From assembly GCF_000279145.1 (NCBI RefSeq), contig NC_018178.1:2861688-2925687 (forward strand): DNA of 64,000 nucleotides. Reading direction: 5' to 3'. Position 1 is the first letter of the stretch. Every line of letters begins with the position of its first letter. Made by a program: the position numbers and the translations under genes. Below are positions 1 through 64,000 of this stretch, one piece after another. The notes below the pieces were generated by a model, which worked only from the letters and a program-made list of their open reading frames with translations, did not search any database and was not told where the DNA came from. The DNA is from Melioribacter roseus P3M-2 (GTDB taxonomy: Bacteria > Bacteroidota > Ignavibacteria > Ignavibacteriales > Melioribacteraceae).

Positions 1-1055
1 GATTCGAACCGAATCGCAGTTTGCTCGTAAGTCAATTAATGACAAAAGAAAATTTAATTACCGCGCCGATAGGCACTACGCTCGAAGAAGCCGAAAAGAT
101 TTTACATCGTCATCGAATTGAAAAATTGCCCGTAGTCGATAAGAAGGGAATATTGAAAGGATTGATTACTTACAAAGATATTATGAAAAAGAAAAAATTC
201 CCGAATGCGTGCAAAGACGATCTGGGCAGGTTAAGAGTGGGAGCCGCTGTCGGAGTTACAAAAGATACTATCGAGCGCGTAGAAGCGCTTGTCAAAGCCC
301 ATGCCGACGTGATTGTCGTTGATACGGCTCACGGTCACTCTGCCGGAGTATTGAAAACAGTTAAGGAAATCAGAAAGAAATTTAAAGATATACAATTGAT
401 AGCCGGCAATATCGTTACAAAAGAAGCTGCGCTCGAACTGGTTGAATGCGGAGTGGACGCGGTTAAAGTCGGAATCGGCGCCGGTTCAATTTGTACTACC
501 AGAGTCGTTGCCGGTGTCGGAGTGCCTCAGATAAGTTCAATACTCGAAGTTGCAAGCGCTCTTTCGAAAAAGAAAGTGCCTATAATTGCCGACGGCGGTA
601 TTAAACAAACCGGCGATGTGCCGAAAGCCATTGCTGCGGGAGCCGATACGGTTATGATGGGCGGCATGCTGGCTGGATGCGATGAAGCTCCCGGCGAAAA
701 AGTCCTCTTTGAAGGCAGAAGTTTCAAGGTATACAGAGGAATGGGTTCTCTCGGAGCTATGAAACAGGGCAGCGGCGATCGCTATTTCCAGGATATGGAA
801 GAAGATATCAAAAAATTGGTGCCCGAAGGCATAGAAGGCAGAGTCCCTTACAAAGGCTCGTTGGCAGATACAATTTATCAGTTTGTAGGCGGCTTGCGCG
901 CCGCTATGGGATACTGCGGAGTAAAAAACATCCACGAATTAAAAAATAAAACCAAATTCGTTAAAATCTCTTCAGCAGGACTGCGAGAAAGCCATCCACA
1001 TGATGTGGTAATTACTGAAGAAGCTCCCAATTATCAAATTTCTAAAAAATATTAA
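1..1055 (+). CDS. guaB: IMP dehydrogenase, 5'-truncated by window edge
   Basis: Catalyses NAD-dependent oxidation of IMP to XMP, the committed step of GMP synthesis. The reading frame is open from base 3, so the gene starts outside the window; the TTG at 21 is internal. The visible part opens inside the CBS pair (an L-M-T-K motif then a second CBS repeat to about codon 55). It continues into the TIM barrel, with the catalytic cysteine codon at 492-494 in the G-S-I-C-T-T-R loop, the D-G-G-I phosphate-binding turn near 590, and the flap Y-R-G-M-G-S-L followed by R-Y-F-Q near 730-790. The C-terminus is complete, with the stop at 1053-1055. It sits 14 bases ahead of a glycosyltransferase and purD on the same strand, so purine synthesis genes are loosely grouped here. 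Confidence 0.96.
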
Positions 1056-1069
1056 ACCTGTTATCCGAT

Positions 1070-2353
1070 ATGTTTAAAGTTCTGGTTCTGGCATACTATT
1101 ATCCGCCGATGGGTTTGAGCGGGGTACAAAGAGTACAAAAATTTACTAAGTATTTGCCCCATTTTAACTGGGAACCCACAATTATTACAACCGGTAAAGT
1201 GGCGTATTACGCTCACGACTTAAGTCTGCTCGACGAAGTCAAAGACCTTCGAATAATAAGAACCGAATCGCTTGATCTTAATTCTATTATCGGGAAAAAA
1301 TACGGCACAGTAAATGTTCCGAAAGAATTCATTAGAAAAATCTTTTCGAATTTTTCCAAAACATTTTTCATACCGGACAATAAGAAATCGTGGGCTGTGC
1401 GCGCTTACCAAAAAGCGCGCGAGTTGCTGCAAAACGAACATTTCGACGTCATCTTTGTAAGCATTCCCCCTTATTCGTCGTTCGTATATGCCGCTAAACT
1501 AAAAAAAGAATTCAATATACCGTTGATTGTAGATTACAGAGACCTGTGGCTCGACAATCATTTTGCTTATTATCCTACGCCGTATCACAGAAGTCAACAT
1601 AAAAAACTTGAATACGGCAGTCTTCACGCTGCGGACAGGGTGGTTGCTGTTAACAGAAGAATAAAAGAATATCTGATTCAGACCTATCCTTTCCTTACCT
1701 TCGAAGAAGTCGTAATTATTCCTCACGGTTACGACCAGGAAGATTTTAACGTTGAAGTGGAAGAAGACCTGTTGAGTAAAGAAAAACTGCGCTTTACATA
1801 TTCCGGACTTTTCTACGAATCGATTACGCCGGTCTATTTTCTGAAAGCGTTTAAAAAGCTGACAGTCGAACGGCCAGATATAGCGTCGAATATCGAACTG
1901 GAATTTATCGGACTTCTCCGCGACGAATATAAAAAATTGATTGTGGATTTAGGACTCAACGAGTCGGTTAAAATCCACGGGTACATCGAACATAAAGATA
2001 CGGTAAAAAGACTTAAAGCGACGAACATACTTTGGATGACGATCGGAAATACAAAAAACGCCGAGACAATATCCACAAGTAAACTTTTCGAATATTTCGG
2101 CGCGCGCAAACCGATTCTCGGCTGCGTTCCCGATGGCGCGGCAAAAACTGCATTGATTGAATACGGAGCTTCTTATATTACTTCTCCGGACAATATCGAT
2201 GAAATTAAAAATGCATTTGTGCAAATTTATTCCGATTACTCGGAGAACAAACTGCCTGTTCCGACTGAAGAATTTGTCGCCAAACACGACAGAAAATTAT
2301 TAACCGAACAATTAACCAAGCTGTTTCAATTTAGTTTGAGGGAACCGATATGA
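1070..2353 (+). CDS. Glycosyltransferase family 4-like protein
   Basis: A 427-residue GT-B fold glycosyltransferase. The N-terminal acceptor domain has the Y-Y-Y-P-P-x-G-x-S-G-V-Q-R motif (residues about 9-21) typical of GT4-like enzymes that glycosylate surface polysaccharide intermediates. The C-terminal donor half carries an I-P-H-G-Y segment near residue 222 and a sugar-nucleotide-binding stretch ending S-T-S-K-L-F-E-Y near residue 338. No signal peptide or membrane segment is seen. It begins 14 bases after guaB and overlaps purD by four bases (ATGA), so it is co-transcribed with purine genes, which says nothing about its substrate. The sugar donor and acceptor cannot be told from sequence. 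Confidence 0.85.
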   Translation: MFKVLVLAYYYPPMGLSGVQRVQKFTKYLPHFNWEPTIITTGKVAYYAHDLSLLDEVKDLRIIRTESLDLNSIIGKKYGTVNVPKEFIRKIFSNFSKTFFIPDNKKSWAVRAYQKARELLQNEHFDVIFVSIPPYSSFVYAAKLKKEFNIPLIVDYRDLWLDNHFAYYPTPYHRSQHKKLEYGSLHAADRVVAVNRRIKEYLIQTYPFLTFEEVVIIPHGYDQEDFNVEVEEDLLSKEKLRFTYSGLFYESITPVYFLKAFKKLTVERPDIASNIELEFIGLLRDEYKKLIVDLGLNESVKIHGYIEHKDTVKRLKATNILWMTIGNTKNAETISTSKLFEYFGARKPILGCVPDGAAKTALIEYGASYITSPDNIDEIKNAFVQIYSDYSENKLPVPTEEFVAKHDRKLLTEQLTKLFQFSLREPI

Positions 2354-3636
2354 AAGTTGCAGTAATCGGGGCGGGGGGAAGAGAACATGCTCTTGCTCTA
2401 AAAATCTCCCGGAGCCCTTTATTAGAAGAACTTTTTATTATCCCCGGCAATCCGGGCACGAAAAAGTTAGGTTCGAACATTCAATTAAATCCCGATAATA
2501 ACGACGAAATCGTAGAGTTTTGCCTGGCTCAAAAAATTGAGCTGGCAGTAGTCGGTCCTGAGAAACCGCTAACAAACGGTTTGGCAGACGCCCTCAGAAG
2601 TAAAGGAATTAAAGTGTTCGGTCCGGATAAAAATGCCGCCAGGATTGAAGGCGAAAAATCTTTTGCAAAAAAATTAATGCAAGATTTCAATATTCCTACC
2701 GCTGATTTTAAAGTATTCGCAAAAGATCAATATCGGGATGCTTTGGAGTATCTGGAAAATTCAACCTTCCCCGCCGTAATCAAAGCGGACGGTATTGCCG
2801 CAGGCAAAGGAGTTGTTATAGCAGATAATTTCGAAGAAGCAAAAGCGGCAGTCGACGATTGCTTTCTTAATTCTGCGTTTGGCTCCGCTGGCGATAAAGT
2901 TGTAATTGAAGAATTTATGACGGGACAGGAAGCCTCGGTTTTTGCAATAACCGACGGGAAGGATTACGTAGTGCTACCGGCAGCGCAGGATCACAAGAGA
3001 ATTGGCGAAGGCGACACCGGCAAAAACACGGGCGGCATGGGAGCTTACGCTCCGACTCCCTTTGTAGATGACGACATGATGAAAAAAATCGAGGATGAGA
3101 TAATAAAGCCTACGATTGATGCAATGCGAGAAACGGGCAATGAATATATAGGTTGTCTTTATTGCGGTTTGATGTTAACTCCTGACGGACCTAAAGTAGT
3201 TGAATACAATTGCCGTTTCGGCGATCCGGAGACCCAAGCCGTGCTCCCGCTTTTGCAAGGTGATTTTCTTAAATTGCTTTACACAGCTGCTTCGGGCGCT
3301 ATCGACAAATCTGCGGTTTCGTACACCGGTGGCTCTTCGGTTTGTGTGGTAGCCGCATCAAAAGGTTATCCCGGACCTTATGAAAAAGGGAAGGAAATAA
3401 GAGGACTTGACATTGAAGACCCGCAAATTATAGTTTATCATGCAGGCACCATAGAAAAGGAAGGACGAATCTATACAAACGGAGGTAGAGTGTTAAATAT
3501 TACGTCCGTTATTAACGAAAACAGCTTAATCAAAGCTAAGCAAAAAGCATACGAAGGATTAACTAAAATATTTTTTGACGGTATTTATTATCGAAAAGAT
3601 ATTGCTGATAAAGCTTTGAAAAACCGGGTTGACTGA
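2350..3636 (+). CDS. purD: Phosphoribosylamine--glycine ligase
   Basis: GAR synthetase, which joins glycine to 5-phosphoribosylamine with ATP in the second step of purine synthesis. The length of 428 residues is normal. Visible features are the N-terminal V-I-G-A-G-G-R-E-H-A signature, the ATP-grasp domain with K-A-D-G-I-A-A-G-K-G near residue 145-155, and the family motif R-F-G-D-P-E-T-Q near residue 290. The start overlaps the preceding glycosyltransferase by four bases (ATGA). The stop codon lies inside a perfect inverted repeat shared with the convergent HIT gene. Confidence 0.97.
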   Translation: MKVAVIGAGGREHALALKISRSPLLEELFIIPGNPGTKKLGSNIQLNPDNNDEIVEFCLAQKIELAVVGPEKPLTNGLADALRSKGIKVFGPDKNAARIEGEKSFAKKLMQDFNIPTADFKVFAKDQYRDALEYLENSTFPAVIKADGIAAGKGVVIADNFEEAKAAVDDCFLNSAFGSAGDKVVIEEFMTGQEASVFAITDGKDYVVLPAAQDHKRIGEGDTGKNTGGMGAYAPTPFVDDDMMKKIEDEIIKPTIDAMRETGNEYIGCLYCGLMLTPDGPKVVEYNCRFGDPETQAVLPLLQGDFLKLLYTAASGAIDKSAVSYTGGSSVCVVAASKGYPGPYEKGKEIRGLDIEDPQIIVYHAGTIEKEGRIYTNGGRVLNITSVINENSLIKAKQKAYEGLTKIFFDGIYYRKDIADKALKNRVD

Positions 3637-3646
3637 ATCAACCCGG
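3616..3646 (-). terminator. Rho-independent terminator of the HIT operon
   Basis: A perfect 9-bp stem (3624-3632 with 3638-3646, CCGGGTTGA arms, 5-nt loop) is followed on the minus strand by five U (complement of A 3619-3623). The stem contains the last codons and stop of purD and begins exactly at the stop of the HIT gene. On the plus strand no T-run follows, so I read it as terminating the minus-strand operon. Confidence 0.6.
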
Positions 3647-3988
3647 AGGCCAGTTAAGCTTTCTTCCTCCCAAAAGGTGCATGTGCAAATGGTATACTTC
3701 CTGTCCCGCATCCCGACCGGAATTGATTACCAGCCGGTATCCGCTTTCTGAAACTCCCAAATCTTTTGCGATTTTATTGGCGGCTTCGAACATATCTGCC
3801 AATAATTGACCGTGCTCCGCGGGATTGATGTCTTTTGCGGTTTCGATATCGGTAATTTTGGGAATTATCAGAACGTGGACAGGAGCCTGAGGATTAATGT
3901 CCCGGAATGCCAATACCGTGTCGCCTTCGTAGACGATATCGGCGGGTATCTCTTTACGGATAATTTTCGAGAAAATTGTTTCTCCCAT
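3638..3988 (-). CDS. Histidine triad (HIT) nucleotide-binding protein, HinT type
   Basis: A 116-residue HIT-family phosphoramidase-like protein, probably hydrolysing AMP-lysine or AMP-amine linkages. The H-L-H-M-H-L active-site triad is at residues 100-105, and the upstream I-N-S-G-R-D-A-G-Q-E-V-Y-H stretch is the usual HinT signature. It is the last gene of the minus-strand run that starts with prsW, 13 bases after the NtrC-type regulator, and is followed at once by a terminator hairpin overlapping its stop codon. Confidence 0.92.
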   Translation of the reverse strand: MGETIFSKIIRKEIPADIVYEGDTVLAFRDINPQAPVHVLIIPKITDIETAKDINPAEHGQLLADMFEAANKIAKDLGVSESGYRLVINSGRDAGQEVYHLHMHLLGGRKLNWPPG

Positions 3989-4001
3989 TACTGCTCCTTT
4001 T

Positions 4002-5342
4002 CTATACCGTATTTTTTATTTTATTGTAAAGATGGCTTCTCTGAATGCCAAGCAATTCTGCGGTTTTGCTAATATTCCAATCGTTGGCTTTTAATTGTTT
4101 TTCGATAAATATTTTTTCCGATTTTTCCTTGAATTCCTGAAATGAATTTACTGACGAGAAAAGTTCGTCTGTCTTTATCTGTGTATCGGGCAGATGCGGC
4201 AGCAAATCGTTTTTCTTAATTTTATCGTGCGGTATCATAATTACGGCTCTTTCCACAAAGTTTCTCAACTCTCTCACATTGCCTTTCCACGGTAAATTTT
4301 TCAAATATTCAACTGCGTCTGCATCCCATTCTTTTGGATTGAATTTATTCTTTCGGCAGAAGAAATCGGAAAAATGTCGAATCAGCAAAGGTATATCTTC
4401 CTTTCTTTCCCGCAAAGGAGGAATATGTATCGGTATGACGTTCAAACGGTGGTATAAATCTTCCCTGAAATTTCCTTTTTCAATCTCTTCGATCAAATTT
4501 TTATTGGTAGCCGAAATGATTCTCACGTCGACTTCAATTTTGCCGCTGCCGCCTACTTTTTCAATTTTGCCTTCTTCGATTGCACGAAGAACCTTTGCCT
4601 GCGCCTGCAGGCTCATATCGCCGACTTCGTCGAGGAACAGATTGCTGCCGTGGGCAAGTTCGAACTTACCGATACGGTCTTTGATAGCGCCGGTAAAAGC
4701 TCCTTTTTCATGCCCGAACAATTCCGATTCGATTAATTCCTGTGGAATCGCAGCGCAATTGACTTCGATCAATTCTTTGTCGGATCGGTTGCTCTTTTTA
4801 TGAATTTCCTGGGCAATTAATTCCTTGCCGGTGCCGTTTTCGCCCGTTATAAGAATTCGAGCATCCGTTTTAGCGACTCGTTCCACAGTTTCGAGAATCG
4901 ATTCAATGGCTCTGCTGTTGCCGATGATTTTATTTTCGTATTCTACAACGGCTTTCAGTTTCTTATTTTCTCTGCGTAATTTATACTGAAGGAAAGCGTT
5001 TCGGACGGATATTAACAATTTATCGCGGTCTATCGGTTTTTCAATGAAATCGAAGGCGCCAAGTTTTGTCGCTTTTACCGCATTGCCGAGATTAGCATGC
5101 GCCGAAATAATAATTATCTCGGGTACGTTTTCTTTATCGCCGATTCTATTCAGAATATCAAAACCGCTTAATCCGGGCATTTGTATGTCGAGCAATAATA
5201 CGCTGTAGTTTCCGTATTCGACCTTTTTTAATCCTGTTTCGGGTTCCGTAGTGTAATCTACTTCATAGTCTTCGTATTCGAGAATCATTTTAATCGATTC
5301 GCAAATTTCCTTTTCGTCGTCGATAATAAGCACGCTTTTCAT
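4002..5342 (-). CDS. Sigma-54-dependent response regulator, NtrC family
   Basis: A 446-residue three-domain transcription activator. The receiver domain (1-120) has the acidic pocket D-D-E and phospho-acceptor Asp52 (L-D-I-Q-M-P-G). The AAA+ domain has Walker A G-E-N-G-T-G-K-E near 167, the sigma-54 contact loop G-A-F-T-G-A near 215 and Walker B L-F-L-D-E-V-G near 237. The C-terminal Fis-type helix-turn-helix lies near 420-440. It should activate sigma-54 promoters when phosphorylated. No histidine kinase is adjacent; the preceding gene, 2 bases away, is an exported unknown. Cognate kinases could be any of the several in this window, but that is speculation. Confidence 0.95.
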   Translation of the reverse strand: MKSVLIIDDEKEICESIKMILEYEDYEVDYTTEPETGLKKVEYGNYSVLLLDIQMPGLSGFDILNRIGDKENVPEIIIISAHANLGNAVKATKLGAFDFIEKPIDRDKLLISVRNAFLQYKLRRENKKLKAVVEYENKIIGNSRAIESILETVERVAKTDARILITGENGTGKELIAQEIHKKSNRSDKELIEVNCAAIPQELIESELFGHEKGAFTGAIKDRIGKFELAHGSNLFLDEVGDMSLQAQAKVLRAIEEGKIEKVGGSGKIEVDVRIISATNKNLIEEIEKGNFREDLYHRLNVIPIHIPPLRERKEDIPLLIRHFSDFFCRKNKFNPKEWDADAVEYLKNLPWKGNVRELRNFVERAVIMIPHDKIKKNDLLPHLPDTQIKTDELFSSVNSFQEFKEKSEKIFIEKQLKANDWNISKTAELLGIQRSHLYNKIKNTV

Positions 5343-5344
5343 AT

Positions 5345-5980
5345 TTAGAACCTCATAAAAAGGAAATGATAAAAATTCAGGAAATCCGAAGGCATTAAAC
5401 TTTTATTGCTTCTTAGATTATAACCGTAGAGTTTTCCGAGTCCGTTTACAAGAATATCTTTAAAACTGTAATCGCCTTCGACAAAGAGTTCCTGCTCTAT
5501 GTTTTCCACAAAAATACCGATAAAATCGGATAAATTGAAACGCCCGAAATTATACGCTATAAAAGCGTTGCCGAAAAAATGCGAAAGTTTGTCTTTATCT
5601 CCAAATTCCGATTCCGGCGAGTCGTAAAACAGCTCCGACGGAAGACTTGCCGTGCGCTCATTAAATATCGAATCCGAAGGAGAGGGCAGGGGAATGATTA
5701 ATCGCGAACCAAAAAGAAATCGCACATTGATTTTGTTGAACGGCAAACACGCTAACGTAAGCGCCAGCATAGTCTCGGAAACATCCCCGTCGTAAAAGTT
5801 CAGAACTCTACTGTAAAGCGAATCCACAAGTTGAACATCGTTTAATTTATGTCCGCAGCTCTTAAGCGAAATAATTGTTTCCGAAGCGTAGCCGATTCCT
5901 TCGTAGATTGACTGAGCTTTTAAAGCATGGCAGAAAAAAAATACGGATATGATTGAAAGCCCGGAAAAAATTTTTTTCAT
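5345..5980 (-). CDS. Exported protein of unknown function
   Basis: 211 residues with a clear signal peptide: Lys-Lys, a hydrophobic core I-I-S-V-F-F-F, and likely cleavage after A-L-K-A near residue 22. I recognise no family. The mature part is mixed alpha/beta with an acidic, Ser-rich central section (S-P-S-D-S-I-F near 100) and an F-x-G-N-A-F-I-A-Y-N-F-G motif near 137-148 that may be a conserved core. The start overlaps meaB by 4 bases, and the gene ends 2 bases before the NtrC-type regulator, so it is embedded in the operon. It could be a periplasmic partner of the regulator, but nothing in the sequence shows that. Confidence 0.75.
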   Translation of the reverse strand: MKKIFSGLSIISVFFFCHALKAQSIYEGIGYASETIISLKSCGHKLNDVQLVDSLYSRVLNFYDGDVSETMLALTLACLPFNKINVRFLFGSRLIIPLPSPSDSIFNERTASLPSELFYDSPESEFGDKDKLSHFFGNAFIAYNFGRFNLSDFIGIFVENIEQELFVEGDYSFKDILVNGLGKLYGYNLRSNKSLMPSDFLNFYHFLFMRF

Positions 5981-6933
5981 TTCCCGAGCAATTTCTGTTT
6001 ATATTTATTTAACAACAATTCCGATGCTTCCACGTAAGAGAGTTTCCCTTCAAGAGTCAATTCCGCCAGTTCGTGAATAAGGCTCGTTTCGATAATTCCG
6101 GAAATTTCTTCGTTAATCAGATAATTAAGATTTTCGAGTATGCGTTCTTTCAGTTTGTTCATTCTGTTCGATTCGAGCAGGTTCGACTCAATAAGCGATT
6201 TACGATGTTTTTCGATTTCCACAGCCAATTCTTCAATTCCCTTATTTTCGGACGCTACTGTTTTAATAACTTCCGGCACAACTTCTTTTCTGTTATAGAG
6301 ATGAAGAATAGTTGTTAGGGCAGTATAAGTTGCGTCCACGCCTTGCCTGTCGCTTTTGTTGATAACAAATATATCTGCAATTTCCATCAAACCGGCTTTC
6401 ATCGCTTGAATCGAATCGCCCGATTCAGGAACCAGAACGACCACAGTTGTATCTGCAGCTTTTGCGATATCGAGTTCCGACTGTCCTACGCCGACAGTTT
6501 CGAAAATAATAATGTCATATTGCGCGGCATCGAGCAGATCGGCGGCTTCTACGGCTTTTTTGCTCAATCCTCCCAGACTTCCTCGCGTAGCCATGCTTCT
6601 GATAAAAACTCCCGGATCAGAACCGATATCCGACATTCTGATTCTGTCGCCCAAAAGCGCGCCCCCTGAAAACGGACTCGTCGGGTCGACTGCAATAATT
6701 CCGACCGTTTTGTTGAGACGCCTGTAGTAGCGCGTCAGTTGATTAGTCAATGTCGATTTTCCGGCTCCGGGCGGCCCGGTAATTCCGATTCGATACGCAT
6801 TTCCCGTGAATTTATGCAGCGATTTCAATAATTGATTTGCCGAACCGTTTGAAGATTCGATAAGCGTTATTGCGCGGGAAACCGTTTTTTTATCCTGCTC
6901 TCTAACTTTTTTTATAAAGTTTTCGTCTGTCAT
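5977..6933 (-). CDS. meaB: Methylmalonyl-CoA mutase-associated GTPase MeaB (ArgK type)
   Basis: A 318-residue G3E-family GTPase that chaperones cobalamin loading and protects methylmalonyl-CoA mutase. The P-loop G-P-P-G-A-G-K-S-T-L is near residue 54, followed by the family signature V-D-P-T-S-P-F-S-G-G and L-G-D-R-I-R-M; the N-K-S-D base-recognition motif is near 190. Length is normal. The mutase itself is not in this window. Four-base overlaps with nadD upstream and the exported unknown downstream indicate translational coupling. Confidence 0.94.
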   Translation of the reverse strand: MTDENFIKKVREQDKKTVSRAITLIESSNGSANQLLKSLHKFTGNAYRIGITGPPGAGKSTLTNQLTRYYRRLNKTVGIIAVDPTSPFSGGALLGDRIRMSDIGSDPGVFIRSMATRGSLGGLSKKAVEAADLLDAAQYDIIIFETVGVGQSELDIAKAADTTVVVLVPESGDSIQAMKAGLMEIADIFVINKSDRQGVDATYTALTTILHLYNRKEVVPEVIKTVASENKGIEELAVEIEKHRKSLIESNLLESNRMNKLKERILENLNYLINEEISGIIETSLIHELAELTLEGKLSYVEASELLLNKYKQKLLGK

Positions 6934-7514
6934 GACTCTCTGTATAAATTGATTTTTCGGATGTATTCTTCCACTTTCGGAGGCACCATAAAAGATACCG
7001 GCAGATTGTTCTTAATTCTCTCTCTCAATTCCGACGATGAAATTTCGATTGTCGGCGTATCTAAAATAATTGCATTTTCGAAATACTTGTTTTTCGTACC
7101 GGTTTCTTTATCGATTACCCTCTTCATTACCACAAGTTTTGCAAGTTCTACAATCTTGTCCGGATTGTGCCATTTATCGAACACAACCAGATTGTCGTAT
7201 CCGATAATCAGTTCAATATTGGCGTAAGTTTTTCTAAGTTCTACTATCGTGTCGTAAGTGTATGATATGTTTCCTTTTCTGATTTCATAATCGGTCAAAT
7301 CGAAATAGGGAATATCTTCAATTGCGAGTCTGAGCATGTTAAGACGGTGAATCGGATTGGAAGAATTTTTATCCGTCTTATGAGGAGAAATATGGCACGG
7401 GACAAATATTATCTTATCCAATTTTCTTTTTTCGAGTACGTACTGTGTAGTAATCAAATGACCGATGTGAATCGGGTCGAATGTACCTCCGAATATTCCC
7501 ACTTTTAGACTCAT
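6930..7514 (-). CDS. nadD: Nicotinate-nucleotide adenylyltransferase
   Basis: Converts nicotinate mononucleotide and ATP to deamido-NAD. The 194-residue protein starts with G-I-F-G-G-T-F-D-P-I-H-I-G-H, the nucleotidyltransferase H-x-G-H region, and ends with the E-I-S-S-S-E-L-R-E-R signature that closes the active site. Start and stop overlap the neighbours prsW-like and meaB by 4 bases each. Confidence 0.95.
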   Translation of the reverse strand: MSLKVGIFGGTFDPIHIGHLITTQYVLEKRKLDKIIFVPCHISPHKTDKNSSNPIHRLNMLRLAIEDIPYFDLTDYEIRKGNISYTYDTIVELRKTYANIELIIGYDNLVVFDKWHNPDKIVELAKLVVMKRVIDKETGTKNKYFENAIILDTPTIEISSSELRERIKNNLPVSFMVPPKVEEYIRKINLYRES

Positions 7515-8431
7515 ATTTTCCCGATTATATTTTTAATTATCGATCTTTTCCGCTCGATTTCGGATGCGTAGAAATCTTTTAGATTGCCTCTGCTAATTTT
7601 ATACTGATGCTTATTAAAAGCCAAACCGATCGCCGTCTTGATGTATAATTTTCTTATGCTTTCGTCAATCCAGCCCCTTTTGAATCTTTTGTTGGAGACA
7701 AGTATTAATTTATGTTCATTGGGAATATCTTCTTCAAAAAGTTCCTTTTGAAGAATCAGTTGTTCTTTTGCCAGCGAATACCTGAAAAACATCACAAAAA
7801 ATATTGTCAAAGCAATTATAAAAATCAAACCGAAATAAAAAGTTTCCATAAAACTGACGGAAAAATTCCATGCGCCGTGAATAAGAACCGCTGTAAAATA
7901 ACCTCCGAATATCAGATAAATCTTTGAAACGCCTTCGGAAAATTTTGCCATTCCTAACATTGCGCCCACAACCGACGTCGATATCATGTGCATTATAATT
8001 GTAAACGAAGAGCGTATAACGACCAGAACGACCCAGTATTTAACGAGACCCTCGTAAGTAATAAAGTAAATAAAATTTTCGGTCATCCCGAACCCGAGTC
8101 CTATGGCTCCGCCGTAGACAAGCCCGTCAGTAATATTATCGAATTTCATCGATCTGAAAGAAAAGAGCAAAAAAAGACCTTTGGCAAATTCTTCCGCTAC
8201 CGGCGCTGAAACCACGGCTTCTAATAAGTCCGGAAATATACTGTTGCCGAAAGCAGTCGTTATAAAATAACTGCCGGCAGCTCCCACAATTACCGCTCCC
8301 ACTGCCCCCCATATAAAATGGAAAAAAATAAATGAAACGGGCTCCGGTTCGTTTTTATCCGTCTTCCAGATAAAGTAAAGATAGAGCGAAGCCGGCAAGA
8401 GTGAAGCTATTGATGAAATAATTATCAGCAT
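7511..8431 (-). CDS. PrsW-family intramembrane metalloprotease-like protein
   Basis: A 306-residue multi-pass membrane protein with the PrsW/CPBP-like pattern. It has P-V-A-E-E-F-A-K-G near residue 78, a second conserved segment G-F-G-M-T-E-N-F near 115 and the helical H-G-A-W-N-F near 186; these E-E, E-N-F and His positions are the proposed catalytic or metal-binding residues. About seven hydrophobic helices occupy residues 1-220, followed by a basic, soluble tail of some 80 residues. PrsW cleaves an anti-sigma factor in Bacillus, but no such pair is visible here. It is first in the minus-strand operon, divergent from the DUF177 gene. Confidence 0.87.
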   Translation of the reverse strand: MLIIISSIASLLPASLYLYFIWKTDKNEPEPVSFIFFHFIWGAVGAVIVGAAGSYFITTAFGNSIFPDLLEAVVSAPVAEEFAKGLFLLFSFRSMKFDNITDGLVYGGAIGLGFGMTENFIYFITYEGLVKYWVVLVVIRSSFTIIMHMISTSVVGAMLGMAKFSEGVSKIYLIFGGYFTAVLIHGAWNFSVSFMETFYFGLIFIIALTIFFVMFFRYSLAKEQLILQKELFEEDIPNEHKLILVSNKRFKRGWIDESIRKLYIKTAIGLAFNKHQYKISRGNLKDFYASEIERKRSIIKNIIGKI

Positions 8432-8459
8432 TTGAACGGTCTCAAATATTTAACTATTC

Positions 8460-8488
8460 TTGATTATAAGGATATCACATACTATATT
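8460..8488 (+). promoter_or_regulatory. Candidate sigma-70 promoter before DUF177-rpmF-fab operon
   Basis: TTGATT (8460-8465) and TATATT (8483-8488) are separated by 17 bases in the 70-base divergent gap. The predicted start point near 8495 would leave almost no leader before the TTG start at 8502, so either the promoter call or that start codon is wrong. Motif match only. Confidence 0.35.
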
Positions 8489-8501
8489 TTGAGGTAATTT
8501 T

Positions 8502-9014
8502 TTGCTCTTTGTTAAAATGATTATAAAATATACAAATTTTTCAGACGGTATCCATCAGATTAAATTCGACGAACCGGTTAAAAATATCGGTTTGGACGAG
8601 AGTTTCTACGGCAATGTAGTAGTCAATTGCAGGATGGATAAATCGGCGCATCAGATAATAATCGATTTCGATGTGGACGCAAGCGCCAGATTGACGTGCG
8701 ACAGATGCAATTCAGAATACGAAACGAGTTTGCACAATCATTTTCAGTTGAGTTATCTCTTTTCAAAAGAGAACTCGCGCCTGGAAGAATATAATGTTTT
8801 TTATTTGTCGCCGGACGAAGACAAAATCGACATAACGAAAGACGTGTTCGATTACGTCGAATTGGCGATACCTCTGAAAAAATTATGCAAAGAAGAATGC
8901 AAAGGTCTCTGTCCTCATTGCGGTCAGAATCTGAACGAAGGCAGTTGCAATTGCGATATAAAAGTTGATAATGATATTTGGGAACCACTGAAAAAATTGA
9001 AATTCAATAACTAA
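8502..9014 (+). CDS. YceD/DUF177 family protein (23S rRNA accumulation protein type)
   Basis: A 170-residue protein of the DUF177 family, always found directly before rpmF and linked to 23S rRNA accumulation in E. coli. Diagnostic features are C-D-R-C near residue 64 and the C-terminal zinc-ribbon-like cysteines C-K-E-E-C-K-G-L-C-P-H-C-G (about 131-143) followed by C-N-C. The start is debatable: TTG at 8502 has a GAGGT box 6 bases upstream, whereas ATG at 8517 has none at proper spacing; I chose TTG. The order DUF177-rpmF-plsX-fab supports the call. Confidence 0.9.
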   Translation: MLFVKMIIKYTNFSDGIHQIKFDEPVKNIGLDESFYGNVVVNCRMDKSAHQIIIDFDVDASARLTCDRCNSEYETSLHNHFQLSYLFSKENSRLEEYNVFYLSPDEDKIDITKDVFDYVELAIPLKKLCKEECKGLCPHCGQNLNEGSCNCDIKVDNDIWEPLKKLKFNN

Positions 9015-9028
9015 ACAAAGGTCGAACG

Positions 9029-9208
9029 ATGCCTAATCCGAAACGTAAAATGTCAAAAAGCAGGAGAGATAAGCGCAGAACTCATTACAAAGCTTCGGCT
9101 CCTTCCTTAAGTCGCTGCTCTCAATGCGGTGAATTGAAATTAAGTCACCGCGCTTGTCCTAATTGCGGATACTATGCTGGCAAGTCAGTATTTGTACCGG
9201 AATCATAA
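9029..9208 (+). CDS. rpmF: 50S ribosomal protein L32
   Basis: A 59-residue protein starting M-P-N-P-K-R-K-M-S-K-S-R-R with the basic N-terminal tail of bacterial L32, followed by the zinc-binding pair C-S-Q-C-G and C-P-N-C-G-Y-Y. It lies 14 bases after DUF177 and 17 before plsX, the standard order that couples ribosome and membrane-lipid synthesis. All four zinc cysteines are kept, so this is the zinc-binding form. Confidence 0.96.
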   Translation: MPNPKRKMSKSRRDKRRTHYKASAPSLSRCSQCGELKLSHRACPNCGYYAGKSVFVPES

Positions 9209-9225
9209 AAATAATCATTGTTTAA

Positions 9226-10260
9226 ATGAATTCTAATATTTCCGACATCAAATGTAGAATTGCAATTGATGCTATGGGGGGAGATTATGCCCCCCTTAAT
9301 AATATCCTGGGCGCTCTCGATGCAATTAAAGAAGACAATTCGATCGATATCACTTTGATTGGCAACCGCGAGGAAATTCTAAAGACTCTCGCAAAAGAAA
9401 AAATCGAGCTTGACGAAAATCTTATTCATCACGCCTCTCAAACAATCGAAATGGACGACTCGCCGGTTTCTGCCATCAAATCGAAACCGGACTCTTCGAT
9501 TGTTGTGGGCGCAAAATTAATTAAAGAAAAGAAAATAGACGCTTTTGTAAGCCCCGGGAATACAGGAGCTGTAATGGCTGCTTCGACGCTTATTATGGGC
9601 AGAATTAAAGGAGTTAGCCGGCCGACAATCGGAGCTACATTCCCGACATCCGAAGGAAAGTTTTGTCTTGTATTCGACGCCGGGGCAAGCGTCGACAGCA
9701 AACCGCAGCACCTTTTCGAATACGCGGTTTTGGGAACTATCTTTGCCAAAGAAATTTACGGAATAAAAAATCCTTCCGTAGGACTGCTCAGTGTCGGCGA
9801 AGAAGAAACTAAGGGCAACGAACTTGTTTTCTCGACTTATCAGCTTCTTAAAAATTCTAATCTCAATTTCATCGGTAATGTAGAAGGAAGAGATATCCTT
9901 AACGGCAAAGCAGATATTGTAGTTTGCGACGGCTTTGTCGGAAACATATTGCTTAAATTCGGCGAAAGCGTACTTACATTCCTGAGAACAAAAATAAAAG
10001 ATTATGCGAACGAGGGGCTCCTTAATAAAATTAAGGCGCTAGTTACTAAAGGCGTACTGAAAAAGTCGCTTGCGGATATGGACTATCAGAAGTACGGAGG
10101 CGTACCCCTCCTCGGAGTGAACGGTATCAGTATAATAGGACACGGCTCAAGTACCCCTTTGGCAATCAAAAACATGATTTTAAGAGCCAGAGAGATGCAT
10201 CAAAAAAATCTTATTCAAAAATTCGAGGAAGCAATTAAAGAATATGGCAACTCCATATAA
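9226..10260 (+). CDS. plsX: Phosphate acyltransferase PlsX
   Basis: Makes acyl-phosphate from acyl-ACP for phosphatidic acid synthesis. The 344-residue protein has I-A-I-D-A-M-G-G-D near residue 12-20 and the downstream F-V-S-P-G-N-T-G-A and G-A-T-F-P-T segments of the family. Its 3' end overlaps fabH by 17 bases, a strong sign of translational coupling. Confidence 0.96.
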   Translation: MNSNISDIKCRIAIDAMGGDYAPLNNILGALDAIKEDNSIDITLIGNREEILKTLAKEKIELDENLIHHASQTIEMDDSPVSAIKSKPDSSIVVGAKLIKEKKIDAFVSPGNTGAVMAASTLIMGRIKGVSRPTIGATFPTSEGKFCLVFDAGASVDSKPQHLFEYAVLGTIFAKEIYGIKNPSVGLLSVGEEETKGNELVFSTYQLLKNSNLNFIGNVEGRDILNGKADIVVCDGFVGNILLKFGESVLTFLRTKIKDYANEGLLNKIKALVTKGVLKKSLADMDYQKYGGVPLLGVNGISIIGHGSSTPLAIKNMILRAREMHQKNLIQKFEEAIKEYGNSI

Positions 10261-11251
10261 ACCAATTAATGCTGCAATCACGGCTGTAGGGATGTACGTC
10301 CCGGATAAAGTCTTTGACAATAAATATTTCGAATCGATTGTTGAAACTTCCGACGAGTGGATTATAACGCGGACGGGCATAAAAGAAAGAAGAATTTTGG
10401 AAAACGGAGCAACGAGCGACTTGGCAGTAGGCGCTATTCAGGACTTGATTAAAAACTCGGATTTGAAACCCGAAGAAATTGATGTAATAATTATTGCTAC
10501 CGTTACGCCCGATATGTTTTTTCCGTCGACGGCTTGTTTGGTTCAGGATAAAATAGGCGCAAAAAACGCCTGGGGATTCGATCTTTCGGCTGCATGTTCA
10601 GGATTTTTATTTGCTTTGCAAACCGGCGCCGCATTGATAGAATCCGGCAGATACAAAAAAGTGCTGGTCGTCGGAGCCGATAAAATGAGCTCTATTACGG
10701 ATTATACGGACCGCAATACCTGCATCCTTTTCGGCGACGCAGCTTCGGCGGTTTTGCTCGAACCGACCGAAGATTTATCGTATGGCATTAAAGATTCTAT
10801 CCTGCATTGCGACGGTTCCGGGAAAGACAGTCTTTACATGAAAGCCGGCGGAAGTCTTATGCCCGCATCTCACGAAACCGTCGACAAAAAACTCCATTAT
10901 ATTTATCAGGACGGTAAAGCTGTATTCAAAGTAGCCGTAAAAGGAATGGCGGACGTCTCTTATGAAATAATGGAAAAAAACAATCTAAAACCCGAAGACG
11001 TCGCTTACCTTGTTCCTCATCAGGCTAATTTACGCATCATTTCCGCTACTGCCGAACGGATGGGAATTTCACAGGATAAAGTAATGATTAATATTGATAA
11101 ATACGGAAATACAACAGCCGCCACAATACCTCTTTGTTTGACTGAATATTATCGCGACGGTAAATTGAAGAAGGGCGATAATCTTATCCTTTCGGCTTTC
11201 GGCGCCGGATTTACATGGGGAGCTATTTACTTAACCTGGAGTATGGATTGA
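10244..11251 (+). CDS. fabH: 3-oxoacyl-ACP synthase III
   Basis: Condenses acetyl-CoA with malonyl-ACP to start fatty acid synthesis. The 335-residue protein carries the Cys-His-Asn triad: A-A-C-S-G-F near residue 119, P-H-Q-A-N near 263 and Y-G-N-T-T-A near 288. The E-R-R-I segment near 48 is also typical. It overlaps plsX by 17 bases at the start and shares one base with fabD (TGATG). Confidence 0.97.
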   Translation: MATPYKPINAAITAVGMYVPDKVFDNKYFESIVETSDEWIITRTGIKERRILENGATSDLAVGAIQDLIKNSDLKPEEIDVIIIATVTPDMFFPSTACLVQDKIGAKNAWGFDLSAACSGFLFALQTGAALIESGRYKKVLVVGADKMSSITDYTDRNTCILFGDAASAVLLEPTEDLSYGIKDSILHCDGSGKDSLYMKAGGSLMPASHETVDKKLHYIYQDGKAVFKVAVKGMADVSYEIMEKNNLKPEDVAYLVPHQANLRIISATAERMGISQDKVMINIDKYGNTTAATIPLCLTEYYRDGKLKKGDNLILSAFGAGFTWGAIYLTWSMD

Positions 11252-12165
11252 TGGGTAAAAAAGCCTTTATATTTCCGGGACAGGGTTCTCAGTACGTCGG
11301 GATGGCAAAAGATTTATTTGAGAACTCCGTCGAAGCCAAAGAAATGATTTTAACCGCCGAAGAAGCCACGGGTTTGCCGTTAAGAAATCTGATGTTTAAC
11401 GGACCCGAGGAATCATTAAAACAAACGGATGTTACGCAACCGGCAATCTATCTTCATAGCGTTGTTCTAAGCAGTTTGATAAGAACGCTGGAACCCGATT
11501 TTGTGGCGGGACATTCTCTCGGGGAATATTCTGCTTTGACTGCGGCAGGAGCCGTTCAATTTTACGAGGCGGTCAAACTCGTTCATGCGCGCGGTAAAGC
11601 AATGCTGAAAGCCGGCATTGAAAAGCCGGGCACAATGGCTGCGGTAGTCGGATTGAAGCCTGAAAAATTAATAGAAATTTGCAATCTTGCCAGCAGTGAT
11701 GGCATTGTACAATGCGCCAATTTTAATTCGCCCGGACAGATTGTAATCTCCGGTTCGGTAACCGGCGTCAGAAAAGCTATGGAAATTGCCAAACAAGAAG
11801 GCGCTAAGTTAGTGAAAGAACTGGTGGTAAGCGGAGCGTTTCATTCGCCTTTAATGGAAAATGCAAGAGACGAATTGAAAGAAACGCTCGATTCGACGCC
11901 GTTTTACGACGCTAAAAAACCGGTCTACACAAACGTTACGGCTAAACCCGTACAAAACAAGGATGAAATAAAAGAGCTGTTGTTGGCTCAGCTTACAAGC
12001 CCCGTGCGCTGGGAAGAATCGATAAAGAATATGATTGATGACGGCGCCGATGAATTTTATGAAATCGGTCCAGGCAAAGTTTTGCAGGGATTGGTTAAGA
12101 GAATTAATCCGGATGTCCGTATATTCGGTATCGAAAAATATTCAGATTTGGATAGGTATCTCTGA
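11251..12165 (+). CDS. fabD: Malonyl-CoA--ACP transacylase
   Basis: Loads malonyl groups onto ACP. I start at the ATG at 11251, which overlaps the fabH stop (TGATG) and gives the family N-terminus M-G-K-K-A-F-I-F-P-G-Q-G-S; an in-frame ATG at 11215 would add 12 atypical residues inside fabH. The catalytic serine is in G-H-S-L-G-E-Y near residue 90, and the partner histidine in G-A-F-H-S-P near 196. It has 304 residues and couples by one base to the DUF3109 gene. Confidence 0.96.
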   Translation: MGKKAFIFPGQGSQYVGMAKDLFENSVEAKEMILTAEEATGLPLRNLMFNGPEESLKQTDVTQPAIYLHSVVLSSLIRTLEPDFVAGHSLGEYSALTAAGAVQFYEAVKLVHARGKAMLKAGIEKPGTMAAVVGLKPEKLIEICNLASSDGIVQCANFNSPGQIVISGSVTGVRKAMEIAKQEGAKLVKELVVSGAFHSPLMENARDELKETLDSTPFYDAKKPVYTNVTAKPVQNKDEIKELLLAQLTSPVRWEESIKNMIDDGADEFYEIGPGKVLQGLVKRINPDVRIFGIEKYSDLDRYL

Positions 12166-12782
12166 TGGCCGAAGAAAAAAAGTTCGAAAAGAAAATTAAG
12201 GGTCTTTATGTCGATCCGCTTATCTTTACCCACAAATTTGTAAAAGGGTGCGACGCCTGTATCTGTACCGGAGAGTGTTGTTATTACGGAGTATATACTG
12301 ATAAGTACGAAGCCGACAAAATCCTGGCTATGAAAGATAAAGTCATTGCAGCTATGGACGATTCCCAGATTAAAGATCCGGATAAATGGTTCGAACCTCC
12401 GGAAGAAGATGAAGACTTCGAATCCGGCATAGCGGTTGGCACTCAGGTCTATAACGGAAAATGCGTCTTCCTCGATAAAATCGGGTACTGTACGTTACAA
12501 AAAATGGCAATGCAGGAAGGAATATACAAGTGGGAATATAAACCTTTCTACTGCATAATTTTCCCTTTGGTGGTCTACGAAGGCGCGCTTACTATCGACG
12601 ACGACCACTTAAATCGTCTGCATTATTGCAATAAACCCGAGAATCAGCCATCTACGGTTTTCGAAACCTGCAAAGATGAAATTATCCATATTCTCGGCGA
12701 AGACGGCTATAAAGAACTAGCGGAATACAGAGAGGAATATTTCAAAAAATTGAATGAGGGGAAAATTGAAGTTAAAGGATAA
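12165..12782 (+). CDS. DUF3109 family cysteine-rich protein
   Basis: A 205-residue protein of the DUF3109 type, proposed to bind zinc or iron. Cysteines cluster near residues 23-33 (C-D-A-C-I-C-T-G-E-C-C), then C-V-F-L near 100, Y-C-T-L near 109, Y-C-I-I near 129, H-Y-C near 153 and E-T-C near 168. This pattern could ligate a metal or cluster. No signal peptide or membrane helix is present. It sits between fabD (one-base overlap) and fabG (17-base overlap), fully coupled into the fatty-acid operon. Its function is unknown, and a role in lipid metabolism is only suggested by position. Confidence 0.82.
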   Translation: MAEEKKFEKKIKGLYVDPLIFTHKFVKGCDACICTGECCYYGVYTDKYEADKILAMKDKVIAAMDDSQIKDPDKWFEPPEEDEDFESGIAVGTQVYNGKCVFLDKIGYCTLQKMAMQEGIYKWEYKPFYCIIFPLVVYEGALTIDDDHLNRLHYCNKPENQPSTVFETCKDEIIHILGEDGYKELAEYREEYFKKLNEGKIEVKG

Positions 12783-13503
12783 AAGGGCAATAGTTACCGG
12801 AGGCACACGGGGCATCGGCAGAGCTATTGTTAAAGAATTGGTAAACGAAGGTTGCTCGGTGGTATTTACATATCACAGTTCGGAAGAAGCGGCTCGTCAA
12901 CTCGAAACCGAGCTCGGCAATCAAAATGTATTCGGTATTAAAGCCGACGCCGCTTCGTTTGAAGACGCGGAAAAGACGGTTAAATTTGCAATCGAAAAAT
13001 TGGGAGGCGTCGATATACTCGTCAACAACGCCGGGATAACGAAAGACAATTTGCTCTTGCGGATGTCGCCTGATGATTTCAACTCGGTTGTAGATACAAA
13101 TTTGAAAAGCGTTTTCAACTATACGAAAGCCGCTCTAAAGAGCATGATTTCTCAACGATACGGTAAAATTGTAAACATCAGTTCCGTCGTGGGATTGACC
13201 GGAAATGCGGGACAGGCAAATTATGCCGCTTCGAAAGCGGGCATAATCGGTTTTTCAAAATCAAACGCAAAAGAACTCGCTTCCAGAAATATTAATGTGA
13301 ACGTAGTGGCTCCGGGATTTATCGAAACCGATATGACAAATAAATTGACCGACCAGCAAAAAGAAGCTATATTAGCGAATGTTCCTATAAAAAGATTGGG
13401 TAAACCCGAAGACGTTGCTAAAGCCGTGGCGTTTTTATGCAGCAGCGATTCGGATTATATAACCGGACAGGTTATAACCGTCGACGGCGGTATGGTAATG
13501 TAA
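12766..13503 (+). CDS. fabG: 3-oxoacyl-ACP reductase
   Basis: NADPH-dependent short-chain reductase of the elongation cycle. I choose the TTG at 12766: it yields the family start M-K-L-K-D-K-R-A-I-V-T-G-G and has a GAGGGGA Shine-Dalgarno box just upstream, whereas the ATG at 12754 would place that box inside the gene. The nucleotide motif T-G-G-T-R-G-I-G, the N-N-A-G-I-T motif, the catalytic serine in N-I-S-S-V-V-G and Y-A-A-S-K are all present. It has 245 residues and overlaps the DUF3109 gene by 17 bases. Confidence 0.95.
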   Translation: MKLKDKRAIVTGGTRGIGRAIVKELVNEGCSVVFTYHSSEEAARQLETELGNQNVFGIKADAASFEDAEKTVKFAIEKLGGVDILVNNAGITKDNLLLRMSPDDFNSVVDTNLKSVFNYTKAALKSMISQRYGKIVNISSVVGLTGNAGQANYAASKAGIIGFSKSNAKELASRNINVNVVAPGFIETDMTNKLTDQQKEAILANVPIKRLGKPEDVAKAVAFLCSSDSDYITGQVITVDGGMVM

Positions 13504-13560
13504 TATAAAATGTTTCTAATTAATAATTAATTATTCAATAACATTTAAGGAGTAAAATAA

Positions 13561-13794
13561 ATGGACATTGAAGCAAAAGTAAAAGAAATAATCATGGACA
13601 AGCTCGGCGTTGAAGAATCTCAAATTACACCCGAGGCATCCTTCACAAACGACCTTGGCGCTGATTCATTGGATATCGTAGAATTGGTTATGGGTTTCGA
13701 ATCGGCTTTCGATATTTCGATTCCAGACGAAGACGCCGAAAAAATTGCTACAGTCGGCGATGCAATCAAGTATCTCAAAGAAAAAGTAAGTTAA
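13561..13794 (+). CDS. acpP: Acyl carrier protein
   Basis: A 77-residue acidic carrier with the phosphopantetheine serine at residue 36 in [10 protein letters not shown] strong AAGGAGT ribosome site lies 8 bases before the ATG, after a 57-base very AT-rich leader that separates it from fabG and could hold an extra promoter. A terminator hairpin follows directly, so acpP transcripts may outnumber fabF. Confidence 0.98.
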
Positions 13795-13801
13795 TAATAG
13801 A

Positions 13802-13836
13802 GAGGCTGTTCGACCGAACAGCCTCGTTTTTCTTTT
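13802..13836 (+). terminator. Rho-independent terminator or attenuator between acpP and fabF
   Basis: The perfect inverted repeat GAGGCTGTTCG (13802-13812) pairs with CGAACAGCCTC (13815-13825) and is followed by TTTTT-C-TTTT. It lies 7 bases after acpP and 19 before fabF on the same strand, so it probably trims transcription rather than ending the gene cluster. Confidence 0.85.
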
Positions 13837-13854
13837 ATTAAAAACGGGAATATT

Positions 13855-15099
13855 ATGCAGAAAAGAAGAGTCGTTATAACCGGAATGGGGGCGGTAACGC
13901 CGATTGGAAATAATATTAAAGATTTCTGGGAAGGTTTAATTTCCGGAAAAAACGGAGCGGGCAAAATTACTAAATTCGACGTATCCGAATTTACGACTCA
14001 ATTTGCCTGCGAACTGAAAAATTTCGATCCTGCCGATTATATCGATAAAAAAGAACTCCGCAGAATGGATTCATATACTCATTATGCGCTCGCTTCGGCA
14101 GCCATGGCTTTGGAAGATTCCGCAATAGACCTCTCCAAGATTAACAAAGAAATGGCGGGCGTGGTGTTCGGAAGCGGCATCGGAGGCATTTGGACTTTTG
14201 AAGAACAACATTCTGCATTTGTCAATGGGGGACCCAAAAGAGTAAGTCCGTTCTTTGTTCCCATGATGATTCCCGATATTGCAGCCGGTCACATTTCAAT
14301 CAAATACGGGTTGAAAGGACCGAACTATGCGACTGTATCCGCATGCGCAACTTCTTCTCATGCAATAGCAGATGCATTTATTCTTATTCAAAGAGGCTCT
14401 GCCGATCTGATATTTACAGGCGGATCAGAAGCGCCGATTACTCCGATGTCGATTGCGGGATTTAATTCGGCGCGAGCTCTCTCTACGTGGAACGACCGTT
14501 ATATGGAGGCTTCCAGACCGTTCGACAAAGACCGCAACGGTTTTGTAATGGGAGAAGGAGGCGGCGTTATTGTACTCGAAGAGCTCGAACACGCGTTGGC
14601 AAGAGGCGCCAAAATTTATGCGGAAATTGTCGGCGTCGGATTAACCGGCGACGCTTATCACATTACGGCTCCCGCTCCGAATGGCGAAGGAGCTGCCCGC
14701 GCCATGAAAGAAGCCCTTCGCGACGCAGATGTAAAACCCGAAGAAGTCGATTATATCAACGCTCACGGCACTTCGACAGAATTGAACGATATCAACGAGA
14801 CAAAAGCTATTAAATCGGTCTTTGGCGATCATGCTTACAAATTGAACGTCAGCTCCACTAAATCGATGACGGGGCATTTGCTCGGCGCCGCAGGAGCCGT
14901 TGAAGCAATCGCCACAATATTAGCAATAAAAAACAGCTCTATTCCGCCGACAATTAACCTTGAAGAACCCGATCCCGAGTGCGATTTGAATTATACGCCG
15001 AAGAAGCCCGTAAACAGAGAAATTAAATATGCGATCAGCAACACTTTCGGATTCGGAGGTCATAACGCCAGTCTGTTGTTTAAAAAGTTCGAAGGATAA
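13855..15099 (+). CDS. fabF: 3-oxoacyl-ACP synthase II
   Basis: The elongating condensing enzyme. The 414-residue protein has the catalytic cysteine in V-S-A-C-A-T-S near residue 164 and two histidines in N-A-H-G-T-S-T near 304 and T-G-H-L-L-G-A near 341. It begins 19 bases after the acpP terminator with an ATG at 13855 and is followed by rnc after 2 bases. Confidence 0.97.
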
Positions 15100-15101
15100 T
15101 C

Positions 15102-15866
15102 TTGTTTGGAAGGTTTATCAAAAATATTTTTTCCCGCAAGGAACGAAAATATATAAAAGATTATCTGTTCGACATCGAACTGCTTGAAAGCATTTTGGGC
15201 TTCAAAGTAAAAAACGCAGAATACTACATTAAAGCTCTAACCCACAGATCGTATCTCGAGCTTTTTCCGGAACTCGAAAAATCCAACGAACGACTCGAAT
15301 TCCTCGGCGACGCTGTCCTCAATATGGTTGTGGCCGAATATTTGTTTCGTACATATTCCACTCAGGAAGAAGGCTTTCTTACCAAAGTGCGCTCCACAAT
15401 TGTAAACAGAGCCAATTTGTTCGCATGCGCGGAATACCTCGGAATTGTCAGGCTTTTACTCTATAACCAAAAATATATCGACCAGACCGCGGAAGGAATG
15501 AAAACAATTTTATCCGACGCTATCGAAGCTCTGATAGGCGCCATTTATCTGGACAGGGGATTAAAATACGCGAAACAGTTTATTTTAAGAGCCGTAATTT
15601 TACCGTCTAAAGAACACGGGAATATATTGAAAGACCAAAATTATAAAGGACAATTGCTCGAACTTACCCATTCGAAGAAAATCAGCTCGCCCAGATACGT
15701 CGTTGTTAGCGAAACAGGACCGCAGCACGACAAGGAATTTGTTGTGGATGTTTTTGTGAATAACGAAAAACTCGGCAGCGGTAAAGGGAAGAACAAAAAA
15801 ACCGCAGAACAAAACGCCGCGAAGGACGCCCTCTCGAAAATTAAAGACGCCCCCTCTTCATCTTAA
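15102..15866 (+). CDS. rnc: Ribonuclease III
   Basis: Double-strand-specific endoribonuclease for rRNA and mRNA processing. Its 254 residues include a catalytic domain with the N-E-R-L-E-F-L-G-D-A-V-L signature near residue 62-73 and a C-terminal double-stranded RNA-binding domain (about 180-250, ending G-S-G-K-G-K-N-K-K-T-A-E-Q). The start is TTG at 15102 with GAAGGAT immediately upstream. The acpP-fabF-rnc order is common in many bacteria. Confidence 0.95.
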   Translation: MFGRFIKNIFSRKERKYIKDYLFDIELLESILGFKVKNAEYYIKALTHRSYLELFPELEKSNERLEFLGDAVLNMVVAEYLFRTYSTQEEGFLTKVRSTIVNRANLFACAEYLGIVRLLLYNQKYIDQTAEGMKTILSDAIEALIGAIYLDRGLKYAKQFILRAVILPSKEHGNILKDQNYKGQLLELTHSKKISSPRYVVVSETGPQHDKEFVVDVFVNNEKLGSGKGKNKKTAEQNAAKDALSKIKDAPSSS

Positions 15867-15928
15867 TACTTTTAACTATATTAGCTATGCTAAATAATTT
15901 ATAATTTCCATTAAAGAGAGTAATAAAT

Positions 15929-18808
15929 ATGGAGACCCCATTATTTAACGACAAATTTGTCAATCGCCATGTCGGACCCGACGAAAGCGATATTAAACAA
16001 ATGTGCGACACAATCGCCGTTTCTTCGCTCGATGAACTTGTTGAAAAAGCTCTGCCTGAATCAATACGCAGCGAAAAAAAGCTCGAGCTGGACGAACCGT
16101 TGAGCGAATACCACATGATCGAAAGACTCACGGAAATTGCAAACGAAAACAAACTTTTCAAGAATTATATCGGACTCGGTTATTATCCCGTTATTTTGCC
16201 GGGAGTAATTCGGAGAAACATTCTGGAAAATCCCGATTGGTACACTCCATACACTCCGTATCAGGCAGAAATATCGCAGGGAAGGCTAGAAGCCTTGCTC
16301 AATTTCCAGACTATGATAATCGACATGACAGGGTTGCCGATTGCAAACGCTTCGTTACTCGACGAAGCGACAGCGGCGGCCGAAGCGATGGCAATGCTAT
16401 TTAATTTTCAGAAAAACGGAAAGAAAAACGCCAATAAATTTTTCGTATCGAATGACGTTTTTCCTCAAACAATTGAAGTGCTGAAAACGAGAAGCGAACC
16501 TATCGGTATTGAACTCGTGATAGATGAGCCCGGGAATGCCCGGTTTGACGAATCGTATTTCGGGCTTATTGTTCAATATCCCGCTTCCTCCGGAAAAATT
16601 ATCGATTATTCGGAATTATTCAAAAAAGCAGACGAGTTCGGAATTCTCAAAGCTGTGGCTGCTGATTTAATGAGTTTAACTCTTCTGACTCCTCCGGGAG
16701 AATTCGGCGCCGACGTAGCAGTTGGCGCAACGCAGCGCTTCGGCGTGCCGATGGGATTCGGCGGTCCGCATGCGGCTTATTTTGCGACCAAAGAGGAATA
16801 TAAAAGATTCGTACCGGGCAGAATCATCGGAGTTTCGATCGACCGCCACGGAAACAGAGCTCTGAGAATGGCGCTTCAAACCAGGGAACAGCATATCAAA
16901 CGAGAGCATGCGACTAGTAATATTTGCACTTCTCAGGCATTGCTCGCTGTAATGGCTTCAATGTACGCAGTCTATCACGGTCCCGAAGGAATTAAAAATA
17001 TTGCCGAGCGGATTCATTATTTGACATCGTTGTTGAATAGTCATCTTAAAAATATGGGGCTGAATCAACTTAACGATTTTTATTTCGATACGCTGCTAAT
17101 TAAATTCAAAAATCCTTCGGAAGTAGAGTCCGTTCGTAAACTGGCGCTCGAAAGAAAGATTAATTTCCGCTATACTGATGCCGACAAGATAAGCATTTCA
17201 ATTTCGCAAGCTACTACATTTGAAGATATTGCTGAAATCGTGGAAATCTTCGATAAAGCGCTCGGACTCTCATATTCGACGAAAGTCGACAAAATCGAAT
17301 TCGATTACTATGCTATCCCTGATAAATTAAAAAGAAGAAGTCCGTATTTGACTCACCCGGTATTTAATAAATATCATTCCGAAACCGAATTGATGAGGTA
17401 TATCAAGAGTTTAACGGTCAAAGATTTTTCATTGACGACTTCGATGATTTCTCTCGGATCGTGCACAATGAAATTGAACGCCGCCACGGAGATGTTCGGA
17501 ATTAGCTGGGAAGAGTTTACGGAAATTCATCCTTTCGCGCCTTCCGATCAGGCGGAAGGTTATTTCAGAATAATAAAAGAATTGGGCGACGATTTGATGA
17601 AAATAACAGGATTTAAAGGAATTTCTTTCCAGCCGAATTCGGGCGCACAGGGAGAATATACAGGACTGATGGTTATACGCGCTTATCATAAAAGCAGAGG
17701 AGAAGGCAACAGAAATATTGTTCTGATACCATCTTCTGCGCATGGTACTAATCCTGCAAGCGCCGTTATGGCGGGCAACAAAGTAGTGGTTGTCAAATGC
17801 GATGAAAACGGCAATATCGATTTGAACGATCTCAAATCCAAAGCCGAAGAGCATAAAGATAATTTATCGGCATTAATGGTTACTTATCCGTCCACTCACG
17901 GAGTTTTTGAAGAAGATATCGTGGAAATTTGCAAAATCATTCACGACAACGGCGGACAGGTTTATATGGACGGAGCAAATTTAAATGCGCTCGTCGGGTT
18001 GGCATACCCGGCGGAAATAGGCGCAGACGTATGTCATATAAATCTCCACAAAACATTTGCAATTCCGCACGGAGGCGGAGGTCCGGGAATGGGTCCGATT
18101 GCCGTCGCCGAACACTTAAAACCGTTTTTGCCGGGACACCCGCTTGTGAAAACCGGCGGCGAAAATGCAATATCGGCGGTTTCCGCCGCTCCTTTCGGAA
18201 GTCCGCTCATTTTAATTATTTCTTATGCTTACATTAAAATGATGGGCGGCGAAGGCTTGACTCACGCTACAAAAGCGGCAATTCTGAATGCGAATTATCT
18301 CAAAGAAAAACTGAAAAGTTATTTCCCGGTTCTCTATTCCGGCAAAAGAGGATTTGTAGCGCACGAGCTGATATTCGATACGAGAAAGTTCAAACAGACG
18401 GCAAAAATTGACGTGGACGATATTGCCAAACGATTAATGGATTACGGATTCCATGCTCCGACCGTATCATTCCCCGTTCCGGGAACATTGATGGTCGAAC
18501 CGACGGAAAGCGAATCGAAATACGAGCTTGACAGATTTTGCGACGCCATGATTTCAATCTATAATGAAATTAAAGAAATCGAAGAAGGCAAATTCGACGC
18601 CGAAGACAATGTATTGAAAAACGCGCCGCATACTCCGTTTGAATTGTCTGCTGACGAATGGAACCATTCGTATACGCGTACAAAAGCGGCTTTCCCGGTG
18701 GACTATCTTAAAATCTACAAACCGTGGGTTTCGGTAGGCAGAATAAACAACGCTTACGGCGACAGAAATCTCATTTGCAGTTGTCCGCCCGTATCTCAAT
18801 ACGAATAA
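15929..18808 (+). CDS. gcvP: Glycine dehydrogenase (decarboxylating), single-chain P protein
   Basis: PLP-dependent decarboxylase of the glycine cleavage system. At 959 residues it is the fused form, where the N- and C-terminal halves correspond to GcvPA and GcvPB. The PLP lysine is in H-I-N-L-H-K-T-F near residue 705, followed by the glycine-rich [11 protein letters not shown]. An [10 protein letters not shown] motif occurs near residue 510-519. The gcvT, gcvH and lpd partners are not in the window. It is preceded by a 62-base AT-rich gap and a GAGAG ribosome site. Confidence 0.97.
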
Positions 18809-18817
18809 CGGAAGTAT

Positions 18818-19222
18818 ATGTATAACAACAACGAATGTGAATTGCTGAAAAATTCAAAGCGGATTGCGGTGGTAGGCTTATCACGCAATCCGTTTAAAAC
18901 AAGCAGAATGATTGCCGATTATTTGATCCGCAACGGCTACGAAATAGCGGGCGTCAATCCGAATTTGAACGACGACTTCGATATACCGGTCTTTAAATCT
19001 CTGACCGATATCCCTTTCGATATCGATATTGTTAATATTTTCAGAAGGTCTGAAGATATTCCGGAACTGATTCCCGACATACTTGAAATTAAACCTCGCG
19101 GAGTCTGGCTGCAGCTTGGAATACGCAACGACGACGCTGTCGCTCCGTTAATCAAAAACGGTATTACGGTTATACAGGACGAATGCATTAAGATTGTTCA
19201 CTCGATGTGCTTCGGAGGATAG
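18818..19222 (+). CDS. CoA-binding domain protein (YccU type)
   Basis: A 134-residue single-domain Rossmann protein of the CoA_binding family. It shows A-V-V-G-L-S-R-N-P near residues 17-25, G-V-N-P-N near 46, and V-W-L-Q-L-G-I-R-N near 93-101. The C-terminal C-I-K-I-V-H is typical. Members bind CoA; their physiological role is not established. It lies 9 bases after gcvP and 4 before rsmE, probably in one transcript. Confidence 0.88.
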   Translation: MYNNNECELLKNSKRIAVVGLSRNPFKTSRMIADYLIRNGYEIAGVNPNLNDDFDIPVFKSLTDIPFDIDIVNIFRRSEDIPELIPDILEIKPRGVWLQLGIRNDDAVAPLIKNGITVIQDECIKIVHSMCFGG

Positions 19223-19226
19223 ATAA

Positions 19227-19943
19227 TTGAGCGATTCTTTTCTTTCAGAAATAGAGCTTTATTATTCGGATGCGATTGAAGGAACAAAAACGATTGTCTT
19301 GAGTCGGGAAGAATCGCATCATTTGACCAAAGTTATGCGTCACAATACCGGAGACGAAATTTACGTCACCGACGGCAAAGGGAATATCTACCGGACAGTC
19401 ATATTCGATATTTCAAAAAGAGAAGTCAAAACGGAAATCAAACAAATCTATTCTTATCCGGACAAATTTAAAAATATAACCTTTTGTTTGCCGCGGCTCA
19501 AAAATGCAGAACGGTTCGAAGCGGCTCTGGAAAAATCGATCGAGCTGGGTATAACGAATTTCATCGTTTTCGAATCGAAGAGAACCGTTGCCAGGGGCGA
19601 AAAACTTAACAGATGGAATAAAATTGCGCTGGCTGCGATGAAACAATCCCTGAGAAGCTGGAAACCCGTCGTCGGTTATGCTGAGAATTTGCATGAAATT
19701 TCTTTTAACGGTGAGATAATAATTTTCGAACAAAAGGGTAATGACACACTGACGGAATATTTGAACAATAATTACGATAGCAATAAAAATTATTTTTTCA
19801 TATTTGGTCCGGAAGGGGGATTTGAAAGTTCTGAAATTGAAGCTTTCGAAAACGCTAGTCTGCTGAAACTTACAGAAAACAGATTGAGAAGCGAGACAGC
19901 CGTCATCGCCGCCGCCGCGCTTCTGGCTACATTAATTCGATAG
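19227..19943 (+). CDS. rsmE: 16S rRNA (uracil-1498-N3)-methyltransferase
   Basis: A SPOUT-class methyltransferase of 238 residues. An N-terminal PUA-like segment has S-H-H-L-T-K-V-M-R near residue 25-35. The C-terminal trefoil-knot SAM site shows F-G-P-E-G-G-F near residue 192, L-T-E-N-R-L-R-S-E-T-A near 214 and an Ala-rich helix. The start is TTG at 19227, 8 bases after a GGAGGAT box at the end of the preceding gene. The 3' end overlaps the convergent phosphorylase gene by 17 bases. Confidence 0.94.
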   Translation: MSDSFLSEIELYYSDAIEGTKTIVLSREESHHLTKVMRHNTGDEIYVTDGKGNIYRTVIFDISKREVKTEIKQIYSYPDKFKNITFCLPRLKNAERFEAALEKSIELGITNFIVFESKRTVARGEKLNRWNKIALAAMKQSLRSWKPVVGYAENLHEISFNGEIIIFEQKGNDTLTEYLNNNYDSNKNYFFIFGPEGGFESSEIEAFENASLLKLTENRLRSETAVIAAAALLATLIR

Positions 19944-20742
19944 ATTTCTTTACAAGGCGTTCGAATTTATCTTTTACAAGCTCTGCTGTGTCTATTACTT
20001 CCTGATGCGACAATTTATTCTGCGAAATGCCCGCCGCCATATTGGTAATACATGAAATCGAAGAAGTTTCCATTCCCATTAAATGCGCGTAATAAGCTTC
20101 GTGGACTGTGGACATTCCGACTGCGTCGCAATTCATTCGGGCAGCCATTTCGATTTCCGCAGGAGTTTCGTATGAAGGACCTTTGTTGAACCAATAGACT
20201 CCTTCTTTGAGGGGTATCATTTCTTCGGAAGCCGCTCTTTTGATTACGTCGTTCAGATATTCCGAAGGGAAGCTGCGGTTTCTGCTTTCGATATTTCCCG
20301 CTCCCATAACTTCGGCCATCTCTTTTTTGATATTAAAAGAAATGAAAGAGGAAGTAAGCATTAAATCTCCGGGTATAAAATATTTATTGACTCCGCCCGC
20401 CGCGTTTGTAAGAATGATTTTTTCTACGCCCATTTGAGATGCAATATGAACAGGCAGCAGGCAATCTGAAAGTCTGTAACCTTCATAGAAATGAAGTCTA
20501 CCCTGAACGAGTAATATTTTTTTATTGTTGTATTCGACGAAATGAAGATAACCTTTATGACCTTCCACAGTCGATTTCGGATAACCGGGAATTTCGTTTG
20601 TCGGAATAGTAAATTTATTAACGAAGTTATCCGCAAAGCCGCCCAAGCCGCTGCCGAGTACAATGCAAATCTCAGGTTTAAAGGGAATTATTCCGCCGAT
20701 ATTTTCAATTATATTTTTGTATTTGTCTTTTAAGTTTATCAT
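19927..20742 (-). CDS. punA: Purine nucleoside phosphorylase (trimeric type)
   Basis: Phosphorolyses purine nucleosides to base plus ribose-1-phosphate. It has 271 residues with G-S-G-L-G-G-F near residue 30, the family signature T-N-A-A-G-G-V-N near 112, and the substrate loop G-P-S-Y-E-T-P-A-E-I near 188 followed by G-M-S-T-V-H-E. It is last in the nucleoside set nupC-like/tdk/cdd on the minus strand, with its start sharing one base with the transporter stop. Confidence 0.94.
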   Translation of the reverse strand: MINLKDKYKNIIENIGGIIPFKPEICIVLGSGLGGFADNFVNKFTIPTNEIPGYPKSTVEGHKGYLHFVEYNNKKILLVQGRLHFYEGYRLSDCLLPVHIASQMGVEKIILTNAAGGVNKYFIPGDLMLTSSFISFNIKKEMAEVMGAGNIESRNRSFPSEYLNDVIKRAASEEMIPLKEGVYWFNKGPSYETPAEIEMAARMNCDAVGMSTVHEAYYAHLMGMETSSISCITNMAAGISQNKLSHQEVIDTAELVKDKFERLVKKSIELM

Positions 20743-22094
20743 CAGATTAATATTCCCGCAAGAGTGGCGGTAAGTAGATTCGCCAGAGTTCCTCCAATAA
20801 CGGCTTTAAGGCCCAGTTCTGCCAGGTCGCTCCTTCTGGAAGGAGCCAAAGGTGAAATTCCTCCGATTTGGATGGCAATTGAACTGAAATTTGCAAAGCC
20901 GCATAAAGCGTAAGTTGCCATGAACATGGCTTTTTCATTTGTGAAAATATTCGATTCTATTAGAGCGCTCATATCGAGATACGCTACAAATTCATTTAGC
21001 ACAACTTTAGTCCCGATCAAACTTCCGAAATGATATGCGCTTTCCCACGGAACGCCGATGCCGTAAGCTAAAAATTGCAGTACTGAACCGAACAGGAATT
21101 GCATACTTAATTTTGCGTCGAATTTATCTTGCAGGAAAGAATTGATTCCCGAAAAATCGCCCAGCCAGCCGAGAAAATAATTAATCATTGCTATCAAAGC
21201 GATAAAAGCGATTAACATGGCTGCAACGTTCAATGCTAAAGTCATTCCTTCGGACGCGCCTGCCGCGGCTGCTTCGATCACGTTCGAAGCGGATTTTTCG
21301 ACTTTTACTTTTACTTTGCCCTTCGTTTCGGGCTCTCCGGTTTCCGGGAAAATTATTTTGGAAATCAATAACGCCGCCGGAGCGGCCATAACGCTGGCGC
21401 CCAATAAATGAGTGGCAAAAATCAATTGGGCTTCTTCGAGAGGGATATTGTGCGTTTTTGAAAAAGCCACGCCCAATATTTGAATATAAGCCGCCATAAC
21501 CCCGCCGGCGATGGTAGCCATTCCGCCCACCATTATAGTCAAAAGTTCACTTTTGGTCATTCCTTTCAGATAAGGTTTAATCATAAGAGGCGCTTCTGTT
21601 TGACCGACGAAAATATTGGCGGTGCATGAGAGCGATTCGGCTCCGCTTGTTCCCATTACTTTAGCCATTATCCATGCCATCCCTTCGACGATCTTTTGCA
21701 TTATTCCCAAGTAATAAAGCACCGACATCAAACTGGCGAAGAATATAATGGTCGGTAAAACCTGGAAAGCAAAAAAGACTCCCATGCTTTCTTCGTTTCC
21801 GGGACCAAGACCGAGACTACCGAATACGAATTTTGCCCCTTCAGTAGTAAAATTAAGAATAAGAACGAAAAAGCTGCTGATAAATCTGAAAAATTCCTTA
21901 GGCCATCCGAGCGGCGAAAAATATGATCCGAGAATATCTCCCTTCAGAATTATAATTGCAAAAGCAATCTGGATTAACAAACCTGAAATTACGAGTCGCC
22001 AATTGACCTGCTTTTTATTATTCGACATTAAATACGCAATGCCGATTAATAAAAGTATTCCCAAGATTCCTCTGAATAACGAAATAAATTCCAT
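20742..22094 (-). CDS. nupC: Concentrative nucleoside transporter (NupC/CNT family)
   Basis: An inner-membrane, ion-coupled nucleoside importer of 450 residues with about ten hydrophobic helices. CNT-typical segments are F-V-G-Q-T-E-A-P-L near residue 163-171, preceded by C-T-A-N-I, M-V-G-G-M-A-T-I-A-G-G near 188, and the C-terminal Y-A-L-C-G-F-A-N-F-S-S near 392. A 25-residue charged insert (K-V-K-V-K-V-E-K) near 262 is a cytoplasmic loop. It sits between tdk and the phosphorylase, so imported nucleosides feed the salvage enzymes encoded next to it. Confidence 0.95.
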   Translation of the reverse strand: MEFISLFRGILGILLLIGIAYLMSNNKKQVNWRLVISGLLIQIAFAIIILKGDILGSYFSPLGWPKEFFRFISSFFVLILNFTTEGAKFVFGSLGLGPGNEESMGVFFAFQVLPTIIFFASLMSVLYYLGIMQKIVEGMAWIMAKVMGTSGAESLSCTANIFVGQTEAPLMIKPYLKGMTKSELLTIMVGGMATIAGGVMAAYIQILGVAFSKTHNIPLEEAQLIFATHLLGASVMAAPAALLISKIIFPETGEPETKGKVKVKVEKSASNVIEAAAAGASEGMTLALNVAAMLIAFIALIAMINYFLGWLGDFSGINSFLQDKFDAKLSMQFLFGSVLQFLAYGIGVPWESAYHFGSLIGTKVVLNEFVAYLDMSALIESNIFTNEKAMFMATYALCGFANFSSIAIQIGGISPLAPSRRSDLAELGLKAVIGGTLANLLTATLAGILI

Positions 22095-22097
22095 AAA

Positions 22098-22667
22098 TCA
22101 ATCCGGTATATAATGACATTTACGGCATCGCGCTTCGTAGCTGTCCGATGCTCCCACTAAAACTCTTTCGTGCGAAACTATTTTTCTTTGAGTCCTGTCG
22201 GCAATGTTTCCGCAGACGACGCAAATTGCCAGTGTTTTTGTAATGAATTCTGCTGTCGCCAGCAATTGGGGAATCGGTTCGAACGGTTCGCCTCTATAAT
22301 CCTGGTCGAGTCCGGCCACAATCACCCGCTTGCCCTCGTCGGCAAGTTTATTGCAGACGTCGACCAATTTTAAATCGAAAAATTGAGCTTCGTCGATGCC
22401 GATTACCTGAGCGTCGCCGGCAAGTTCCAAAATGTCTTCCGCCTTGTCTATTAATATCGACGGCAGCGACTGCTCGTTATGTGAAACAATTTCTGTTTCG
22501 GAATATCTTGTGTCGATTTTCGGTTTGAAAATTTTAACTTTTTGTTTGGCAATAATCGCTCTTTTTAGTCTGCGAATCAATTCTTCTGTTTTGCCGCTGA
22601 ACATACATCCCGCAATAACTTCAATCCAGCCGGCGCCCAACGGGTAAAAATGCGTAACAGGTTCCAT
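22098..22667 (-). CDS. tdk: Thymidine kinase
   Basis: A type II thymidine kinase of 189 residues. The P-loop [10 protein letters not shown] is near residue 20, Walker [10 protein letters not shown] near 95, and the C-terminal zinc cysteines are C-V-V-C-G near 147 and C-R-K-C-H near 182. It lies 1 base after cdd and 3 before the nucleoside transporter, all minus strand. Confidence 0.96.
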
Positions 22668-22668
22668 A

Positions 22669-23076
22669 TTATTCCAGATTTTCCTTATCGAATGAAAAAG
22701 GGAGTAATTCTTCGAGAGTCATTTCCTTTATTTCGCCTTTTTTATTGTTCATAATGACCGACAAATCTTTTCCGCATAATTCGGAAAGCACCTGTCGGCA
22801 GGCGCCGCAGGGGGGAGTAAAGTCTTCGGAATCGCTTACAATTGCAATCGCATCGAATTCTTTTTCGCCTTCTAGTACTGCTCTGAATGCGGCTGTTCTT
22901 TCGGCGCAGATTGTCAATCCGTAAGATGAATTTTCGATATTGGCTCCCAGATAAATTTTACCGCTTTTTGTTATCAACGCGGCGCCAACATGAAAATTTG
23001 AATAGGGAGCATAAGCTTTTCTCGCCGCTTCCACTGCTTTGGAGATTAATTGTTCTTTGTCCAATTTTCTTACCAT
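22669..23076 (-). CDS. cdd: Cytidine deaminase
   Basis: Deaminates cytidine and deoxycytidine. The 135-residue protein has the zinc and catalytic motif C-A-E-R-T-A near residue 57 and P-C-G-A-C-R-Q near 89, with N-I-E-N-S-S-Y-G before them. It is first of the four salvage genes; a 45-base gap separates it from the upstream helicase gene on the same strand, with no visible terminator. Confidence 0.96.
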
Positions 23077-23121
23077 TTTTATTCGAAAGATAATTCAAAC
23101 TTCTTAACTAAGCTAATAAAA

Positions 23122-25107
23122 TTATCCGTCTTCGAGCAGCCATTGAGTGGCGAGCTCTTCGCTTACTCCGTCGATGAACCTGGAAGGCTTGGCAAAAGTA
23201 ATTCCCTGGAATCTGTCGAAGATATTCATCGGATAACATACGAACAAGTTTTGTTTTGCGCGCGTCGATGCGACATACATAAGTCGCCGTTCTTCTTCCA
23301 AAGATTCGACTTTGTCGAACGATTGCGTTGACGGAAAGAATCCGTCGGCGGCATGAATTATAAAGACCGTATGCCATTCCAGCCCTTTGGCTGAATGGAT
23401 GGTCGATAATGTAAGAAATTCATTTTCTTTATCCGTGGCTTCGATATCGACAACCGAATCCTGAGGCGGTTCGAGAGCCATGTCCGTCAAAAAGCTTTCC
23501 AGGCTTCTGTAGTTCTCTGCAATATTAATAAATATATCGAGATCTTTCTTCCGCTTATTCCAGTCGTCGTATTTTTCTATAAATAAATGATGATAGTATT
23601 TCATCGCAATTTCAGCCTTGTCTGCCGGGAGCGTATTCTTAGTATGAATTTCGTGTAACACATTGAAAAGATTATAAATTCTGTCGTTGTAACTATTGCT
23701 CAAAGTTTTATCGGGGGAACTTTTAATAGTCAGAATACCTTTTGCCAATTTATCCATTATTGCCCGCGCCTTTTTGGGACCGATGCCTTCATGGAGTAAA
23801 AGCACGCGATACCAGCTTACGAAATCGAGCGGATTAGAAGCGATTCTAAGAAAAGCCAGAAGGTCTTTTACATGCGCCGCTTCAATGAATTTCATTCCGC
23901 CGAATTTAACGTACGGAATATTGGCTTTGTTCAGCTCTATCTCCAAATCGAAAGAGTGATACGAAGAACGGAATAAAACCGCCATCTCGTCGAGCGGAAC
24001 ATCTTCTTCCCTCAACTCGAGTATCTTTTCCACAATAAAACGCGATTGCATGTTTTCGTTTGCGGCGCAGATTATACCGGGCAACTCACCGCCTGTTTTT
24101 CTGCTGTAGAGGTGTTTCGGATATTTTTCGATTGCATGTTCTATTATGTAATTCGAGAAGTCGAGTATTTCCTGCGTGCTGCGATAATTTTCTTCGAGCG
24201 TAATAATTTTTACGTCTTTGAACAGTTTGGGAAATTCCATTATATTTTTGAATGTGGCTCCGCGGAACGAATAGATCGATTGAGAATCGTCGCCCACTAC
24301 CATTATATTTTCGTTTATCTGACCGAGCCCTTTAATTATTTCCGCCTGGAGATGATTGGTGTCCTGATATTCGTCAACCATTACGAATTTTATCGTATTC
24401 AGAAACGATTTGGCGGCGGGGCTGAAATCGAGCAAAAAGTTTTTAAGATAAATCAATAAGTCGTCGTAATCGAGCAAATTATTCTGTCTTTTATAAGAAT
24501 CGTAAACTTTTTTAATGTCGTTGAATTTGTCGGCATATTCGAGAAAGTGGGGATATTCTTCTTCGATCAATTTCTCAATAGTCTTGCCCGTATTAACCGA
24601 AAGGCTAAGAATTTTATAAATAGTCTGTTTGTTAGGAAATCTTTTTTTGTCTTTTGTCGGATTGAGTTCGCTTCTTATTAAATTTATTACGTCTTCGCTG
24701 TCGCTTTGGTCGAGTATTGTAAATCCGCCGTCCAGGTTAACAGCCTTGGCATATTTCCGAAGAGTAATATTTGCGAAAGAATGGAAAGTGCCTCCGTTAA
24801 CTTTCGAACAGCGGTTGTCGAGCAGCATAGCGGCTCTGTCGAGCATTTCTTTAGCGGCTTTGCGCGTAAATGTAAGCAATAATATAGACGAAGGATTGTA
24901 GCCCAATTCTGTCAGGCGAGCCACGCGGTATACCAGCGTGCGGGTTTTTCCGCTTCCCGCTCCCGCGATGACGAGATAATTTCCTTCGACTGCGGAAACA
25001 GCTTCGTATTGCGAAGGATTTAATTCATCTCTGTAATTAATGCTGAACCGGGATTCGTCGACAATTTCCTGTTTATTAATCCTTTTTAATACGTACTTTT
25101 TAGCCAT
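23122..25107 (-). CDS. UvrD/Rep-family ATP-dependent DNA helicase
   Basis: A superfamily 1A 3'-5' helicase of 661 residues. In order: motif I A-G-A-G-S-G-K-T near residue 48; motif Ia L-T-F-T-R-K-A; motif II D-E-Y-Q-D-T-N near 248; motif III G-D-D-S-Q-S-I-Y near 276; motif IV E-N-Y-R-S-T near 309; motif V T-I-H-S-A-K-G-L-E-W near 577; and motif VI R-L-M-Y-V-A-S-T-R-A near 625. It is closer to PcrA/Rep-like proteins than to RecB or AddA, since no nuclease domain follows. The start abuts the stop of a small membrane-anchored protein gene with a one-base overlap. Confidence 0.93.
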   Translation of the reverse strand: MAKKYVLKRINKQEIVDESRFSINYRDELNPSQYEAVSAVEGNYLVIAGAGSGKTRTLVYRVARLTELGYNPSSILLLTFTRKAAKEMLDRAAMLLDNRCSKVNGGTFHSFANITLRKYAKAVNLDGGFTILDQSDSEDVINLIRSELNPTKDKKRFPNKQTIYKILSLSVNTGKTIEKLIEEEYPHFLEYADKFNDIKKVYDSYKRQNNLLDYDDLLIYLKNFLLDFSPAAKSFLNTIKFVMVDEYQDTNHLQAEIIKGLGQINENIMVVGDDSQSIYSFRGATFKNIMEFPKLFKDVKIITLEENYRSTQEILDFSNYIIEHAIEKYPKHLYSRKTGGELPGIICAANENMQSRFIVEKILELREEDVPLDEMAVLFRSSYHSFDLEIELNKANIPYVKFGGMKFIEAAHVKDLLAFLRIASNPLDFVSWYRVLLLHEGIGPKKARAIMDKLAKGILTIKSSPDKTLSNSYNDRIYNLFNVLHEIHTKNTLPADKAEIAMKYYHHLFIEKYDDWNKRKKDLDIFINIAENYRSLESFLTDMALEPPQDSVVDIEATDKENEFLTLSTIHSAKGLEWHTVFIIHAADGFFPSTQSFDKVESLEEERRLMYVASTRAKQNLFVCYPMNIFDRFQGITFAKPSRFIDGVSEELATQWLLEDG

Positions 25108-25535
25108 TATCTTCGGAATGCTTTCGGTTTATTCAGTATTTCGGATATAAGATAAAGCTCCCTCAAAGTTTGAGGATTTTTCATCTTCATTCGAATTGAA
25201 TCCGCCTTTGTTCGAACTTTTTTCTTTTGATATGCTTCGTTAACTTTTTTAACCGGAGATTTGAATTCCGTTTCTATTTTGGTCTGCGCCGTTTTTACAG
25301 ATTCTTTGTAATTGTCGAATTCTTTTTCGGGATTCCACGAAATAGTATTCTCGTTTTGCGTTTGTTGAGGTGTTTTTATGCCGAATAGATCCTCAAGCAA
25401 ATCGGGGGAAGACTCGGGAGAAGAGTTTTCTTCTCCCTCGTCGGAACTTTCCGATTTTTTTCTGGCGGCAAAAATCGAGCTTACTACCGAATAGATAAGA
25501 AAAAGCATTATCAATATTTCAAACAAACTGTCCAT
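25107..25535 (-). CDS. Membrane-anchored protein of unknown function
   Basis: 142 residues. One hydrophobic helix at residues 5-22 is followed by a long, charged, probably disordered section rich in Ser, Glu and Lys. The C-terminal 25 residues (near N-P-Q-T-L-R-E-L-Y-L-I-S-E-I-L) look like a conserved helical motif because they differ sharply from the low-complexity part. I recognise no family. It shares one base with floA upstream and one with the helicase gene downstream, so the three are coupled. An inner-membrane accessory to the flotillin scaffold is possible but unproven. Confidence 0.7.
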   Translation of the reverse strand: MDSLFEILIMLFLIYSVVSSIFAARKKSESSDEGEENSSPESSPDLLEDLFGIKTPQQTQNENTISWNPEKEFDNYKESVKTAQTKIETEFKSPVKKVNEAYQKKKVRTKADSIRMKMKNPQTLRELYLISEILNKPKAFRR

Positions 25536-26539
25536 TACTCTTGATCTTTGTTTTTATTTTTATCTTTATCTTCTTCGGGTTTTGCAATCGAGGCTCTCAT
25601 TTCAGTATCGGCCTGAATGTTTTTTATGTTATAATAATCGATAACGCCGAGGTTGCCTTTTCTGAATGCTTCCGCAATGGCTCTCGGTATTTCCGCTTCG
25701 GCTTCGACTACTTTGGCGCGCATACGAGCTACTTCCGCAGTCATTTCCTGTTCCAGAGCGACTGCAGCGGCGCGTCTTTCTTCGGCTTTAGCCCGGGCAA
25801 CTTTCAAATCGGCTTCCGCCTGGTCGGTCTGTAATATGGCTCCGATATTGATGCCCACATCTACGTCCGCAATATCGATTGAAAGAATTTCGAACGCCGT
25901 GCCCGCGTCGAGACCTTTTGAGAGAACCACTTTCGAAATGCTGTCCGGATTTTCGAGCACTTCTTTGTGAGAATTGCTGGAACCGATCGTGGAAACTATC
26001 CCTTCGCCTACACGAGCAAGAATAGTCGCTTCGCCCGCGCCTCCAACAAGTCTTTCGAGATTGGTTCTGACGGTAATTCTTGCCACAGCTTTCAATTGAA
26101 TTCCGTCTTTTGCGACCGCCGCGACGAGCGGAGTTTCGATTACTTTAGGATTTACCGACATTTTAACTGCTTCGAGAACATCCCTGCCCGCCAAATCGAT
26201 AGCAGCAGCCTTTTCGAATCCGAGGTCGAGATTTGCTTTGTTTGCCGAAATCAAGGCATTGACTACTTTAGTAACGTTTCCGCCGGCGAGATAATGAGCC
26301 TCCAGAAGAGAAATATCGAGTTCAATTCCGGCTTTCGTTGCCGAGATAAGATTCCTGATGATTACTTGAGGCGAAACTTTTCTCAGGCGCATTCCGATTA
26401 AATCCCTGAATATCTTTACTTTTACGCCCGAAAAGTATGCCGTAATATAGAGCCCGATCGGCACGAAATAGAAAAATACCATCAGGAAAAGAACTATCGC
26501 AATAATAATAATGATCGATACCCCCGTTAAAGCTTCCAT
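25535..26539 (-). CDS. floA: Flotillin-like protein FloA
   Basis: A 334-residue SPFH-domain scaffold of bacterial membrane microdomains (YqfA/FloA type). A hydrophobic membrane segment at residues 7-35 is followed by the SPFH region, with V-K-V-F-like and [11 protein letters not shown] segments. Then comes a long Ala/Glu-rich coiled coil (about 225-300: [10 protein letters not shown]) and a Lys/Asp-rich tail. It is the first gene of the minus-strand run, with GGAG 7 bases before the ATG, divergent from clpC across 197 bases. An NfeD partner gene is not adjacent. Confidence 0.92.
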
Positions 26540-26645
26540 TTTAACTCCATTTTTTTATAAACCCTTTACAAAATATAAATTCATTCCGATTATTACAATT
26601 TAGCGGAGCCAAAATCAACACGAAAAAAGATAAATTTGTATTACC

Positions 26646-26674
26646 TTGCTAACTGAATTTGCAATATTTATATT
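26646..26674 (+). promoter_or_regulatory. Candidate sigma-70 promoter of clpC
   Basis: TTGCTA (26646-26651) and TATATT (26669-26674) have an exact 17-base spacer. The predicted start near 26681 leaves a leader of about 55 bases with a GAGAGG ribosome site before the ATG at 26737. The rest of the 197-base divergent gap between floA and clpC holds AT-rich sequence with no other feature I can name, and no inverted repeat of the CtsR/HrcA kind. Confidence 0.5.
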
Positions 26675-26736
26675 TAAGAAACCATTTGAGCCGATTTACT
26701 GTTTAAGACTGAAAGAAAAAGAGAGGAATTATAATT

Positions 26737-29298
26737 ATGGAAGGAAATTTTTCAGAAAGGGTACAGGAAGTCATTCGATTAAGTCGAGAAGAAGCTCTCA
26801 GACTGGGTCATGATTATATAGGTACGGAACACCTTCTTCTGGGTATTATCCGGGAAGGACAGGGAGTTGCCGTCAAGATATTGAGAAATCTTGGCGTCGA
26901 CCTGGTTAAATTGAAAAAAGCCATTGAAGACACCGTCAGAACGTCGGGCGGAACTCTTACCATCGGCAATATACCGCTTACCAAACAAGCCGAAAAAGTG
27001 CTCAAGATTACCCAGATTGAATCGAAGATTTACAAATCCGATGTAATAGGAACCGAACATATACTTCTTTCGCTCCTGAGAGACGAAGACAATATCGCTA
27101 CTCAGATATTGCACCAGTTCAATGTTAATTACGACAATGTAAGAGCCGAATTGAACAATATTCTTTCGAGCAAAGAAAGCCAGAAAACATCCGCTCCGTT
27201 TGCTCAACCTTTTACGGCAAAGAAAGTCGAGAAGACAAAAACGCCCGTGCTTGACAATTTCGGCAGGGACTTAACAAAACTTGCAATAGAAGACAAATTG
27301 GACCCTGTCATAGGAAGAGAAAAAGAGATTGAACGCGTTGCCCAGGTTTTGAGCCGAAGGAAAAAGAACAATCCCGTTTTGATAGGGGAACCAGGAGTAG
27401 GAAAGACCGCAATAGCGGAAGGTTTGGCGCTCCGTATTGTTCAAAGGAAAGTGCCCCGCATATTGCAGGACAAACGCGTCGTTACGCTAGATCTGGCGGG
27501 CTTGGTTGCGGGCACTAAATACCGCGGTCAATTCGAAGAAAGAATGAAAGCATTGATGAACGAGCTCGAGAAAGCAGACGACGTGATATTATTTATCGAC
27601 GAACTTCATACAATCGTAGGCGCCGGCGGCGCATCCGGTTCTCTCGACGCTTCGAACATGTTCAAACCGGCATTGGCGCGCGGCGATATACAATGCATAG
27701 GAGCCACAACTTTAGACGAGTACAGAAAGTATATCGAAACCGACGGCGCGCTCGACAGAAGATTTCAGAAAGTGATGGTCGACCCGCCTTCTCCCGAAGA
27801 AACAATCGAAATCCTCGAGAACATTAAATTCAAGTACGAAGAACATCACCACGTACGATATTCGAGGGAAGCCATCGAAGCGGCTGTACGATTGAGCGAA
27901 CGATACATTACGGACAGACATCTGCCCGATAAAGCTATCGACGTTATCGACGAAGCCGGTTCGAGAGTTCATATGGGTAATTTTACCGTATCGGAAGAAA
28001 TACTGCGTCTAGAAGAAGAAATTGAAAAAGTGAAATTACAGAAAATACAGGTCGTCAAACAGCAGGACTACGAAGAAGCTGCCCGATTGCGCGATAAAGA
28101 ACGTCAATTGCAATCGGACCTAGAAATTGCAAAACGCGAATGGGAAGCTAAAACCCAGGATATGGTCTACGACGTTACGGAAGAAGATATTGCCACTGTC
28201 GTTTCGATGATGACCGGAATTCCTACTACGAGAGTCGTTCAGGCCGAAAGCGAAAAACTTCTTAAAATGGAAGAAGCTCTCAAACAAAGAATCGTCGGTC
28301 AGGACGAAGCTGTTACAAAACTTGCCAAAGCAATTCGAAGAACGCGAGCCGGTCTTAAAAGCGCTAACAGACCGATAGGTACCTTTATTTTCCTCGGACC
28401 GACCGGAGTCGGTAAGACTGAATTAGCCAAAGAACTTGCCCGTTATTTATTCGATACAGAAGACGCGCTTATACGTATCGATATGAGCGAGTATATGGAG
28501 AAATTTTCGGTATCCAGACTGGTCGGAGCTCCTCCGGGATATGTCGGCTACGAAGAAGGCGGTCAATTGACAGAACGCGTCAGAAGAAAACCGTACTCGG
28601 TTGTGCTTTTCGACGAAATTGAAAAAGCGCATCCCGACGTATTCAATATCCTCCTGCAGGTTCTCGACGACGGGGTCTTAACAGACAGTCTCGGCAGAAG
28701 AGTCGACTTTAAGAATACGATTATTATTATGACGTCGAATGTAGGTACGAAAGACATCAAAGTAACCGGCGGATTCGGTTTCGGCGACGTCACGGAAGCC
28801 GACGCATACACTACGTTGAAAAACACAGTCGAAGACGCAATGAAAAAGCTCTTCAATCCTGAATTCCTTAACAGGATCGATGAAACCATCGTCTTCAGAA
28901 GTCTCGACAAGGAAGACATCAAACAGATTATCAATATCGAAATGAAAGACCTGGTTAAGAATCTTCAGGAAAATAAGATGACTATCGAATTGCACAAATC
29001 TGCCATTGAATTTCTGTCCGATAAAGGTTTTGACCCTAAATACGGCGCAAGGCCTTTGAAACGCGCGATTCAAAAATATATCGAAGATCCGCTGGCTGAG
29101 GAATTACTGTTAGGTCAGTTCAAAGAAGGCGATAAAATAATCGTAAAACATAAAAAGAATACTGAAGAGCTTTATTTCGTTCCGGATAAAAAATCGCAGG
29201 ACGAAAATGAAGAAGTACAGAACAAATCCGACGACGAAGTAAAAAATACGGATAAAGAAGAAGAAAACAGCGAAGAAAAGAACACAATTAATGAATAA
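26737..29298 (+). CDS. clpC: ATP-dependent Clp protease ATPase subunit ClpC
   Basis: A Hsp100 unfoldase of 853 residues that feeds substrates to ClpP. It has two N-terminal Clp repeats (about 1-145) and a first AAA+ domain with G-E-P-G-V-G-K-T near 215 and L-F-I-D-E-L-H-T near 287. A middle domain with a UVR-like stretch [10 protein letters not shown] near 445 separates ClpC from ClpB. The second AAA+ domain has G-P-T-G-V-G-K-T near 550 and V-L-F-D-E-I-E-K-A near 623. The last 45 residues are a highly acidic, Asn-rich tail (near E-E-E-N-S-E-E-K-N), longer than usual. Its stop overlaps the next gene by 8 bases. ClpP is not in the window. Confidence 0.96.
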
Positions 29299-29581
29299 AC
29301 TCGACGAGAAATCGATATCCGAAAGACTGCCCTCATTAAAAGGGTGGTCTTTCGACAATAATAAATTGATACGCAATTTCAAACTCGATTCTTTCTCGGA
29401 CGCGGTTGCGTTTGTCGTCAAGATCGCCATCGAATCCGAAAAAATCGATCATCATCCCGACATCAGATTATTCGGATGGAATAATGTGGAAGTAACTCTA
29501 CAGACTCACAACGTTAACGGTATTACCGAAAATGACTTTAAACTCGCTAATTCAATAAACATTTTATACTCTAATGGATAA
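29291..29581 (+). CDS. 4a-hydroxytetrahydrobiopterin dehydratase (PCD/DCoH family)
   Basis: A 96-residue pterin-4a-carbinolamine dehydratase-like protein. The active-site signature E-K-I-D-H-H-P-D is at residues 54-61, followed by V-E-V-T-L-Q-T-H and G-I-T-E-N-D-F. It regenerates tetrahydrobiopterin in organisms with aromatic amino acid hydroxylases; in many bacteria the role is uncertain. It overlaps clpC by 8 bases and pyrE by 8, an unusual tight packing of unrelated functions. Confidence 0.9.
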
Positions 29582-30152
29582 ACAACAAATTCTCGATATT
29601 TTTTTGAAAACAGAAGCCTTACTCGAAGGTCATTTCTTATTGACCTCCGGCAGACACAGCAACCAATATTTTCAATGCGCTCTGGTGCTTCAGTATCCGG
29701 AATACAATTCATTGATTTCCGGGATGATTGCAGAACATTTTAAAAACCATGAAATTGATATCGTTATATCGCCCGCAATCGGAGGAATTGTTGTCGGGCA
29801 GGAAGTAGCGCGTCAGTTAAACAAGAAATCGATATTCGCCGAACGAGAGGATAAAACCCTAACTCTAAGAAGAGGTTTCAACATCGAAGCTGGTAAAAAA
29901 TACCTTGTGTGCGAAGACGTGGTAACTACGGGCGGTTCGGTATTCGAAGTAATGGATATAGTAAGAAAAGGCGGCGGTATTGTTGCGGGAGTCGGTTTTA
30001 TAGTCGACAGGAGCAACAATAAGGTCGATTTCGGCGTGCCGCAGTTCAGTACATTGCAACTGGAGGTTAAATCTTTTCTTCCTGAAGAATGCCCTCTTTG
30101 CAAAGAAAATAAGATACCTCTCGTAAAACCCGGTTCCAGAAAAATCAAATAA
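29574..30152 (+). CDS. pyrE: Orotate phosphoribosyltransferase
   Basis: Converts orotate and PRPP to OMP in pyrimidine synthesis. The 192-residue protein has the S-G-R-H-S-N-Q-Y-F loop near residue 24-32, A-E-R-E-D-K near 84-89 and the PRPP-binding motif [11 protein letters not shown] near 105-115. The C-terminal extension with C-P-L-C-K near 175 belongs to the longer subclass of this enzyme. It overlaps the dehydratase gene by 8 bases. Confidence 0.95.
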
Positions 30153-30156
30153 AAAC

Positions 30157-31424
30157 ATGAAAAATATTTTCTTTTTGTTTTTCTATTCTATGTGTCGCTC
30201 TATTCTCAATCGGAATTCAATAAATATTTTCTCGATAAGACTCTCCGTATCGATTTTTATCAAACCGGAGATAAAGATACAGAGATTATTTCATTAAACC
30301 GATTGATCGAAGAACCGTATTGGGGCGGTTCGAAAGTGAATTTAATCGATACGTTTTATTACGGTAATTATTTCCTGAAAGTTTATAATCTTTCCGACAA
30401 TAAACTTATTTATTCGAGGGGATTCTCGACACTGTTTCAAGAATGGCAAACTACGGACGAAGCCGATACCGTAGTTAAAACATTCGCCTGCTCGGTAACA
30501 TTTCCGTATCCCAAATCGAAAGTAAGAATCGAAATCGACAAAAGAGACCGGCAAGGAATATTCATTAATAAATTTTCTTATGTAATCGATACGAGCAATT
30601 ATTTTATAGTTAAGGAACGACCGAAAAAATACGATACTTTCAAAGTTCATTACAGCGGAGATCATCATAAAAAGCTCGATATAGTTTTTCTGCCTGAAGG
30701 TTACACAGTCGATGAAATGGAAAAATTTCGGAGCGATTGCAACCGATTCGCGGAATACCTTTTTGAATTTTCCCCTTTCGATGAACTGAAAGAAAGAATC
30801 AATATCTGGGGAATAGAAGCCCCTTCCGGCGAAACGGGCGCCGATATTCCGGCAGAAAATATCTGGAAGAATACGCTTTTAAAATCCAGATTCTACACTT
30901 TTGACAGCGAACGTTATTTGATGACCGAAGATTATTATACAGTCAGAGACGTAGCGTCTAATGCTCCTTACGATCAGATTTTTATTATAGTAAATACTGC
31001 CAAATACGGCGGGGGAGCAATTTATAATTTTTATAATGTAACCGCTTCGGACAATCGACTATCCAAATTGATTTTCGTTCATGAATTCGGTCACGGGCTG
31101 GCGGGACTTGCGGACGAATATGCCGACACGTCTACATACAATGAATTTTATAATCTCGAAACTGAACCGTGGGAACCGAATATAACGACGTTAGTCGATT
31201 TCGATTCAAAATGGAAATCATTAATAGATGAAAATACGCCCGTGCCAACGCCGGAAGACTCGACATACGCTGACAAAATCGGAGTATTCGAAGGCGGGGG
31301 ATACGTTTTGAAAGGCGTTTACAGACCAACGGTTAACAGCTTGATGAGATCGTTCAGTTCTCACGAATTTAACGAAGTGTGTCGAGAAACGATAATTAAA
31401 ATAATAAATTTCTATTCCGAATAA
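30157..31424 (+). CDS. Secreted M64 (IgA-peptidase-like) metallopeptidase, frameshifted signal peptide
   Basis: A zinc peptidase of the M64 type: H-E-F-G-H-G-L-A-G-L-A-D-E-Y near nucleotides 31080-31120 is the metal site, preceded by an N-terminal beta-sandwich-like section and K-L-D-I-V-F-L-P-E-G-Y-T. The intact frame is open only from GTG at 30192, which lacks a ribosome site and a signal peptide. The ATG at 30157 is one base out of frame. If the A5 run at 30160-30164 had six A, the product would start M-K-K-Y-F-L-F-V-F-L-F-Y-V-S-L-Y-S, a good signal peptide joined in frame (422 residues). So the start is 30157 with a one-base deficit. The gene shares one base with the phosphatase downstream. 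Confidence 0.8.
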
Positions 31425-32659
31425 TGGATCAAAAAAAACTTATAAAAACGTTTGACACTATTGCGTCGGGCAATTTCAAAACCGACGCCGAACTGTTGAA
31501 GTATGTGCTCGAACAGATAGTGAGTAAAGAACAATTCAACTTAAACGGCGGGAGACTCTGGAAGCTCGATACTTCGGCTGCCGCTTATAAATTGGTCTTT
31601 CAGACGGGCAATCTTACCAAGATTCCGGAAAATTACATGCTGTCGATTTCAGAGAATCCGATACTCGAAAAGATTTCGAAGGAACGCACGATCTTAGCGG
31701 ATGAAACCGACACTACATTGCTGGCGAAAGGAATATTCAGGTATTCGGCGTCGGGAGTGGGCAAGAAAGTAAATGTGAACGGTAAAAAATATTACGAATA
31801 TCTTCTGGCTGTCAATAGCGACCAGATAGGGGAAGAATTACGAGATACTTTAAATGCGGTAGCCACCGTATTGACTTCAAAATTGCGCGAGAGATACCTG
31901 ACTGCCATAAGAAAAAATCTGATTAAGGATATCGACAAAGCAAAGGAACTGCAAAAAAGCATACTTCCCGATCATCAATACAATTTTCATTTTTATGAAA
32001 TATTCGGAGTTACAATCCCCGCCGAAATAGTGGCGGGCGACTTTTACGATTATCTGAAGATCGGCGAAGACGAGGAAAGGCTCGGTATAGTTGTGGGCGA
32101 TGCCGCTTCGAAAGGACTTGCCGCCGCTGCGGAAGCGATGTATATTTCTGGAGCGGTCAGAATGGCGTCCACTTTTCAGGTAAAAATATCGCCTATGATG
32201 TTCAGACTTAATCAGCTTGTCAATAAAATTTTCAGCGACGATAAATTCGTTTCCCTTTTTTATTGCGAATTGTCTATCGACAAAAAAGGACTGTGCCTCT
32301 ATTCAAATGCGGGACATAATCCGCCGTTGTTTTATAAAAAGAGCGCAAATTCATTTTTCACGTTGGATTCGACTGGACCGCTACTGGGTCCGGCTCCCAA
32401 TTCCAAATATGAAACCGACAGCATTAATTTCGATAAAAATGATATATTGGTTATCTATACAGACGGAGTTACCGAATCGGCTAACAACAAGTACGAGTTT
32501 TACGGCGAGTCGAGACTTTCAGATATTATCAAAAAGAATGCTAATTTAACGTCAAGAGATATTGCTTACGCAATACTCGACGACGTTACTAAATTTTCCA
32601 CGGGAGAAAGTAAATATCAAGACGATAAAACAATCGTAGTAATTAAAAGGAACGACTGA
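31424..32659 (+). CDS. SpoIIE/RsbU-type PP2C serine phosphatase
   Basis: 411 residues with a PP2C-like SpoIIE catalytic domain in the C-terminal half. It starts A-K-E-L-Q-K-S-I-L-P near residue 175, then A-G-D-F-Y-D-Y near 203, the metal-binding V-V-G-D-A-A-S-K-G-L-A-A-A near 222, S-N-A-G-H-N-P-P near 291 and I-Y-T-D-G-V-T-E near 344. The N-terminal 150 residues resemble a GAF-like sensor but I cannot prove it. Such enzymes usually reset anti-sigma antagonists in partner-switching systems. None is adjacent; the neighbours are a peptidase and the PduS/PduT-like pair, both overlapped by one base. Confidence 0.88.
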   Translation: MDQKKLIKTFDTIASGNFKTDAELLKYVLEQIVSKEQFNLNGGRLWKLDTSAAAYKLVFQTGNLTKIPENYMLSISENPILEKISKERTILADETDTTLLAKGIFRYSASGVGKKVNVNGKKYYEYLLAVNSDQIGEELRDTLNAVATVLTSKLRERYLTAIRKNLIKDIDKAKELQKSILPDHQYNFHFYEIFGVTIPAEIVAGDFYDYLKIGEDEERLGIVVGDAASKGLAAAAEAMYISGAVRMASTFQVKISPMMFRLNQLVNKIFSDDKFVSLFYCELSIDKKGLCLYSNAGHNPPLFYKKSANSFFTLDSTGPLLGPAPNSKYETDSINFDKNDILVIYTDGVTESANNKYEFYGESRLSDIIKKNANLTSRDIAYAILDDVTKFSTGESKYQDDKTIVVIKRND

Positions 32660-33971
32660 TGGATTTGGTTGAAAAAATTTTTAACGCAGGAATTGTAGGA
32701 GCGGGCGGCGGAGGATTCCCGTCGCACATCAAAGCGAAATCGAAAGTCGAGTTTTTATTGGCTAACGGCGCCGAGTGCGAACCGTTAATTCATAAGGATT
32801 ACGAATTGATGGTTAACTTTCCCGAAAAAATCATTGACGGCATCGAGCATCTTTTGAAACAGACAAACGCAAAAAAAACATTCGTAGGCATTAAAGAAAA
32901 AATAAAAAAGCCATCGACTCGATTGCCGACGCAATTAAAAATCCTTCGATTAACCTTACGCTATTGGGAGATTTTTATCCGTCGGGAGATGAATACGAGC
33001 TCGTTTATGCCGCAACAAATAGATTAATCCCTCCGCACGGATTGCCTCTGGATGTCGGTTGCCTTGTCAATAATGTTGAGACTTTGTACAACATTTCAAA
33101 TGCCACAGAAGAAATTCCCGTCACGAAGAAATTTTTATCCGTAACCGGCGCCGTAAAAAATCCGAAATCTTTTTTCGTCCCCGTAGGAACAAGTTTCAGA
33201 GAGCTGATTGAACTTGCAGGTGGAACTGCGTTGCAGGATTACGGTATTTTTGTAAGCGGAATTTTGATGGGACGCTTGACTTTCGATATCGACGAACCTG
33301 TTACGAAAACGACAGCTGGTATTATAGTTCTTCCTATCAATCATTATCTGATAGACCGGATGAAACGCCCAATTCATGACATGAACAGAATCGGTAAATC
33401 CGCCTGCGATCAATGCAGTTATTGTACGGAATTTTGCCCGAGATATCTTTTAGGCTACGATGTTCAGCCGCACAAAGTTATGCGCTCTCTGGCATTTACA
33501 AAAACCGGCGAAAGAGTTTGGAACCAATATGCCGACTTATGCTGTTCGTGCGGGCTCTGTTCACTTTATGCATGTCCCGAAGATCTTTATCCGAGAGAAG
33601 CTTGTAATCAAGGCAAAGATTATTTACGAAAAAACGGAATACGATACGAACAGCCGAAAGAAGTAAAAGTACATCCCATGAAAGAGGGAAGAAGAGCGCC
33701 TTTGAAAATGCTTATGAAAAAATTACAATTGACCGATTACGACAAAGCTACGCCTTTTGAAGAAATCGATTATCAGCCGAGAAGAGTCAAGTTGTTGCTT
33801 AAACAGCATGCGGGGCAGCCCGCCAAACCGGTCGTAGTATTGAATCAAAAAGTACGCAAAGACGAGCTTGTCGCAGACGTCGAACCCGACAAGGTAGGCG
33901 CTAAAATTCACGCTTCGATAGACGGGGTAATAAAAGAAATTACCGATAATTATATTATAATTGAAAATTAA
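32659..33971 (+). CDS. PduS/RnfC-like flavin and iron-sulfur oxidoreductase, frameshifted
   Basis: Two pieces of one gene. Piece one (32659 to about 32906) has the G-I-V-G-A-G-G-G-G-F-P and N-G-A-E-C-E-P start of RnfC/PduS NADH- and flavin-binding domains. Piece two (from about 32907) continues with G-D-F-Y-P-S-G-D-E-Y, an SLBB-type segment, two 4Fe-4S motifs (C-D-Q-C-S-Y-C-T-E-F-C near nucleotides 33407-33438 and C-C-S-C-G-L-C near 33541-33560) and a C-terminal lipoyl-like tail. The break is at the A6 run 32904-32909; one more A gives a continuous 437-residue protein. In the zero frame the site reads A-AAA-AAG, the same heptamer as the dnaX slippery site. PduS passes electrons to cobalamin in propanediol microcompartments. 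The next gene is a PduT-like shell protein, which supports the assignment. Confidence 0.85.
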
Positions 33972-33985
33972 TTTCCGGGGCTATT

Positions 33986-34531
33986 ATGAACTCATTGGGA
34001 TTAGTCGAAATGACGAGCATTGCAGCGGGAATGCAAGCTGCAGACATTATGTTAAAAACTTCGAATGTCGAATTGATTCTTTCGCGAACAATCTGTTCGG
34101 GAAAATATATGGTGCTCATCGGAGGCGAAGTAGCAGAAGTCGAAACCGCCGTAGATAACGCCGTCAATCAATTGTCTTTCGGCGTCATCGATACATTTGT
34201 AATACCGAACGTTCACAAAGATATTTTCCCTGCGCTGGCGGGACATTCGAGCGTAGAAATGCTGGAAGCTCTCGGAATAATTGAATCGTTTTCGGTAGCC
34301 TCTTTGATTGAAGGCGCTGATGCGGCGGTTAAAGCGGCGAGCGTTAAATTAATTGAAATTCGACTTGCAATGGCGCTCGGAGGAAAAGCTTTTTGCACGC
34401 TGACCGGCGATGTTGCTGCGGTACAAAGCGCCGTAGACGCGGGAGCAAAAGTAATTGCCGACAGAGGTTTGCTCGTCAATAAAGTGGTGATTCCCAAACC
34501 CCGCAAAGAATTGCTTAGCGAAATGATCTGA
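33986..34531 (+). CDS. Bacterial microcompartment shell protein, tandem BMC domain, PduT-like
   Basis: 181 residues made of two BMC domains (about 1-88 and 92-175). The first starts S-L-G-L-V-E-M and the second carries S-F-S-V-A-S-L-I-E-G. Cys37, in R-T-I-C-S-G-K, sits where PduT binds a 4Fe-4S cluster at the trimer pore, so an electron-conducting pore is likely. It lies 14 bases after the PduS-like gene. PduS and PduT are known partners. No other shell protein, BMC vertex protein or encapsulated enzyme occurs in this window. The stop directly abuts the convergent cupin gene with no spacer. Confidence 0.9.
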   Translation: MNSLGLVEMTSIAAGMQAADIMLKTSNVELILSRTICSGKYMVLIGGEVAEVETAVDNAVNQLSFGVIDTFVIPNVHKDIFPALAGHSSVEMLEALGIIESFSVASLIEGADAAVKAASVKLIEIRLAMALGGKAFCTLTGDVAAVQSAVDAGAKVIADRGLLVNKVVIPKPRKELLSEMI

Positions 34532-34882
34532 TTATTCGTATTGCTTAGGCACCACACAAATGAAAACAAAATTCGTATTGTCCGAAATATTTTTATACTG
34601 GTGGTATTCATTGGGCATCACAAGTGCAAAGTCGCCTTCTTTTAACGGGCGCTCGTTTCCGTCTTTGTCGACGATTATCCCGTATCCTTCAATTACGTAA
34701 TTAAGTTGCTCGTAATTATGGCTATGATATGGAGTATACCCGTTTGGTTCGAGAGTAAAAACACGCATCGAATATGCGGGCGTACCGTCCTCGGCCGATA
34801 TCGGAATCTGTTTGTTAGCTTTGTATGCCCCGGAGATATCGACCGCGCGACTTTCTACATCTTTAATATTAACTATTTTCAT
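34532..34882 (-). CDS. Small cupin-domain protein
   Basis: A 116-residue single-domain cupin. Motif 1 is Y-H-S-H-N-Y-E-Q-L near residue 54-62 with metal-type His and Glu; motif 2 is P-N-E-Y-H-Q-Y near 94. It may be a metal-dependent enzyme or small sensor; the substrate cannot be inferred. It is transcribed alone, divergent from the SDR gene across 69 AT-rich bases, and convergent and adjacent to the shell-protein gene. Confidence 0.88.
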   Translation of the reverse strand: MKIVNIKDVESRAVDISGAYKANKQIPISAEDGTPAYSMRVFTLEPNGYTPYHSHNYEQLNYVIEGYGIIVDKDGNERPLKEGDFALVMPNEYHQYKNISDNTNFVFICVVPKQYE

Positions 34883-34951
34883 AATATCTCCTAAATTTCA
34901 AATTAATTATATAATTTAAATATAAAAATATCAAACAAAATTAGCGTTTTT

Positions 34952-35731
34952 ATGAATCTGGCGGATAAATACGGCAAATGGGCAATTGTTACCGGAGCGT
35001 CTTCCGGTATTGGAAAAGAATTCGCTCTTTACCTTGCAAATGAAAAGATGAATTTGATATTGATATCGCGCAGAAGCAAAGATGAACTGGCAAAACAATT
35101 AATAGAAAAATTCGGTATCGAAGTAATAACGCTCGACATCGATTTGAGCAAACCTGAAAATATGTCTGTTGTTCAAAAGGAAATTGAGAACAGGGATATC
35201 GGCATATTAATAAATAACGCCGGATTCGGCAAGGCCGGCGACTTTACGAATCACGATATTCGCACTTATACGGAAATGATTAATCTCAATTGTTTAGCGC
35301 CGGTTTACCTGACTGATATTGCGCTCGAAATAATGTTGAATAAGAAAAGAGGAGCCGTAATATTCTTAGGAAGTCTTGTGGCATATCAACCGACGCCGTA
35401 TATGTCGGTCTACTCGGCAACAAAATCGTTCGATTTGACGTTAGGGCTGGCTCTCTACGGCGAATATAAAAAGAAAGGGATCGACATTCTCGTTGTAAAT
35501 CCGGGGCCTACAAAGACCGAATTTCATAAAGTTGCGGGTTCCGACGGCGGTTTCTTTCAAAGAGAAGCCGCCGACGTCGTGAAAACGGCGATGAAATCGC
35601 TGGGGAAAAAGCCTGCGGTTCTGGATGGAATTATAAATAAAATATTGGTATGCGCCGGCAGATTTATACCGGTTAAATTATCTCTGGCAATTACCGAAAA
35701 AATTGCCCGCTCGATTTATGTAAAAAATTAG
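34952..35731 (+). CDS. Short-chain dehydrogenase/reductase
   Basis: A 259-residue SDR. The nucleotide motif is T-G-A-S-S-G-I-G-K-E near residue 14, then N-N-A-G-F-G near 89, the catalytic serine in F-L-G-S-L-V-A near 139 and Y-S-A-T-K near 152-156. The L-Y-G-E-Y-K-K-K-G-I-D and N-P-G-P-T-K-T segments place it near the DltE/YqjQ-like group that acts on fatty or polyketide substrates; the exact substrate is unknown. The stop overlaps the convergent AAA+ gene by 4 bases. Confidence 0.88.
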   Translation: MNLADKYGKWAIVTGASSGIGKEFALYLANEKMNLILISRRSKDELAKQLIEKFGIEVITLDIDLSKPENMSVVQKEIENRDIGILINNAGFGKAGDFTNHDIRTYTEMINLNCLAPVYLTDIALEIMLNKKRGAVIFLGSLVAYQPTPYMSVYSATKSFDLTLGLALYGEYKKKGIDILVVNPGPTKTEFHKVAGSDGGFFQREAADVVKTAMKSLGKKPAVLDGIINKILVCAGRFIPVKLSLAITEKIARSIYVKN

Positions 35732-38700
35732 AATTTTATTTTTTGCACGTCTTCGAGTCTAATGGTCTTAAGATCTTCGTCCGAAGGATTAATTAAAGAT
35801 GCAATCCTGTTCTCCTGATTACTGATTGCAGTATATAGAATATTTCGGGCGGTCATTGCATTTCTGAAATTAACGTCTCTCTTTTCATATAGCTCGTTGA
35901 AAATTTCAAGCAACATTTGAAGAGCTCCTTCGTCGAGCAGATATCCGTGTTTGTCGGCAATGTAATAAGCAACCGCAAGAAGTTGTCGGGGCGTATAATC
36001 TTCGAAATAAAGCGCCTGCGAAAAGTACGCCGATAAATCGGGGTTTTTCTCAATTACGGATGTGGCTGCCTCAAAATTATCGGCCAATATTACAACGAAC
36101 TTGTTTTTATGGCGAGTTATTCCGTTGAGAATCGCGTCGAAAGCTTCTTTCCCGAAATCTTCGGTAAACAGCGTTGAGAAATTATCGATCATTAATATTC
36201 CGCCGAGAGAATCTTTAATTAATTCTTCAGCGCGCAATTGAGTCGAATCCTGAAAATTCCTGACAAGGTCGGCTCTTTCCACTTTAACCAGATGACCTTT
36301 CGACAATATGCCAAGTTCGCGCAATATATTGCCGAACAATTTTGCCACTGTTGTTTTTCCGGTTCCGTCGTTGCCAATAAAGATTGTATTCAGGTTCTTT
36401 TCAATTACATGCAAACCCTTTTCCCGTTTCAACTGAGCAATCTTTGAACCGCTTATTAATTTCAGTATTCCTTCTTTTACGTTTTCCAAACCTACAAGCG
36501 AATTCAGTTCGTCCATATATTCTTGAAGTTTGAGGGGATCGCCTTTTACTCTGTATTCTCTTGCATTGTATATTATTCCCGTAACTTCATTTATATCTTC
36601 CAGAATTATCGTATTCATTACATCTTCTGTCCGGTCTTTCGGATCGATGTCGGCTATTCTAAGTAAGAGTTTTTTCTTCAGCCTTTCTAGCAGATTCCGA
36701 ACAATACGGGCGTTGCCGAACTTTCTATCGCGATGTTTATATAAGTCCCTGAAATAACTCAAAAGAGCTTCTTCGGCATCGGGAGCAAGTTTTTTATTAT
36801 CGCTCGAAAGCGCGCGTTTGATGATTTCCATCATTTCATCGGGCGTATAGTCTTCGAAGACTATCGATTTTGTAAATCTCGATTCGAGTCCGGGATTGCT
36901 GTAAACAAATTGTTTCATCTCTTCAGTATAGCCGGCTGCGATTACGATAAATTTTCCTCTGTCGTCTTCCATTCTTTTTAAAAGGATATCGATTGCTTCT
37001 CTGCCGAAATCCGAATTGCTTCCGCCGGACTTTGTCAATGCATAAGCTTCGTCGATAAATAGCGTTCCGCCGATAGCTTTGTCGATTACCGCTTTGGTCT
37101 TTTCTGCGGTTTGACCGACATAACCCGCAACCAGGCCCTGTCTGTCGGTTTCGACCAAATGACCTTTGCTCAAAATTCCGAGAGCTGAAAATATTTTGCT
37201 GAATAAACGCGCAACCGTAGTTTTACCTGTGCCCGGATTTCCCAAAAACAAGTAGTGGTCGGAGAATTTTTCGGTTAAATTTTCGCCCTCTTCGGCAAAG
37301 AAACGCGCAAGTTTGACAAGTTCGTTTATTTCTTTCTTGACGCCTGCAAGACCCACCAGATTGTCCAATTCGTCGAGAGCCTCCGACAAAAGCTCTTCGT
37401 TGATCGGTGTTTTGTAAGATTTTCCCTTCTCGGGTTTAAATACATTTTGAATATCGCTTACGGTTATGGTGGTTAACTTTTCTTTGCTTCTTTCGGAATC
37501 AGGCAGCGATAAGATTCGCTTGCTTAAGTTCAGTTTCGATTCGTCCAATATTTTTTTGATTAGACGCGCATTGCCGAAGGATTTATCCCGGTTTCTGTAG
37601 AGGTTAATAAGTTCTTTATTAAGAAATTCTTCGGCTTCCTTGTCCAGTCTGTAATCTTCCGACTTTGCTGACATTTTGAAAATTTCGACAAGTTCGTCCG
37701 GAGTATAATCTTCAAAAACAAAAGTATGTGTAAATCTCGATTTAAGTCCCGGATTCGATTCGAGGAAATTATTCATTTCTTCTGGATAGCCAGCGGCAAT
37801 TACTACAAATTCTCCTTTTTTGTCTTCCATCCTTTTAAGCAGAATATCGACGGCTTCCTGCCCGAAATCCTGAGCGCTACCGCTTTTTTTAATAAGCGTA
37901 TAAGCTTCGTCGATAAAAAGAACGCCGCCTAACGCATCCTGAATAACTTTTTCTGTTTTTTGAGCTGTTTCTCCTATATATTGGCCTACCAAAGCGGCTC
38001 TGTCGACTTCCACTACATGACCGGAGGGAAGTATGCCCATGGCTCTCAGAATGTTCCCGATTAAACGCGCTATTGTAGTTTTACCAGTGCCTGGATTACC
38101 AAGAAAAACAGCATTTATTGCAATATTTTCTTCCGATTTTAATCCGTATTTTTTCCGTTCTTTTATGAATTCGAGATATGTAATAAAATCGCGAACGGTT
38201 TGCTTAATGTTTTTGAGTCCGATAAACGAATCGAGCTCTTCAAGAAGTTCTTCCAAAGATTTATCATCCGGAGGTTTGACGATATTTTCGCGTTCTTTGG
38301 TTTTTATTATTTTTCGTTTTTCTTCATGTTTTTCTTCTTTCTCTTTTATGTAAAAATCGTTTATTCCGAAATATTTTTCTCCGACCTTAAATTCATTTAC
38401 ATAAAGTTCGAGTTTACCCTGACCTTTCTTCCAGAAACCCGGTAAATCCGAGCCGATATTTTGAGTGAATATTACGGAATCCCATTCTTTCGGAACGTTC
38501 AGTTTGAAATTGGTTATGCCTGCTTCCATGTCGTCTATGTAAGCGACAATTTTGCAGTTATATTCGCCGTCTTTTATGTTGAATTCTGGATTGTCAAAAA
38601 TTACTTCTACGCTAATCCAATTGCATCTTTTGTCGATTTGTTTATAGTATTCGCGTACTTTTGTTTTCGATTCCCGTTCCGGGTCGAAAATCTTTATAGA

Positions 38701-39606
38701 AATTAATTTTATGAAGTCGTTGGGGTAGAGGAGAGAGTTTGTTTTGAAAGCCGAAGTCTTTTCGCTCGTTTTCGACAAATCGGGCAGAGCGATTTTATTT
38801 TCGTTTGTAAGCTTGAGCGACGGTTCTTCTTCGTAATCTTCCGTTTCCATGAATTTTATCAGTGCGTTATAAATAAAGTTGAATTTCTTGTTTTTGGCAA
38901 ACTTGTCTTTTAGTTTATCCGCTTTGCGAAAAGCGGGCAGATACTGAAACAGATAATACATCGATTCAATATTTATCAATTCAGCTTCGTCGCGGTAATA
39001 TTCCGAATGCTGAAGTAACTTTTCCGAAACGAGCAGTGCGAACCAGTATTCTTTTTTATTAATAGCGTCGGATGCAAGTCCGAGAATTTTCTCGGAATCC
39101 TTTTTCCCGATTTTTTTATCGATATCCGAAATAAGTACGGCTTGCTCGAGCAGGGTTTTCAAATAGCTCAACTTTGCGTTGTCATCAGCGCGCAGGAAGG
39201 GGGATCTGTTCAAAAGATCAAGCGCTTCCTTGTATTTTTTCAACCCCGCCAACGATCTTATTTTCGTAGACAGCGTCCATTTCAATAAATTAAGTTCATT
39301 GTCAATCGACTTATTAATATCGGCGAGAGCTCCTTCATAAATACACATACGAGAAAGGAGATAAGCCCTGTGGAATCGGATACGGGAAGAATCGCTGTCG
39401 AGTTCAACGGCTAAATTTGCGTAATCGAGGGCTTTTGTCGGATTGCCGTTTTCGAGATAAGCCCATGCTAGCGATATAATTGCTTCCGGATCGTTCGGAC
39501 GGAGCGAATATAATTTTTCGGCTGCAGTAAGGGCTAAACGGTATCTGCCATTCCACAAATGTTCGTATATTTCGGATTGAAGATTATTTAAATCTTCGTT
39601 CATCAT
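35728..39606 (-). CDS. TPR protein with three CbbX/SpoVK-like AAA+ domains
   Basis: A 1292-residue protein. The N-terminal third (1-280) is TPR-like with repeats such as A-L-D-Y-A-N-L-A-V-E. A beta-rich module (about 290-430) and a Lys/Glu linker follow. Then come three AAA+ domains of the CbbX/SpoVK/EccA class with Walker A G-N-P-G-T-G-K-T near residues 502 and 789 and G-N-D-G-T-G-K-T near 1075. Domains 1 and 2 have intact L-F-I-D-E-A Walker B motifs and the N-P-G-L-x-S-R-F arginine element. Domain 3 has L-M-I-D-N-F (Asn1142 for the catalytic Glu) and N-P-D-L-S-A-Y-F (Tyr1194 for the Arg), so it probably binds but does not hydrolyse ATP. Related proteins remodel other proteins. No target gene is adjacent. 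Confidence 0.85.
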   Translation of the reverse strand: MMNEDLNNLQSEIYEHLWNGRYRLALTAAEKLYSLRPNDPEAIISLAWAYLENGNPTKALDYANLAVELDSDSSRIRFHRAYLLSRMCIYEGALADINKSIDNELNLLKWTLSTKIRSLAGLKKYKEALDLLNRSPFLRADDNAKLSYLKTLLEQAVLISDIDKKIGKKDSEKILGLASDAINKKEYWFALLVSEKLLQHSEYYRDEAELINIESMYYLFQYLPAFRKADKLKDKFAKNKKFNFIYNALIKFMETEDYEEEPSLKLTNENKIALPDLSKTSEKTSAFKTNSLLYPNDFIKLISIKIFDPERESKTKVREYYKQIDKRCNWISVEVIFDNPEFNIKDGEYNCKIVAYIDDMEAGITNFKLNVPKEWDSVIFTQNIGSDLPGFWKKGQGKLELYVNEFKVGEKYFGINDFYIKEKEEKHEEKRKIIKTKERENIVKPPDDKSLEELLEELDSFIGLKNIKQTVRDFITYLEFIKERKKYGLKSEENIAINAVFLGNPGTGKTTIARLIGNILRAMGILPSGHVVEVDRAALVGQYIGETAQKTEKVIQDALGGVLFIDEAYTLIKKSGSAQDFGQEAVDILLKRMEDKKGEFVVIAAGYPEEMNNFLESNPGLKSRFTHTFVFEDYTPDELVEIFKMSAKSEDYRLDKEAEEFLNKELINLYRNRDKSFGNARLIKKILDESKLNLSKRILSLPDSERSKEKLTTITVSDIQNVFKPEKGKSYKTPINEELLSEALDELDNLVGLAGVKKEINELVKLARFFAEEGENLTEKFSDHYLFLGNPGTGKTTVARLFSKIFSALGILSKGHLVETDRQGLVAGYVGQTAEKTKAVIDKAIGGTLFIDEAYALTKSGGSNSDFGREAIDILLKRMEDDRGKFIVIAAGYTEEMKQFVYSNPGLESRFTKSIVFEDYTPDEMMEIIKRALSSDNKKLAPDAEEALLSYFRDLYKHRDRKFGNARIVRNLLERLKKKLLLRIADIDPKDRTEDVMNTIILEDINEVTGIIYNAREYRVKGDPLKLQEYMDELNSLVGLENVKEGILKLISGSKIAQLKREKGLHVIEKNLNTIFIGNDGTGKTTVAKLFGNILRELGILSKGHLVKVERADLVRNFQDSTQLRAEELIKDSLGGILMIDNFSTLFTEDFGKEAFDAILNGITRHKNKFVVILADNFEAATSVIEKNPDLSAYFSQALYFEDYTPRQLLAVAYYIADKHGYLLDEGALQMLLEIFNELYEKRDVNFRNAMTARNILYTAISNQENRIASLINPSDEDLKTIRLEDVQKIKF

Positions 39607-39743
39607 AGGGCAGCACGATAAATTGATTTTTTGTTAAATAAAATATAAAAAGTTAAGAGGATTTACTATAATTTGATAAATTTTTTGTTGCGGGGAACAA
39701 TTCATGATTAAATGCGTCTTAACTGGCAACAAACGGAGGTATC

Positions 39744-40388
39744 ATGAAAACTAAAGTTACAGTCTTATTTTTGATTGCAATAATTGTTGCGGGATGCGGA
39801 GTATGGGGAGTGAGAGGCAGCGGAAATTTAAGAACCGAAACCAGGGAAATAAGAAACTTCAATAAAATTGAAGTGGGCGGCGCTTACGACATTAAAATAA
39901 AATGCGGCGAAAAAGAATCGATCGAAATTACCGCCGAAGAAAATCTTTTGCCGCTTATAGAAACGAAAGTTAAGCACAACAGACTAATAATAGACACCCG
40001 CAGAAGTATTTCTCCCCGAAAGGAGATAAAGATTGTAGTAACCGTGCCTGAATTAAATTACATCGAATGCTCCGGAGCGAACAATATGCGCGTTTACAAT
40101 ATCGAAACCGAAGACCTCGACGTCGAATTGAGCGGAGCGGGCAATATTGTAATGGATGGAAATGTTAAGACATTGCATGCCGAAATATCGGGAGCGGGCA
40201 ATATCGACGCTAAATCTCTTAAAGCCGAGAACGTTTATATATCGGTCAGCGGAGCCGCAAGCGCCAGCGTATATGCGTCAAAATATTTAAATGCTTCTGT
40301 TTCCGGCGTCGGTTCCATCGATTATTACGGCGACCCCGAAAAAACAAAGACCAATGTTTCCGGTATCGGCTCCATAAGCAGAAAATAA
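39744..40388 (+). CDS. Head-GIN domain (DUF2807) lipoprotein
   Basis: 214 residues. A signal peptide with a lipobox-like V-A-G-C near residues 15-18 predicts a lipid-anchored outer-membrane or periplasmic protein. The rest is a right-handed beta-helix of the head-GIN/DUF2807 kind, with short repeats G-A-x-N/S-I (S-G-A-G-N-I, S-G-A-N-N, S-G-A-A-S, S-G-V-G-S-I) about every 20 residues. Such adhesin-like proteins are frequent in Bacteroidetes and relatives; function unknown. It has an ACGGAGG ribosome site. It stands alone between the AAA+ gene (divergent) and the hydrogenase locus. Confidence 0.87.
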   Translation: MKTKVTVLFLIAIIVAGCGVWGVRGSGNLRTETREIRNFNKIEVGGAYDIKIKCGEKESIEITAEENLLPLIETKVKHNRLIIDTRRSISPRKEIKIVVTVPELNYIECSGANNMRVYNIETEDLDVELSGAGNIVMDGNVKTLHAEISGAGNIDAKSLKAENVYISVSGAASASVYASKYLNASVSGVGSIDYYGDPEKTKTNVSGIGSISRK

Positions 40389-40747
40389 TTCTAATAAATG
40401 CATAAATCTGCCGGATCTACCCTTAAGTTAGATAAAAGGATATTCTCTGAATTTTTTAATCAGACTTTACTTATCCGAAATTCTCTCCAATCTGGATCAG
40501 GAGGACTAAAACCTTTTCGAAGCCCTCATTACCGCCTCGTAACAACTTCTTAAATAGCATAATACGACCCAATATACTTTATAATATTAGAATTCGTTTT
40601 TTTACTTTTCTCACTGTTAGGAAAGATTTAAGTAAAAAACGGATATAAGCCTCATTTTTTACGTAATAAATAAGTCATTGCTGTCCTTATTTTTTGGCAT
40701 ATTATCTGTATATAATTAATAACCTAAATAAATAAGAGAAGAATGAT
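40389..40747 (+). other. 360-base intergenic region upstream of the hydrogenase locus
   Basis: This is the only gene-free stretch above 300 bases. It is AT-rich and holds one uninterrupted 51-codon frame (40398-40553, ATG to TAA) that has no ribosome site and a composition unlike its neighbours, so I do not call it a gene. An isolated AGGAGG sits at 40498-40503 without a start codon at proper distance. No tRNA, known riboswitch or clear terminator is visible. The last 70 bases carry the promoter-like elements listed separately. Confidence 0.5.
40695..40716 (+). promoter_or_regulatory. Candidate promoter of the hydrogenase operon
   Basis: A consensus -10 box TATAAT lies at 40711-40716, 31 bases before the ATG, but no good -35 is found 17 bases upstream (ATTTTT). 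Overlapping it, TTGGCA (40694-40699) followed after ten bases by TGTA partly matches a sigma-54 element (TTGGCAC-N5-TTGCA), though the essential GC is GT. Either an activator-dependent sigma-70 promoter or a weak sigma-54 promoter is possible. Confidence 0.3.
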
Positions 40748-41218
40748 ATGGATGGCAATATTTTTCAGCAATATCCTAAAAACGACCGTAGTAATTTAAT
40801 AGCCATGCTTCAGGATATCCAGGAAGTTCACGGTTATTTACCCGAAAAAGAAATACGTAAAGTTGCCGACCATCTCGGAATGTCGTTGAGCGGCGTCTAC
40901 GGCGTAGCCACGTTTTACAATCAATTCCGTCTGACTCCGCTGGGAAAGAATATTATCAGAGTATGCCGGGGCACGGCATGCCACGTAAAAAATTCCGCCA
41001 ATATTTTAATGGCTCTCGAAAACGAATTGGGAATTTGCGCAGGTCAAACTACGCGCGATAAATTATTTACTCTCGAAACTGTCGCATGCATTGGAGCCTG
41101 CAGTATTGCGCCCGTAATTAATATAAACGACGATTATTACGGACGCGTTACGGTAAAGGAAATTCCCAAAATACTCAATAAATACAAAAAACAAGAACAA
41201 GCAGTGAGCGCAGAATGA
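40748..41218 (+). CDS. hydC: NuoE-like [2Fe-2S] subunit of NAD-linked [FeFe]-hydrogenase, set 1 (HydC type)
   Basis: 156 residues, homologous to the 24-kDa subunit of complex I. An N-terminal helical part (L-I-A-M-L-Q-D-I-Q-E-V-H-G-Y-L) is followed by the thioredoxin-like domain with cluster cysteines C-R-G-T-A-C near residue 78-83 and C-I-G-A-C near 119-123. It would carry electrons between the flavin of the NuoF-like subunit and the rest of the complex. The stop overlaps the next gene by 4 bases (ATGA). It is first of a nine-gene run that continues to 52811. Confidence 0.93.
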   Translation: MDGNIFQQYPKNDRSNLIAMLQDIQEVHGYLPEKEIRKVADHLGMSLSGVYGVATFYNQFRLTPLGKNIIRVCRGTACHVKNSANILMALENELGICAGQTTRDKLFTLETVACIGACSIAPVININDDYYGRVTVKEIPKILNKYKKQEQAVSAE

Positions 41219-43200
41219 AAAGTTTTATAGAAAAATGTTGCGACCAGTGCTGGCATTCTCCCAGTACTCCCTGCGAGCTTTTCGTAGCTTGCTCTGTCGA
41301 AGGACCTCTTTGTCATAACGACGATAAATGTAAAGAAAAATACAAAAATCTCAACGAAGCGCTTCGTTACGTGTCGACGGATATCCCTGTGATATTTATC
41401 GGCATGGGCACTTGCGGTTTGGCATCCGGCGCGGATAAAGTTAAATCCGCAATCGAAGAAGAGCTGGTCAATCAAAATATTAATGCCCTGATCGTACCGA
41501 CCGGCTGCGTCGGTTATTGCGCAAGGGAACCTATAGTCGACATTAAATTGCCCGGAGAAGACAGGATTTCTTACTGTGAAATTCAACCTAAAGACGTAAA
41601 GGATCTGATAAAAACAACGATAATCGACAAAAAAGTTTATAAGAAAAAATTACTCGGTTCCTACGGCGAAACAAAAGACGGAATTCCGAATATCGACGAA
41701 ATCCCTTTTTTCAAAAGACAGCATAAAGTAGTTCTAAAAAATTGCGGCGTAATTAATCCGAATTCGATAGACGAATATATTGCCGCGGGAGGATTCAAAG
41801 CTTTGGATAAAGCGCTCAGAATCCTCACTCCCGAAAAAGTTATCGAAGAGATAAAAGCAAGCGGTTTGAGAGGAAGGGGCGGCGGAGGTTTTCCGACCGG
41901 CATTAAATGGGAACTGGCTCATAAAAAGAAATCGGATACAAAATACATAATTTGCAACGCAGACGAGGGAGACCCCGGCGCTTTTATGGATCGTTCCGTG
42001 CTGGAAAGCGACCCCTACCGACTAATCGAAGGCATGATTATAGGAGCGTATGCAATCGGCGCTTCGTACGGATATATCTACTGTCGAGCCGAATATCCGC
42101 TTGCAATCGAAAGGCTTGAAGACGCTATTCTCAAATGCAGAGAATACGGTCTGCTCGGGAAAAATATTCTCGACAGCGATTTCGACTTCGACCTCAAAAT
42201 TAAAAAAGGAGCGGGCGCTTTCGTATGCGGCGAAGAAACCGCTCTGATAGCTTCCATCGAAGGGAAAAGAGGAATGCCGCGGCCCAGACCTCCGTATCCC
42301 GCCGACAGCGGTCTGTGGGGCAAACCTACCGTCATCAACAATGTGGAAACTTTTGCAAATGTGCCTTCAGTCATAAATATGGGTTCGGCATGGTTCGCTT
42401 CCACCGGAACAAAGACAAGCAAAGGAACAAAAGTATTTGCATTGAGCGGAAAAGTTGTAAACAGCGGTTTGGTAGAAGTTCCGATGGGCATTACTCTGCG
42501 CGAAGTGGTTTTCGATATCGGCGGAGGTATTCCCGACGATAAAAAGTTCAAAGCCGTTCAAATTGGCGGACCTTCCGGCGGCTGTTTGCCCGACTCTGTC
42601 CTCGACACGGAAGTCGATTACGAATCTTTGAAGGAAGTAGGAGCTATGATGGGTTCTGGCGGATTCGTAGTAATGGACGAAGACACATGTATGGTCGACG
42701 TCGCAAAATTCTTCCTTACATTCATTCAAAACGAATCGTGCGGCAAATGCGTCCCGTGCCGGGAAGGCACGAAAAGAATGCTCGAAATTATTGAGAGAAT
42801 TCCCGTCCGGTACGGATCCAACGGAGACAAGACAGAACAACTTCAACGGTTCAAAGGAATCATACATCTTCAGAGACTAGCCAAGGTAATTCAGGATACA
42901 TCGCTTTGCGGATTAGGACAAAGCGCTCCGAATCCGGTTTTGTCCGGTCTAAGATATTTCAGAGATGAATACGAAGAACATTTATTCGAAAGAAAATGCG
43001 GCGCCAAAGTTTGCAAGGAAATTCTAACATACGAAATCGACCCGGACGTTTGTAACGGTTGCGGCGTTTGTTTGCGTAAATGCTCCGCAGAAGCAATAAT
43101 CGGCGAAAAGAAACAACCGCATCAGATTATTCAGGTAAAATGTACAAAATGCGGGATGTGTTTCGAATCGTGCCGTTTCGACGCTATTAAAGTTAATTAA
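41215..43200 (+). CDS. hydB: NuoF-like NADH-binding subunit of [FeFe]-hydrogenase, set 1 (HydB type)
   Basis: 661 residues in four parts. First is an unusual Cys-rich N-terminus, with Cys at 8, 9, 12, 20, 26, 33 and 39. Then a thioredoxin-like ferredoxin domain (about 50-130) with C67 and G-C-V-G-Y-C (98, 102). Next is the flavin/NADH core with G-R-G-G-G-G-F-P-T near 222 and C-N-A-D-E-G-D-P-G near 244, then the 4Fe-4S motif C-G-K-C-V-P-C near 508. The C-terminal 2x[4Fe-4S] ferredoxin has C-N-G-C-G-V-C and C-T-K-C-G-M-C. This full layout is that of the HydB subunit of electron-bifurcating trimeric hydrogenases such as that of Thermotoga maritima, so bifurcation with ferredoxin and NADH is plausible but not proven. 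It lies 18 bases before hydA. Confidence 0.93.
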   Translation: MKSFIEKCCDQCWHSPSTPCELFVACSVEGPLCHNDDKCKEKYKNLNEALRYVSTDIPVIFIGMGTCGLASGADKVKSAIEEELVNQNINALIVPTGCVGYCAREPIVDIKLPGEDRISYCEIQPKDVKDLIKTTIIDKKVYKKKLLGSYGETKDGIPNIDEIPFFKRQHKVVLKNCGVINPNSIDEYIAAGGFKALDKALRILTPEKVIEEIKASGLRGRGGGGFPTGIKWELAHKKKSDTKYIICNADEGDPGAFMDRSVLESDPYRLIEGMIIGAYAIGASYGYIYCRAEYPLAIERLEDAILKCREYGLLGKNILDSDFDFDLKIKKGAGAFVCGEETALIASIEGKRGMPRPRPPYPADSGLWGKPTVINNVETFANVPSVINMGSAWFASTGTKTSKGTKVFALSGKVVNSGLVEVPMGITLREVVFDIGGGIPDDKKFKAVQIGGPSGGCLPDSVLDTEVDYESLKEVGAMMGSGGFVVMDEDTCMVDVAKFFLTFIQNESCGKCVPCREGTKRMLEIIERIPVRYGSNGDKTEQLQRFKGIIHLQRLAKVIQDTSLCGLGQSAPNPVLSGLRYFRDEYEEHLFERKCGAKVCKEILTYEIDPDVCNGCGVCLRKCSAEAIIGEKKQPHQIIQVKCTKCGMCFESCRFDAIKVN

Positions 43201-43218
43201 TTTCTAACGGAGATTAAT

Positions 43219-44949
43219 ATGATAGAATTAACAATCAACGATATAAAAGTAAAAGCCGAAGAAGGCATGACAATACTCGAAGCTGCCAAATCCGTCGGCA
43301 TTCACATCCCGACTTTATGCCACATGAAAGATCTGTTTCCTACAGGCGCCTGCAGAATCTGCGTCGTGGAAGTTGACGGGATGAGAAATCTTACTCCAAG
43401 CTGTGCATATCCCGTAACCGAAGGAATGAAAGTTCAAACGAATTCACCCAGAGTAAGAGTCGCACGTAAGACTATTGTGGAATTGCTGATAGAAAATCAT
43501 CCTCAGGATTGTTTGATTTGCGTCAGAAACAAAAATTGCGAGCTCCAGGATTTATCCGAAAGATATAACGTAAGAGAACACCGCTACGTAGGCGAAAAGA
43601 AGAATCACGCAATCGACATATCCAGTCCGTCGATGGAAAGAGACCCCGCAAAGTGTATTTTGTGCGGAAGATGCGTCAGGACATGTAACGAAATTCAAAA
43701 AATTGGAGCGATTGATTTTACGAACCGCGGTTTTAAGAGTAATGTTACTACTCCTTTCAACAAAGGACTCAATATTAGCGACTGTATTTTGTGCGGACAA
43801 TGTATTCTGGTTTGTCCGACAGCAGCCTTACGTGAAAGGAGTCACGCCAAAGAAGTTGTCAATGCGCTTAACGACAAAAAGAAATTCACGGTTGTTCAGG
43901 TGGCTCCCGCAGTCAGAGCAACTTTGGGCGAGGAATATAATCTCCCGATCGGAACCAATGTTACCGGCAAAATAATAACCGGATTGAGAAGACTCGGTTT
44001 CGATAAAGTATTCGACACGAACTTCGGCGCCGATTTGACTATTCTAGAAGAAGCCACGGAACTTATAAATCGCCTCGGCAACGGCGGAGTAACTCCGATG
44101 TTCACAAGTTGCTGCCCCGGATGGATTAAATTTGCCGAACAAAATTATCCGCATTTGCTGGAGCATCTATCCACTTGTAAATCGCCTCATGAAATGGAAG
44201 GCGCTATTATCAAATCTTATTACGCTAAAAAGATGGGACTGAATCCGGAAGATATTTTCGTAGTTTCGATAATGCCGTGTACGGTCAAGAAATTCGAAGC
44301 GAGCCGGCCTGAACTTTCGGAAGATAAAATGCCCGACGTGGATGCCGTTCTGACCACCAGGGAATTAGTCAGACTCTTCAAAGTAGCGGGCATTGATTTT
44401 AACGATTTACCTGACGACGAGTTTGATAATCCTTTGGGAGAATCGACCGGAGCTGCGGCAATCTTCGGTACAAGCGGCGGCGTTATGGAGGCTGCACTGA
44501 GAACGGCATATTTCAAACTTTCGGGCAAAGAACTCGAGAACGTGGATTTGACGAACGTGCGCGGCTTCGACGGAGTTAAGGAATTTTCGGTCGATATTAA
44601 CGGCTCTACCGTCAATGTAGCGGTCGTAAACGGCATCGGCAACGTACGCGGAATTCTCGAGCAAATCGAAAGAGGCGAATCCAAATATCATTTCATCGAA
44701 GTGATGGCCTGCCCCGGCGGATGCATAAACGGCGGCGGTCAGCCGATTCATCAAAAACCCGAAAAGGTTCAAAAACGCGCGCGAGCTCTCTATGAAATCG
44801 ACGCTAAAATGAAAAACAGAAAATCGCATGAAAATGAATCCCTCAAGAAACTCTATAATGAATTTCTGGGGGAACCGAACGGTCATCTGTCGCACGAACT
44901 GCTGCATACAACTTACGTTAACAGAAAAAATATATTAGAAGAATTATGA
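43219..44949 (+). CDS. hydA: [FeFe]-hydrogenase catalytic subunit, set 1
   Basis: 576 residues. In order: an N-terminal [2Fe-2S] plant-type domain (C34, C45, C48, C62), a His-Cys 4Fe-4S region (H94, C98, C101, C107), two 4Fe-4S motifs (C146-x2-C149-x2-C152 and C189-x2-C192-x2-C195) and then the H-cluster domain. All three H-cluster signatures are intact: T-S-C-C-P-G-W (296-302), M-P-C-T-V-K-K (352-358) and E-V-M-A-C-P-G-G-C (494-502). The C-terminal small-subunit-like segment ends G-H-L-S-H-E-L-L-H. It evolves or oxidises H2 with electrons from the two upstream subunits. It is followed after 4 bases by the sensor gene. Confidence 0.96.
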   Translation: MIELTINDIKVKAEEGMTILEAAKSVGIHIPTLCHMKDLFPTGACRICVVEVDGMRNLTPSCAYPVTEGMKVQTNSPRVRVARKTIVELLIENHPQDCLICVRNKNCELQDLSERYNVREHRYVGEKKNHAIDISSPSMERDPAKCILCGRCVRTCNEIQKIGAIDFTNRGFKSNVTTPFNKGLNISDCILCGQCILVCPTAALRERSHAKEVVNALNDKKKFTVVQVAPAVRATLGEEYNLPIGTNVTGKIITGLRRLGFDKVFDTNFGADLTILEEATELINRLGNGGVTPMFTSCCPGWIKFAEQNYPHLLEHLSTCKSPHEMEGAIIKSYYAKKMGLNPEDIFVVSIMPCTVKKFEASRPELSEDKMPDVDAVLTTRELVRLFKVAGIDFNDLPDDEFDNPLGESTGAAAIFGTSGGVMEAALRTAYFKLSGKELENVDLTNVRGFDGVKEFSVDINGSTVNVAVVNGIGNVRGILEQIERGESKYHFIEVMACPGGCINGGGQPIHQKPEKVQKRARALYEIDAKMKNRKSHENESLKKLYNEFLGEPNGHLSHELLHTTYVNRKNILEEL

Positions 44950-44953
44950 TTTG

Positions 44954-46936
44954 ATGGGAATTGTATCGACCATAGGACAACGATGCAAAAGATGTTATTC
45001 CTGCATCAGGGAATGTCCCGCCCGCGCAATACGGGTATTAAACGGACAGGCGGTTGTTATTGAAGAAAGATGCATCGTATGCGGGCATTGCGTTAAAGTA
45101 TGCTCTCAAAACGCCAAACAGGTGCTCGACGACATGGGAATAGTTTTGAATGAATTACTCCCTTCGTACGACACGTATGCAATAGTGGCTCCGTCCTTCC
45201 CGGCTTCGTTTGCCGGGGTCGAAAAGCAATTCATTACGGCGCTCAAAAAACTCGGATTCAAACACGTAAGCGAAGCGGCTTTCGGAGCAGACCTGATTAG
45301 CGATAAATATAAATCTTATATAGAAAATAATTCCGGCAAAACGATTATCAGTTCGCCGTGTCCGGCAATTTACAACTGGATTACTAAGTATTTTATAGAG
45401 ATATCCGATAACCTTGCCACGGTTGTTTCTCCGATGATAGCGATGGGAAGATTCCTTAAGAAAAATTACGGCGACGATATTAAAGTTGTCTTTATCGGTC
45501 CGTGCATCGCAAAGAAAAGCGAATACCTCGACGCCGAAGTTAACGATGCAATCGACGCCGTTCTTACTTTCAAAGAAATCAAACAAATATTCGAACAAAA
45601 AGAGATTGACCTTAATTCGCTCGAATTTTCGTCCTTCGATCCTCCTCACGCTTATATGGGAAAAGCTTATCCGCTGACGGGCGGACTTTTGAAGACCACC
45701 GATACTCACGGCGATATTCTGGAAAAGGAAATAATTGTCGTAGAAGGGAAAGATAAAGTCGAAGAAATTCTCAGCGAAATCGCCGACAAAAAGATTAAAT
45801 CGAAGTTTGTCGATATTCTGTTTTGTGAAGGCTGTATAAACGGCCCTGCCGTCGACTCCGAGTTGAATTATTATTCACGCCGTGAAAAAGTAATTTCTTT
45901 TATAGAATCCGACATCAATTCCTTCGATAAAAAAGTATGGCAAAGCACGTTGTACAACAATCGGGATATTAACCTTTCGAGAAGTTTTACCGTTAGGAAT
46001 CAACGGAGACCGACTCCGCCCGAAGAAACAATTCGAGCCATACTGGCCAAGTCGAATAAATTTACGAAATCCGACGAGCTCAATTGCGGAGCCTGCGGAT
46101 ATCCGACGTGCAGGGAATACGCGATTGCAATTGCTAAAGGTCTGGCTGAAGAAGATATGTGCCTGCCGTATTTGATCGACAAATTGGAGCAGGCGAATAA
46201 AGAAATAAGAGAAACACAGGAACAACTTGCCAACGCCGAAAAACTTGCCTCTATAGGACAATTAGCCGCGGGCGTCGCTCACGAATTGAACAACCCTCTC
46301 GGTTCAATTTTAATTTATGCTTCCATGCTGAAGAAAAAAATCGAAAGAATCGGCGGCGAGAAGCAGAGCATTGAAGACTTAAAACTCATTATCGAGGAGA
46401 CGGAAAGATGCAAGAATATCGTTTCTAATCTTTTGAATTTTGCGCGTCAAGGACGTCTTTGCCTTGAAGAAATCGAAATCAAGTCGATAATCGAATCCGT
46501 TTTCAAGCTGATTAAAATACGTCCCGAGTTTGGCAACATTGACTTGAGAATAGAGGATATGACTAACGGCGTTAAAGTTCAGGGAGATAGAGATCAGCTA
46601 AAACAGGCTTTTATGAATATTATTATTAACGCCTGCGAGGCAATGGAAAATTCAAAGGAAAAAACGCTTACAGTAGTTATAAACGCCACGGAAAATAAAA
46701 TTAAAATAATTATTCGAGATACGGGATGCGGAATTAAGCCGGAGTATCTAAATAAAATTTTTACGCCTTTCTTTACAACGAAAAAAATGGGAAAAGGAAC
46801 GGGGCTTGGTCTGGCTATTACCTACGGAATTATAAAAATGCACCGCGGAGATATTACGGTCAAAAGCAAGCCGAACGAAGGCGCAGAATTCGAAATTATT
46901 TTGCCAATCAAACAAAATTATATGATATTGAACTAA
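44954..46936 (+). CDS. Hydrogenase-like iron-sulfur sensor fused to a histidine kinase (HydS type)
   Basis: 660 residues from the ATG at 44954; a TTG at 44951 is also in frame. An N-terminal 2x[4Fe-4S] ferredoxin (C11, C14, C17, C21; C40, C43, C46, C50) precedes a shortened H-cluster-like domain. Its motifs are degenerate: S-S-P-C-P-A-I replaces T-S-C-C-P-x-W, I-G-P-C-I-A-K-K replaces M-P-C-x-x-K, and F-C-E-G-C-I-N-G-P replaces A-C-x-G-G-C. A further four-cysteine segment G-A-C-G-Y-P-T-C near residue 381, a coiled linker, HisKA (V-A-H-E-L-N-N-P-L-G) and HATPase (G-T-G-L-G-L-A) follow. Group C sensory [FeFe]-hydrogenases have similar front ends. Here the kinase is directly attached without a PAS domain. 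It likely senses H2 or redox state. Confidence 0.9.
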   Translation: MGIVSTIGQRCKRCYSCIRECPARAIRVLNGQAVVIEERCIVCGHCVKVCSQNAKQVLDDMGIVLNELLPSYDTYAIVAPSFPASFAGVEKQFITALKKLGFKHVSEAAFGADLISDKYKSYIENNSGKTIISSPCPAIYNWITKYFIEISDNLATVVSPMIAMGRFLKKNYGDDIKVVFIGPCIAKKSEYLDAEVNDAIDAVLTFKEIKQIFEQKEIDLNSLEFSSFDPPHAYMGKAYPLTGGLLKTTDTHGDILEKEIIVVEGKDKVEEILSEIADKKIKSKFVDILFCEGCINGPAVDSELNYYSRREKVISFIESDINSFDKKVWQSTLYNNRDINLSRSFTVRNQRRPTPPEETIRAILAKSNKFTKSDELNCGACGYPTCREYAIAIAKGLAEEDMCLPYLIDKLEQANKEIRETQEQLANAEKLASIGQLAAGVAHELNNPLGSILIYASMLKKKIERIGGEKQSIEDLKLIIEETERCKNIVSNLLNFARQGRLCLEEIEIKSIIESVFKLIKIRPEFGNIDLRIEDMTNGVKVQGDRDQLKQAFMNIIINACEAMENSKEKTLTVVINATENKIKIIIRDTGCGIKPEYLNKIFTPFFTTKKMGKGTGLGLAITYGIIKMHRGDITVKSKPNEGAEFEIILPIKQNYMILN

Positions 46937-46952
46937 AAAGGATGGTGTTAAA

Positions 46953-47333
46953 ATGGACGTTAAAAAAATTCTGTTGGTCGATGACGATATCGATTTACTC
47001 GAACAGAACAAAGTATTATTGGAATCCAAAGGATATAAAGTAGTAACGGCCGAAAGCGGAGCCGAAGGCTGGGAAGCCTTTCAAAAAGAAAATCCCGACG
47101 CTGCAATTATCGACTTAATAATGGAAGAGATGGATTCCGGTTTTATACTGTGTCACCGGATCAAAAAAAGCAATCCAAACGTGCCGGTTTTTATTGTTAC
47201 TTCGGCGCCTTATACAACGGGTTTTAAATTCAGCGCCTCGACAAACGAGGAGAAAGAATGGCTTAAATGCGACGGGATTTTGAATAAACCGATTGTAATT
47301 GAAGAATTGGCTGCAAAACTAAAAAATATGTGA
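46953..47333 (+). CDS. Single-domain response regulator (receiver) 1
   Basis: A 126-residue receiver with no output domain. The acidic pocket is D-D-D near residues 10-12, phospho-acceptor Asp54 (I-I-D-L-I-M-E-E), and the switch Lys sits in N-K-P-I near the C-terminus. The stretch between Asp54 and the switch carries an extra loop (T-G-F-K-F-S-A-S-T-N-E-E-K) unlike CheY. The ribosome site AAGGATGG precedes the ATG. It lies between the sensor kinase and the hybrid kinase and is probably a phosphorelay intermediate. Confidence 0.92.
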   Translation: MDVKKILLVDDDIDLLEQNKVLLESKGYKVVTAESGAEGWEAFQKENPDAAIIDLIMEEMDSGFILCHRIKKSNPNVPVFIVTSAPYTTGFKFSASTNEEKEWLKCDGILNKPIVIEELAAKLKNM

Positions 47334-47348
47334 TATATAAATTCTTTA

Positions 47349-48827
47349 ATGGATGAAAAATCCAAAATATTAATAGTCGACGACGAAAACGGACTACGAT
47401 TAGGAACGGAACGCCTTCTTAAAGAAGAAGGCTATCATGTGGAATCCGCATCGAACGGAGAAGAAGGAATACGACTCGGCAAATCCATAGAATTCGACAT
47501 TGCTATAATCGATCTTAAAATGCCCGACGTGGACGGATTGACTGTTCTAAAAGAAATTAAATCCGTCCACCCTAATACGGTATGTTTTATAGCCACTGCG
47601 TTTGCCAGTTACGACACAGCTATTGAATCCACACGACTTGGCGCATTCGGTTACATACCAAAGCCGTTCACTCCCGAAGAGCTTATTTATCAAATCGAAC
47701 AGGGGGTCAATCAACGCAAACTAATTCTGGAATCGGAGAGGCTGAAAAAAGAGCGCGAAGAAAATCTGCTCGAGCTGGCAAACGAAAAATCGCGCCTAAA
47801 TGCGATAATAAAATCAATAAACGACGGCATTCTTGTAATTAATAAAAATGCGGAACTCGTTTATTATAACTATGCAGCTCTCAAGTTTCTCGACCTTACC
47901 GAAATTGAAATCGGCAGTAAAATATTAAATATACTGCCGGAAAAAGTAGTTAAGACAATAAATAAACTATTCAATTCGGGAACATTCCATGTTAAAAGTT
48001 ATTCCCACCAGATAGAACTCAAGCCGAACAATGAACTTATTGTGGAGTTTTCTACAACGCCAATTCCGAATTCGGACGGCAGTATAGCGGGCGTTGTACT
48101 GATTATCAGCAATATTACCGAGTACAAAAAAATCGAATTGTTGAAATCACAATTCGTGTCGATGGTTGCTCACGAGTTGAAAGCGCCTCTTGCCGCTGTT
48201 CAGGGATACTTGAACATATTAATTGATAAATCGATACAACTACCGCCTGAAAAACAGGAAGAATATATAAAGCGTTCCATAACTCGTCTCAAAGGGTTAA
48301 CCGACCTTGTCAACGATCTTCTCGATATTTCAAGAATCGAATTGAACACGAAACAACGCGAAATCGAGCGCATCGATATCCGCGAGATAATCGAAAACTC
48401 AATTCAGTTTTTCGAACTCGACATTAAGAAAAAGAACATTTCGATAGAAACGCATTTCGATGAAAATCTTCCCGCAATAGACGCCGATTATAACGAAATC
48501 TCGCGGGTTGTGACGAACCTGCTGAGCAATGCAATCAAATACAATCGAACAAACGGCAAAATATTCATAGATCTCTACAAATCCCACAATTATCTTGTAT
48601 TAAAAATCGGCGATACCGGTATCGGATTGAAACCGGAAGAGAAAACAAAACTCTTCAATGAATTTTACAGAGCCAAAAACGAAATGACGCGCGATATAAG
48701 CGGCACCGGTTTGGGATTGAGTATCGTCAAAAAAATTGTCGACTCTTATCACGGTAAAATTGAAGTGGAGTCCGAATTCGGTAAAGGGACTACATTTATT
48801 ATCAATTTACCAATAAACATAAAATAA
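47349..48827 (+). CDS. Hybrid: receiver-PAS-histidine kinase
   Basis: 492 residues, cytoplasmic. An N-terminal receiver (1-120, Asp55 in I-D-L-K-M-P-D), a coiled-coil linker and a PAS domain (about 140-255: N-D-G-I-L-V-I-N-K-N-A-E-L) are followed by HisKA (V-A-H-E-L-K-A-P-L-A) and HATPase (I-G-L-K-P, G-T-G-L-G-L-S-I-V). With the receiver in front of the kinase, it could be phosphorylated by the hydrogenase-fused kinase and then relay to the second receiver. No membrane segment is present. Confidence 0.92.
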   Translation: MDEKSKILIVDDENGLRLGTERLLKEEGYHVESASNGEEGIRLGKSIEFDIAIIDLKMPDVDGLTVLKEIKSVHPNTVCFIATAFASYDTAIESTRLGAFGYIPKPFTPEELIYQIEQGVNQRKLILESERLKKEREENLLELANEKSRLNAIIKSINDGILVINKNAELVYYNYAALKFLDLTEIEIGSKILNILPEKVVKTINKLFNSGTFHVKSYSHQIELKPNNELIVEFSTTPIPNSDGSIAGVVLIISNITEYKKIELLKSQFVSMVAHELKAPLAAVQGYLNILIDKSIQLPPEKQEEYIKRSITRLKGLTDLVNDLLDISRIELNTKQREIERIDIREIIENSIQFFELDIKKKNISIETHFDENLPAIDADYNEISRVVTNLLSNAIKYNRTNGKIFIDLYKSHNYLVLKIGDTGIGLKPEEKTKLFNEFYRAKNEMTRDISGTGLGLSIVKKIVDSYHGKIEVESEFGKGTTFIINLPINIK

Positions 48828-48843
48828 CACACAGGAGTGACAT

Positions 48844-49224
48844 ATGGCTCTAATTGCAATCATCGATGATGATCCGGACATCCTCGACAGCAGCTCTATT
48901 GTGCTCAAATCGAAAGGGCATAACATCGTAACCGCCAACAATCCGCGCGACGGTTATAAAATCGTCGCAGAACAAAAACCCGATTTAATTATTCTCGACG
49001 TTATGATGGATGAGCCGGACGACGGATTCTATCTGGCTCAAAAATTCCGAAAAGAAGGTATTACTACTCCGATATTAATGTATTCTTCCGTCTCGAAAGC
49101 CACAGGTATGGAATACGACAAAAGCGAAATGGTGCCCGTAGACGACTTTGTGGAAAAACCGATTTCACCCGAAGAGTTAATTAACAAAGTCAATAATCTG
49201 TTGAAAGCAAAGGAGGTGAAATAA
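48844..49224 (+). CDS. Single-domain response regulator (receiver) 2
   Basis: A 126-residue receiver paralogous to the one at 46953. The pocket is I-D-D-D near residues 7-10, phospho-acceptor Asp52 (L-D-V-M-M-D-E-P), and V-E-K-P-I near residue 110. Like its paralog it has an inserted loop (V-S-K-A-T-G-M-E-Y-D-K). Strong AGGAGTGA ribosome site. The gene ends one base before the second NuoE-like gene and contains that gene's ribosome site (AAGGAGGTGA), so it is coupled to the second hydrogenase set. Confidence 0.92.
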   Translation: MALIAIIDDDPDILDSSSIVLKSKGHNIVTANNPRDGYKIVAEQKPDLIILDVMMDEPDDGFYLAQKFRKEGITTPILMYSSVSKATGMEYDKSEMVPVDDFVEKPISPEELINKVNNLLKAKEVK

Positions 49225-49225
49225 T

Positions 49226-50908
49226 ATGCTGGTATTAGAAAAAAACGCAATGACCGAGGAAATCGAACAACTGGTCGAAAAATACGGCCGTTCCAGGTCC
49301 TCTTTGCTTCCGATACTTCAGGATATTCAAAGGAAGCATAAATATATTCCCGACTTTGCTCAGCAGGAAGTAGCGCGCTTACTCGATATTCATCCGGTCG
49401 AAGTCTACAGTGTGATTACTTTCTATTCTTTTCTCAGCACTACTCCCAAAGGGAAATATATCGTAAGGCTTTGCCGGACAATCGCATGCGACATGCAAGG
49501 CAAAGAATCGGTAGCAAAAGCAATCGAAAGAGAACTCGGCATTAAATTCGGTCAAACTACAAAGGACAATAAATTTACTCTCGAATATGCAAATTGCGTC
49601 GGTATGTGCGATCAAGGCCCGGCTATGATTGTAAATGAAAGAGTATATACGAAATTGACGCCCGAAAAAAGCCGTCCAAATTCTAAACGAATTGAAGTGA
49701 GGTGCGCTATGGAGAAAAATGAAAGAAAAGGAATCGTACTCTTTTCCGAATATAAAAGGGGAGAGGCAATTAAAAAAGCTCTCGAAAAATCGCGCGAAGA
49801 TATTCTATTCGAACTGAGAGAATCGAAATTGAAAGGCAGGGGAGGAGCGGGTTTTCCAACGGCAACTAAATGGAATATGGTCGCCGCAGCCAAGTCGGAT
49901 AAAAAATATATTATCTGTAATGCGGACGAAGGCGAACCCGGAACTTTCAAAGACAGGGTTCTATTGATAGAATATCCCGAACTCGTTTTCGACGGTATGG
50001 TAATAGCGGGTTATACAATCGGCGCCTCGGAGGGCATTGTTTACCTGCGCGGGGAATACGAATATATGCTTAAATCTTTGCTCGATTATCTGGAGGCTAT
50101 GCGAAAAGACAATTTGCTCGGCAAAAATATTCTTGGCAAAGACGGCTTCGATTTCGATATTACAATTCGTCTGGGTTCGGGAGCTTATGTATGCGGCGAA
50201 GAAACCGCATTGATAGAATCGCTCGAAGGCAATCGCGGCGAAGCCAGGAACCGTCCGCCTTATCCGGTTAATACCGGTTACATGGGCAAACCGACGGTCG
50301 TAAATAATGTCGAAACTCTTGCGTCGGTTCCACACATAGTCCTCAAAGGTGGCGAATGGTTCAAGAAATACGGAACGGACAAATCGACGGGTTCCAAACT
50401 CTTTTCGGTTTCCGGCGACTGCGAGCGCCCCGGAGTTTATGAACTTCAATGGGGCACGACCATAAACGAGCTGCTCGAAATTGTGGGCGCAAGGGATGCA
50501 AAAGCCGTTCAGGTAGGAGGAGCTTCGGGCATATGCATACCGAAATCGCAATTCGACCGCAGCCTCGCTTATGAAGACGCCGCTACCGGCGGGTCGATTA
50601 TGATATTCGGCGAAAACAGAAATATGCTGCGCGTATTGAAAAACTTTATGGAGTTTTTCGTCGAAGAATCGTGCGGTCAGTGCACGCCCTGCCGTATCGG
50701 AAATACCAAATTGTTGGAAGGTATCGAAATGATAGAAAAAGGCGAATATACCTTTGGGTATATCAATCAATTAAAAGAATTGGGACAAACGATGAAAGTG
50801 GCTTCTAAATGCGGTCTCGGTCAGTCGAGTCCGAACGCATTTATTTCCATATTGGAAAACTTCAAAGAAGAAATCTTTAACGGAAACGGAGGTCGAAATG
50901 GAAAATAA
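49226..50908 (+). CDS. NuoE-like plus NuoF-like subunits of [FeFe]-hydrogenase set 2, apparent fusion
   Basis: The given sequence reads as one 560-residue chain. Residues 1-155 are a NuoE-like protein with C-R-T-I-A-C near 81 and C-V-G-M-C near 125. The rest is a NuoF-like core with G-R-G-G-A-G-F-P near 207, N-A-D-E-G-E-P-G near 231 and C-G-Q-C-T-P-C near 484, but no C-terminal 2x[4Fe-4S] domain. The joint (near R-P-N-S-K-R-I) looks false. If the A6 run at 49665-49670 had five A, the first part would end L-T-P-E-K-A-V-Q-I-L-N-E-L-K with a stop at 49698-49700, 157 residues against 156 in set 1. Then a separate NuoF starts at ATG 49709. I believe they are two genes. Confidence 0.88.
   Translation: MLVLEKNAMTEEIEQLVEKYGRSRSSLLPILQDIQRKHKYIPDFAQQEVARLLDIHPVEVYSVITFYSFLSTTPKGKYIVRLCRTIACDMQGKESVAKAIERELGIKFGQTTKDNKFTLEYANCVGMCDQGPAMIVNERVYTKLTPEKSRPNSKRIEVRCAMEKNERKGIVLFSEYKRGEAIKKALEKSREDILFELRESKLKGRGGAGFPTATKWNMVAAAKSDKKYIICNADEGEPGTFKDRVLLIEYPELVFDGMVIAGYTIGASEGIVYLRGEYEYMLKSLLDYLEAMRKDNLLGKNILGKDGFDFDITIRLGSGAYVCGEETALIESLEGNRGEARNRPPYPVNTGYMGKPTVVNNVETLASVPHIVLKGGEWFKKYGTDKSTGSKLFSVSGDCERPGVYELQWGTTINELLEIVGARDAKAVQVGGASGICIPKSQFDRSLAYEDAATGGSIMIFGENRNMLRVLKNFMEFFVEESCGQCTPCRIGNTKLLEGIEMIEKGEYTFGYINQLKELGQTMKVASKCGLGQSSPNAFISILENFKEEIFNGNGGRNGK
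49699..49711 (+). promoter_or_regulatory. Ribosome-binding site and start of the NuoF-like subunit inside the apparent fusion
   Basis: GAGGTG (49699-49704) lies 4 bases before an in-frame ATG at 49709-49711 that would begin a free-standing 399-residue NuoF-like protein. The TGA at 49698-49700, in the frame reached by deleting one A upstream, would be the NuoE stop. A true fusion would have no need for either element. Confidence 0.65.
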
Positions 50909-52811
50909 AGGAGATTTAAGAGCGCCCGTCAGTCAGGTTCCTCACAACGTGCCGATTCCCGAAGACACTTCAGGTATAGGCGGCACGGTTACAGTTGAAA
51001 TAAACGAAAAGAAAATTTCCGTTCCGTTAGGCACCACGATTCTCGATGCATGCAAAAAAGTCGGCATATCGATTCCCACGCTTTGCCACCACGAAGATTT
51101 ATGCATAGCAGGCGTTTGCCGTATATGCGTTGTGGAAGTGGAAGGGATGCGCACATTGCAGGCTTCTTGCTCTTTCCCGATAACTTCGCCCTTAAAAATC
51201 AAAACATCTTCGCCAATGGTGCGCAAAGCGCGTCGACATATCATTGACTTACTTTTAAGCGAGCACTACGGCGAATGCTATTCGTGTATCCGCAACGGCA
51301 ATTGCGAATTACAGAATTTAGCCAGGGAATACGGAGTCGATACGTATAATTTCGGACATATAGACAAGCCTCGTTACGATATCGACAATTCATCTTACTC
51401 GGTCGTAAGGGATATGAGCAAATGTATACTGTGCAAACGATGCGTGCGTACTTGTATCGATTTGCAGGAAGTTGGAGTCCTGGAAGCTATTGACAGAGGC
51501 GATAAAACTCATATCGGAACATTCCTCGAAAAGCCTCTGGCAGACGTAATTTGTATCAATTGCGGACAGTGTATTAACAGATGTCCCACCGCGGCGTTGC
51601 GCGCAAACGATCCGTCGGACGCAATCTGGCAAGCCATCGACGACCCGACAAAACACGTCGTCATTCAGACGGCGCCTTCTCCGCGTGCGGCAATCGGCGA
51701 GGAATTCGGACTTCCCGCCGGCACGTCTATGACAAGGGAATTAAATACTGCTTTACGACGTATCGGTTTCGATAAAGTATTCGATACCAACTTCACCGCA
51801 GACCTGACCATCATTGAAGAAGGCACAGAACTTATTCTCAGGCTTTACAATGCATTGGTAAAAAGAAAAACAGCGCTTCCTCAATTTACGTCCTGTTCTC
51901 CCGGCTGGGTAAAATTCATCGAACATTATTATCCGGAATATCTCGATAACCTGAGTTCGGCCAAATCGCCTCAGCAAATGTTCGGGGCTTTGATCAAAAC
52001 GTTTTACGCGCAGCAGGCGGGGATCGACCCGGCAAACATTGTATCGGTGGCTTTGATGCCATGTTCGGCAAAGAAGTTCGAATGCAATCGGCCGGAAATG
52101 AATTCAAGCGGATATAAAGACGTCGACTACGGTCTGACGACTCGTGAAATGGCTCGAATGATTAAAGAAGCCGGAATAAACTTGCCCGAAATGCCAAAGA
52201 GCGATTTCGATTCGCCATTCGGCGAAGCTTCGGGCGCAGGTCTGATTTTCGGCGCTACCGGCGGCGTAATGGAAGCGGCTTTAAGATCCGTGGTAGAATT
52301 CGTTACGGGAAACAAAACCGAAGATATTTTCGAAAGAGCCAACATTATTCCTCTGCGCGGATTCGAAGGCATTAAGTATATGGAAATTCCGATCGGCGAC
52401 AAAGTGGGAGAAGTGCCGGCATTAATAAAACATTTAATACCGGATTGGAACTGGCTGAAAGGGGCTACATTAAAAGTAGCGGTGGCTCACGGAACTGCAA
52501 ATGCGAAGAAAATAATGGAAGATATAAAAGCCGGCGGTAAGTTCTCCGAATGTCATTTTATCGAATTCATGGCTTGCCCCGGAGGCTGCCTCGGCGGCGG
52601 CGGTCAACCGATTCCGACAACCCCGGAAATCCGCAAGAAAAGAGCCGAAGCAATTTATGCTGAAGACGAATCACTCGAGATCAGAAAATCGCACGAAAAT
52701 CCGAATGTAATCAGGATTTACAAAGAATTTCTGACCGAAGGACCGTGCGGACATTTATCGCACAAACTTTTGCATACTCATTACGTTAAACGCGGAAGAT
52801 ATATTGCCTGA
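50898..52811 (+). CDS. hydA: [FeFe]-hydrogenase catalytic subunit, set 2, with Ser in the first H-cluster motif
   Basis: 637 residues. A 25-residue non-conserved lead precedes the [2Fe-2S] domain (C63, C74, C77, C91), the His-Cys cluster site (H123, C127, C130, C136), two 4Fe-4S motifs (C176, C179, C182; C222, C225, C229) and the H domain. L2 (M-P-C-S-A-K-K, 387-393) and L3 (E-F-M-A-C-P-G-G-C, 556-564) are intact. L1 is T-S-C-S-P-G-W (331-337): the second cysteine, normally a ligand of the H-cluster [4Fe-4S], is Ser334 (codon 51897-51899). A roughly 25-residue insert near 510-522 (D-W-N-W-L-K) is absent from set 1. It may be catalytic with a Ser ligand, altered, or regulatory. It overlaps the NuoF-like gene by 11 bases. 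Confidence 0.93.
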   Translation: MENKGDLRAPVSQVPHNVPIPEDTSGIGGTVTVEINEKKISVPLGTTILDACKKVGISIPTLCHHEDLCIAGVCRICVVEVEGMRTLQASCSFPITSPLKIKTSSPMVRKARRHIIDLLLSEHYGECYSCIRNGNCELQNLAREYGVDTYNFGHIDKPRYDIDNSSYSVVRDMSKCILCKRCVRTCIDLQEVGVLEAIDRGDKTHIGTFLEKPLADVICINCGQCINRCPTAALRANDPSDAIWQAIDDPTKHVVIQTAPSPRAAIGEEFGLPAGTSMTRELNTALRRIGFDKVFDTNFTADLTIIEEGTELILRLYNALVKRKTALPQFTSCSPGWVKFIEHYYPEYLDNLSSAKSPQQMFGALIKTFYAQQAGIDPANIVSVALMPCSAKKFECNRPEMNSSGYKDVDYGLTTREMARMIKEAGINLPEMPKSDFDSPFGEASGAGLIFGATGGVMEAALRSVVEFVTGNKTEDIFERANIIPLRGFEGIKYMEIPIGDKVGEVPALIKHLIPDWNWLKGATLKVAVAHGTANAKKIMEDIKAGGKFSECHFIEFMACPGGCLGGGGQPIPTTPEIRKKRAEAIYAEDESLEIRKSHENPNVIRIYKEFLTEGPCGHLSHKLLHTHYVKRGRYIA

Positions 52812-52819
52812 TTTAAGAT

Positions 52820-52850
52820 GCCCGTCCTTAAAAACGGACGGGCTTTTTAT
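52820..52850 (+). terminator. Rho-independent terminator of the hydrogenase locus
   Basis: GCCCGTCC (52820-52827) pairs perfectly with GGACGGGC (52836-52843), with an 8-base loop, then TTTTT-A-TTTC. It is 8 bases after the second hydrogenase stop and closes the run that began at 40748. Confidence 0.88.
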
Positions 52851-52919
52851 TTCTTTTGATTTAATTATTAATTCAATATTTTACAAAAGACTTTGACGTC
52901 ACCTTTATATTAAAATAAA

Positions 52920-54377
52920 ATGAAAGCTCTTATACCGGAATGGGCTAGAAATTACGGAGAATTCTGGAGAGCTATACGCATCAGGAATCTGTGGTTTATC
53001 AGGCTCCGTTATTTTGCCGTAATATCGCTACTGCTGTTTTTGACGGCGGGGGAATTTCTGCTGAATTTTCAGTTCAGTAATCTTCAGAAAATCTCCATAT
53101 CTATAATTACGCTTTCAATCTTTTCTTACAATATTATCCTCTATAAGCTCCGTAAATACACTACTTGCGACATATCGAGTTTCAATAGCCTCCATCTTTC
53201 TTTGATACAGATGATTCTTGACCTTACCGCTCTTATGATACTTGTTTATTATACCGGAATAATCGAATCGCCTTTATATATCTTTTTCATATTTCATATG
53301 ATTATCGGAAGTCTTATACTTCCGGCATACGTCGTATATATCATTGCTTGCCTAATTTGTCTCGTTTTGTCGGCTTTAACCTTAATGCAAAATTTCGGCA
53401 TTGTAGAGACCCATCTTATAAGCGGATTATACGACGCCAGAATTCCTCACACAATGGCTTATGATATTCTGAGTTTAATAACTTTCACCGCAATGATTTT
53501 TATAAGCGTCTATCTCGCAAATAATATCGTAAGACAGCTCTATAAACGAGAACAGCAATTGCGCGAGACCTTGCAACGTCTCGACGAAGCCGAAAAAGCA
53601 AAGCAAAGATATACTATCGGTATCATTCACGAAGTCAAGACTCCGGTAACGGCAATCAAATCAATTATCGATTTAATTCTGAACAATTATCTCGGCGACA
53701 TAAATCCTGAAATAAGAGAAAAACTAAAAAGAGCGCAAATAAGAACGGGCGAGACTTTACAACTGCTCAACAATATTTTGCGGTTATCCCGCTTAAAACT
53801 GCTCGATATCCGCTCAACGGAAGAAATCGACATTTTGGAATTGATTACCGGCTTGACAAATAAGATGGAAGAAACAATCAAAGCCAAATCGATCGATTTC
53901 AGAATCAAAGATTTAAGAAAAGAAAAGAAAATAATTAAATCGGACATTACTCTATTAGAGCTGGCGTTCTCCAATTTGATTGCAAATTCTGTCAAGTACG
54001 TAAATGAAGGAGGCGTCATTGAAATACTGCTCGATGAAAGCGAAAACAAATTACTGATCGAAATATGCGACAACGGGATCGGTATACCTAAGGAAGACCT
54101 GCCGAATATTTTCAAACAATTTTACAGAGCTTCAAATGTCAAAAGGAGCGAACACGAGGGAAGCGGGCTGGGACTCGCATTGGTAAAAGAAATTATTGAA
54201 CGACTCGGGGGAACAATTTCCGCGGAAAGCCCTTCAAGATTGGCAGGCGAAATGCCCGGTACGTGCTTCAAAGTTTCGCTCGATTATAACTTCCAACCGA
54301 AGTCTTACGATATTTTTCAGGTCAGTCCGGACAATTACTTAAATGATAAAAGTAATCTGGAGGAATATCTCGAATAA
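52920..54377 (+). CDS. Membrane-bound sensor histidine kinase
   Basis: 485 residues. About five or six hydrophobic helices between residues 28 and 205 (for example A-V-I-S-L-L-L-F-L-T near 34 and F-I-F-H-M-I-I-G near 126) form a membrane sensor with almost no periplasmic domain. A coiled coil leads to HisKA with I-G-I-I-H-E-V-K-T-P near residue 237, and an HATPase with C-D-N-G-I-G-I-P and G-S-G-L-G-L-A-L-V. No response regulator is adjacent. It follows the hydrogenase terminator by 70 bases and is probably a separate unit. The 3' end overlaps ispE by 56 bases, tail to tail. Confidence 0.92.
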   Translation: MKALIPEWARNYGEFWRAIRIRNLWFIRLRYFAVISLLLFLTAGEFLLNFQFSNLQKISISIITLSIFSYNIILYKLRKYTTCDISSFNSLHLSLIQMILDLTALMILVYYTGIIESPLYIFFIFHMIIGSLILPAYVVYIIACLICLVLSALTLMQNFGIVETHLISGLYDARIPHTMAYDILSLITFTAMIFISVYLANNIVRQLYKREQQLRETLQRLDEAEKAKQRYTIGIIHEVKTPVTAIKSIIDLILNNYLGDINPEIREKLKRAQIRTGETLQLLNNILRLSRLKLLDIRSTEEIDILELITGLTNKMEETIKAKSIDFRIKDLRKEKKIIKSDITLLELAFSNLIANSVKYVNEGGVIEILLDESENKLLIEICDNGIGIPKEDLPNIFKQFYRASNVKRSEHEGSGLGLALVKEIIERLGGTISAESPSRLAGEMPGTCFKVSLDYNFQPKSYDIFQVSPDNYLNDKSNLEEYLE

Positions 54378-55160
54378 CTTTCATGGCGTCGTTTTGATTT
54401 TTAAAAATTCCATATACAGTCGATCCGCTGCCCGACATCTGGGCGAACAAACTGCCGCTCTTATGGAATTTTTCTTTCAGCGCTTTAATTTCCGGATATT
54501 TATCGAACACATAATTTTCAAAATCATTTACCAATTCGTTCATCTTTTCGTAATTCGGCTTTCCTCCGTTTATAACATTTCGATAATCGAGCTCAAAATT
54601 GTACGGTATGATATTTTCGAAAGCTTCTTTTGTCGAGATATGGATGCCGGGATTAACAATTAATATCGGATTCTCAATCTCGAAGTCAATATGCCGTAAA
54701 ACTTCGCCTCTCGAATAGCCAATGGCGGGTTTTGCTTTTATAAAAAACGGAACATCCGAACCCAGTTTCAAAGCGAGTTCAAGCAGTTCATTATAACTAA
54801 GACCGAGTTGAAACATTTCATTCAGAGAAATTAAAACAGCCGCGGCGTCAGAGCTGCCGCCGCCGAGTCCGGCTCCCATCGGTATTTTTTCTTTAATACA
54901 ATCTTGGCTCCGATCTTTTTTCTCGAGTAATCGGCGAGCAATTCAGCGGCTCTTACTATTAAATTATCCTCTGAATTCAGCTCTTCTTTATCTGCATAAA
55001 ATTCGAACTCATTGCGTCGTTCGATAATAATTTCATCATAGAGATCGTAAACGGGATAAAAGAGCGTATGCAGATTGTGATAACCGTCGCTTCTTTTAGA
55101 AAGAATTCTCAAACCGATATTTATTTTTGCTGGAGCTTTAATTTCGATATACTTCATCAA
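54322..55160 (-). CDS. ispE: 4-(cytidine 5'-diphospho)-2-C-methyl-D-erythritol kinase, frameshifted in an A-run
   Basis: A GHMP-family kinase of the MEP isoprenoid pathway. The first piece (55160 to about 54886) has the A-P-A-K-I-N-I-G-L start and G-Y-H-N-L-H-T. The second piece begins P-M-G-A-G-L-G-G-G-S-S-D, the GHMP ATP-binding loop, and ends at 54322 with Q-M-S-G-S-G-S-T near its third motif. The pieces overlap in different frames. The break lies at the A6 coding run (plus-strand T6, 54885-54890); one extra A gives K-K-K-I-P-M-G-A-G without interruption and a normal 279 residues. As the pathway is essential where it is the only route, this is unlikely to be a true pseudogene. It overlaps the methyltransferase-family gene by 23 bases. 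Confidence 0.9.
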
Positions 55161-56022
55161 TATATTCCTTGATTGCTTTTGTGTGAGCCGGAGTTGATCC
55201 GCAGCAGGAGCCCGCGTATAACGGCTTCTTCTCGAGCAGAGGTTTGATTAAATCTATATAATGGTCAGGATTAATTGCGCAGGATATCGACTTGTCCGTA
55301 AAATCGCCGCCGCCGCAATTCAAATAAAATCCCCACTCTTTAACCGATAAATCCTGTTTGATCTTATTTAGAAAATATTCAGGTTTGATACAATTAAATC
55401 CGACGGCAATCGGATTAAACGCAGCAGCAATTCCAACCGCCTCCCAAAGGCTTTCGCCGCTAAGCAAATTCATTTTCCCGTCAAAGAACAGATTTATTAC
55501 ATACGGCAGTTTTTGACTGTTACAAAAACCGCAAATAATTTCAATTTCGTCGAGATGGCTTTGAGTTTCGTTCCAGATTACATCGACGCCGCTTTCCCAT
55601 AACAGTTCGATATGTTTTTTGTGATTATATTCCAATTCGTTTTTCGACAATGTACGCTCTTTTTGGTAGCAGTCTTCGGCGGGAGCGTTCGATCCCGCTA
55701 TTATTATATTTCTTTCTTCACGAGCTTCAATTGCCAGGTTTACGCTTTTCTTAACAAATTCTTCAATGGAAAGCGAATGCCCCGACATCTCCACTGCAGC
55801 GGGATTAGTCCTGAATGTATTTGTCGTAATTATATCCGCTCCGGCGTCGATATAATCCCTGTGTATTTTTTGTACGATATCGGGGTTCCTCAAATTTGCT
55901 AATGAAGACCATAAATATTTGTCGTTTGCCGCTCCGTACTGCTGCAACAAGCTTCCCACTGCGCCGTCGAGAATTAAAATTTTTCTTTCTTGTCGTAATT
56001 CGAATAAATCGATGCGTTTCAT
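55138..56022 (-). CDS. Homocysteine S-methyltransferase family protein
   Basis: 294 residues with the pfam homocysteine S-methyltransferase barrel. It begins L-D-G-A-V-G-S-L-L near residue 18 with N-T-F-R-T-N near 70, and has the zinc cysteines G-F-N-C near 205 and S-C-C-G-S-T-P-A-H-T near 270. At this size it is the stand-alone MmuM/YitJ-type enzyme, which methylates homocysteine from S-methylmethionine or similar donors; no cobalamin domain is present, so it is not full MetH. It lies between a GT9 gene (4-base overlap) and ispE. Confidence 0.9.
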   Translation of the reverse strand: MKRIDLFELRQERKILILDGAVGSLLQQYGAANDKYLWSSLANLRNPDIVQKIHRDYIDAGADIITTNTFRTNPAAVEMSGHSLSIEEFVKKSVNLAIEAREERNIIIAGSNAPAEDCYQKERTLSKNELEYNHKKHIELLWESGVDVIWNETQSHLDEIEIICGFCNSQKLPYVINLFFDGKMNLLSGESLWEAVGIAAAFNPIAVGFNCIKPEYFLNKIKQDLSVKEWGFYLNCGGGDFTDKSISCAINPDHYIDLIKPLLEKKPLYAGSCCGSTPAHTKAIKEYIDEVYRN

Positions 56023-57140
56023 TTTTTTCCGTCGAAGTATGCCACTGTTTCTTTTACAATCCTTTCGAGGTCAATCATTTGGATACATTCGAGATTATAG
56101 GGACATTCTTTTTTCCAGCAGGGAGCGCAAAACAGTCCTTCCGGATAAAGTTTAACGCCTCTGTCGTAGAGGTCGATTTCCGTCCAGCAGCTCAATCCGA
56201 ACCATGCAATAACATATTTTTTGAGCGCAATAGCCAGATGCATTCCGAACGAATCCCCGGTGATTATAACCTGAGGAATGCTTTCGTAACAGGCTCCGCG
56301 ACGTAAGCCTTCCGATGTAGGAGTATTGATAATCTTTCCTTTGAAATACTCTGCGATTGTATTATTTCGTTCCGTATCCTCAGGTCCTCCCAGAAGCATA
56401 ATCTTAAATCTGTTGAAGGACAAAAATTTCTCGATCAATACGATATGTTGTTCAATTGTCATTTTCTTATTCGGGAAGAGGAGCGAACAGCCTGTATTAA
56501 AACCGATCACCTCGTCGTCCGGGTCAATGCCTACTTCCTTTTTATAATTATCGATGAACTTTAGTTCTTCGTCGTTAAAATTAAAGACATATTCGTCGCG
56601 CTGATAATCGAGGTCGAAAGTTTCGGCCAGATATTCCTGTCCGGTTCTCTGATTGATTTTGAATTTGAGATTGTCGTCCAGACCGAGCGTATAATTATAT
56701 TCGGCGCCTTTGTTCAGCGGAATTATTTGACCGTTTTTGTTGACGCCGAACCCGAGTTTTTCTTTAGCATTAAGCTGCATGGCCAGCGCTCCGGAACGCA
56801 TCGACTTATCGACGTTCATGATCACGTCGAATTCCATTTCTTTGAGTATTAAAATACTTTCGAAGTCAAACGGGAATACGCGATCGATATACGGGTTGTT
56901 GTCGAGTATCCTGAATGCGTTTTTCAATGTAATCCAATAAATAGTTGAAACAGGATACTTTCTTTTAATTGCCGGCAATTGAGCGGTTGTCATCAAAACG
57001 TCGCCCATAGCGTCGAGATTAATTATCAATATTTTTTTGCCGAATTTCCGTTCTTCCTTGCAACCGTCTTCAAGGCAATTATGATAAGGGAAACACGGTT
57101 TGTATCCGGTAAAGTTTTTGCAATCAGGTATTTTTTTCAT
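56019..57140 (-). CDS. Glycosyltransferase family 9 protein with N-terminal Cys cluster
   Basis: 373 residues. I start at ATG 57140; an upstream TTG at 57155 would add five residues. The N-terminal 30 residues carry four cysteines (C-K-N-F, C-F-P-Y, N-C-L-E, C-K-E-E). The GT9 heptosyltransferase fold then starts I-L-I-I-N-L-D-A-M-G-D-V-L near residue 36-48, with the donor-site segments L-L-G-G-P-E-D-T-E and T-G-D-S-F-G-M-H-L-A. Near the C-terminus C-A-P-C-W-K-K-E-C adds cysteines that may bind metal together with the N-terminal ones. It probably adds heptose or another sugar to the LPS core. It overlaps the next upstream GT9 gene by 17 bases. Confidence 0.85.
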   Translation of the reverse strand: MKKIPDCKNFTGYKPCFPYHNCLEDGCKEERKFGKKILIINLDAMGDVLMTTAQLPAIKRKYPVSTIYWITLKNAFRILDNNPYIDRVFPFDFESILILKEMEFDVIMNVDKSMRSGALAMQLNAKEKLGFGVNKNGQIIPLNKGAEYNYTLGLDDNLKFKINQRTGQEYLAETFDLDYQRDEYVFNFNDEELKFIDNYKKEVGIDPDDEVIGFNTGCSLLFPNKKMTIEQHIVLIEKFLSFNRFKIMLLGGPEDTERNNTIAEYFKGKIINTPTSEGLRRGACYESIPQVIITGDSFGMHLAIALKKYVIAWFGLSCWTEIDLYDRGVKLYPEGLFCAPCWKKECPYNLECIQMIDLERIVKETVAYFDGKK

Positions 57141-58236
57141 GGTAAATTCTCTCAAAAAAAGGTTTTAATTTGTTTACGACTGTTTCGTAATCGACCGAAC
57201 TTAAATCAGGATTTTCCGTAATAACGACTTCGTATTCGGATTTATACGGATACCAAATAATATCATCCGTTTTGTACTTAACATAAAGACCGAAAAGGGG
57301 AATCTCAAACGCCGAAGCAATATGCACAATCGACGTATCGGGGGTTATCAAAAAATCGAGCGAACCGACCATAGCCGCGAATACGTCGAATTTGTCGTCC
57401 TGAAAAATAAGGATTTTGCCTTTAGATATTTCTTCGGCTTTCTTCATATCTTTTTTATCGGTAAGAAGAATAACCTTCGTGTCGAAAGTATTACTCAAAA
57501 AATCGATTAGTTTTCCGTACCGTTCAACGCCCCAGAACCTTGCGTCGCTGCCGGCTGAAATGTTAATTCCCGTGAGGAATTTTTTTTTGAGCCCGTGCTT
57601 ACTAATGAAATTCTCGACAAGAGCAACTGAATTCGCATCCGGTTTATAGACAATATTAACTTCGTCTTTGCCATAATCAATTCCGAGCGAGTCGGCAAAA
57701 GCGAGATTACGATCGACGATATGATGTATTTTGGAATCGGGTCTCGGTACGCGCGCGTTAAACAGTTTATTATTTTTTTTATCGAAACCCATTTTGCATT
57801 TTGCCGATGAAAAAGCGATTAGCATGCTTACCGTAAACGATACGTCGTCGTGCAGGTCAATCAAAAGGTCGGGATTAATATCCGAAATAGCGCGGATAAT
57901 TTTTGCAAGATTGTTTTGTTTTTTATCGTAGACTATCAAATTATCCGTCAGTCCGTTTTGACGGAAAATGAAATGATTCGATTTCGAGCAGACAACCGTA
58001 ATATTACAATCACAATGTTTCTTTAGGAGACGGATAAAAGGCGTGGAAGTAAGCGCGTCGCCGATTCTGTTCAATCTGATTATTACGACATTCGAGTTGC
58101 CGTTCAAATTCGGCGCGGTTCTTGTTTTTTCTTTACGCTTAAGAAGCAAAAAAAGATTAAGAAGAAATTTTCTCAGCAAAATTTCAATCTTCTTCAAGTT
58201 AAATCCGTATGCTGTTTTTGTTAAGCAGGATGTCAA
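57124..58236 (-). CDS. Glycosyltransferase family 9 (heptosyltransferase-like)
   Basis: GT9 member of up to 370 residues. The GT-B N-domain starts V-V-I-I-R-L-N-R-I-G-D-A-L near residue 50. The donor site shows G-I-N-I-S-A-G-S-D-A-R, and I-T-P-D-T-S-I-V-H-I-A is the nucleotide-sugar signature. The start is uncertain: TTG at 58236 lies 38 bases inside the preceding gene, while TTG at 58197 lies one base past that gene's stop and gives L-K-K-I-E-I-L-L. Neither has a clear ribosome site. A hydrophobic, basic N-terminus (F-L-L-N-L-F-L-L-L-K-R-K) may bind the inner membrane. Confidence 0.88.
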   Translation of the reverse strand: MTSCLTKTAYGFNLKKIEILLRKFLLNLFLLLKRKEKTRTAPNLNGNSNVVIIRLNRIGDALTSTPFIRLLKKHCDCNITVVCSKSNHFIFRQNGLTDNLIVYDKKQNNLAKIIRAISDINPDLLIDLHDDVSFTVSMLIAFSSAKCKMGFDKKNNKLFNARVPRPDSKIHHIVDRNLAFADSLGIDYGKDEVNIVYKPDANSVALVENFISKHGLKKKFLTGINISAGSDARFWGVERYGKLIDFLSNTFDTKVILLTDKKDMKKAEEISKGKILIFQDDKFDVFAAMVGSLDFLITPDTSIVHIASAFEIPLFGLYVKYKTDDIIWYPYKSEYEVVITENPDLSSVDYETVVNKLKPFFERIYHEKNT

Positions 58237-59227
58237 TTTTGGTCAGGAACAGATTCTCCGGAATATCTCTGAAGCATTCCTGATTTTTCGGACATTCGAG
58301 CAGATTACACATTATGCAATCCAGATCGTTTAGAATCAGATATTCGTGCCTGTCCCCAAACGGTCCCTGATGCAAAGGATTGGTAGGACCGTGCAGAGAA
58401 AGCGCCGGAGTATCGATTGCAGTTGAAATATGCATCGGTCCGCTGTCGTTAGCCACAATAAAAGCGCATCTGCTCATTAGCGCAGCCATCTGTTCTATTG
58501 TAGTAGGAGGAGCCAGATACGCATCGTCTCCTACGGTTTCTTTAATCCTTATTGCGTCTTCGTATTCCGAAGGTCCCCATAAAATCAAAAGCGGTATGTC
58601 ATATTTTTTGTTGAGCGCTTTGGCGAGTTCGGCTAATTTTTCGGGGGGACATCTTTTCGACTGCCACCCTCCGGTAGGGGATATTCCTGCAAATATTTTT
58701 CCATTGAGATTATTCCGTTCCAGAAATTCTTCCGCAAATCGTTCGTCTTCTTTTCCGAAATAGAAATGAAGTCTGGGATTGTCGTCTGCAGGTATTCCGA
58801 CCGATTTAAGAACTTCGAGATGAAGTTCTGCCGCATGGTATTTACCGCGCTCCTGCGGTCCGTATAGATTGTACGCGTATTTCCTTCCTCTATACGGAAA
58901 TCCGATTCTGTATTTTGCGCCGCTTAAAAATGTGATTTGAGCGGTAGACGGATTCGAATAGAAATCGAATACGATATCGTATTTCCTTTTGCGTATTTCA
59001 GCTATTAATCCGAGTTTATTAATAATGCCTGACTTGGGATAAGTTAAAACGGAATTTACCTGCGAAAGCCCTTTCAGCCAGGCAGCGGAAGGCTTATCCG
59101 TCAGATAATCGATTTTTGCTTCCGGAAAAAAATTCAATAGGTTATCGAGTACTACAGTAGAAAGGACAACGTCTCCGATACCTCGCAGTTTAATAATAAG
59201 TATTTTTTTAATCGATTGATCCGTCAA
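58199..59227 (-). CDS. Lipopolysaccharide heptosyltransferase-like (GT9)
   Basis: 342 residues, closest of the three GT9 proteins to the classical WaaF/WaaC pattern. It has I-I-K-L-R-G-I-G-D-V-V near residue 12-22, S-P-T-G-G-W-Q-S-K-R-C-P near 183 and N-D-S-G-P-M-H-I-S near 260, followed by L-H-G-P-T-N-P. The C-terminus has C-I-M-C-N-L-L-E-C-P-K-N-Q-E-C. It starts at TTG 59227 with no strong ribosome site. It is first of the minus-strand set leading to ispE and is divergent from the xylanase gene across 145 bases. The trio probably builds LPS core, which supports a Gram-negative envelope. Confidence 0.9.
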   Translation of the reverse strand: MTDQSIKKILIIKLRGIGDVVLSTVVLDNLLNFFPEAKIDYLTDKPSAAWLKGLSQVNSVLTYPKSGIINKLGLIAEIRKRKYDIVFDFYSNPSTAQITFLSGAKYRIGFPYRGRKYAYNLYGPQERGKYHAAELHLEVLKSVGIPADDNPRLHFYFGKEDERFAEEFLERNNLNGKIFAGISPTGGWQSKRCPPEKLAELAKALNKKYDIPLLILWGPSEYEDAIRIKETVGDDAYLAPPTTIEQMAALMSRCAFIVANDSGPMHISTAIDTPALSLHGPTNPLHQGPFGDRHEYLILNDLDCIMCNLLECPKNQECFRDIPENLFLTKIDILLNKNSIRI

Positions 59228-59372
59228 TTTAGATACCGTATTAAATTATTTCAAAAATAGGAAAAAAAGCTCACACGGGAAAACCGTATTCGAATTACCT
59301 TTTTTTAAAAATATTTTGAAAAAATTTCTTAATCTTGACGTAACAAATTTACAAAAATAATGTGGGGGACTA

Positions 59373-60497
59373 ATGAAGTTATTGACAGCTTCAATTCTAT
59401 TTTCTTTATTATTCACAGCATTTCCCGCCGAATTGAATTCCCAGACGCTTAAAGACGCATTCAAAGATTATTTCCTGATCGGATGCGCTATCAGCGATTT
59501 CCAGGCGGCAGGGAAAGAGCCGAAAGCTTTGGAAATTGCGGCCGAACAGTTTAATACAATAACGCCGGAAAATATGCTCAAGTGGGAAAGAGTTCATCCC
59601 GAGCCCGATAGATTTGATTTTGAACTTCCCGACAGATTGGTGGAGTTCGGTCAAAAAAACGGGATGTTCATTGTCGGACACACGCTCGTCTGGCACAACC
59701 AAACTCCGGATTGGGTTTTTAAGGACGACAATGGAAACTACCTCAATAGAGAACAACTGCTTGCAAGATTGAAAGAACATATATATACGGTAGTCGGCAG
59801 ATACAAAGGAAAAATTAAAGGATGGGACGTTGTAAACGAAGCCGTCGACGAAGACGGTTCTTTGCGCAAAACCAAATGGCTCGAAATTATAGGAGAAGAT
59901 TATATCGAAAAAGCTTTTGAATTTGCGCGCGAAGCCGACCCCGACGCGGAGCTCTATTATAACGACTTCAATACCTGGCATAAAGCCAAAAGAGAAGGCA
60001 TAATGAGGTTAATCAAAAATTTGCTCGACAAGGGGATAAAGATTGACGGCATCGGTCTCCAGGGGCATTGGGGATTGGATTATCCGGCATTGGACGAACT
60101 CGACGAAAGCCTGAAAGAATATTCTTCGACCGGTTTGAAAATAATGATTACCGAACTCGACATCAACATTCTTCCGACGCCAAACAACTATACTGGAGCC
60201 GAAATTACTACAAATTTTGAATTACAAAAAAAATACAATCCCTATCCCGACGGACTTCCGGATTCAATGCAAACGGTATTAGCCGAAAGATATGCGGAAT
60301 TATTCGGAAAATTCCTCAAATATCGCGATTCGATCTCCCGTGTAACATTCTGGGGAATTCACGACGGGCATTCATGGCTTAACAACTGGCCAATCAGGGG
60401 AAGAACTTCCTATCCTCTTTTATTCGACAGGGAACTTAAACCCAAACCGGCTTTTAATGCAGTAATCAAAACCGTTAACGAAATTAAATGCAATTGA
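59373..60497 (+). CDS. Exported GH10 endo-1,4-beta-xylanase
   Basis: 374 residues with a signal peptide (hydrophobic core L-T-A-S-I-L-F-S-L-L-F-T, cleavage near N-S-Q). The single GH10 catalytic barrel has G-H-T-L-V-W-H-N-Q-T-P near residue 104, the acid/base Glu in D-V-V-N-E-A-V-D near 152 and the nucleophile in M-I-T-E-L-D-I-N near 261. No carbohydrate-binding module is attached, so it probably acts in the periplasm or is secreted as a bare catalytic domain. A G-rich ribosome site (GGGGG) lies 6 bases upstream. It is 10 bases before the GH67 gene, and the two should act in sequence on glucuronoxylan. Confidence 0.95.
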   Translation: MKLLTASILFSLLFTAFPAELNSQTLKDAFKDYFLIGCAISDFQAAGKEPKALEIAAEQFNTITPENMLKWERVHPEPDRFDFELPDRLVEFGQKNGMFIVGHTLVWHNQTPDWVFKDDNGNYLNREQLLARLKEHIYTVVGRYKGKIKGWDVVNEAVDEDGSLRKTKWLEIIGEDYIEKAFEFAREADPDAELYYNDFNTWHKAKREGIMRLIKNLLDKGIKIDGIGLQGHWGLDYPALDELDESLKEYSSTGLKIMITELDINILPTPNNYTGAEITTNFELQKKYNPYPDGLPDSMQTVLAERYAELFGKFLKYRDSISRVTFWGIHDGHSWLNNWPIRGRTSYPLLFDRELKPKPAFNAVIKTVNEIKCN

Positions 60498-60507
60498 GGA
60501 ATTACAG

Positions 60508-62670
60508 ATGAAATACTTGTTTTCTATTCTCGTCTTTATGGCGGCAATCAACATTACAAATGCGGAAGACGGATACAAACTCTGGCTCAGATACGACAAA
60601 ATCGATAATCCAGTTTTAATCGAAAAATACAGGCAGTTAATTAAAGGATATTCGTTTAAAGGCAATTCGCCTTCAATTAAAGTTGCGGAAAAAGAATTGA
60701 ATCTCGCATTGAATAAATTATTGGATTGCGAAATACAAACTCTCGATAATTTGCGCTCAAACGTAATATTAGCGGGAGCGCATAAAAATATTACGTTGAA
60801 TTTGCCGGAAGAAATAAGCAATAAATTAAAGACCATCGGCGACGAAGGATATATAATTAAAACCTTTGAAACGGAAGGGAAACGAATAACATTAATTACA
60901 GCCAACGCCGATATTGGCGTACTCTACGGCACATTTCATTTTATTCGTCTTCTTCAAATGCAAAGCGATATCGACAATCTGAATATTGTCGAATCGCCAT
61001 TAATAAAACTAAGACTCTTAAATCATTGGGATAATCTGGACAGAACGGTAGAAAGGGGTTATGCCGGATTTTCGATTTGGAACTGGCATCTTCTGCCGGA
61101 TTACATCGATCCGCGTTATAAAGACTATGCCAGAGCAAACGCTTCGATTGGCGTTAACGGGACGGTACTTACAAATGTGAATGCCAATTCTCTGGTATTA
61201 ACAAAACAATATTTGAAAAAAGCCGCGGCTCTTGCCGATGTCTTCAGACCTTACGGGATTAAAGTATATTTAACGGCGCGGTTCAGCGCTCCGATTGAAA
61301 TAGGAAAATTATCGACCGCCGACCCGTTAAATCCCGAGGTTCGCAAATGGTGGAAAGAAAAAGCAAAAGAGATTTACGAATTGATACCCGATTTCGGAGG
61401 ATTTCTCGTAAAAGCCAATTCCGAAGGGCAGCCCGGTCCGCAGAATTACGGCAGGAGCCATTCCGACGGAGCCAATATGTTAGCGGAAGCCGTTGAACAT
61501 TACGGCGGCGTTGTTATGTGGCGAGCGTTTGTTTATGACAATAACGTGCCCGAAGATCGCGCCAAGCAGGCTTACAACGAATTCAAACCTTTAGACGGAA
61601 AATTCAAGGACAACGTATTGATCCAGGTCAAAAACGGACCGATCGATTTTCAGCCTCGCGAACCTTTTCATCCGCTCTTCGGCGCAATGCCCGAAACTCC
61701 TCTTATGATGGAATTTCAAATTACTCAGGAGTATTTGGGGCAGGGAACGCATCTGGTCTATCTGGCTCCTCTTTTCAAGGAATGCATCGAGTCAGATACT
61801 TACGCCAAAGGCGCAGGCTCGACCGTTGCAAAAGTTATCGACGGCTCTTTGGACAATCATGCTTTAACCGGAATTGCGGGAGTATCGAATATCGGCAACG
61901 ATCGGAACTGGACAGGTCATCTCTTCGGACAGTCGAACTGGTACGCTTTCGGAAGACTCGCATGGAATCATAATTTAACTTCGGAACAAATTGCGGAAGA
62001 ATGGATACGTCTTACATTCGGAAATAAAAACGAGATTGTCGAAATAATTAAAAATATAATGATGCCTTCTCGGGAAAATACGGTTAATTATATGACGCCG
62101 CTCGGACTTCATCATATTATGGGATGGGACCACCATTACGGACCGGCTCCGTGGATAAAAGATAAACCTCGCGCAGAATGGACGTCGGTCTATTATCACC
62201 GCGCCGACAGCAACGGTATCGGTTTCGACAGAACCGTAAACGGAAGCAACGCTGTAAGTCAATATCATTCGCCGGTTTCGGAAATATTCAATTCCCTCGA
62301 AAAATGTCCTGAAAAATATCTGCTCTGGTTCCACCACGTCCCGTGGGATTACAAGATGAAGTCCGGGAAAACATTATGGGAGGAATTGTGCAATCATTAT
62401 TATGCCGGCGTCGATTCCGTAAGGTCGATGAGTAAAAAATGGAAGCAGCTTGAAGGCAAGATCGACAGCGAACTTTTCGATCACGTAAGCATGTTGATGA
62501 AAATTCAGGAAGACGAAGCTGTCTGGTGGCGTAACGCGTGTGTTTTATATTTTCAAACTTTCTCTAAGCTTCCGATACCGGAAGGATTCGAAAAACCGGA
62601 TAAGACGCTTGAATATTATCAAAGTCTTGAATTCCCGTACGCACCGGGAATCCGTCCCAAATGGCATTAA
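60508..62670 (+). CDS. aguA: Exported GH67 alpha-glucuronidase
   Basis: 720 residues, full-length for the family. A signal peptide (K-Y-L-F-S-I-L-V-F-M-A-A, cleavage near T-N-A) places it outside the cytoplasm; some GH67 enzymes are cytoplasmic. The catalytic carboxylates are in K-A-N-S-E-G-Q-P-G (near residue 311), G-P-I-D-F-Q-P-R (near 379) and F-Q-I-T-Q-E-Y-L-G (near 404). It removes 4-O-methylglucuronic acid from xylo-oligosaccharides released by the GH10 enzyme next to it. The stop overlaps the convergent NFACT gene by 4 bases. Confidence 0.96.
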   Translation: MKYLFSILVFMAAINITNAEDGYKLWLRYDKIDNPVLIEKYRQLIKGYSFKGNSPSIKVAEKELNLALNKLLDCEIQTLDNLRSNVILAGAHKNITLNLPEEISNKLKTIGDEGYIIKTFETEGKRITLITANADIGVLYGTFHFIRLLQMQSDIDNLNIVESPLIKLRLLNHWDNLDRTVERGYAGFSIWNWHLLPDYIDPRYKDYARANASIGVNGTVLTNVNANSLVLTKQYLKKAAALADVFRPYGIKVYLTARFSAPIEIGKLSTADPLNPEVRKWWKEKAKEIYELIPDFGGFLVKANSEGQPGPQNYGRSHSDGANMLAEAVEHYGGVVMWRAFVYDNNVPEDRAKQAYNEFKPLDGKFKDNVLIQVKNGPIDFQPREPFHPLFGAMPETPLMMEFQITQEYLGQGTHLVYLAPLFKECIESDTYAKGAGSTVAKVIDGSLDNHALTGIAGVSNIGNDRNWTGHLFGQSNWYAFGRLAWNHNLTSEQIAEEWIRLTFGNKNEIVEIIKNIMMPSRENTVNYMTPLGLHHIMGWDHHYGPAPWIKDKPRAEWTSVYYHRADSNGIGFDRTVNGSNAVSQYHSPVSEIFNSLEKCPEKYLLWFHHVPWDYKMKSGKTLWEELCNHYYAGVDSVRSMSKKWKQLEGKIDSELFDHVSMLMKIQEDEAVWWRNACVLYFQTFSKLPIPEGFEKPDKTLEYYQSLEFPYAPGIRPKWH

Positions 62671-64000
62671 TCTACAACTTCGCATCCGGGAGGTATTTCA
62701 GGTTTTACCAGAAGTACCTCTTCTTTTAATAAAGCCACTTTGCCGGGCTCCATCCCTTTTTTCTTTACCACATACTTCTTAAAAGTGTAACTGACGGGCG
62801 CCAAGCCTGCTGTTTTGGCTTTGCTGTAGAATGCCGCAATCGAAGCGGCTTTTTTCAATACCGATTTCGGGACAACTTCTTTCGGATTGTCCGTACGTAA
62901 AACTACATGCGAACCCGATACCGAGCGGGCGTGGAACCAGTAATCGTTTTGCTTTGCAAAACGGAGCGTGAGTTCGTCGTTGTTTTTGCTATCCTTGCCT
63001 ACGTATACGTTATATTTACCGTCGATAATAAAATGTCTGAAATTCGGTCGCGATTTATCCTGCATTTCCATCTTCTTTTTAATCCCGAGTTGTTTCTCGA
63101 TAGTTTGCAATTCTTCCAATGTAAGTTCCTTATTGAGCTTTTCGTCCAATTCTTTAAGAATGTCGTATTTATTCTTCAGTTCGTTGTAGAGCTCGATCGA
63201 TTTCTCGTATTCTATTTTTTCCGACTTGGCTTTTTCGAAATATCTGTCGATGTTTTTTTGAGGAGATAATTTCGGGTCGAGTTTTATTGTTACGTTGTTG
63301 CCTTCCATATCCTTTGCTTCAATTTTATCGAGTCCTTTTTTTAGCGCGGAAATATTCATAAGAAGCAGATTGCCGTAATTGGCATATTCCTTTTCTCTTG
63401 AGCCTTTTTCTATTCTGGATTTAAGATTATTAAGTTTGGCGGACATTCTTTCCAATTCGCCGGCGACATGCTTTTTTAAGGTTGCCGTCAACACTTTCTC
63501 TTTCGACAACGAATAATAATTCGACAGATAGGCATTCATAGCCTCCTGGTAAGAATCGTATTTTCCGATTATTTCCGCAACTTCGCCCGTATACGGTTGA
63601 AATATCAACGACGCGCCCGACTTGTCCTTGGCGACGATTATTTCATTAAACAGAATATCCGTAATCAACGATTTTAATTCCACGCCGTTTTCCAAAAACT
63701 CCGTTTTCATTTTCCTGTCGATGAATTTATAACGACTCGTTAATTCTTCATTGTTCATGTTTTGAAGGTTGCTCAAAATATGATCGTAAGAAGAAACAAA
63801 TACGCACTTATCTATTTCTTCGGTTATATTTTTCAGTTTGTCGTCGTCGGTTTTCTTGAAAGGGAAGAAATTGTTTTCCGGATCTTGAAGAATAATGTTA
63901 GTATTTGCTCCTCTGATTAAAAAATAAAATTAAAGTTGTCGCACGAGAATCTTATAATCCGGTCGTTATCGGCAATTTCCACTTTGTTAATTTTCGAAGG
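62667..64000 (-). CDS. NFACT/RqcH-type ribosome quality control protein, partial and frameshifted
   Basis: The C-terminal 410 or so residues of an NFACT protein (RqcH/Tae2 family), which adds alanine tails to stalled nascent chains on the 50S subunit. The coiled coil (K-L-N-N-L-K-S-R-I-E-K-G) and the C-terminal NFACT-R domain (Y-N-V-Y-V-G-K-D-S-K-N-N-D, W-F-H-A-R-S-V-S-G-S-H-V) are clear. The frame runs past the TTG at 63776 back to L-I-R-G-A-N-T-N-I-I-L, then is broken at the A6 run 63919-63924. In the other frame V-E-I-A-D-N-D-R-I-I-R-F continues to the window edge. One more A there joins them as F-N-F-I-F-L-I-R-G-A-N. The 5' end lies outside the window. Confidence 0.88.

Follow-up and report, generated by a model that had tools for sequence, protein, structure and literature searches.

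A sensor protein in which a group C-like [FeFe]-hydrogenase module is fused to a histidine kinase (HK) is encoded at 44954–46936 of the window, which is the whole stretch of 64,000 nucleotides of Melioribacter roseus P3M-2 DNA analysed here. The protein, identified from its open frame and Pfam matches, consists of 660 aa and, like all the features of the window described below unless otherwise stated, is encoded on the + strand. We regard it as moderately probable that this group C-like protein senses H2 or redox state, drives its own kinase directly and feeds a phosphorelay, with a sigma-54 activator as the probable regulator.

Domain arrangement and linker of the sensor

The open frame of the sensor starts with the ATG at 44954, and a TTG lies one codon before it. 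The Pfam matches give a series of two [4Fe-4S] motifs, a short H-domain, a [4Fe-4S] domain with the spacing Cx2Cx4Cx16C, and HisKA/HATPase. The Fer4-type matches are confined to residues 8–54, where the first motif (C11, C14, C17 and C21; 44984–45016) and the second (C40, C43, C46 and C50; 45071–45103) are located. The H-domain (Fe_hyd_lg_C, residues 74–298, E = 2e-54; 45173–45847), which was assigned from Pfam and the fold match, covers 225 aa, whereas the Pfam matches of the window's two group A HydA proteins cover 284 and 317 aa. It is followed by the C-terminal [4Fe-4S] domain (FeS, PF04060; residues 376–405, E = 2.6e-11), whose cysteines C378, C381, C386 and C403 extend over 46085–46162. 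The kinase half consists of HisKA (residues 435–499, E = 6.4e-14; 46256–46450), with the phospho-acceptor H443 placed at 46280–46282 by Pfam and alignment, and HATPase_c (Pfam, residues 544–653, E = 5.6e-26; 46583–46912). No PAS family was found in the sensor at E ≤ 0.01, and none of its Pfam matches suggests a membrane segment. The sequence-only reading, which had described a 2x[4Fe-4S] front end, a shortened H-cluster-like domain, a four-cysteine element and then a kinase with PAS absent, is borne out by these matches.

The score of the sensor with the group A model TIGR02512 is 98.4 bits against a cut-off of 405.95, which places it outside group A. The features of group C are present: the two N-terminal [4Fe-4S] motifs, the C-terminal Cx2Cx4Cx16C, and four H-domain cysteines as putative ligands, the last pair of which is CxxC. 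The protein differs from PAS-type group C (M2f, TmHydS) in that no PAS follows the FeS domain and H443 lies 40 residues after C403, and from group D (M2e, TamHydS) in that Gly occupies the place of CpI M353, where group D has Ser or Thr. The kinase half has the features of a HisKA/HATPase sensor kinase, namely Pfam matches over the cut-off, the H-box histidine and the ATP-binding residues.

The sensor was modelled as a monomer using AlphaFold2 (mean pLDDT 87.9, pTM 0.66). In the structure comparison, residues 1–350 matched CbA5H with a Z of 41.3 over 344 residues (rmsd 2.3, 24% identity); the best CpI row had a Z of 40.1, with others down to about 32, and the kinase half matched ZraS. What this comparison shows for the model is a hydrogenase fold, not a cluster.

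C403 and H443 are 40 residues apart in 18, 47 in 35 and 54 in 1 of the 54 aligned HK-fused rows. Each of the 36 rows in which this distance is not that of the window deviates from it by a multiple of seven, whereas in nine other segments this holds for only 1 of 155 differing rows. On the quick tree, at least 6 seven-residue changes are needed among 57 HK rows. The model predicts one helix over residues 404–465 (46163–46348) that joins the last cysteine of the C-terminal cluster to the DHp domain; its block means over 421–450 are 62, 52 and 64 and therefore of low confidence. Because the linker changes in steps of seven and a single helix is modelled, the alignment and the model suggest that the linker between the FeS domain and the kinase is a coiled coil with a kept register. 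A register kept in this way would be in line with a turn or shift of the kinase helix by the FeS domain. Since the C-terminal cluster of TamHydS is not reduced by H2, according to the available text of PMC13104023, a conformational signal seems likelier by analogy than an electron hop into the C-terminal cluster.

Conservation of the cluster sites and spacing of the P3 cysteines

The alignment consists of 54 HK-fused proteins, i.e., the window and 53 relatives, several of which are near-copies, so that the row counts are not independent. The wider scan used the best 80 of 588 matches, and its phylum spread is that of these best matches, which are mostly metagenome bins. The motif filter was passed by 76 of the 80 scan loci (L096, L114, L126 and L133 failed); L093 and L124, which are cut at contig ends, were omitted from the alignment, and the tree omits L010, L052, L093 and L124.

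Sixteen cluster cysteines are invariant in the 54 rows: the eight N-terminal ones, C136, C184, C291 and C294 as putative H-cluster ligands, and the four of the C-terminal cluster. H443, N555, N559, D589, G615 and G617 are likewise invariant. The same holds for A79 P80, S159 P160, K187 K188 and E190, for which the profile alignment shows the same letters in group A. Residues of this type surround the diiron site. A statement on sensory enzymes in the accessible part of PMC10055695 agrees with such residues around that site.

The alignment places the P1 motif SSPCP, which contains C136, at 45350–45364, the P2 motif FIGPCIAKK, which contains C184, at 45491–45517, and the P3 motif ILFCEGCINGP, which contains C291 and C294, at 45815–45847. 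In the profile alignment, the changed residues are non-ligating ones, with P135, G182 and L289 at the places of CpI C299, M353 and M497, respectively. Among the 54 rows, the C299 place is occupied by D in 18, S in 12, T in 11, P in 8 and A in 5, and the M353 place by G in 54/54. As far as the texts at hand state, alteration of C299, M353 and M497 is usual in sensory [FeFe]-hydrogenases, including TmHydS and TamHydS (PMC10055695, PMC8163306), and aspartate at the C299 place is the one replacement said to preserve group A activity (PMC10055695).

It had been claimed that all three H-cluster motifs are changed and that the domain is degenerate. The altered letters SSPCP, IGPC and CEGC are indeed there; however, the four putative ligand cysteines are all present and invariant. 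The word "degenerate" is wrong, because the cysteines and the pocket-adjacent residues are invariant and the three altered positions are those usually altered in sensory enzymes.

A search of 116 related genomes, the own genome among them, gave matches with at least 56% identity over at least 398 of 409 residues in 60. Any sensor match was found in 65 of the 116 and the HK type in 60, and no internal stops were found in the matches of these 60 genomes. In one genome (G046:C11:30345-31534), the sensor match lies in two adjoining open pieces, owing to a frameshift or an assembly error.

The CxxC pair C291/C294 is present in all 54 rows. In 27 of them, the residue immediately preceding C291 is a cysteine too, so that CxxxC is available as well; the other 27, the window included, have F, A, S or L at that place and no CxxxC cysteine. 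A P3 register shift without a gap was considered for the 27 two-cysteine rows among the 54; the profile alignment instead matches C291 with the group A ligand and opens a gap of one residue, the loop being one residue shorter than CxxxC. With a CxxC pair in P3 and a proline at the C299 place, assembly of an H-cluster is not assured.

When the rows were sorted by output, the CxxC loop was found in 57/57 HK, 4/4 sigma-54 and 1/1 GGDEF rows, where CxxC took priority in the labels, so that rows with both spacings (half of the 54 rows and the GGDEF row) count as CxxC. The CxxxC loop was found in 23 rows labelled PASonly (kinase-free group C), 4 MCP rows and 2 group A rows. The label PASonly means that no kinase was found; PAS was detected by Pfam in the three that were scanned (the L006 paralogue, L060 and L123) and by phmmer in others, and was not found in L059, L142, L147, L150 and L151. 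The quick tree needs two changes of the HK output, the node of 56 HK rows having a support of only 81, and a very long branch leads to the MCP rows. Since the tree likewise needs two changes of the loop spacing, this spacing is for the most part a matter of descent and carries no information on function.

Relatives with other outputs were also observed. In L055:2001-4313(+), a relative in Ignavibacteriales, an H-domain and an FeS domain are fused to a methyl-accepting chemotaxis signalling domain (Pfam), and L056, L057 and L058, also relatives in Ignavibacteriales, are similar fusions by length and motifs; all four fit class C2 of HydDB. A hydrogenase-FeS front end continues into a sigma-54 activator that includes a DNA-binding domain in L090:2108-4318, L128:5974-8211, L138:5953-8607 and L139:5992-8613; these are one-component versions from Bacillota as named in the records, and two of them have a PAS between. 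In L132:5971-8388(+) of Desulforadius tongensis, the front end is fused to GGDEF-HD, suggesting a c-di-GMP output.

Operon context and promoter-like elements

The sensor gene is preceded by genes for a NuoE-like hydrogenase subunit (40748–41218; Pfam 2Fe-2S_thioredx), a NuoF-like subunit (41215–43200; NCBIfam profile match) and a group A6 [FeFe]-hydrogenase HydA (43219–44949; NF040763, 909 bits). It is followed by those for the single-domain receiver REC1 (46953–47333) and a REC-PAS-HisKA-HATPase hybrid (47349–48827), both Pfam assignments and recurrent neighbours, the single-domain receiver REC3 (48844–49224; Pfam), a NuoE-NuoF fusion of a second hydrogenase (49226–50908; NCBIfam profile match) and a second group A6 HydA (50898–52811; NF040763, 808 bits). 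HydG is encoded in the genome. This place between two hydrogenases, with receiver genes adjoining, supports the role of a transducer by direct kinase fusion that had been claimed. Because the order of the genes fits the published Melioribacter roseus tags, we infer that the sensor is MROS_2483. In the available text of the two papers, Mros2480-2482, 2487 (fused) and 2488 are described as hydrogenase subunits (PMC3534657), and MROS_2480-2482, 2487 and 2488 as detected under fermentative conditions only, with the sensor unnamed there (PMC5492636).

The gene immediately before the sensor gene encodes HydA in 45 of the 55 HK-fused named loci, and the one immediately after it encodes a single REC in 45 (in each case 3 not assessable and 7 without); a REC-HK hybrid is encoded close by in 46, with 6 loci not assessable and 3 lacking it. 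In L103, L110 and L118, the single receiver is upstream instead of downstream. Pfam and NCBIfam scans of window genes in the interval 40748–54377 found no DNA-binding domain; in L088, which is outside the order, a LuxR-type response regulator adjoins the operon. In a Hydrogenedentota contig, REC and REC-HK genes are flanked by two sensors that carry a kinase (L089:1961-4168 and 6148-8128), the second of which is cut by the contig end. On the − strand of the window, 35728–39606 encodes a protein of 1292 aa that, as judged by eye, has a TPR-like start and then three repeated AAA-type ATPase blocks.

Two promoter-like elements were located upstream of the operon by pattern match: an inverted repeat, TTCTCACTGTTAGGAA, as a candidate regulator site at 40608–40623, and a sigma-54-like −24/−12 element, TGGCATATTATCTG, at 40695–40708, the −12 half of which is weak (TGT, not TGC). 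The patterns were derived from 18 operons of Ignavibacteriales and tested with 23 other operons, which are themselves relatives; these remained of 32 stretches obtained after removal of 4 duplicates, 4 without detectable NuoE and 1 without upstream DNA. The element and the repeat were found in 16 and 11 of the 18 operons of the derivation set, where dinucleotide shuffles averaged 0.095 and 0.205, and in 23 and 13 of the 23 out-of-sample operons, where shuffles averaged 0.045 and 0.155, respectively. The two patterns combined match a single place in the own genome and, in a search of 66 family genomes, one place each in 22, while the reversed control gave 0/66. A looser first pattern found the same place, with one match in the reversed control. 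In eleven loci that were opened, the site precedes genes of the hydrogenase operon, the letters being judged by eye.

Six of these eleven loci (L192, L197, L198, L199, L200 and L206) come from genomes in which the promoter site is kept where a sensor match is absent (G002, G012, G023, G036, G049 and G065). A REC3-like receiver lies downstream in 5/6 of these loci and second-hydrogenase genes in 4/6, and one of them has a remnant of the REC-PAS-HK gene. The promoter site is not strictly tied to the sensor, because it is kept in these loci, with a receiver in 5/6, and this suggests that the sensor was lost there and also that the site has another user. The genome encodes RpoN and has 15 strong matches to sigma-54 activators. 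The promoter element was found in 0/26 operons outside Ignavibacteriales and was not found upstream of the operon of the own-genome PAS paralogue. No Rex or Fnr pattern was found upstream of the operon in the window; one Rex-like palindrome lies upstream in L119.

Proposed mechanism and comparison with known systems

In the mechanism proposed here, the H-domain would carry an H-cluster that reacts with H2, or that equilibrates with reduced carriers via the N-terminal [4Fe-4S] pair. The altered state or conformation of the cluster would be passed to the C-terminal [4Fe-4S] domain, in which C403 would lie at the start of the helix into DHp, and a change in the register or rotation of the coiled coil would switch the autophosphorylation of H443. 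The phosphate would then move to REC1 and the REC-PAS-HK and REC3 proteins and on to a DNA-binding regulator, which within Ignavibacteriales is probably a sigma-54 activator and would adjust the transcription of its own two-hydrogenase operon. H2 as the signal, the diiron subsite, the coiled coil, the phosphotransfer, and the target and sign of control are all proposed steps. Sensor, kinase, receivers and candidate target promoter share one operon, and therefore H2 signalling is directly testable here. The 40/47/54 spacing predicts a coiled-coil mechanism, and the CxxC loop raises the question of whether the H-cluster tolerates another cysteine spacing.

A redox or iron-sulfur sensor without the diiron subsite, in which the H-domain holds a [4Fe-4S] cluster or nothing and the kinase reports redox state or O2 instead of H2, is rather unlikely but carries real weight. 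It is consistent with CxxC in 54/54 rows, 27 of which have no CxxxC cysteine, with the one-residue gap in the profile alignment, with P and L at the C299 and M497 places of the window, and with the statement in the available text of PMC11406978 that the signature motifs are hardly found in group C1. However, the residues next to the diiron pocket are invariant, the aspartate described as activity-preserving in the part of PMC10055695 at hand occupies the C299 place in 18/54 rows, the CxxxC cysteine is also present in 27/54, and the genes lie in a hydrogenase operon. If the N-terminal [4Fe-4S] pair instead docked on ferredoxin or on HydABC, the bifurcating hydrogenase encoded next to it, the kinase would read the reduced carrier as a measure of electron flux and H2 would act indirectly; the position of the sensor directly downstream of HydA in 45/55 loci and its two intact ferredoxin motifs would fit such a role, but the invariant pocket residues of the H-domain are left unexplained by it, and we consider it improbable. 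A decayed hydrogenase left on the kinase, with no cluster-based sensing, would account for the altered P1–P3 letters. It was rejected on the conservation in the 54 aligned proteins and is barely credible, because the 16 cysteines are invariant across many phyla as named in the records and the matches at 56% or more in 60/116 related genomes contain no stops.

The H2 or redox sensor that drives its own kinase may belong to a widespread family of one-piece gas sensors, with an H-cluster on a CxxC pair, a PAS-free path to a heptad-locked kinase helix, and a phosphorelay that controls bifurcating hydrogenases, using sigma-54 in Ignavibacteriales. This wider reading is doubtful; if true, the H-cluster would have a new coordination geometry, and H2 would be linked to protein phosphorylation by an unusually short route.

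In the accessible parts of the literature, the signalling role of sensory [FeFe]-hydrogenases is termed putative and its route is unsettled. HydDB distinguishes the classes C1, histidine kinase-linked, C2, chemotactic, and C3, phosphatase-linked, all of them putative (PMC5037454, available text). Class C1 shares with the sensor a hydrogenase-like module linked to a histidine kinase, but this linkage need not mean fusion, unlike in the sensor. As far as the texts at hand state, the best C1 entry in HydDB is without a HATPase domain (PMC11406978), a C1 gene adjoining a kinase gene has been described (PMC8542988), and a Petrimonas HydA near hnd genes was assigned to C1 (PMC7768429); in group C1 of Hydrogenedentota, P1–P3 are hardly found and H2 sensing is left unsettled (PMC11406978). 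BfuT, which is called group C3, has a histidine kinase domain and occurs in sub-type IV/V clusters of Hydrogenedentota and Calditrichota (PMC11406978, 2024). Like the sensor, it is a group C protein that carries a kinase domain and whose gene accompanies those of a bifurcating HydABC; the comparison is by description, and the available text is silent on its P3 spacing, the length of its linker, REC partners and a promoter. The claim that sensory hydrogenases usually link to PAS or phosphatase modules is therefore incomplete, and HydDB C1 and BfuT rule out a novel architecture as such. The general architecture is of a known kind.

According to the same partly available sources, TmHydS (group C) shares with the sensor an H-domain with altered C299, M353 and M497 (PMC10055695), two N-terminal clusters and the C-terminal four-cysteine motif (PMC8163306); its FeS domain is followed by PAS, whereas the sensor continues into HisKA/HATPase. 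TamHydS (group D) shares the two N-terminal clusters, the H-domain, Cx2Cx4Cx16C and the absence of PAS (PMC8163306, PMC13104023); however, it has no fused kinase, its gene being flanked by that of a kinase-like ATPase, and its M353 place is Ser, compared to Gly in the sensor. The paralogue in the own genome, L006:8859-10613(-), has the same Fer4x2-H-FeS series with 41% identity over 3–407, but has a PAS ending, a separate SpoIIE gene and CRMGC as P3. It belongs to the second hydrogenase operon (L006:5506-15709; genome 710000–729900), which contains this PAS-type HydS, a SpoIIE-type phosphatase and an HATPase_c_2 gene and, as judged by eye, a Rex-like gene and HydABC-like genes. The AtoS model gives the highest score for the kinase half and ZraS one of the highest (NCBIfam, PDB), but the kinase half remains below the curated family cut-offs, and the input here is a hydrogenase module. 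Neither the CxxC spacing of P3, the seven-residue steps of the linker, the partner genes for REC and REC-HK proteins nor the promoter is mentioned in the accessible parts of the open-licence literature searched. Within the known kind of architecture, this protein is a well-defined and testable variant of the sensory hydrogenases by virtue of its re-spaced P3 cysteines and of a direct junction whose length changes in sevens.
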